Source: a virus. From it: DNA of 22,274 bases. The DNA lies in IMG/VR virus record IMGVR_UViG_3300020056_000961, positions 1 through 22,274 of that record. One strand, given 5' to 3'. The position numbers and the translations under genes are program-made. Every line of letters begins with the position of its first letter. The first letter of the stretch is position 1. The notes below the pieces were generated by a model. It was not told the DNA's origin, did no database searches, and was given only the letters and a program-made list of their open reading frames with translations. Positions 1 through 22,274 of the stretch are shown piece after piece.

Positions 1-725
1 TTAATTTGCTTGTTTTGGAAATATAATTCAATACTTTGATCTGCAATAGTTGTGTTTTTAAGTTTTCCATAAAATTCATAACCTTCTGGAAAGAATGTTC
101 TTTCACGCATTTTAAAAAGATACAAAGGAACATTGTAATCGGCACACATATTATCCCATACATAAATGTCCTTAAAAAAGTCTCTTTGTTCTAAATGTGT
201 GTTCAATTCAAAGAAAGTTTTAATGTCCATATAGGAAGATTTTCTTATATCAGGCTCTGTCAATCCCTGTTCATAACTAAATTTAAGTCCAGGAAAATTT
301 TCATAATCTCCTTGATGGGGCTTTTGATATAATTGAAAATAGTCTCCTTCAATAGTTTTGTCCATATATCTATCAACTAGGCCATCTTCAGTTGTGCCTA
401 CATCGTGAGTAAAATGATCAACAGGTACTATATCAGGAGAAAGTTTTTGATTAAAAGATAGTGTAAATCTATTAAGACTACTTAATAGAACAAATACTTC
501 GTCAATGTCATTGTACTTGTTAAACATTGCTCGTATGTAATCAGTGTATTGTCTAATACTTGCACCGGGCATAGCATAGACAATACATTTTTTATTATTT
601 AATTTTGCATATTCTAAAACATAGCTGTTATCGTTCCAGTTAGTAAAACTATCAGGACCAACTTCTCCAGCTTTTGTTTTGTATCCGCAGGTATGACTGT
701 CGCCAATAAAAAGTGTTCTAGTCAT
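1..725 (-). CDS. SGNH/GDSL hydrolase-like protein, 3' truncated by window edge
   Basis: The frame is open from ATG at 725 to the window edge, about 241 codons with no stop, so the C-terminus is missing. I checked the translation codon by codon. The N-terminus MTRTLFIGDSHTCGYKT has a hydrophobic strand followed by GDSH, which fits block I (GDS) of SGNH/GDSL esterases, the block that carries the nucleophilic Ser. The sequence continues with CIVYAMPGAS, a plausible block II Gly region. The DxxH catalytic pair normally sits near the C-terminus and would lie outside the window, so activity cannot be judged. The start overlaps the stop of the upstream 68-aa gene by 8 nt, consistent with translational coupling. 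A second GDS-type protein sits at 13093-13674. The fold assignment is inferred from one motif; substrate unknown. Confidence 0.6.
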   Translation of the reverse strand, partial: MTRTLFIGDSHTCGYKTKAGEVGPDSFTNWNDNSYVLEYAKLNNKKCIVYAMPGASIRQYTDYIRAMFNKYNDIDEVFVLLSSLNRFTLSFNQKLSPDIVPVDHFTHDVGTTEDGLVDRYMDKTIEGDYFQLYQKPHQGDYENFPGLKFSYEQGLTEPDIRKSSYMDIKTFFELNTHLEQRDFFKDIYVWDNMCADYNVPLYLFKMRERTFFPEGYEFYGKLKNTTIADQSIELYFQNKQI

Positions 726-924
726 TAAAATATTTGTTTAACATTTCTAATCTATCATCTGCTTGTGCCATAGCATCAAGTTCTTTTTGGATAGTTTCGA
801 TGATGTCAGAATGCTCACCGATGCCTACAACTTTTTCCATGTATACATCAATGTTTGTTTTATGCAGTTTGACTTCTGCTTCTGCATGGGCTCTTGCCGC
901 TTCAATCAATCTTTGTTTCAACAT
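718..924 (-). CDS. Small conserved-looking acidic helical protein, unknown function
   Basis: A 68-aa protein, MLKQRLIEAARAHAEAEV..., predicted largely alpha-helical from its Ala/Glu/Leu pattern. It has no Cys, no membrane segment and no catalytic motif that I can recognise. The central GIGEHSDIIETIQKELD stretch looks like a conserved core. From memory, small proteins of this pattern occur in marine T4-like phages without assigned function. The start codon overlaps the end of the HIT-family gene by 7 nt, and the stop overlaps the start of the downstream SGNH-like gene by 8 nt, so it sits inside one tightly coupled run. Coding status is well supported by this packing. Function unknown. Confidence 0.75.
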   Translation of the reverse strand: MLKQRLIEAARAHAEAEVKLHKTNIDVYMEKVVGIGEHSDIIETIQKELDAMAQADDRLEMLNKYFND

Positions 925-1349
925 AAATCTCCTTCTAAGATCTTATTAGTAGCATCTACAACTTCTTGCGTAGTATAATTGCCGTTTATTTTTTTATATA
1001 TTTCATTTGTTTTGTAATTGCCTTTTTCTGGTATAACGTGCCTAACGCCTCCTGTTGGATCTTTCATGTCACCTTTCCGGCGTGGAATAAGATGAACATG
1101 TGGCCAGTCGATAGTTTGACCTGCCGCTTCTCCACAGTTTTGTCCAATGTTGAATGCTTCACAATATCCGCGATCAACCCAATCATAGCCCCATTTGTAT
1201 GCGGCTTCGAAACACTTACTTAAATCCTGCCATGTTTGTTCTTTTGGTACAAAAAGAATATGTCCTTCTGTAACAGGATATTTGTCTTTGTAAACTGTAA
1301 AGTCTTTTGTATCTATTAATACATCAGTCCAAGGTTTATTTTTGCTCAT
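918..1349 (-). CDS. HIT-family nucleotide hydrolase/transferase-like protein
   Basis: A 143-aa protein of usual HIT-domain length. The histidine-triad region is seen near residues 83-91 as TIDWPHVHLIPRR, with the typical preceding strand VTEGHILFVPKE. HIT proteins bind nucleotides and hydrolyse or transfer nucleoside monophosphates through the middle His of HxHxH. Here the first His position is Trp while the last two (HVH) remain, so the nucleophile is kept but the triad is incomplete. The start overlaps the end of the upstream 2OG oxygenase by 14 nt, and the gene couples to a 68-aa protein downstream. Its neighbours (phosphoribosyltransferase, 2OG oxygenase) fit nucleotide metabolism, but the substrate cannot be told from sequence. 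Confidence 0.85.
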   Translation of the reverse strand: MSKNKPWTDVLIDTKDFTVYKDKYPVTEGHILFVPKEQTWQDLSKCFEAAYKWGYDWVDRGYCEAFNIGQNCGEAAGQTIDWPHVHLIPRRKGDMKDPTGGVRHVIPEKGNYKTNEIYKKINGNYTTQEVVDATNKILEGDLC

Positions 1350-1944
1350 GTAATGCCGCCAAGTTAAAACTGATTGTTACTCTTTCCTGATCTGCCATTT
1401 GTTGGTCAACACGATGCATCAACCAACTAGGAAATAAAATTAATCTACCTGTTTTAGGTTTTATACTGTAGCTAGATGTATTATATGAATTTGCTTCATT
1501 AGTTTGCATCCAAGGCCAATTACTATTTTTGTTAGAATCTAAAAATGTTATTGGAGAATCGTTTTCATTTGCTTGTACATAATACACGCCACTCCAAGTA
1601 GCAGGAATATGATTATGTTCAGGATGAACTCCAAACTGTCTTGTAATACTAAACCAGCTACCTGTAAACATTATTCCGCCATCTATACCAATTAACTTGT
1701 TAGCAGATTTGCCACATTCTTCAATAAATGACTTTAATTCTTTACATTCTTCCATGTCTAGTGCTTGTGTATACGGATTGTAATTTGTATAACTATTAGC
1801 ACTATAAGGAATAGGATTTTGGTCTTTTGACTCAATATCTTTCATCTTTGGTACTAGTACATCTGCTAAAATGTCTGCACTAGGAAATTCTGTACCTAGT
1901 AAAGGCACAGGAAATAAATCTAATTTGTCCATATTAATTTGCAT
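1336..1944 (-). CDS. 2OG-Fe(II) oxygenase-like protein (TIGR02466/prolyl-hydroxylase-like)
   Basis: A 202-aa protein with the double-stranded beta-helix signature of 2-oxoglutarate/Fe(II) dioxygenases. HPEHNHIPATWSGVYYV lies around residues 107-123. A later RLILFPSWLMHRV (about 165-178) supplies the distal His, and the Arg/Ser-containing ERVTISFNL strand is where 2OG normally binds. This layout (HxH or HxN near SGVYYV, then LFPSWLMH) matches the TIGR02466-type phage oxygenases known from marine T4-like genomes. Substrate is unknown; candidates are protein side chains or modified bases. ATG at 1944 overlaps the upstream phosphoribosyltransferase stop by 11 nt and has AGGA 4 nt upstream. An alternative ATG lies 12 nt further in. 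Confidence is high for the fold, low for the reaction. Confidence 0.8.
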   Translation of the reverse strand: MQINMDKLDLFPVPLLGTEFPSADILADVLVPKMKDIESKDQNPIPYSANSYTNYNPYTQALDMEECKELKSFIEECGKSANKLIGIDGGIMFTGSWFSITRQFGVHPEHNHIPATWSGVYYVQANENDSPITFLDSNKNSNWPWMQTNEANSYNTSSYSIKPKTGRLILFPSWLMHRVDQQMADQERVTISFNLAALHEQK

Positions 1945-2467
1945 ATGTTCCTACGTTCTCCCAAGGATATACTAACCATACATCCTTTTCTAATTTGTTA
2001 ACTTCGTCACATGAATAAGAAACTTGATCAAACTCACTAGACAAATTTTCTGTTAAAACTGCAAAGCGTACATTATTACCCCAAACATTATTCCAATCTT
2101 CATGTCTTGGTAAACACCCTGCAGGCCAATCTTCTTTGATCCAATTAAATGTTGCACCGGTATCATTAATATCATCTACAATAAGTATATTCTTTTTCAT
2201 ATCTGTAGCGTCACTGTCTGGATATCCGAGTGCATCAACAGCCATCCAATTATTACTTTCTAAACCATGTACAGCATCACGTAAACTAACTTTAAGTGCT
2301 TCGCAACGTATACCAGTCATGTTACTTATTATTGTGGCAGGAACATTGCCGCCTCTTGTGATGCCAACAATATAATCTGGACGCCAATTGTCTGTGTACA
2401 TTTGATTAACAATGCTTACACACATACGTTCTATATCTTCCCAAGTATAAATTTTTTTATCTAGCAT
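1934..2467 (-). CDS. Type I phosphoribosyltransferase-domain protein
   Basis: A 177-aa protein with the PRPP-binding loop ILIVDDINDTGATF at about residues 94-107, preceded by strand DYIVGITRGGNVPA. Together these are the type I PRTase core (hypoxanthine/xanthine/orotate PRTases and regulators). Such enzymes transfer ribose-5-phosphate from PRPP to a base, usually in purine or pyrimidine salvage. The specificity hood is not recognisable, so the base is unknown. The C-terminal part is Trp/Asn-rich and may be lineage-specific. The gene starts inside the 3' end of the cupin gene (11-nt overlap) with GAGGA upstream and couples to the 2OG oxygenase. Given the deazaguanine-like genes nearby, a role in modified-base salvage is possible but only inferred. 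Confidence 0.85.
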   Translation of the reverse strand: MLDKKIYTWEDIERMCVSIVNQMYTDNWRPDYIVGITRGGNVPATIISNMTGIRCEALKVSLRDAVHGLESNNWMAVDALGYPDSDATDMKKNILIVDDINDTGATFNWIKEDWPAGCLPRHEDWNNVWGNNVRFAVLTENLSSEFDQVSYSCDEVNKLEKDVWLVYPWENVGTYAN

Positions 2468-2939
2468 TTAAATATTCCTCATTGTGTATCCAACGATAAC
2501 CTTGTGTTTTTTTATGGGTTACAAATCCCCATTCTTTACATTTGCGTCCCATAAAGAAAATACTTGTACATGGAATTTCATTTCCGTTTTCATCTTTTGC
2601 TAGTTCTAACCAATGTAAATCATTTGCTTTTCTAAATCTAATACTACCAGGTCCACGCCAAACTCTAGTTGCACCTACTACTGCACCCTCTTGAGAATGA
2701 ACAGGAATCCATTCGTAGTATCCGCCTACTAAAATTAAAGCACCCCAGTTCCAAGGATGATCATGTAGTGTAGGTTCATCACTAACTAGAACTTTGTGTA
2801 GCGTAATATTAAATGGAAAGTTTTTTCGTTCTTTTAAAAATAGATAATAACGGATAAGGTAAGGTACCTTTCCGTCTCTGTCTGTAATTACTCGACGTCT
2901 GCCGAGCTTGTCCATAATTTTAGAAAGGAATTTCATCAT
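2457..2939 (-). CDS. Cupin-like small beta-barrel protein
   Basis: A protein of 160 aa from ATG 2939 (AGAGG 5 nt upstream); a second ATG at 2936 is equally possible. The upstream TTG reading is unlikely. The core LHDHPWNWGALILVGGYYEW near residues 57-77 carries the HxH metal-binding pair of cupins. The later strand GSIRFRKANDLHWLEL supplies a further His, as in cupin motif 2. The family covers isomerases, dioxygenases and sugar-binding proteins, so function cannot be named. No cofactor-specific residues are obvious. The start overlaps the end of the DDEIPF-tailed gene by about 20 nt, and its 3' end overlaps the phosphoribosyltransferase start, placing it in a single operon. Confidence 0.7.
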   Translation of the reverse strand: MMKFLSKIMDKLGRRRVITDRDGKVPYLIRYYLFLKERKNFPFNITLHKVLVSDEPTLHDHPWNWGALILVGGYYEWIPVHSQEGAVVGATRVWRGPGSIRFRKANDLHWLELAKDENGNEIPCTSIFFMGRKCKEWGFVTHKKTQGYRWIHNEEYLNAR

Positions 2940-3270
2940 CAATACCTCTTTCCTTTAGTTTGCCTTTGTAGTCTTGTTCACATAATTTGTATACATGTTT
3001 AAAATTATTATATGCTTTTGCTAGTGCTGGATATTCTTCACACATATTATTAACTCTATCTAAACTAGGCATAGTATCTTCAAATGCTTTTTGATCCATA
3101 CCAGTAAAAGTTATGTTGCTTAAATCTATAGTATCATCAATTCCAATTGAATAAGTTGTATCTATAGGAGTAGTTGTTATAGTTGATGTACTCATATTTT
3201 GCCAGTCAATACTATAATCCGAATATCCTACATCAACAGTCAATTTATTATCATTGTTTGATTGTGTCAT
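2920..3270 (-). CDS. Acidic protein with SSB-like DDEIPF C-terminal tip, unknown function
   Basis: A 116-aa protein from ATG 3270, chosen because GGAG lies 9 nt upstream. A longer frame starting at 3366 would overlap the glycosyltransferase deeply. The N-terminal half is Ser/Thr/Asp-rich and probably disordered. The C-terminal half (DRVNNMCEEYPALAKAYNNF... onward) is helical with aromatic residues. It ends in GIDDEIPF, matching the acidic tip of bacterial single-stranded DNA-binding proteins (DDxIPF), which recruits replication and repair partners. No OB fold is visible, so it is not itself an SSB homologue that I can recognise. I infer a possible adaptor role, but convergence on a short acidic tail by chance cannot be excluded. 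It overlaps the glycosyltransferase 3' end by 20 nt. Confidence 0.7.
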   Translation of the reverse strand: MTQSNNDNKLTVDVGYSDYSIDWQNMSTSTITTTPIDTTYSIGIDDTIDLSNITFTGMDQKAFEDTMPSLDRVNNMCEEYPALAKAYNNFKHVYKLCEQDYKGKLKERGIDDEIPF

Positions 3271-4294
3271 ATAGCTGGGCTCCGCTGAAGAATTCTTTAT
3301 TAAGTTTCGTAACTTGTTTGTTAATGCTTGGTAGATAGTCTTCATAATTTTCCATATAGTTAACAATTAGTTTCATTAGTTCACCTTTGCATTGATTATA
3401 ACAGAAATAATCTTCAGTCCATGAACTAGGATATTTAAACTCTGGTAGTGCCATTTCTGAATAACTTAGTCTATCAGGAACCATAGGAATAGCATCTACT
3501 AGTGCGCCTTCATACCAACTGATACCTAGTGTTTCTTGTAGGTTAGCACTAAACACTAGTTTAGCTTCGCCTAGCAGATTATGATATTCATTTTTACTTA
3601 ATGACTGTTCTTGGCACACAACAAATTCATATTGGGGAAGTTGTGTTTTAAGATCTCTAAAAATATCAACTTGTTTCTCAGGAGCAATACGATGCGGAAA
3701 GAGTATAAGATCCCTCTTCTGCATACCTTTGTAACTGTCTAAACTATTCTTAAGATACTCCATAGGCCAACCAACACGATGTGGTTTGCTACCTTCAATA
3801 TCTAAACTTTCTGCAAACAAGTCTATGTGGAATTCACTTGCAAAGAAATTATCGTCGAAACAATCATACATTGCTTGTTCAGTATTTCTTACCCAAGGTT
3901 TATCACCTATTAATCGTCCCAAGAAATCATGGGGGTCATAACTACCAGCATGCCACAAGCCACCAATGCGAACATCAACACCCAATAGCTCTGCCATGTA
4001 GCGTAGTTGTAACACTGTAGGATTCCAGGCATCGGTATACAAAAAATAATCGCCAGTCTTGATTTTCCCTTCACAGAACATTTCTCCTATCTGTTCAAGT
4101 TGTTTTGACTTGTACACATTAGTACCACCAAAATTGAGAAAAGCCCCAGGTGTTGTAGCCTGAGGTGTTTCTCCACCACTGATGGTAACTACCTTTTCGT
4201 TTGTAGATCGTTGAAGTTGACGTGGAAGATGTTCCTTCCACTGTTTAGTATAACGTGTATCAACAGCTTCGATATCTACTATATAGATAGTCAT
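3251..4294 (-). CDS. GT-B glycosyltransferase, tRNA-queuosine mannosyltransferase (GTDC1)-like
   Basis: A 347-aa protein with a C-terminal GT-B/GT4-type half. RDLILFPHRIAPEKQ lies around residues 193-207, and ANLQETLGISWYEGALVDA with IPMVPDRLSYSEM follows around 250-280. The ExxxxxxxE-like pattern binds the nucleotide sugar donor in GT4 enzymes. The order (strand-HR-x-EK, then a Tyr/Leu helix, then E-x-G-x-x-x-x-E-A followed by PxRLxYxE) resembles GTDC1/QTMAN, which mannosylates queuosine in tRNA. This is a comparison from memory, not an alignment. ATG 4294 overlaps the upstream stop as TAATG and has GGAG 6 nt upstream. Lying downstream of the QueD-like and TGT-like genes, it could glycosylate a deazaguanine base. 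A general phage glycan or DNA glucosylation role is the alternative. Confidence 0.75.
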   Translation of the reverse strand: MTIYIVDIEAVDTRYTKQWKEHLPRQLQRSTNEKVVTISGGETPQATTPGAFLNFGGTNVYKSKQLEQIGEMFCEGKIKTGDYFLYTDAWNPTVLQLRYMAELLGVDVRIGGLWHAGSYDPHDFLGRLIGDKPWVRNTEQAMYDCFDDNFFASEFHIDLFAESLDIEGSKPHRVGWPMEYLKNSLDSYKGMQKRDLILFPHRIAPEKQVDIFRDLKTQLPQYEFVVCQEQSLSKNEYHNLLGEAKLVFSANLQETLGISWYEGALVDAIPMVPDRLSYSEMALPEFKYPSSWTEDYFCYNQCKGELMKLIVNYMENYEDYLPSINKQVTKLNKEFFSGAQLYDTIKQ

Positions 4295-4506
4295 TAATTT
4301 CTCCGATAGTTTTGCTTCCTTGCAGTATTTCTAGCTTTGGCACGTAAGTAGTTTTGATGCTTTTTATAAGCCTGCCAAACCGGTGCATCTTCTTTGTATA
4401 AATCTTTTTCATTAAAGACTTTACCTTCGAAGCGACAATAATCGCGATACTTGTCCAAGTCGTTAAACACTTTAGTATACGCTTCACGATTAAATTTAAT
4501 ATCCAT
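4294..4506 (-). CDS. Small basic protein, unknown function
   Basis: A 70-aa protein, MDIKFNREAYTKVFNDLDKY..., rich in Lys, Arg and Tyr with a basic C-terminus (KARNTARKQNYRRN). It has no recognisable domain. The charge pattern could suit nucleic-acid binding, but this is inference. It sits between the QueD-like gene (15-nt gap) and the glycosyltransferase, whose ATG shares the last base of its stop (TAATG). The GGAG used by the glycosyltransferase lies inside its last codons. A 107-aa reading in another frame over 4260-4583 has poor packing and was not called. Confidence 0.7.
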   Translation of the reverse strand: MDIKFNREAYTKVFNDLDKYRDYCRFEGKVFNEKDLYKEDAPVWQAYKKHQNYLRAKARNTARKQNYRRN

Positions 4507-4521
4507 TTTACCATATAGTCC

Positions 4522-5040
4522 TTATGCTTTGTTTGATGGGTAAGAGATAACACAGCCATTTTCTCCGTCTTCGGAGACTTCAATTTCTACAAAGCGGCCG
4601 GGGTACTTTGCATTAATTTTTTCATATAGTTCGTCAGCAATCATTTCACATGATTTGTAATCTAAAAGAAGCACTTCACTGTCGGTTGAGCTCTGTCCTT
4701 CACTTCCTTGATTATTTGTTCCGTTATCGGTTCCTGAGTAGAGTCTTTCGAGCCATCGTTTGAACTGGATGAACTCGATGTCTCTATCGTTGTGGTACAC
4801 TCCGATACGCACCCTGAAATGGAAAATATGACGATGAGGATAACCAAGAAACGAAACATCATCCCAGTCACCTGTCGCAAGTTTTGGATCATCTAGTGCC
4901 GCAGGATACTTGTGTATCCCTTCCTTTTTGAATGTTACCCATATGGATCTATTTACCTTATTTTCCATATATTGTTTTTTATCTTCTTCTCGCATCATGC
5001 GTAGCATACCTTCATAGTATCGTTCATTTTGTTTATTCAT
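4522..5040 (-). CDS. QueD-like/6-pyruvoyl-tetrahydropterin synthase-fold protein (divergent)
   Basis: Up to 172 aa. The T-fold layout is visible in order. FKKEGIHKYPAAL supplies a first His. GYPHRHIFHFRVRI gives the HxH zinc pair on a beta strand, matching HGHNY of PTPS/QueD. DRDIEFIQFKRWLE corresponds to the MVxDFxxLK helix. KSCEMIADELYEKI followed by VEIEVSEDGENGCV matches PTxExIA and the VxVxET segment. QueD converts dihydroneopterin triphosphate to carboxytetrahydropterin in preQ0 synthesis. A Gly/Ser/Thr/Asn-rich insert (about residues 100-121) interrupts the fold. The start is uncertain: the -10 box of a strong promoter overlaps ATG 5040, so transcripts from it would miss this codon, and ATGs at 4998, 4995 or 4968 are alternatives. 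The fold call is inferred from motifs. Confidence 0.6.
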   Translation of the reverse strand: MNKQNERYYEGMLRMMREEDKKQYMENKVNRSIWVTFKKEGIHKYPAALDDPKLATGDWDDVSFLGYPHRHIFHFRVRIGVYHNDRDIEFIQFKRWLERLYSGTDNGTNNQGSEGQSSTDSEVLLLDYKSCEMIADELYEKINAKYPGRFVEIEVSEDGENGCVISYPSNKA

Positions 5041-5067
5041 TATACGCTCACTTTAGTGGTTTGTCAA
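5039..5067 (-). promoter_or_regulatory. Perfect sigma70 promoter overlapping the QueD-like start
   Basis: Minus-strand TTGACA (5062-5067), a 17-nt spacer, then TATAAT (5039-5044). The -35 lies in the last codons of the 171-aa gene, and the -10 shares bases with ATG 5040. A start near 5032 would lie inside the annotated QueD-like frame, so transcripts from it must use a later ATG (4998, 4995 or 4968) or serve only downstream genes. Confidence 0.75.
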
Positions 5068-5563
5068 GTCCATATTTTGTCCAATCTGTGAATTTTTCTC
5101 TATCCATCAAATCATGCAAACTATGACACCAGACGCCTGGGTTGGTTGCCTTAAAATCTTTATCATCAATTTTCAACATAGTGTTGTAATTCCACAGTTT
5201 CACGTAAGGCACTGGAACACGAAGTTGTGGGATAAAGTTCTCATATTCGGTTAAACCGGATTCTAAAAATTCTTCTGCAAGAGCAATAGGAATATCTAAG
5301 CTACATAATTTATCAGTTGCTAGATATGCTTTGATCATATTTTCCCATGCTCGCCATTCGTCATCTGTTTTAGGATTAAAACTATGATTAGCACCAAAGA
5401 AGATATGTTTAATTCCATCTCCTAATCTTTCTTGTATTTCATTTGCAGGTTGAACACCAGTAACAAATAACGTTGCCATTCCGTATGCAGGAGTTTTTTC
5501 TACTTCACGTCCTACAAAGTAAATAACATCATCTTTTATTCCTTGATTATAATTTCTTTTCAT
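5048..5563 (-). CDS. Conserved-looking alpha/beta protein, unknown function
   Basis: A 171-aa protein. ATG 5563 is preferred over ATG 5569 because AAGG lies 6 nt upstream of it and directly abuts the other. Alternating strands and helices are seen: VIYFVGREVEKTP, TLFVTGV, HIFFGANHSFNP, LDIPIALAEEFLE and VPYVKLWNYNTMLKID. This suggests a Rossmann or partial TIM-type fold. There is no CxxxCxxC, so it is not a radical-SAM QueE. I know of no named family for it, although its consistent position between a TGT-like and a QueD-like gene hints at a shared pathway. Its 3' end contains the -35 box of a perfect sigma70 promoter. It overlaps the preceding 42-aa gene by 17 nt. Confidence 0.75.
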   Translation of the reverse strand: MKRNYNQGIKDDVIYFVGREVEKTPAYGMATLFVTGVQPANEIQERLGDGIKHIFFGANHSFNPKTDDEWRAWENMIKAYLATDKLCSLDIPIALAEEFLESGLTEYENFIPQLRVPVPYVKLWNYNTMLKIDDKDFKATNPGVWCHSLHDLMDREKFTDWTKYGLDKPLK

Positions 5564-5675
5564 CTTCATCCTTAACCATAACGTTTATTTTTACAATACC
5601 TTTTTCATTACTAGCAATAAAAAATTCCAATTTGTTTTCAATAAAAATGGCTTTTAGTTCTTTAAGTGTTATCAT
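5547..5675 (-). CDS. 42-aa small protein, unknown function
   Basis: A short open frame translated by hand. It starts MITLKELKAIFIENK, continues through LEFFIASNEKGIVKINVMV and ends in KDEDEKKL, terminating in TAA at 5547-5549. Its ATG overlaps the stop of the upstream DUF465-like gene as ATGA (5672-5675), the coupling style used throughout the window, and it fills what would otherwise be an unexplained gap. Predicted as one helix plus two strands with an acidic and basic tail. No homology is recognised. It overlaps the start of the 171-aa gene by 17 nt. Coding status rests on packing and lack of stops, not on motif evidence. Confidence 0.55.
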   Translation of the reverse strand: MITLKELKAIFIENKLEFFIASNEKGIVKINVMVKDEDEKKL

Positions 5676-5875
5676 CCTAAACTTTTCAGCTCTCTTTCCA
5701 ATCTATGTATTTCGTCTTTAAACCAAAGTTTTTTAGTTTTAAGCCTATGTATGTTTTCTTCACGTTCGAATGTATTATACATTGTTTTTATTTCGTCGTC
5801 AAGAGCTCTATGTTTCCGATATAGCTCTTGTAAATGTACTGCGATTTTATTGTGTCGCTCCGTGAAGTTGCTCAT
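5672..5875 (-). CDS. DUF465/YdcH-like small coiled-coil protein
   Basis: A 67-aa protein predicted as two helices. The pattern HLQELYRKHRALDDEI followed by RLKTKKLWFKDEIHRLE matches the DUF465 (YdcH) consensus, in which an LxxxHxxLDxEI helix is followed by LKxxKLxLKDEI. The family is widespread in proteobacteria and is small and helical with no firm function. Start ATG 5875 overlaps the end of the TGT-like gene by 29 nt, and its TGA overlaps the next ATG. The resemblance is to a host-type family, so acquisition from a bacterial host is plausible but unproven. Confidence 0.7.
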   Translation of the reverse strand: MSNFTERHNKIAVHLQELYRKHRALDDEIKTMYNTFEREENIHRLKTKKLWFKDEIHRLERELKSLG

Positions 5876-7388
5876 GTTCTAGATCCTCCAGTTTAGTTTC
5901 ATCAAAAGTTTCTTCGGATTCAGTAATTACTTCATTTACTTCAAACAAAGCATCAAAGAATGTACTAGAGTTTACAGTCTTTTTGCCAATTGCACCTCTT
6001 GTACCTGGTATATCCATCCAAAACTTATTGTGTTCTTCTATTAGTTGTAATGATTTTTCTTTACTGTCAGTTGCGAATATTTCTTCCACAACATCTCTAA
6101 AAAATAACCTGTCAAAGCGTTCTTGTACAAGCATGTTTGGAATGATTCCATTGTCGTATTGTCTATTTGCTTCTTGTACTGCATTAATATGACTCCATAC
6201 ATTATGACCCATTTGTATTGCATAACTAAATGAATCCCACGATGTCTTTCCTTCTTTACCAATTTTGTTTAAGTCTCCAGGAGCATAAATGCAAATGTCT
6301 TTTGCACTCAATCCTTTAGTAATTGGAGAATCTAAGAAACTAGAGTGTTTACCTTCTCTTACAAATGCATCAGAAAAAGGAGTAGTGTCCGATGCAAGAC
6401 CTTTGTCATCTATACTAGGAACCATTCTATATACCCATTTTTTTCTATCTTGGGTTTCAAGTTCACAATATATTTGACCATTTGCAGTAGCTAAAAATGG
6501 AGAAGCACAATCAAACGTTGCTGTAAAGTTTTCGTTGTGATGTTTGCGTACTGCTCTTTGAATGTCTGTAAGTAGGGTAGCCCACTCTAGTTTACTTGTA
6601 CCTAAGAAGTGCATAAAGTCATGCAATCCTTTTTCTAATAAACCATCATGTCTAAGAGCTACTAATCTTTTAAGTACAAGGTGAACGTCACACATGTTTT
6701 GTCCACCCATTGACCATCCATTAAAATGATCAGTATATTTTTTAGGATCACAATAGTCTTTCATTTGCTGATACCAATCTTCAGCATCAGCATGATTTTC
6801 ACCTTGTAATACATTTAAGAATTTACAATTACCATTACGATTTTTCATAAAGTAATCGTTATTGATGCGTGTAGCGTTAACAGCATCTTGATAATTATCA
6901 ATTCCAGTTGCTTTTGCACCTGCAGGAGAACGAGAAACCCAAGCAGGAATATCAAGGATCATACCATAATCCATGTAAGCATCCATCCAAGTTAATACTT
7001 GTTCACGCTTCTTTTTTGCTTTAGGACAGTTTGGATCTTTCCAATCACCTTCCCAAACGCCCTTACCAATCTGGAAGCCACCTGAATCACCTAGCAACCA
7101 ACTATGGTTCCTATCTCTATTACGCACCATATCTTCTTTTGGTGCATCTTTATTAACATCTAACTCTGCATGACCTGCTGAATACAAACTCCAATTGTAT
7201 TGAAACAAACCAGCATTAGGTTCAAGCCAGTTCATACTTTCTACTTCAACAGGAAAGTGTTTAGGTATACGACTGCGTTCTACATATTCTTCACGTCTTT
7301 GTTTGCCTACAAAAGTAGCAAAAAATCCGCTAATAGCTGGAAGAAAAATTGCATAGTCTTTTTGTGATGCAGTTAGATTTGTGTTCAT
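5847..7388 (-). CDS. Queuine/archaeosine tRNA-ribosyltransferase (TGT)- or DpdA-like base-exchange enzyme
   Basis: A 513-aa protein. ATG 7388 is chosen because it overlaps the stop of the 52-aa gene as ATGA; an upstream ATG at 7412 lies inside that gene. The TIM-barrel TGT landmarks appear in order: LLGDSGGFQIG with Asp near residue 101 (base-recognition Asp), MILDIPAWV, FLNVLQG, NGWSMGG (binding-loop Gly), MHFLGTSKLEW (for PxYLMGVG) and ATFDCASPF with Asp near 293 (nucleophile position). TGT swaps guanine for a 7-deazaguanine in tRNA; DpdA relatives do this in DNA. The CxCxxC zinc site of bacterial TGT is not visible, favouring a DpdA-like or archaeal-type divergent enzyme. The C-terminal 40 residues are Glu-rich. 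Confident on family, unsure whether the target is DNA or RNA. Confidence 0.85.
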   Translation of the reverse strand: MNTNLTASQKDYAIFLPAISGFFATFVGKQRREEYVERSRIPKHFPVEVESMNWLEPNAGLFQYNWSLYSAGHAELDVNKDAPKEDMVRNRDRNHSWLLGDSGGFQIGKGVWEGDWKDPNCPKAKKKREQVLTWMDAYMDYGMILDIPAWVSRSPAGAKATGIDNYQDAVNATRINNDYFMKNRNGNCKFLNVLQGENHADAEDWYQQMKDYCDPKKYTDHFNGWSMGGQNMCDVHLVLKRLVALRHDGLLEKGLHDFMHFLGTSKLEWATLLTDIQRAVRKHHNENFTATFDCASPFLATANGQIYCELETQDRKKWVYRMVPSIDDKGLASDTTPFSDAFVREGKHSSFLDSPITKGLSAKDICIYAPGDLNKIGKEGKTSWDSFSYAIQMGHNVWSHINAVQEANRQYDNGIIPNMLVQERFDRLFFRDVVEEIFATDSKEKSLQLIEEHNKFWMDIPGTRGAIGKKTVNSSTFFDALFEVNEVITESEETFDETKLEDLEHEQLHGATQ

Positions 7389-7543
7389 TCTGGCGTTACC
7401 CACGGATAGCAAGGAATAATGCTTTGTTTACAATAACGTGCATTATCAACTAACAAAAAAGGAACCCCAACAATAAAAAATGTAATGATTAAAAATGCTG
7501 GTAATAGTCCTTTTGTTGTGCAATAGTTTTGTTGTTCACTCAT
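7385..7543 (-). CDS. 52-aa single-span membrane peptide
   Basis: A short frame read by hand, starting MSEQQNYCTTKGLL and continuing PAFLIITFFIVGVPFLLV before ending in CYPWVTPE. It starts directly after the sliding clamp stop (TAAATG) and ends in TGA that overlaps the TGT-like ATG, so it exactly fills the space between two real genes. One strongly hydrophobic segment of about 20 residues predicts a single membrane span with a short soluble N-terminus. It has three Cys residues. The Shine-Dalgarno is weak (AGAG about 8 nt upstream), suggesting translational coupling to the clamp gene. Function unknown. Confidence 0.6.
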   Translation of the reverse strand: MSEQQNYCTTKGLLPAFLIITFFIVGVPFLLVDNARYCKQSIIPCYPWVTPE

Positions 7544-8272
7544 TTATTTGCTCTGTGCTGGCAGAATATAATCATACTTGACCATACCACTGTCTACTGA
7601 AATCATCATAGCACCTTGATCTGAAATGCTCATAGTTAAATCACCATCCAAGCTCAAAATGCTTTGCACTTGTGCTACAGGCCAACTCCAAGTGTGTGCA
7701 AGTGTTCCTTCAATACCATGTTGGAATACAAATTCACCTGCGTGTGTGCTTGCATCACCAAATGCAAATACCAAGTTACCGTCCTTTGTGCTTACATTAA
7801 ATGTAGGCTCTTCACTGTGTGCCGCACTCATTAACTTCATTCTTGCAATTGATGCTACACTTGGTTGAAAAGTTACACTCCATTGTGCGCCTTTAAATTT
7901 TACAGTTTTAAGTTTTTCTTCAATAATTGCTTTATTCATAAAGCGATAATCATTTTCAAAATCGCCTGCTGTATTTTCAAAGTGAATGTGTGTAGGAACA
8001 ACTTCACCATTACGCTCTGCTTCAACTACTTGAATCTTTGCATCTTTTTGATACTCTGGATTCTTAAGGTGTAGTGCTAACTTATCTAAGTTAGGCATAC
8101 CAAAAGTTCCTTTAAATTCAGCTACTGGCGAGTGTGTACCTCCGCTTAAAATAACTGAACGGTCTTCTGCCATTGAGTCAATAGCAGTGCCTTCTTCGTT
8201 ACTAATTTTAACAAGACTAAGAAAACCTAGTGCATGTGTATGAGCAACGATATCTTGTAAAATGTCTTTCAT
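7544..8272 (-). CDS. 45: Sliding clamp, DNA polymerase accessory protein (gp45-like)
   Basis: A 242-aa protein resembling T4 gp45 (228 aa), the trimeric PCNA-like ring that tethers the polymerase and, in T4, also activates late transcription. Clamp-like features are two repeats of beta-rich sequence ending in MVKYDYILPAQSK, a typical last strand, and an N-terminal helix DILQDIVAHTHALGFLSLVKI. ATG 8272 is preferred over ATG 8284 because GGAG lies 6 nt upstream of it and is inside the longer reading. A perfect sigma70 promoter sits just upstream (8296-8324). The gene is near the polymerase gene but separated from it by a sugar-activation cassette. Family assignment is by overall pattern, so moderately strong. 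Confidence 0.8.
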   Translation of the reverse strand: MKDILQDIVAHTHALGFLSLVKISNEEGTAIDSMAEDRSVILSGGTHSPVAEFKGTFGMPNLDKLALHLKNPEYQKDAKIQVVEAERNGEVVPTHIHFENTAGDFENDYRFMNKAIIEEKLKTVKFKGAQWSVTFQPSVASIARMKLMSAAHSEEPTFNVSTKDGNLVFAFGDASTHAGEFVFQHGIEGTLAHTWSWPVAQVQSILSLDGDLTMSISDQGAMMISVDSGMVKYDYILPAQSK

Positions 8273-8273
8273 A

Positions 8274-9017
8274 TTATTCTCCATTTGTAAAGTTTATTAT
8301 ATTATCTAACTTGTTGTTTGTCAAGACTTTTTCTATACTATATTTAGGTTTATAGCCTAAACCCTTCATTCTATCCATATTTGCACAAGTCCAACTACGT
8401 TCATTTGGTGTATTTAGGCGAATGGGCAAGTCTGGTGCAAAGTCTGATACCTTAAAAGGATGTCCTGATCCAATATCTACTATCCCTGTGAATGTGCTTC
8501 TAATTAATAATTCTATTGCATCACATACATCTTCTATGTGTACAAAATCTCTGTGATGATTTGTTACATATTCTAATTCATTATCAAATAATTTTTGTAG
8601 GAACATTCCTTTTCTAGGCTTTTCATCATATACAGTATGAAATCTCATTCCCAATGTATTTGGATATCTTTCAGCGGCTTCTTCTACAATAAACTTACTT
8701 GCCGCATATGGATTTAAATCCGGTTCATATGCACTACTTGAACTTGCATATAATATTCTTGTGTCAGGATAACGTGCAAATATTCTTTTACTTACTTCTA
8801 CATTATTACGCCAATATCCTCCAGGATCTGTAATACTTTCTCTTACACCACTTTTACCTGCAAGATGAATAATTAAATCAAAATTTTCATTTAATTCACA
8901 AGTTTTTAGATCTTGACCGTCTTTTAAATCAAATCCAACTACACTGTTTTCTTTTTTAAGCCTAGTTAATAATCTACTACCTATATAACCTCTATGGCCT
9001 GTTAACATGATGTGCAT
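8274..9017 (-). CDS. NAD(P)-dependent SDR epimerase/dehydratase (sugar nucleotide)
   Basis: A 247-aa protein with an N-terminal Rossmann motif, MLTGHRGYIGS (GxxGxxG, residues 4-14). The strand LIIHLAGKSGVRES follows, then ASSSSAYE with the catalytic Ser/Thr region, and YAASK near residues 104-108, the YxxxK catalytic pair. These define extended SDRs such as UDP-glucose 4-epimerase and dTDP-glucose dehydratase. Those families average about 310-340 aa, so this copy is short, mostly in the substrate-binding C-terminus. ATG 9017 is used because GGAG lies 7 nt upstream; the longer reading would need TTG at 9020. It overlaps the phosphomannomutase-like gene by 26 nt. With its neighbours it likely makes or edits a nucleotide sugar. 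Exact substrate unknown. Confidence 0.85.
   Translation of the reverse strand: MHIMLTGHRGYIGSRLLTRLKKENSVVGFDLKDGQDLKTCELNENFDLIIHLAGKSGVRESITDPGGYWRNNVEVSKRIFARYPDTRILYASSSSAYEPDLNPYAASKFIVEEAAERYPNTLGMRFHTVYDEKPRKGMFLQKLFDNELEYVTNHHRDFVHIEDVCDAIELLIRSTFTGIVDIGSGHPFKVSDFAPDLPIRLNTPNERSWTCANMDRMKGLGYKPKYSIEKVLTNNKLDNIINFTNGE
8296..8324 (-). promoter_or_regulatory. Perfect sigma70 promoter upstream of sliding clamp gene
   Basis: Minus-strand TTGACA (8319-8324), a 17-nt spacer, then TATAAT (8296-8301). It is embedded in the last codons of the SDR gene. Transcription near 8289 would give a leader of about 17 nt before ATG 8272 with GGAG inside it. This supports the shorter clamp start and separate early control of the clamp. 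Confidence 0.85.
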
Positions 9018-9708
9018 CAAGTTTCTCCCATGTGTCTTGCCAACCAGTTACTTGGTAAGCAAACCCTAAGTCATTTTCTATAATGACTTTCTTTAAAGGA
9101 TAATCGTTACCGAACTTATCCATCCTATCACCAAAAAAGTATAAAACATCATTGTAATCAAAATCGTTTACAATTTGACTTTTGTCTTTTCCTATTGGTG
9201 CTATATCAATACCCGTTTCGCCGCCTGGTCTTGCATCTAATGTTGGAAATTCTAATTTAAATAAATCAGCTATTGTATCTCTTTCATTATGAGCTTGATC
9301 GTATTCTACATACAGTTTGCGTTCGTCATGTGTTGCATTACGTCCTACAACACTAAAATTAATCATACCAGGACGTTCTTCTATATGTAAACCTGTACGT
9401 AAAGAAAAAGAACTTTCTTCTAACTTATCTTCTAACCATGTTCTAGCAGAAACTGGTAACTTCCAATCATCTGTTCTAACATTTCGGCCATTTTCCCAAA
9501 CGTCATTACCGGAACAGTTATATACACGTTCAACTGCATTACAAAGAACTGTACCTAGTTGTTCTTCTGTTTTAGGATAATCGCTACCTGTTATTAAATA
9601 TACATTGTTACTGTATACAAAATCTAAAAACCAGTATTTAAATTTATGATCAATAAATCCTCTACTAGGGGTTAAAGTTCCGTCTACATCAAAAATATAT
9701 CTATTCAC
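8992..9708 (-). CDS. Eukaryote-type phosphomannomutase-like HAD enzyme
   Basis: A 238-aa protein, about the usual 245-250 aa of PMM1/2-type enzymes. HAD motif I is IFDVDGTLT (Asp7 nucleophile, Asp9 general acid). The alpha-PMM-type cap is seen as CSGNDVWENG, ERPGMINFSVVGRNA and GGETGIDIAPIGKDKSQI. The HAD motif IV region is YFFGDRMDKFGNDYPL. This block order matches eukaryotic phosphomannomutase (GNxxWxNG, GMLNxSPxGR, GGxxxxDxxPxGxDK, FFGDxxxxGxND), not the bacterial ManB family. The reaction would be mannose-6-P to mannose-1-P; a phosphatase is the alternative. The start is GTG at 9708 with GGAG 8 nt upstream, overlapping the cytidylyltransferase stop by 8 nt. It probably feeds the SDR enzyme. 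Confidence 0.85.
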   Translation of the reverse strand: MNRYIFDVDGTLTPSRGFIDHKFKYWFLDFVYSNNVYLITGSDYPKTEEQLGTVLCNAVERVYNCSGNDVWENGRNVRTDDWKLPVSARTWLEDKLEESSFSLRTGLHIEERPGMINFSVVGRNATHDERKLYVEYDQAHNERDTIADLFKLEFPTLDARPGGETGIDIAPIGKDKSQIVNDFDYNDVLYFFGDRMDKFGNDYPLKKVIIENDLGFAYQVTGWQDTWEKLDAHHVNRP

Positions 9709-10105
9709 AAACTCTTCTCCTTAAATCTGAAGTGCTGAAACGATGTTCTCTTTTATTATAGTATAGATCTATTCCTCTTTTAAGACAAATAGATCGTCCT
9801 GTAAATGTTTTGTTTTTATACTCTTCACCTAATATTCTGACATCAATTGGATACATAGATAATAGATCTTCTAAATCTCTTTCAGTAGCATATGGAATAA
9901 TTTCATCAACATATCCGACTGCTTTAAGTTGAGTGTAGCGTTCAACTACAGTCTGTACAGGAGCATTTTTTTCTTTTCTATCTACACTAGGGTCAATTTG
10001 CAATCCGCATATAAGATAATCACACTGTTCTTTAGCTTCGCGCAACATAATTACATGTCCAGCATGTAACAAATCAAATGTACTACAAGTAAATCCTACT
10101 TTCAT
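9701..10105 (-). CDS. Glycerol-3-phosphate cytidylyltransferase-like nucleotidyltransferase (TagD-like)
   Basis: A 134-aa single-domain cytidylyltransferase, the normal size of TagD/GCT. The HxGH nucleotide-binding motif is residues 14-17 (FDLLHAGH). The strand YLICGLQIDPSVDRKEK follows, then GEEYKNKTFTG, and the C-terminal HRFSTSDLRRRV matches the RTxGISTTxI motif, with Ser-Thr and Arg contacting the CTP phosphates. The enzyme would activate an alcohol- or sugar-phosphate as a CDP derivative. A strong GAGGAGG sits 4 nt upstream of ATG 10105, and the start overlaps the upstream stop as ATGA. Together with the mutase-like and SDR genes it forms a compact sugar-activation cassette. Whether the acceptor is glycerol phosphate or a hexose or heptose phosphate is not clear. 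Confidence 0.85.
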   Translation of the reverse strand: MKVGFTCSTFDLLHAGHVIMLREAKEQCDYLICGLQIDPSVDRKEKNAPVQTVVERYTQLKAVGYVDEIIPYATERDLEDLLSMYPIDVRILGEEYKNKTFTGRSICLKRGIDLYYNKREHRFSTSDLRRRVCE

Positions 10106-10353
10106 TTGTCCTCCTCGGGTAATTTAATTACGTTGTCTTTTGTTAACATATTATCTTTAATGTCGTAAACTTGTTCGCTTTTAATCATGCCTATAATAGT
10201 GTTAGTCAGGTCAACTTCTCTCCGGAGATAGCCAATCTTGACTTGTAATTTTTGCAATTCTTCTAGATAAAATTCTAGTTCTTTCTCTTTACGTAACTTC
10301 TGTTCAATAAAGTCAGTTATTAGTATAAGTTTTTGTTCTTCACTCAATTTCAT
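10102..10353 (-). CDS. Small coiled-coil protein, unknown function
   Basis: An 83-aa Lys/Glu/Leu-rich protein with a heptad-like pattern (FIEQKLRKEKELEFYLEELQ onward), predicted as a long helical coiled coil through about residue 55, then an acidic tail. No family recognised. Its ATG overlaps the polymerase stop as ATGA (10350-10353), and it contains the strong Shine-Dalgarno used by the downstream cytidylyltransferase gene. A structural or regulatory small protein co-expressed with the polymerase is plausible but not supported by motifs. Confidence 0.75.
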   Translation of the reverse strand: MKLSEEQKLILITDFIEQKLRKEKELEFYLEELQKLQVKIGYLRREVDLTNTIIGMIKSEQVYDIKDNMLTKDNVIKLPEEDK

Positions 10354-13022
10354 ACATCTCCAAAATCAAACAAACTATGGAATGTGTTATGCTGTTTTGT
10401 ATCTTCAAGATTGTAATTAAGCACACCAATTAAATTATCTAGTTTGTTGTCAATGATTGTTTCTTCCATTGCCGCATCATCAAACGGAAGTTCTTTAAAC
10501 CAATCTGGTAGACGCAACTGATCAGTTGGATATGCAACACTAGTATAACCCAGCGGATTCTGCTTGAGCTTGCACACAATAACTTTCATACCATCTACAA
10601 TCTCTTGCGAATACTTGTCTCCGTTCATACGCTTGAGTGTATTCCAGTTGATGCTTGCTCTAACATGTCCTGGCATGTTTGCTTTGCCTTGCTTTTCTTC
10701 AAGTCGTTGATAGTGTCCAATTTTGTTAGCACGTTTAGGCGAACCTTTTTCAAATCCTGGACGTTCTGAAAATTCTTTTCTAAATTGTGTAATGCGTTCT
10801 AGAATATCTTTTTCATCTTTTTCTTGCAGTACCATCATAAGTACTTCACTTAAAAACTCTTGCATAAACACAGGTGTATCTGATCTACGCAAGTCTAAGC
10901 CCATTGCTTTTACTTTACCCGGCTTTCCATCTACATCAGAACGGAAACCTTCTACATCATACACTAGTGCGGCATAACGTTTCTTTGTAATGTATAGTCC
11001 GCTTTCAGCAACAATTTCTCTACCTGCCGCAATAACATCACTTCTTGATTCTGGGCAGTGAAATGCTTCAGCCATAAAGTCACTAAATGTACTATTTGCT
11101 TCATCTGCTATTTGATCATAAAGTGTGATTACATTTTCTTTTGTCCAAGGCAATTCTCCTCTATCAATTTGTTCTTTTAGAGTAGGATATGCACTAAAAT
11201 ATACAGAATCTGTATCACCGTATATAACACTTTGTCCAGTGTGATCATATGTACCAGTAATAACTTTGTTTACTTCTGCACTCATATGTTTAACAATAGT
11301 CCTACCTGACAATGTAGTTGATTGTCCAATGCGTTTATCAAAGAACCTACAACCAGGATTCAAAATAGCACCATACAAACTATTTAGGTTAATTTTCTTT
11401 ACTAGCTGACGTTTATCCCAAAACGCAATTTCGATATCATTTCCTGCGTCTTTTGCTTTCTTAAGCATTGCCTGTAATTCTTTACGTTCTGAATACCAAC
11501 GCTTTAGGATACCTGGAATAACACCTTCAAACTCTGTTGTAAATATTGTACCGTTTGAACTTAGCATCCAGGGCATGTTACTATCAAATATAAGTTTGTT
11601 GATTTCAGCACCGCTCATTACACGACTGTCGCCATTTTCAAAATCAACAGTAATAGAAACATCTTTACGTTTTTCCATAACTGCTTCATACTCTTCTGTA
11701 CTAAAACGTCCTTCCCAACTACCTGCAAAACTCTTCTTTTTAAGTGTCATATCTTCATGTATACGTGCTTCTGTCATCACAGGACGTAGTTGTCCTACAA
11801 TAGTTTCCGGCGCCATGTTAAGAGCTCTAATTACACTAGGATACAGACTGTTCAAGTCCATTGAACCAATCCATTTATGAACTCCTTTTTTAGGAAATGC
11901 AACATAAGCACCTGCGGCCGCTGTATTTTCATCATCACGTTTTGGTCTATTAGGAACTTGTAGTCCTCTGTGATGTGCTTCGTTAATGATTGCTTGTTCT
12001 GTAACTGCTACTGCACCCATAGTTGTCTGTAGCAAAACAGTATTTGCGTGTGCAAGTTCGTTACTAAGATCAATAAATCTTAGTTTTTTGTCCAGCTTGT
12101 CCAGTAGTGCAACGTCTTGTCGGTTGTATTCGATAAACGTTCTGAAGTCATTGTTATAAAGTTGATCGAGTGTGCCTTCATACACAGTTTTCTTTTCACC
12201 AACTTCAAGTTCTCCAATAGCATCAAGCCTGTAAGTGTGTCTTTCTTCATATGTGTATTTACGATATAATTCCAAACTATCTAAATGCACTCTACCTACT
12301 AGGTCATAGGTTTCAGCTGATTTACCATACTTTTCATATTCACGTTTCTTAGGAAGTTGTTTCCACAAACAGAAACGTCTTGTATCATCTTTGCTTAATA
12401 CACGACTTACACGATTAACAGTATACGGAATATCATAACCTTCACTGTTCCAACCTGATATTACATCAGCATCTTCAATTATGTCGAGAAATGCTTGTAA
12501 CATATCACCTTCTTTAGCATAGAGATATGTGTTGTCAAAGTCTTTGACTTGTTCTTGTGCTTGTTCCATACTAAGTGTTTTTGGAGGTACAGCAAAAGTT
12601 ACAAGTGCGTCCATCCACTGTAAATGTACAGTAATAGCAGTGATTGGCATAAAAGGATCGCTTGGATCAGCAAATCCACGTTCCGGATCAAAGTCAGTCT
12701 CAATGTCGAAAAATGCAATGTTTAGTTTAGGAGCGTCTTGATTGAGATAGTTTTCACTTAGACATTGAAAAATTGGATTAATATCTGATTCAAATAAATC
12801 CTTGTTCTTATTAATTGCAACTTCTTTACGAAAGTCTTTGGTGTTTTTACAAACTATTCGTTGTAATGGATCGCCGTAGACACTTTTGTACTTGCCTCTA
12901 GGATCTTTATAATAAAATGTATATTTTGCTGGATATTCGTGGAAATGTCTTTTTCCATCTTTTCGTTCTACGACTCTAATCAGATCTTGGTCGCGATCAA
13001 ATAATGCATCTACGTAACTCAT
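10350..13022 (-). CDS. 43: Family B replicative DNA polymerase (gp43-like)
   Basis: An 890-aa protein, close to T4 gp43 (898 aa). It has the exonuclease motifs Exo I FFDIETDF (near residue 105), Exo II ISGWNSEGYDIPYT and Exo III YNRQDVALLDK. It has the polymerase motifs A DLNSLYPSVI (near 390), B KKINLNSLYGA (near 542) and C YGDTDSVYF (near 604, catalytic Asp pair), plus TKKRYA. Both proofreading and polymerase active sites look intact. The C-terminus carries HSLFDFGDV, like the SLFDMFDF clamp-binding tail of RB69 gp43, consistent with the clamp gene nearby. Start ATG 13022 has GAGGAG 5 nt upstream. A possible promoter lies at 13090-13118. This is the strongest evidence that the window is from a T4-like phage. 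No intein or split is seen. Confidence 0.98.
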   Translation of the reverse strand: MSYVDALFDRDQDLIRVVERKDGKRHFHEYPAKYTFYYKDPRGKYKSVYGDPLQRIVCKNTKDFRKEVAINKNKDLFESDINPIFQCLSENYLNQDAPKLNIAFFDIETDFDPERGFADPSDPFMPITAITVHLQWMDALVTFAVPPKTLSMEQAQEQVKDFDNTYLYAKEGDMLQAFLDIIEDADVISGWNSEGYDIPYTVNRVSRVLSKDDTRRFCLWKQLPKKREYEKYGKSAETYDLVGRVHLDSLELYRKYTYEERHTYRLDAIGELEVGEKKTVYEGTLDQLYNNDFRTFIEYNRQDVALLDKLDKKLRFIDLSNELAHANTVLLQTTMGAVAVTEQAIINEAHHRGLQVPNRPKRDDENTAAAGAYVAFPKKGVHKWIGSMDLNSLYPSVIRALNMAPETIVGQLRPVMTEARIHEDMTLKKKSFAGSWEGRFSTEEYEAVMEKRKDVSITVDFENGDSRVMSGAEINKLIFDSNMPWMLSSNGTIFTTEFEGVIPGILKRWYSERKELQAMLKKAKDAGNDIEIAFWDKRQLVKKINLNSLYGAILNPGCRFFDKRIGQSTTLSGRTIVKHMSAEVNKVITGTYDHTGQSVIYGDTDSVYFSAYPTLKEQIDRGELPWTKENVITLYDQIADEANSTFSDFMAEAFHCPESRSDVIAAGREIVAESGLYITKKRYAALVYDVEGFRSDVDGKPGKVKAMGLDLRRSDTPVFMQEFLSEVLMMVLQEKDEKDILERITQFRKEFSERPGFEKGSPKRANKIGHYQRLEEKQGKANMPGHVRASINWNTLKRMNGDKYSQEIVDGMKVIVCKLKQNPLGYTSVAYPTDQLRLPDWFKELPFDDAAMEETIIDNKLDNLIGVLNYNLEDTKQHNTFHSLFDFGDV

Positions 13023-13089
13023 TCATTCTCCTCGTTGTTTATGGCCAACGTACCATCTGCATGCCTATATTAAAACGGCGTGTATTGTT

Positions 13090-13118
13090 ATATTAACAAA
13101 TTTTTTCAATATTGTCAA
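13090..13118 (-). promoter_or_regulatory. Possible sigma70 promoter upstream of DNA polymerase gene
   Basis: Minus-strand TTGACA (13113-13118), a 17-nt spacer, then TAATAT (13090-13095), which matches the -10 consensus at 4 of 6. It sits at the stop of the SGNH-like gene, the same relative placement as the perfect promoters. The remaining 70-nt gap to the polymerase ATG has a strong Shine-Dalgarno and no hairpin that I can see. Confidence 0.45.
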
Positions 13119-13674
13119 CAACTATTTTAAATATTTTTTTGTTGCCTTCTTCTGAATAATGATTTTCTTTGCCTTTGTTTGCCTGCCAAAAATTACTAAA
13201 GTCTAAATGATTGTCTTCCCATATAAAAAACTTAGCTATTTCTATATGTGACATACTTAAATAGTTTTTCTTTGCTAATAAAGTATATATTTCTTTTCTA
13301 AAAAGACTGTAGATAGTTTGGTAGTAGTTATCATCATAATGATGTTCGAAGTATCCTTTCGCCGCTTTCAAACTTGGATTTAAAAAACTACTTCTGTTTT
13401 CTATATCACTCCAAATTAAATCACAGTCTTTGTGTAATTCTTCTCTTGGCAACGGATGTTTTAATGTGTGTACTCTACTTGGGCTAGTATGACTTACAAT
13501 AATTGCATCGTATTCGTCTAGTTTTGCATTTTGTATTTGTTTTAAAATTTTATATTCACTAATGCCTGCTTGGGCAACATTTGTAACATCAAATTTATCT
13601 GCAAGAAGTTTTGGCCAACCGTTTATACCTGGCCATTCTGCCGCAAAGCTATCCCCTGCAATTAATACTTTCAC
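13093..13674 (-). CDS. SGNH/GDSL hydrolase-like protein
   Basis: 193 aa from GTG 13674, which overlaps the upstream stop as GTGA. A longer ATG frame from 13764 would run through the membrane-protein gene and is rejected. Block I is VKVLIAGDSFAAEW (Ser nucleophile of GDS), block II Gly lies in VAQAGISEY, and the C-terminal block V region is NHYSEEGNKK with the catalytic His. The block V Asp (DxxH) is not clear, and block III GxND is replaced by SHTSPSR. The protein is therefore a divergent or possibly inactive family member. SGNH enzymes deacylate lipids or sugars, for example acetyl groups on surface polysaccharide. It lies in the early block ahead of the polymerase and shares its GDS motif with the gene at the other end of the window. 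Confidence 0.7.
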   Translation of the reverse strand: MKVLIAGDSFAAEWPGINGWPKLLADKFDVTNVAQAGISEYKILKQIQNAKLDEYDAIIVSHTSPSRVHTLKHPLPREELHKDCDLIWSDIENRSSFLNPSLKAAKGYFEHHYDDNYYQTIYSLFRKEIYTLLAKKNYLSMSHIEIAKFFIWEDNHLDFSNFWQANKGKENHYSEEGNKKIFKIVVDNIEKIC

Positions 13675-13889
13675 AGAACTAATCCTGCTACGTAAATAAA
13701 GGTCAAACCTGCATTCATTACAATAAGACTTTTTTCTTTCCATAGAATACCAACTAGTATCCAAAGACTATTGCTAATAATGAATGCCCAAATGTACAAA
13801 GGGTAGACATTAAAGGCGGCTAGTGTTGCGGCTGTTAACAGACATGCTGTACTCAGCCACGCTAGCCATTGATAGGGTTTTACCACCAT
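13671..13889 (-). CDS. Small integral membrane protein (second of a pair)
   Basis: 72 aa from ATG 13889, which overlaps the upstream gene's stop by 10 nt. The longer reading from 13985 overlaps that gene deeply and is rejected. Three hydrophobic segments are visible (LAWLSTACLLTAATLAAF, IWAFIISNSLWILVGILW, LIVMNAGLTFIYVAGLVL), joined by short loops, with basic residues at the N-terminus (VVKPY). No transporter signature is certain. The pattern of N..P.YIW and short loops is reminiscent of small solute transporters, but I would not name one. It is co-transcribed with the other membrane protein and the SGNH-like gene; its stop overlaps the latter's GTG. Confidence 0.65.
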   Translation of the reverse strand: MVVKPYQWLAWLSTACLLTAATLAAFNVYPLYIWAFIISNSLWILVGILWKEKSLIVMNAGLTFIYVAGLVL

Positions 13890-14161
13890 GAAGCCGCAAC
13901 TCCATATCCAAACACATTTATAACAGCAAAGTATCCTGTAAGTAACATTACCCATGCCGCACCTCTTCGTACAGATGCGTAGCACTGTGTTACCGATCCT
14001 ACAAAGAAGAACGGATAAACAATTAACATATTAGGATCTAATGCAGTCAAAGCAAGTGTTAAACTCGCTGTCACTGTAAAAACAAAACTGATAAGTTCAA
14101 ATGCAAATGCAACTTTATCAGACTTGTAGCTATTAATCCAAAAGTCTTTTACTTTTTGCAT
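13880..14161 (-). CDS. Small integral membrane protein (first of a pair)
   Basis: A 93-aa protein with a charged N-terminus (MQKVKDFWINSYKSDK) and three hydrophobic stretches (FAFELISFVFTVTASLTLAL, MLIVYPFFFVGSVTQCYA, AWVMLLTGYFAVINVFGYGV), so about three membrane spans. RRGAAW sits in a loop and looks like a conserved feature. I recognise no named family. The start overlaps the DsbA-like stop as TAATG, so it is coupled to that gene and controlled by the same early promoter. Being made early, it might alter host membrane transport or superinfection, but that is speculation. Confidence 0.7.
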   Translation of the reverse strand: MQKVKDFWINSYKSDKVAFAFELISFVFTVTASLTLALTALDPNMLIVYPFFFVGSVTQCYASVRRGAAWVMLLTGYFAVINVFGYGVAASWW

Positions 14162-14424
14162 TACACTTTGTCTTTGCCAACTGTTACAACAAGTGTTTCT
14201 AAATCGTCAAACTCAGTTGCAACTCTCTCCCAATCAGCTTTTTGTGCAATTTTAATTGCCTTGTTAATTAAACTTGGTTTTACGTCAAGTTCTTCTGCTA
14301 CAGCTTTAACAGTATCTTTCAATCCTGCTTGTAGGTCTTCAATTTCTTGAAGAACTGTAACGCCTTCATTAACTAGCCTTTCTAGTTTTGCCTTTTCTTC
14401 AGGGCCGTATACACGGTTACTCAT
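14161..14424 (-). CDS. dsbA: DsbA-like double-stranded DNA-binding protein
   Basis: An 87-aa helical protein. By eye it follows T4 DsbA (89 aa) over most of its length: an N-terminal charged helix, a central LKDTVKAVAEELDVKPSLINKAIKIA (compare ELIKDIRIRAKDELGV... of T4) and a C-terminal acidic segment EFDDLETLVVTVGK. T4 DsbA binds DNA near late promoters and is non-essential. The size and helix order match, but identity is modest, so the call is tentative. A perfect sigma70 promoter (14451-14479) and GGAGG 6 nt before ATG 14424 indicate strong early expression as the first gene of its unit. The alternative is another small phage DNA-binding or regulatory protein. Confidence 0.55.
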   Translation of the reverse strand: MSNRVYGPEEKAKLERLVNEGVTVLQEIEDLQAGLKDTVKAVAEELDVKPSLINKAIKIAQKADWERVATEFDDLETLVVTVGKDKV

Positions 14425-14450
14425 AGTAAGCCTCCATTTGTTATTGTAGT

Positions 14451-14479
14451 ATTATATAATAATTATGAGTATTTGTCAA
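14451..14479 (-). promoter_or_regulatory. Perfect sigma70 promoter upstream of dsbA-like gene
   Basis: On the minus strand the sequence reads TTGACA (14474-14479), a 17-nt spacer, then TATAAT (14451-14456), a full consensus match. It begins inside the last codons of the 69-aa gene. A transcription start near 14444 would give a leader of about 20 nt with GGAGG before the dsbA-like ATG. This fits an early phage promoter read by host RNA polymerase. Confidence 0.85.
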
Positions 14480-14672
14480 GTAGTTTTTGAAATGCTTCTT
14501 CAAAACCTTCTTCATAGTCTGCTAAAGGAGCACCATTACTTCCGTCAATCCATAATCTTTTGAAATATCCGTTTTGTGAAGCAATAATCGTCTCGTGGGT
14601 AGTGTTTATATGTCCTTTGACCATCCAGAATAAACGATATGCTTCTTTGTTATTTCTTATTTCTTCCTGCAC
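14463..14672 (-). CDS. Small protein, unknown function
   Basis: A 69-aa acidic protein (MQEEIRNNKEAYRLFWMVKGH...) with a C-terminal DYEEGFEEAFQKLLDKYS helix. No family recognised. The start is GTG 14672 with AGAAGG 6 nt upstream, a good Shine-Dalgarno, and it lies inside the 3' end of the 94-aa gene (23-nt overlap). The -35 box of the early promoter is embedded in its last codons. It is the last gene before the promoter and probably belongs to the upstream late-type unit. Confidence 0.65.
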   Translation of the reverse strand: MQEEIRNNKEAYRLFWMVKGHINTTHETIIASQNGYFKRLWIDGSNGAPLADYEEGFEEAFQKLLDKYS

Positions 14673-14934
14673 AGTGGGCCTTCTGGCTGAAACCTTTTGG
14701 ATTATTACAATTTATAGAGCGTTTGTACTTTTTACTCCATTTTTCGTCAACTGACTCGCCCTTTTTCTTTTTAGCCATATTTGTAGCAATAGCATAGATC
14801 GCACCTTCTGGATCCATCCCTTTTTCTTTAGCCCATTTTGCTATATTTTTTTTGGCTTTTGGTTTGTCAAGAATTTTATCAGCAGTCTTGTGTGCTTTTT
14901 TGATTGTTTTTTTGTCTAGTTCCGCAAAACGCAT
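14650..14934 (-). CDS. Lys-rich protein with NC...GFSQKAHC C-terminal tail
   Basis: A 94-aa strongly basic protein. The N-terminal 60 residues form Lys-rich helices (IKKAHKTADKILDKPKAKKN...). The C-terminus is KYKRSINCNNPKGFSQKAHC followed by AGRNKK, with two Cys. From memory this tail occurs in several marine T4-like phage proteins, typically at the end of otherwise unrelated proteins. It follows the 239-aa Cys-rich gene with a 2-nt gap and has a weak Shine-Dalgarno, so it is probably coupled. A DNA-associated or virion-internal role is a guess based on charge. Confidence 0.7.
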   Translation of the reverse strand: MRFAELDKKTIKKAHKTADKILDKPKAKKNIAKWAKEKGMDPEGAIYAIATNMAKKKKGESVDEKWSKKYKRSINCNNPKGFSQKAHCAGRNKK

Positions 14935-14936
14935 GA

Positions 14937-15656
14937 CTACATCTTTACGCAGTTATCAACAGTCTTGCCGCCTTTTTTCTTTGTGCCCATGCGCTTGTAG
15001 CCCTTCCAGCATACTTTGCCATCAACACCTTTTTGCTTTTCTTCTGGTAATGATTTGTAACTAGGCTTACCGCATTCTGGACATAAACTTTCAGCTTCAA
15101 CAATATCTGCTACACTTTCTGCAAGTTTTTTTGATAATACATCTTTATAACTTTCTGATGTAAAACTTGGATTGGATTTCCAATCTGATTGTTGTGCTGA
15201 TGCCGCCGCATTTACTTCAGGAGAACTAGTAATTCCTGCTTTTAGCGGTTTGTTTTTTCTTTCGTAAATTTTATTTCCACAACAACCGCACTCTTTACCT
15301 ACTTCTGCCATTGTATGATTGCCACCGCAGTGTCCACAACCAGCTTTACAACCACAAGTAGCAGGACTTTCTTTAGCTTCGTTTGTTGTTTCGAATTTCA
15401 TGTCGTAATCCATAGCATGATACACAGAACCAATATAGTCTGCGGCTTTTGTAATTTTAGATTGTTGCCAACCTTCCATACCTTCTGCTTCGCTTACACC
15501 TTTTAGCATGTCGTGAAGTTTAATAGCATACTTGGCAATTTTGTATAGTTCTGCTCTTGCCATTTGTACTTCATGATCACGTTCGGCCATGTCAGCCATA
15601 TCAGCAAGTCCGCCTTCTTTAACTGCTTGTTTGTTTTTAAGTTCTGCTTCTCTCAT
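14937..15656 (-). CDS. Mosaic Cys-rich protein with zinc-ribbon-like segments
   Basis: A 239-aa protein. Residues 1-90 form a helical domain (AELYKIAKYAIKLHDMLKG, KITKAADYIGSVYHAMDYD). Residues 98-130 are Cys-rich: CGCKAGCGHCGGNH followed by CGCCGNKIYERKN, which would suit one or two small zinc sites. The C-terminal part has CPECGKPSYKSLPEEKQKG, then VCWKGYKRMGTKKKGG and a final NCVKM. I recognise the last tail from marine T4-like phage proteins but know no function. The start has GGAG 6 nt upstream, and a late-promoter-like GATAAATA lies about 23 nt upstream. This favours late expression and perhaps virion association. Confidence 0.65.
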   Translation of the reverse strand: MREAELKNKQAVKEGGLADMADMAERDHEVQMARAELYKIAKYAIKLHDMLKGVSEAEGMEGWQQSKITKAADYIGSVYHAMDYDMKFETTNEAKESPATCGCKAGCGHCGGNHTMAEVGKECGCCGNKIYERKNKPLKAGITSSPEVNAAASAQQSDWKSNPSFTSESYKDVLSKKLAESVADIVEAESLCPECGKPSYKSLPEEKQKGVDGKVCWKGYKRMGTKKKGGKTVDNCVKM

Positions 15657-15678
15657 AATTAACTCCGGATTACAGTAG

Positions 15679-15686
15679 TATTTATC
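15679..15686 (-). promoter_or_regulatory. T4-type late promoter-like box (GATAAATA)
   Basis: Minus-strand GATAAATA matches the T4 late consensus TATAAATA at 7 of 8 positions and the NATAAATA form described for marine T4-like phages. It lies at the stop codon of the 90-aa gene, about 23 nt before ATG 15656. An initiation site near 15673 would leave a leader of about 17 nt containing GGAG. A single short box can occur by chance in AT-rich DNA. Confidence 0.45.
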
Positions 15687-15958
15687 TACTTTTTCTTTTT
15701 TAAATACTTGTCCTTGATAGCACCTTTTTCTTCTTCGCTTGCGCCATCTCTACCAGCTTTTTGTAGTGCTTCAAACCCTTTTTTACCATACTTTTTAATA
15801 CCAGTATAGCGTTGTAAGCCACTTTCATCAGTTTCAATATCTTCTTTTTTCTTTTTCTTCTTTTTAGGACCTGTTCTTGATTGTATTGCTCCTATAGGCA
15901 TTGCTACAGCCGCTACGCCACCAGCTGTTGTTTCATTTAAAAGTTCACTTATCTTCAT
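15686..15958 (-). CDS. Lys-rich small protein with MKxxELLNE N-terminus
   Basis: A 90-aa protein. The N-terminus MKISELLNETTAGG resembles T4 capsid-targeting peptides (such as MKTYQEFIAE of internal protein III), with a possible prohead-protease site L-N-E before Thr. It is followed by a short hydrophobic stretch (GVAAVAMPIGAI), a run of seven Lys, and a conserved-looking YGKKGFEALQKAGRDGASEE segment. The end is again Lys-rich. The start overlaps the upstream 60-aa gene by 14 nt. I infer a head-internal or core protein but have no direct evidence. The poly-Lys run in an AT-rich genome could simply reflect A-tract expansion. Confidence 0.65.
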   Translation of the reverse strand: MKISELLNETTAGGVAAVAMPIGAIQSRTGPKKKKKKKEDIETDESGLQRYTGIKKYGKKGFEALQKAGRDGASEEEKGAIKDKYLKKKK

Positions 15959-16127
15959 TTTCTACACTTTCTGCAAAGATACCTTCTTTGCGTTCTTGCT
16001 TTAACCATATGTGATCTTTAATAATTAACTGTTTAGACTCTGTGCTACAATGTGGTAACATACCAGTAACCCACAATCCACTTTCATATACACATGGTTG
16101 TATGTATTTACCGTTTATAATTGACAT
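15945..16127 (-). CDS. 60-aa protein, unknown function
   Basis: A 60-aa protein (MSIINGKYIQPCVYESGLWV...) with two Cys and an acidic C-terminus. GGAGAG lies 8 nt upstream of ATG 16127, inside the 3' end of the 2OG oxygenase gene (13-nt overlap), and its own 3' end overlaps the next gene by 14 nt. Packing supports coding. The strand-rich N-terminal part (YIQPCVYESGLWVTGMLP) could be a small beta domain. No family recognised. Confidence 0.6.
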   Translation of the reverse strand: MSIINGKYIQPCVYESGLWVTGMLPHCSTESKQLIIKDHIWLKQERKEGIFAESVENEDK

Positions 16128-16690
16128 TTAAGTAACTCTCCATTGTCATACATACGTTTTAGATCACTTGTTTGTAGTTTCATATCGAAACTACATCCTA
16201 ATATGAATCTATCCTCATTTGTTTGATTAGTTACACCGTGTGGAGTACGTGTGTCAAAACAAATAGGATCAGTATAACTAATTTGTTCTAAAATTTCACT
16301 GTGTGGATAAAATCTACTTTCAGGAACTTCGTCAAAGTTTTGACTAGGACTTATAACAGTTACAGGATCTGTCCATTCATAGTGATCTAAGCTACTACCT
16401 GCAAAGTTACCACAAATAGGAATATTGATTGTACAACCGCTTTCGTAATCTGTGTGCGGACCAATAATTTGTGTTGCTTTTACTCTGTTGAAATTAACTC
16501 TAACAATAATATCGCCAGCGTTTTGAAATATTGTGTCTAAAATATCTAGTGTGTCATCGTCTGGTAAACCTACAAAAAACTTAAAACGGCCTGTACCAAA
16601 CCATCCCCATGTATGACACTGTTCATGGACTTTCTTTGTAAAATGTTCTTTGTCTATTTTTAAATCTGGTAGTAAAAAATGTTCTAGCAT
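16115..16690 (-). CDS. 2OG-Fe(II) dioxygenase (aspartyl/prolyl-hydroxylase-like)
   Basis: A 191-aa jelly-roll oxygenase. The metal triad is visible as HTD in IGPHTDYESGCTINIPI (about residues 78-80) and the distal His in DTRTPHGVTNQTNEDRFILG, where the Arg is the usual 2-oxoglutarate anchor. Both are intact, so it should be catalytically competent. Substrate is unknown; related phage enzymes are thought to hydroxylate proteins or bases. It has GGAG 6 nt upstream of ATG 16690 in a 19-nt gap after the 800-aa gene. It is a different subfamily from the oxygenase at 1336-1944, since the HxD spacing and flanks differ. Confidence 0.85.
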   Translation of the reverse strand: MLEHFLLPDLKIDKEHFTKKVHEQCHTWGWFGTGRFKFFVGLPDDDTLDILDTIFQNAGDIIVRVNFNRVKATQIIGPHTDYESGCTINIPICGNFAGSSLDHYEWTDPVTVISPSQNFDEVPESRFYPHSEILEQISYTDPICFDTRTPHGVTNQTNEDRFILGCSFDMKLQTSDLKRMYDNGELLKCQL

Positions 16691-16709
16691 TGGTACTCCT
16701 TTGCTATAT

Positions 16710-19112
16710 TTACTTTTTCTTGCTCTTGCCTGATTTCATATTGGCACACCAGTGAGCCATTCTTTGTTTTTCACCACTGCTGTTCTTTGCTATTTTACGT
16801 AGTTTTGTTACGCTTTGACTACAATTAACGCCTTTGCGTTTTGCAAGTCCCTTCCTACCAGGCTTTTTACCGTCGGCAAAGTTTTCTGACATTCCTAATT
16901 CTGCACGTTTTATCCAATCACGTTCATATTCTATAGGAATAAAGTCTTCAAGTTCTTCGTCTTTAAATTCTGAACCCATCCAATCAAATACCATAGCAGG
17001 ATCAAACTGCATTTTTTCACTTGCTTTGTAATATGCTGTATATGCGTCTAAACCATTTTTCATAAGTTTTAATGCTAATTCTCTAATATTGAGATATTCT
17101 TCTTCAATGTCTGTAAATGCACGACTTGTTTTACCAACAGTATTAGTTTGTTGATACTTGTCTATTGCCCCTTTTGTTTTGTCGTCCATAGAGTTTTCAT
17201 TCAATCCAAGTTCATCAACCATCATTTCTAACGCTGAATCTACATCATTTAAACCATTTTCTTCTTTTGTACGCTCATACCAACTTCTTACAAAGTCTGA
17301 TATTGAGTGTCCGTAAGTGTCTGGAGCCATCATAATTTGATAAAGAACTTGGTCAGGTGCTTCTCGTTGGGACCTTACAAACTTTTTAAGACTATCTAGT
17401 TGCGAACCTTCTTCTATATCTTCAGTTGCAAATTTATCTTCAAGTCCTTGCATTTTATAAACAGCCTTGATACCAAACTGTCTAATTTTTGCAAACAATT
17501 TATCTAGTAATGGTTTCTTACCTTGGTTATGTTTTATCAAAAGCATTAACATACCAAAGTCGTTTGGATCTTTGATTAAATCTCGTAATTCTTCTGCATA
17601 TGGTTTCAATATTTTTTCAACTTCAGCCCAAGCCATCTCGTGTGCATTGACTTGTTTGTTCCACCATTTTTCCATTTTGCCTAATATTTTATCAGCAAAT
17701 CCAGATAGTTTATCAGTAATACCTTCGTCCATTACTTCTTCTAAACTTTTATCTAACATACGCACTATTGCATACTCTTGGTCATACAATCTTAATGCAT
17801 CATATCTGTGATGTCCGTTTACTATTCTTCCAGTACGGTCAATAGTGATAGGAGCATAGTTGTTTTCACCTACTTTAACTAATTGACTAAAAAGTTTTTT
17901 AAATTTACGCTTTCTTTGTACCGGACGTATTTTACTTAACTTTAGTTTACCTAAACGTCCTTCACCTTTAATTTGTGGAGGTTCAATACCTTCATCTTTA
18001 ATGTGTGTATCTTGGTAACCGCTTATATCGCCTACTTTATAACCTAATCTTTTTAGTTGTTTCATTAGGTATTTCATTTCTTTTTTACCTGCATATGGAG
18101 CAATCATTATATCAGGTTCACCTACATTGCTGTTGTCTGGCATGCTTTTTAAATTAGCCATGTTAACACCTAACTTATAAAAATCGTAGGCTGTATCAGC
18201 ACCAGCCGCAAAACTATTTTTTGGATTAGGTATCATTTTGCCTTCTTGTGCAGGAGTATCAATTGCTTGCTTGATATTTTTTGCTGTTCTTTCAAACTTA
18301 TGGTCTTTGTGTTTGAATCCTACACCGCCGGCACCTTCCCATTTTTGTATGTTTTGACCGTAATCATCGATCAAAACATTTGCAATTCCGCCAGCATTTG
18401 CATATTTTGCTTTGTCATGTGTAATAATTACTTCTTCAGGTGGAAAAAATCCTAGATTCTTTTTAATCCATTCTCTTTTATGTGGTTCTGAATTTTTATC
18501 TCCAGGTAATGGAGAACTTAGTATTGAATATTTTCCTTTTACTTGTTTAATTAAACTTAATAAATTTTTTGCATTAGCTGTCAAAGGCAAATTAAGCCAA
18601 AAATTATCTGTTTGTTTAATCTTTTCTAAACCACTCTTGATGTCATCGATAGCACGCCAATCTTTTTTACCCATAAGTTTTGCCCAACTACCAAAAAAAT
18701 CTGCAAGAACACCATCCATGTCTACATAAATTTTACTATTAGGTGATAGATCGTTTATAGCATCAAATAATTCAGATTCACTCATAGCGGCGTGCTTTGC
18801 GGCCATGTGTTTTTTATATTTTTTTGTACCTTTTTTATGAGGACTTTTACCTTCTGCAACCATTCCTAGGTTGAATAATACATTTGTGCTTTTACCTTTT
18901 ACTTTTGTACTAAGTGTAGGTGGACGTCCGTCTTTGTCTACTTTGTTTCCAAATTTTCCAGCTTCTTTTGGAATTTGATTTACGTCAACATCTGGTGTTG
19001 TGTTGACACCTTTCACTATTCTTCCATCTTCATCCATGCGTCTAAGCATGTGTTTGAAACTACCCTTTTTAGGAATTTTATTTTCTAAGTCTTTGAAACT
19101 GTCAAACTTCAT
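16710..19112 (-). CDS. Mosaic 800-aa protein: HAD nucleotidase-like, ParB-like and Lys/Cys tail
   Basis: Domains in order: a Lys-rich N-terminus with HKKGTKKYKKHMAAKHAAM; a 5'(3')-deoxyribonucleotidase-like HAD domain from about residue 125 (IYVDMDGVLADFFGSW with DxD, then SSPLPG and NVLIDDYGQNI); an unknown segment (TAYDFYKLGVNMANLK...) to about 390; a ParB/sulfiredoxin-like stretch ITIDRTGRIVNGHHRYDAL near 418-436; a long helical region to about 760; and a basic tail with VNCSQSVTKLRKIAKN and HWCANMKSGKSKKK. HAD nucleotidases of this type dephosphorylate nucleotides. Its start overlaps the upstream gene as ATGA. Because several modules are joined, it may be a virion-packaged multi-enzyme protein; that is inference. 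No frameshift is seen across the junctions. Confidence 0.75.
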   Translation of the reverse strand: MKFDSFKDLENKIPKKGSFKHMLRRMDEDGRIVKGVNTTPDVDVNQIPKEAGKFGNKVDKDGRPPTLSTKVKGKSTNVLFNLGMVAEGKSPHKKGTKKYKKHMAAKHAAMSESELFDAINDLSPNSKIYVDMDGVLADFFGSWAKLMGKKDWRAIDDIKSGLEKIKQTDNFWLNLPLTANAKNLLSLIKQVKGKYSILSSPLPGDKNSEPHKREWIKKNLGFFPPEEVIITHDKAKYANAGGIANVLIDDYGQNIQKWEGAGGVGFKHKDHKFERTAKNIKQAIDTPAQEGKMIPNPKNSFAAGADTAYDFYKLGVNMANLKSMPDNSNVGEPDIMIAPYAGKKEMKYLMKQLKRLGYKVGDISGYQDTHIKDEGIEPPQIKGEGRLGKLKLSKIRPVQRKRKFKKLFSQLVKVGENNYAPITIDRTGRIVNGHHRYDALRLYDQEYAIVRMLDKSLEEVMDEGITDKLSGFADKILGKMEKWWNKQVNAHEMAWAEVEKILKPYAEELRDLIKDPNDFGMLMLLIKHNQGKKPLLDKLFAKIRQFGIKAVYKMQGLEDKFATEDIEEGSQLDSLKKFVRSQREAPDQVLYQIMMAPDTYGHSISDFVRSWYERTKEENGLNDVDSALEMMVDELGLNENSMDDKTKGAIDKYQQTNTVGKTSRAFTDIEEEYLNIRELALKLMKNGLDAYTAYYKASEKMQFDPAMVFDWMGSEFKDEELEDFIPIEYERDWIKRAELGMSENFADGKKPGRKGLAKRKGVNCSQSVTKLRKIAKNSSGEKQRMAHWCANMKSGKSKKK

Positions 19113-19324
19113 TTCTTACGGCTCCTAAATTGTGTAGGTCCAGTCATGTAAGGTTTACTGAACCATAGCTTAAACCAATCAGGATCTCCAGGTTTTACAC
19201 CTAATTCTTTTTCTTTCTTTTTTAACGATGCGGCAGTTAAGCTAGGATTTTCATCTATCTTGTATTCAGTATACCCTGTAAATTCATTTATACCTGCAAG
19301 TTTTTTTAATTCTGCAATGTCCAT
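19109..19324 (-). CDS. Small protein with LKKLAGINE N-terminus, unknown function
   Basis: A 71-aa protein. MDIAELKKLAGINEF has a possible prohead-protease-like I-N-E site at residues 12-14. The rest contains KKKEKELGVKPGDPDWFKLW and FSKPYMTGPT, a Trp/Pro-rich segment that I recall as recurring in marine T4-like phages without a function. The start lies 2 nt after the upstream stop, so it is probably coupled; its stop overlaps the 800-aa gene as ATGA. Basic C-terminus (RSRKK). A late, virion-related role is possible by context only. Confidence 0.65.
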   Translation of the reverse strand: MDIAELKKLAGINEFTGYTEYKIDENPSLTAASLKKKEKELGVKPGDPDWFKLWFSKPYMTGPTQFRSRKK

Positions 19325-19326
19325 AA

Positions 19327-20505
19327 CTATTCAGCCCGTCTAATATCATGTTTAATTTTTAAATTTGTAAACAGTTTACTAGTTGTTTCTATACTTGTCA
19401 ATGCTTTTTTTATTCTATTTAAATGATCAGGATTAGCTTCAACTTTTTGCATAAAACGTTTAGCTTCGTCTGGTTTGATAAAAAGCAGTCTACCACTCCA
19501 CGCCGCACCTTTGCGATAGAAACTTAGAAAATGTTCCTTGCCATCGACTCTATCAGCAATCCAATCTAATACTTTCATTTTATTTGGATCTTGTTCTTTC
19601 ACAGAACTATTATCTGCGCCTTTAAACAAATTAAATTCATTTACATCTTCGTCTATATTATTGGCTTGTAAAATTCGCTTGACATTATACTTGTCTATAT
19701 CAAAATCATAGGCTATTATATCTATTGCTGTTTCTGTATCTTTGTCCTGGTCTTTTAGTTCTTTATAATACTCAACTACTTCTGGAGCAAGTTTTATCAT
19801 ATCTTGTGCCATTTTTTGATTTCGTTCTTTATTCCAAGCATCAATAGCATCTTTGTCTAAACGTGGATTAGCAGGATTTGATTTTTTAAAAGGTATTACA
19901 TCACCTTCGTCTACAGATCCACCTAATGCATTGTCTAAACCTTCGTCTTGGATTCCCATTGCTTGTCTAATAGCATCATACATTTCTTTTGCTATTCTTG
20001 GATTTGCAACACCTTGTTGAAATGCTTCAAAATTACCTTCTATTGCGGCTTTACGCATTTTACTTGCGCTCATTCCTTCTGCACCTTCTGCATCAGGATC
20101 ACGTTCACCAGCACTTACAACTTCAATGCTATTAAAGTCGTAATCTGTACCGTTGTATTTGGGGAATAACTTTTCAAAACTACTTACTCTATCACTACCT
20201 GCTACATAAACTATATCTGTATACCCTAAACCTTCTAGCTTTTGCATCATGTCTATTGGTGTTCGTACATCTTTATTTCCTATTTCTATACCTTGGAAAC
20301 TAGCTTTTGCAAATCTTACTTTTTGATCAAAACTAAGTGGATTATCTTTCGCATTTTGTGTCTGACTTAAGAATAATAAATGATCGCCTGGTATACTTTT
20401 AATTTTATCAACAAGTTTTGCATGTCCAATAGTAGGCGGATTCATTCTTCCGAACGCTACTACTGCTGTTTTACCTGGCGCTTCAAATAATTCTCTTAGT
20501 TTCAC
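19327..20505 (-). CDS. Nucleotidyltransferase (NMN adenylyltransferase/cytidylyltransferase-like) with extra C-terminal region
   Basis: A 392-aa protein. Residues 13-180 hold the HIGH-superfamily fold. VVAFGRMNPPTIGHAKLV carries the TxGH motif (residues 25-28), YVAGSDRVSSFEKLF a second nucleotide-binding loop, and MSASKMRKAA (near 143) the ISSTxxR-type motif. These enzymes transfer an AMP or CMP onto a phosphate. The C-terminal 200 residues are helical and not part of the catalytic fold. The N-terminus MKLRELFEA looks like a T4 capsid-targeting peptide with an L-F-E cut site before Ala. The start is GTG 20505, overlapping the upstream stop as GTGA with AAGG upstream. NAD metabolism or sugar-nucleotide synthesis are both possible. 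Confidence 0.75.
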   Translation of the reverse strand: MKLRELFEAPGKTAVVAFGRMNPPTIGHAKLVDKIKSIPGDHLLFLSQTQNAKDNPLSFDQKVRFAKASFQGIEIGNKDVRTPIDMMQKLEGLGYTDIVYVAGSDRVSSFEKLFPKYNGTDYDFNSIEVVSAGERDPDAEGAEGMSASKMRKAAIEGNFEAFQQGVANPRIAKEMYDAIRQAMGIQDEGLDNALGGSVDEGDVIPFKKSNPANPRLDKDAIDAWNKERNQKMAQDMIKLAPEVVEYYKELKDQDKDTETAIDIIAYDFDIDKYNVKRILQANNIDEDVNEFNLFKGADNSSVKEQDPNKMKVLDWIADRVDGKEHFLSFYRKGAAWSGRLLFIKPDEAKRFMQKVEANPDHLNRIKKALTSIETTSKLFTNLKIKHDIRRAE

Positions 20506-22274
20506 TTGTATGCACCTTTCTTTATCAGAGGCATTTCCTCACTGTAAATTCTTTTAACTAGTGCAGTCAAGTCATCCTTCTTCATAATCTGCTTAGGTTC
20601 ATGTGCTAGATCATATTTTTTATTATATGCATATGCACAGTCCATAATTGAATCGTACATATGTTTTTTTACGCTAATTTTTTCACTGTTATTATATGCT
20701 TCTTGCATACCACACATCATAGGATAGTATTTTTGTCTATACATCTGTGGATCATTACGCATAAACACTAATAAATCATCAGCAATGTCATATTTAGGAC
20801 CAAACTCTTTGTCATTTGGTGCCATCATAGCTTCTTTTACAGTTGCATTTGGATCGTTTGTTTGTTTCACTTCTGGCTCCTGTTGTTGCGGTTGTGGTTG
20901 TTCTGGTTGCTGTGGCTCTTGTTGCTTATCCTCAACTTTATCTTCTACTTTAGCAATAGCTTTTAGTAATCCACCCATCTCAATAATACTTCTAATATAA
21001 CCTTTAGCAGTATCACCCTTCATATTAGTACGTGCTTGTATAAGCATAGTTTTACCACTTACTTCTTGTAGTGCATCTGTACCTATTGGTCTGCCGTGTA
21101 CTTGGATTTTAGGAGGATCTGCTTGGTAACTTACCTGTAGATCAAACTGTTCCATTGCCTCTTTTAATTCAGGACCAAAGGTTAGTTCAGTAAAACCTGG
21201 ACTGTTGGGTGTAGCTTTTAAAATTACCATGCTTACTTTAGGATCATTTAATGCCGCATGGTATGAAATACCTTGATGCAATCTTTCTACAAACTTTACT
21301 TCGTTTTGTGTGTTGCCTTTTAACTCGTTTTCTAATTCACTAGCAACATCTGCATAAATCTTTTTGAAAATAGGATAGTTATGTCTTGCATCTTCCCCAT
21401 TCATTTCGTCTATATACGAGTCTTTAATATCTACACCAAATATACTTTTAAAAAATTTCTCAATCTTTTCATATGAGTTACCAGGAACTTGTCCAAACTG
21501 TTTAACATCACCTGCTTTTGCACTTAGCAAGTTAATGGTACTTTCATCGATTGTTAAGAATAAATCTGCTTTTGTTCCTTTTTGATCTGCAACTCCGTCC
21601 GAGTTAACTACGATAGTATTTGAATTAGGATCTGTCAATGCAACATTTACAGCTTCTTTTACCGCTTCGCTTCCGTTAGCCCACTTAACTGCTGATCTAT
21701 TTAAACCAATCATTTCAGCAGGTAGTTTTCCTTCTCTTATAGCTTTATGCATAGCACCAAAACTTGTTTGATTTAGTACAAGAATAAATTCTAAACTGTC
21801 ATTTTTTACTTTTGACTTAACAATTCCTCTTTTATTTTTATTTTCTCTTGTAACAGTCATTCGGTTTAGAACATCAAGCACTTGTGCTTCAGTAATTTCT
21901 TCACCTAACTGCTCAAATTTGGCCGTGGCCGCCGCACCTAAAAATGCTTCACCAACGTCTCCTGTATTGAATGGTTTCCTTGAACCTTTCATTTCCGGAG
22001 TTTTATAAATTTGACCTGTTGGAATATATTCATCAGACCCTTCTATTTTTACACTTACACTTGCTGGTAAAGAATTTGCAGGTACTAAGTATCCACGATC
22101 GTCAATATTTGCTTCGTTTTTATCTTCGATAGGAGAATCTTGGTTGTAAAATAGCTGTGATAATCTTTGTGCTTCTGACGGTTCAAACTTTACTGTTTTA
22201 CCATATCTTTTTCTTGCTTCACCTTCAAGTTCTACGTCTTTGCCAGTAGCAATCATGTTAATCAACATGTCAAG
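20502..22274 (-). CDS. Large protein with possible PD-(D/E)xK-like nuclease core, 5' truncated by window edge
   Basis: The frame continues upstream past Met 22268 to the window edge, so the start is probably outside; 588 aa from that Met. Around residues 233-251, KADLFLTIDESTINLLSAKAG gives Asp-x(15)-SxK. Its strand-turn-strand setting resembles the PD-(D/E)xK core of type II restriction enzymes, but the usual Glu/Asp before Lys is replaced by Ser-Ala, so the call is weak. A Gln/Pro-rich linker lies near 445-466 (QQEPQQPEQPQPQQQEPE), followed by a small helical C-terminal domain with YYPMMCGMQEAYNN. The 3' end overlaps the nucleotidyltransferase GTG. A virion or DNA-processing protein is possible; unidentified. 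Confidence 0.5.
   Translation of the reverse strand, partial: LDMLINMIATGKDVELEGEARKRYGKTVKFEPSEAQRLSQLFYNQDSPIEDKNEANIDDRGYLVPANSLPASVSVKIEGSDEYIPTGQIYKTPEMKGSRKPFNTGDVGEAFLGAAATAKFEQLGEEITEAQVLDVLNRMTVTRENKNKRGIVKSKVKNDSLEFILVLNQTSFGAMHKAIREGKLPAEMIGLNRSAVKWANGSEAVKEAVNVALTDPNSNTIVVNSDGVADQKGTKADLFLTIDESTINLLSAKAGDVKQFGQVPGNSYEKIEKFFKSIFGVDIKDSYIDEMNGEDARHNYPIFKKIYADVASELENELKGNTQNEVKFVERLHQGISYHAALNDPKVSMVILKATPNSPGFTELTFGPELKEAMEQFDLQVSYQADPPKIQVHGRPIGTDALQEVSGKTMLIQARTNMKGDTAKGYIRSIIEMGGLLKAIAKVEDKVEDKQQEPQQPEQPQPQQQEPEVKQTNDPNATVKEAMMAPNDKEFGPKYDIADDLLVFMRNDPQMYRQKYYPMMCGMQEAYNNSEKISVKKHMYDSIMDCAYAYNKKYDLAHEPKQIMKKDDLTALVKRIYSEEMPLIKKGAYK

Follow-up and report, generated by a model that had tools for sequence, protein, structure and literature searches.

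The locus described here raises the question of whether a phage can place a 7-deazaguanine in its own DNA without QueC and then attach a sugar to that base. The sequence analysed, referred to below as the window, is the whole 22,274-nt stretch of IMG/VR record IMGVR_UViG_3300020056_000961, from a marine phage. DpdA-based 7-deazaguanine modification of phage DNA was described by Hutinet et al. 2019 (PMC6884629), and a sequence-only reading of the window had proposed a pathway of this kind, with a sugar added, from three neighbouring genes. All three ORFs are complete and on the minus strand, in a run comprising the DpdA/TGT-like enzyme, ORFX, the QueD-like zinc protein, and the GT4 glycosyltransferase (Table 1). 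ORFX (5048-5569) and the sugar-nucleotide genes at 8274-10105 had been missed by that reading.

Table 1. Coordinates of the window features discussed in the text.
Feature	Coordinates	Strand	Basis or remark
Phosphoribosyltransferase	1934..2467	-	PF00156 E 1.7e-9
GT-B/GT4 retaining-type glycosyltransferase, QTMAN-like, 347 aa	3251..4294	-	Profile similarity and AlphaFold2
QueD-like zinc protein, probable T-fold, 172 aa	4522..5040	-	PHROG QueD profile E 0.01
ORFX, conserved component, 173 aa	5048..5569	-	In 92/95 PolB-to-GT loci of the close group
DpdA/TGT-like base-exchange enzyme	5847..7412	-	521 aa from TTG; 513 aa from ATG at 7388
Sliding-clamp-like protein, replication context	7544..8284	-	Homologue annotated sliding clamp in phage Phosso
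NAD-dependent sugar epimerase/dehydratase	8274..9020	-	PF01370 E 4e-21; PF16363 GDP_Man_Dehyd E 3e-14
Eukaryotic-type phosphomannomutase (HAD-IIB)	8992..9708	-	PF03332 E 2.5e-23, 83.5 bits vs cut-off 22.4
Cytidylyltransferase-like nucleotidyltransferase	9701..10105	-	PF01467 E 7.6e-15
Family B DNA polymerase, replication context	10350..13022	-	NCBIfam DNA polymerase II models, down to E 7.5e-39

No curated Pfam or NCBIfam profile directly recognised the DpdA-like, QueD-like or glycosyltransferase protein of the window, and for DpdA, ORFX and the QueD-like protein, searches of Pfam, NCBIfam and PDB sequences with window proteins had no useful result. Because direct profile searches with single window proteins were uninformative, family-level alignments were used. 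For the IMG/VR search, alignments of divergent members replaced the single-sequence DpdA queries (Shimia, ACP17, Phosso), which found almost no relatives. The genes grouped by the sequence-only reading were found together in relatives as well: the order DpdA, ORFX, QueD-like gene, glycosyltransferase is conserved in nearly all of approximately 140 fetched IMG/VR loci, which excludes a chance match for all three genes, and the gene set is common to hundreds of phage contigs. Among loci selected by DpdA alone (DpdA-selected loci, flanked by 3 kb or more on either side), where as in every set the contigs are related and the locus counts not independent, ORFX is present in 42 of 43 and is nearly as conserved as the other three genes. 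It had no family match. AlphaFold2 models of ORFX (pLDDT 89) and the glycosyltransferase (pLDDT 90) were made from alignments restricted to the window and IMG/VR loci; that of ORFX had no solved match in the PDB, the best being TIM-barrel aldolases (E 0.01).

DpdA lies in a replication module, adjoining the DNA polymerase and clamp genes, with the sliding-clamp-like gene directly before it and present in 77/80 of the DpdA-selected loci. The phosphoribosyltransferase gene is found near FolE again and again, in all three DpdA subfamilies, and its product possibly salvages the guanine that base exchange would set free. The DpdA-like enzyme has both catalytic Asp motifs (DSGG.Q and FD) that belong to the TGT superfamily, and the landmarks noted earlier, D109 (DSGGFQ) and D301 (FDCASP), proved invariant in 28/28 homologues; the ATG start at 7388 also agrees with that reading. 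The CxCxxC...H zinc site of canonical TGT was seen in none of the 28, and the Pfam TGT model did not match the enzyme. With hhalign, the family scored 96% against a GR7B phage protein annotated as TGT-domain, 64% against the TGT-like family of ACP17/X1 (only about 15-17% identity between the two subfamilies), and 14%, collinear but weak, against E. coli TGT. The apparent tie of this subfamily to canonical TGT is thus a weak one, drawn through intermediates and the conserved Asp motifs.

The QueD-like family aligned collinearly with the QueD profile (hhalign 73%), and the zinc ligands H43, H69 and H71, including the HxH pair recognised earlier, are invariant in 32/32 homologues. Leu stands where QueD has its catalytic Cys ahead of HxH, and the His of the QueD LDH motif is lost in the family, LD then being followed mostly by Tyr. 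The assignment to the QueD/PTPS fold is therefore retained for the overall alignment and the zinc site and not for catalysis; judged from its residues, the protein is a relative of QueD, not QueD itself, because the catalytic Cys and His are missing. Across three DpdA subfamilies its gene was found wherever QueC is missing, and it is present in 126 of 128 well-covered loci, related within each set, none of these with QueC. No full-length QueC was detected in eleven complete genomes that carry the QueD-like gene; hits spanning only a portion of the QueC profile, as in G006 and W07, were not taken as QueC. Conversely, the single QueC-positive locus among the DpdA-selected loci of set B is without the QueD-like gene, and GR7B, which has DpdA and QueC, was not among the phages matched by the QueD-like query. 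The earlier expectation that FolE, QueE and QueC would be supplied by the host or by distant phage genes holds in part: QueC is absent from the system, but QueE lies just beyond the left end of the window in contig L007 (99.9% identical to it), and FolE was found in 16/16 larger related records tested.

The Foldseek matches of the glycosyltransferase model are GT4 enzymes (glycogen synthase, BshA, PglA, MshA, PimA), and the sequence carries R202-x4-K207 and E254-x7-E262; R202, K207 and E262 are invariant in 41 members, divergent ones included, and E254 in 32 close ones. The resemblance to GTDC1/QTMAN suspected from motif order was borne out: hhalign gave 94-98% for seven bacterial QTMANs, with none of 14 generic GT4 controls above 53%, and the reverse comparison confirmed that the similarity is QTMAN-specific, generic GT4 enzymes not being closest. 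The PF12038 N-terminal domain was absent among the Pfam matches listed for the 41 members. In DpdA-selected loci, whose counts are again not independent, the glycosyltransferase is present in 42/43 of this subfamily and 49/49 of the ACP17/X1 subfamily, and in 0/36 of a third subfamily, in which the QueD-like gene is nevertheless kept. In the first two subfamilies the QueD-like gene is followed by one for a GT4 enzyme in 47/48 and 64/64 cases, respectively. Among isolates, Pseudomonas phages PA5oct and Paride (host PAO1) and Acidovorax phage ACP17 carry this set of genes; phages phiST and D479 have the QueD-like gene and no glycosyltransferase. In all eight alphaproteobacterial loci with a QTMAN-like glycosyltransferase, its gene is adjoined by DpdA and a Vut_1/YhhQ-like gene, and TIGR00697 (queuosine precursor transporter) is the sole match of each of the seven transporters tested, below the curated cut-offs.

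The phosphomannomutase, nucleotidyltransferase and epimerase, encoded in the operon of the DpdA set, probably supply the sugar donor, as judged by family membership. The phosphomannomutase carries DVDGT (DxDGT motif) and is present in only 40/95 close relatives, so it is not obligatory. The closest NCBIfam model of the nucleotidyltransferase is the HldE nucleotidyltransferase domain (E 9e-21, below its cut-off), and the best sub-cut-off models of this protein and the epimerase are heptose ones; heptose was considered as the sugar on this basis, but the HAD protein is clearly phosphomannomutase-like, which leaves more than one candidate sugar.

Taken together, these data make a QueC-less phage pathway likely, in which DpdA puts a 7-deazaguanine into DNA and the QTMAN-like enzyme glycosylates the base. 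The substrate order that we infer begins with FolE, QueD and QueE, of phage or host, which would make 7-carboxy-7-deazaguanine (CDG); with no QueC, preQ0 would not be made. CDG is the proposed substrate of the QueD-like protein, which would turn it into another base, either 7-deazaguanine by decarboxylation or a hydroxymethyl form by reduction. The DpdA-like enzyme would then exchange some guanines in replicated phage DNA for the CDG-derived base, and the QTMAN-like GT4 would add a sugar, probably mannose or mannose-derived, from the neighbouring sugar-nucleotide enzymes; protection from restriction would be the expected benefit. As a counterpoint, plain 7-deazaguanine offers a sugar no obvious hydroxyl or amine at C7.

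Three other explanations were weighed. It is rather unlikely that the 7-deazaguanine modification is real and the glycosyltransferase merely travels with the cassette, acting on capsule, LPS, a virion glycan or another DNA base. Phage clusters read as capsular polysaccharide modification also hold GT4 and sugar-nucleotide genes (PMC7824862), and divergent GT4 genes take the same slot in some relatives. A surface-polysaccharide role was nevertheless rated down because of the contrast between the third DpdA subfamily (set C), which lacks the gene throughout, and the other two, where 91/92 related loci have it. Its QTMAN-specific similarity argues in the same direction, as does its constant position beside either DpdA or the QueD-like gene, which holds for two such divergent subfamilies and for bacterial islands.

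The only known QTMAN acceptor is queuosine in tRNA(Asp), which favours a tRNA target. The TGT-like enzyme would then insert 7-deazaguanine in tRNA during infection and the QTMAN-like enzyme would glycosylate it, as in mannosyl-queuosine, which has been described (PMC12518689). We consider this improbable, since the enzyme groups with phage DpdA-type proteins and is encoded beside polymerase and clamp, genes for completing queuosine were not seen in the cluster, and the window has no tRNA gene. There is likewise only a slim chance that the QueD-like protein is a divergent QueD (6-carboxytetrahydropterin synthase) and that the pathway, helped by the host, stops at ordinary preQ0 or CDG. Such a reading would suit the zinc His and collinear alignment, and a separate PTPS was not seen in some large contigs; against it stand the lost catalytic residues, a separate PTPS/QueD in all five complete isolate genomes tested, and covariation of the gene with absence of QueC, not of QueD.

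The 7-deazaguanine DNA modifications known to us carry small groups at C7, and no report of such a sugar-tagged pathway was found in the literature searched; a glycosylated 7-deazaguanine base in DNA would be unreported. If the glycosylated-base pathway is correct, it would represent a new class of hypermodified DNA and an unreported means of disguising phage DNA from bacterial defences, would link the glycosylation of queuosine in tRNA to the modification of DNA, and could account for the resistance of jumbo phages like PA5oct and Paride to restriction or CRISPR. The conserved QueD-like family and ORFX, both unnamed in the libraries searched, would gain a role.

Among known systems, DpdL, said to have been described by Cui et al. 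2023 in NAR as a 7-carboxy-7-deazaguanine decarboxylase, is comparable to the QueD-like protein in its presumed role, as both would use CDG where a phage has no QueC. The phage DpdA systems of Hutinet et al. share with the present one a phage-encoded TGT-like enzyme with Asp motifs, together with FolE, QueD and QueE, among replication genes; the window system differs in having no QueC, an extra QueD-like paralogue, ORFX and a glycosyltransferase, and a DpdA without the CxCxxC zinc motif and unmatched by the Pfam TGT model (PMC6884629). As far as the bacterial dpd genomic island is presented in PMC12783734 (citing Thiaville et al. 2016), it too is a mobile island with a DpdA homologue, and the alphaproteobacterial islands differ in that a QTMAN-like glycosyltransferase gene and a transporter-like one accompany DpdA. 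The tRNA-queuosine mannosyltransferase QTMAN/GTDC1 (PF12038) is also a GT-B GT4 enzyme partnered with a TGT-family enzyme, and the profile similarity lies in the C-terminal domain (hhalign 97.9%), whereas in the phage enzyme the PF12038 N-terminal domain is unmatched, queuosine-completing genes are lacking from the cluster and the substrate is probably DNA. On balance we lean, with some reserve, towards a widespread guanine-based analogue of the DNA glucosylation of T4, carried by phage contigs in their hundreds and by some mobile bacterial islands, in which 7-deazaguanine would enter DNA without QueC and receive sugars via interchangeable QTMAN-like glycosyltransferases. The proposed logic is that of T4 hydroxymethylcytosine glucosylation, in which the base is modified and then glycosylated on DNA, but T4 modifies cytosine at the nucleotide level, whereas here a guanine-derived base would be introduced by base exchange, and the upstream enzymes are unrelated.

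The window, an IMG/VR virus record of 22,274 bases, was treated as a fragment. The three ORFs from which the sequence-only reading had proposed a glycosylated 7-deazaguanine pathway were present as described on the minus strand, and the run also includes a fourth, ORFX. Pfam and NCBIfam searches recognised none of the four proteins, and no tRNA genes were found within the window. ORFX is conserved nearly as well as DpdA and has homologues at other positions in phages PA5oct and ACP17, and it belongs to no recognisable family; its predicted structure is a partial alpha/beta barrel-like fold without a solved-structure match. Elsewhere, several ORFs open with short, mutually similar motifs (MRFAEL, MKISEL, MKLREL, MDIAEL), which may be a common targeting or prohead signal.

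Features of the window and of related loci
Feature	Coordinates or loci	Strand	Remarks
Phosphoribosyltransferase	1934-2467
Glycosyltransferase ORF	3251-4294	minus
QueD-like ORF	4522-5040	minus
ORFX	5048-5569	minus	between DpdA and QueD-like gene
DpdA-like ORF	5847-7412	minus
Sugar genes	8274-10105		between DNA polymerase and clamp-like gene
Nucleotidyltransferase			precedes phosphomannomutase
Phosphomannomutase, eukaryotic-type	8992-9708		E 2.5e-23
NAD-dependent epimerase			after phosphomannomutase; similarity to GDP-mannose dehydratase
ORFs with short N-terminal motif	14650-20505
Phage QueE protein	L007:14398-15318
Alphaproteobacterial DpdA/QTMAN-like glycosyltransferase/transporter-like loci	L168, L169, L170, L171, L173, L174, L175, L177

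The TGT landmarks of the base-exchange enzyme, two Asp motifs, were confirmed and are invariant, and the canonical TGT zinc motif is absent from the window's DpdA subfamily and two other phage subfamilies. The family profile matched a phage TGT-domain protein strongly (96%), the ACP17/X1 family moderately (64%) and E. coli TGT weakly but collinearly (14%, E 0.002). Against PHROGs, the QueD-like protein matched QueD weakly (E 0.01) and an unnamed PHROG strongly (E 1e-32). Its proposed kinship with QueD stood insofar as it aligned collinearly with QueD in profile comparison (hhalign 73%) and three His at the zinc-ligand positions of QueD do not vary within the family; however, Leu stands in for the catalytic Cys ahead of HxH and the histidine of LDH is substituted in most members, so that it cannot be assumed to be QueD. 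A search outside the window revealed no full-length QueC in any of the 11 complete phage genomes tested that carry the QueD-like gene. Vibrio phage GR7B, absent from the phage matches of the QueD-like query, has QueC (204 bits) and a DpdA with CxCxxC. The best position for the QueD-like protein is a step that uses 7-carboxy-7-deazaguanine (CDG) in place of QueC. Cui et al. in 2023 reportedly predicted a CDG decarboxylase, DpdL, in QueC-less 7-deazaguanine phages.

The AlphaFold2 model of the glycosyltransferase (pLDDT 90) retrieved GT4 enzymes of GT-B fold with Foldseek, in agreement with the proposed fold, and R-x4-K and E-x7-E were found in the protein. Bacterial homologues of the queuosine-tRNA mannosyltransferase QTMAN were collected via PF12038 and generic GT4 proteins via PF00534. 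The phage family scored 94-98% against 7/7 usable QTMANs and above 53% against 0/14 generic GT4 proteins; in profile-profile comparison the phage family matched QTMAN at 97.9% (E 5e-13). Conversely, the QTMAN profile scored 92-97% against the enzymes of the window, ACP17, PA5oct and the Alphaproteobacteria, less (31%) against the X1 enzyme, and below 1% against unrelated GT4 neighbours. The suggested resemblance was thus upheld in both directions, and the enzyme is termed QTMAN-like rather than a member because the PF12038 N-terminal domain was not matched in it.

DpdA type was the sole criterion for fetching three sets of loci, which were counted only where at least 3 kb was available on either side. 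The QueD-like gene, the glycosyltransferase and QueC were present in 43/43, 42/43 and 0 loci of set A (the window's subfamily), in 47/49, 49/49 and 1 of set B (ACP17/X1 subfamily), and in 36/36, 0/36 and 0 of set C (the small DpdA found in phages such as phiST and D479), counts that are not independent events because a few contigs are shared between sets and those inside a set are related. The sole QueC-positive locus of set B (L352) lacks the QueD-like gene. These counts indicate that the QueD-like step is general to these QueC-less pathways and that the glycosyltransferase is added in two DpdA subfamilies. The next gene after the QueD-like gene encodes a GT4 enzyme in 47/48 set A and 64/64 set B loci. 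In some relatives a different, also QTMAN-leaning, GT4 enzyme occupies the glycosyltransferase slot, which gives the impression of an exchangeable sugar step. In many ACP17-type loci (L310-L388) a further GT4 gene immediately precedes DpdA, in addition to the one that follows the QueD-like gene, with an epimerase often next in line; two such enzymes could build a disaccharide.

Scans of IMG/VR with the glycosyltransferase and QueD-like alignments returned at least 594 and at least 586 confirmed relatives, respectively. Co-occurrence of the three genes held in isolate phages and in the fetched IMG/VR loci, where the order on one strand is PolB, sugar genes, clamp, DpdA, ORFX, QueD-like gene, glycosyltransferase, several small genes, FolE and QueE. 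By tblastn, the DpdA, glycosyltransferase and QueD-like genes are contiguous or nearly so in the Pseudomonas jumbo phages PA5oct, Paride and MIJ3, with QueE about 2 kb away, and Sinorhizobium phage Phosso has adjacent QueD-like, glycosyltransferase, FolE and QueE genes, with DpdA elsewhere. The row in Acidovorax phage ACP17 is QueD, FolE, ORFX homologue, TGT-like, glycosyltransferase, QueD-like and QueE, and that in Xanthomonas phage X1 is FolE, glycosyltransferase, TGT, QueD-like and QueE. A jumbo-phage survey records a deazaguanine system in PA5oct, and the passages found in it do not mention an accompanying glycosyltransferase (PMC7824862). The FolE and QueE genes sought beyond the window were located: FolE in 16/16 larger records tested, and QueE directly past the window's left end in L087/L007, which is 99.9% identical to the window across ~15 kb. 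PTPS/QueD was found in 8/16 larger records, including 5/5 complete isolate genomes. The phage QueE protein of L007 and 65 other matches contain CxxxC, and the third Cys is missing three residues further on; C[DN][TS] appears 36-50 residues later in 66/66, which suggests that the radical-SAM cluster motif is interrupted by an insertion. In two phages, L179 (Bakedbeans) and L184 (MA9V-3), the QueD-like domain is joined to an unrelated segment at its N-terminal side; the segment in MA9V-3 resembles an HNH-type domain by eye.

The sugar genes lie upstream of DpdA in the same operon; their site between DNA polymerase and the clamp-like gene is unusual for sugar metabolism. The full region is spanned in 95 close relatives, of which 73 have the epimerase, 66 the nucleotidyltransferase and 40 the phosphomannomutase. 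These genes suggest mannose or a derivative as the sugar and do not fix its identity.

A scan of 84,980 genomes placed the glycosyltransferase in 8 alphaproteobacterial genomes, among others; several remaining matches were MAG contigs of phage-like appearance. A DpdA homologue and a Vut_1/YhhQ-like membrane protein adjoin it in 8/8, and a QueD-like gene is present in 3/8. All seven transporters scanned matched only TIGR00697 (queuosine precursor transporter), under its equivalog cut-off, and both of those scanned against Pfam matched PF02592 just under its cut-off. No convincing match to full-length QueC was found in four of the eight genomes (G014, G016, G018, G019), and a fifth (G017) gave short partial matches only. 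A phage-type integrase in one locus examined in Pfam is consistent with mobile islands, which these loci probably are, and they may modify bacterial DNA.

Synthesis of CDG from GTP by FolE, QueD and QueE is an established pathway (PMC13329287) and would form the first step. The QueD-like protein would then turn CDG into a second base, which the DpdA-like enzyme, judging from its family and replication-module location, would exchange for guanine in DNA, and the QTMAN-like enzyme would add a sugar to the base in DNA. The phosphoribosyltransferase, whose genes recur near FolE in each of the three DpdA subfamilies (sets A-C) and whose relative in cyanophage BUCT-ZZ01 is annotated as xanthine-guanine phosphoribosyltransferase, may salvage the freed guanine. 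The scheme is weakest at the chemical handle for the sugar: plain 7-deazaguanine as the QueD-like product would offer no obvious acceptor group, whereas a hydroxymethylated base would. The literature searched, in which coverage of subscription journals was incomplete, contained no account of glycosylated 7-deazaguanine in DNA. The likely benefit of the modification, by analogy, is protection against restriction, as demonstrated for other 7-deazaguanines (PMC6884629).
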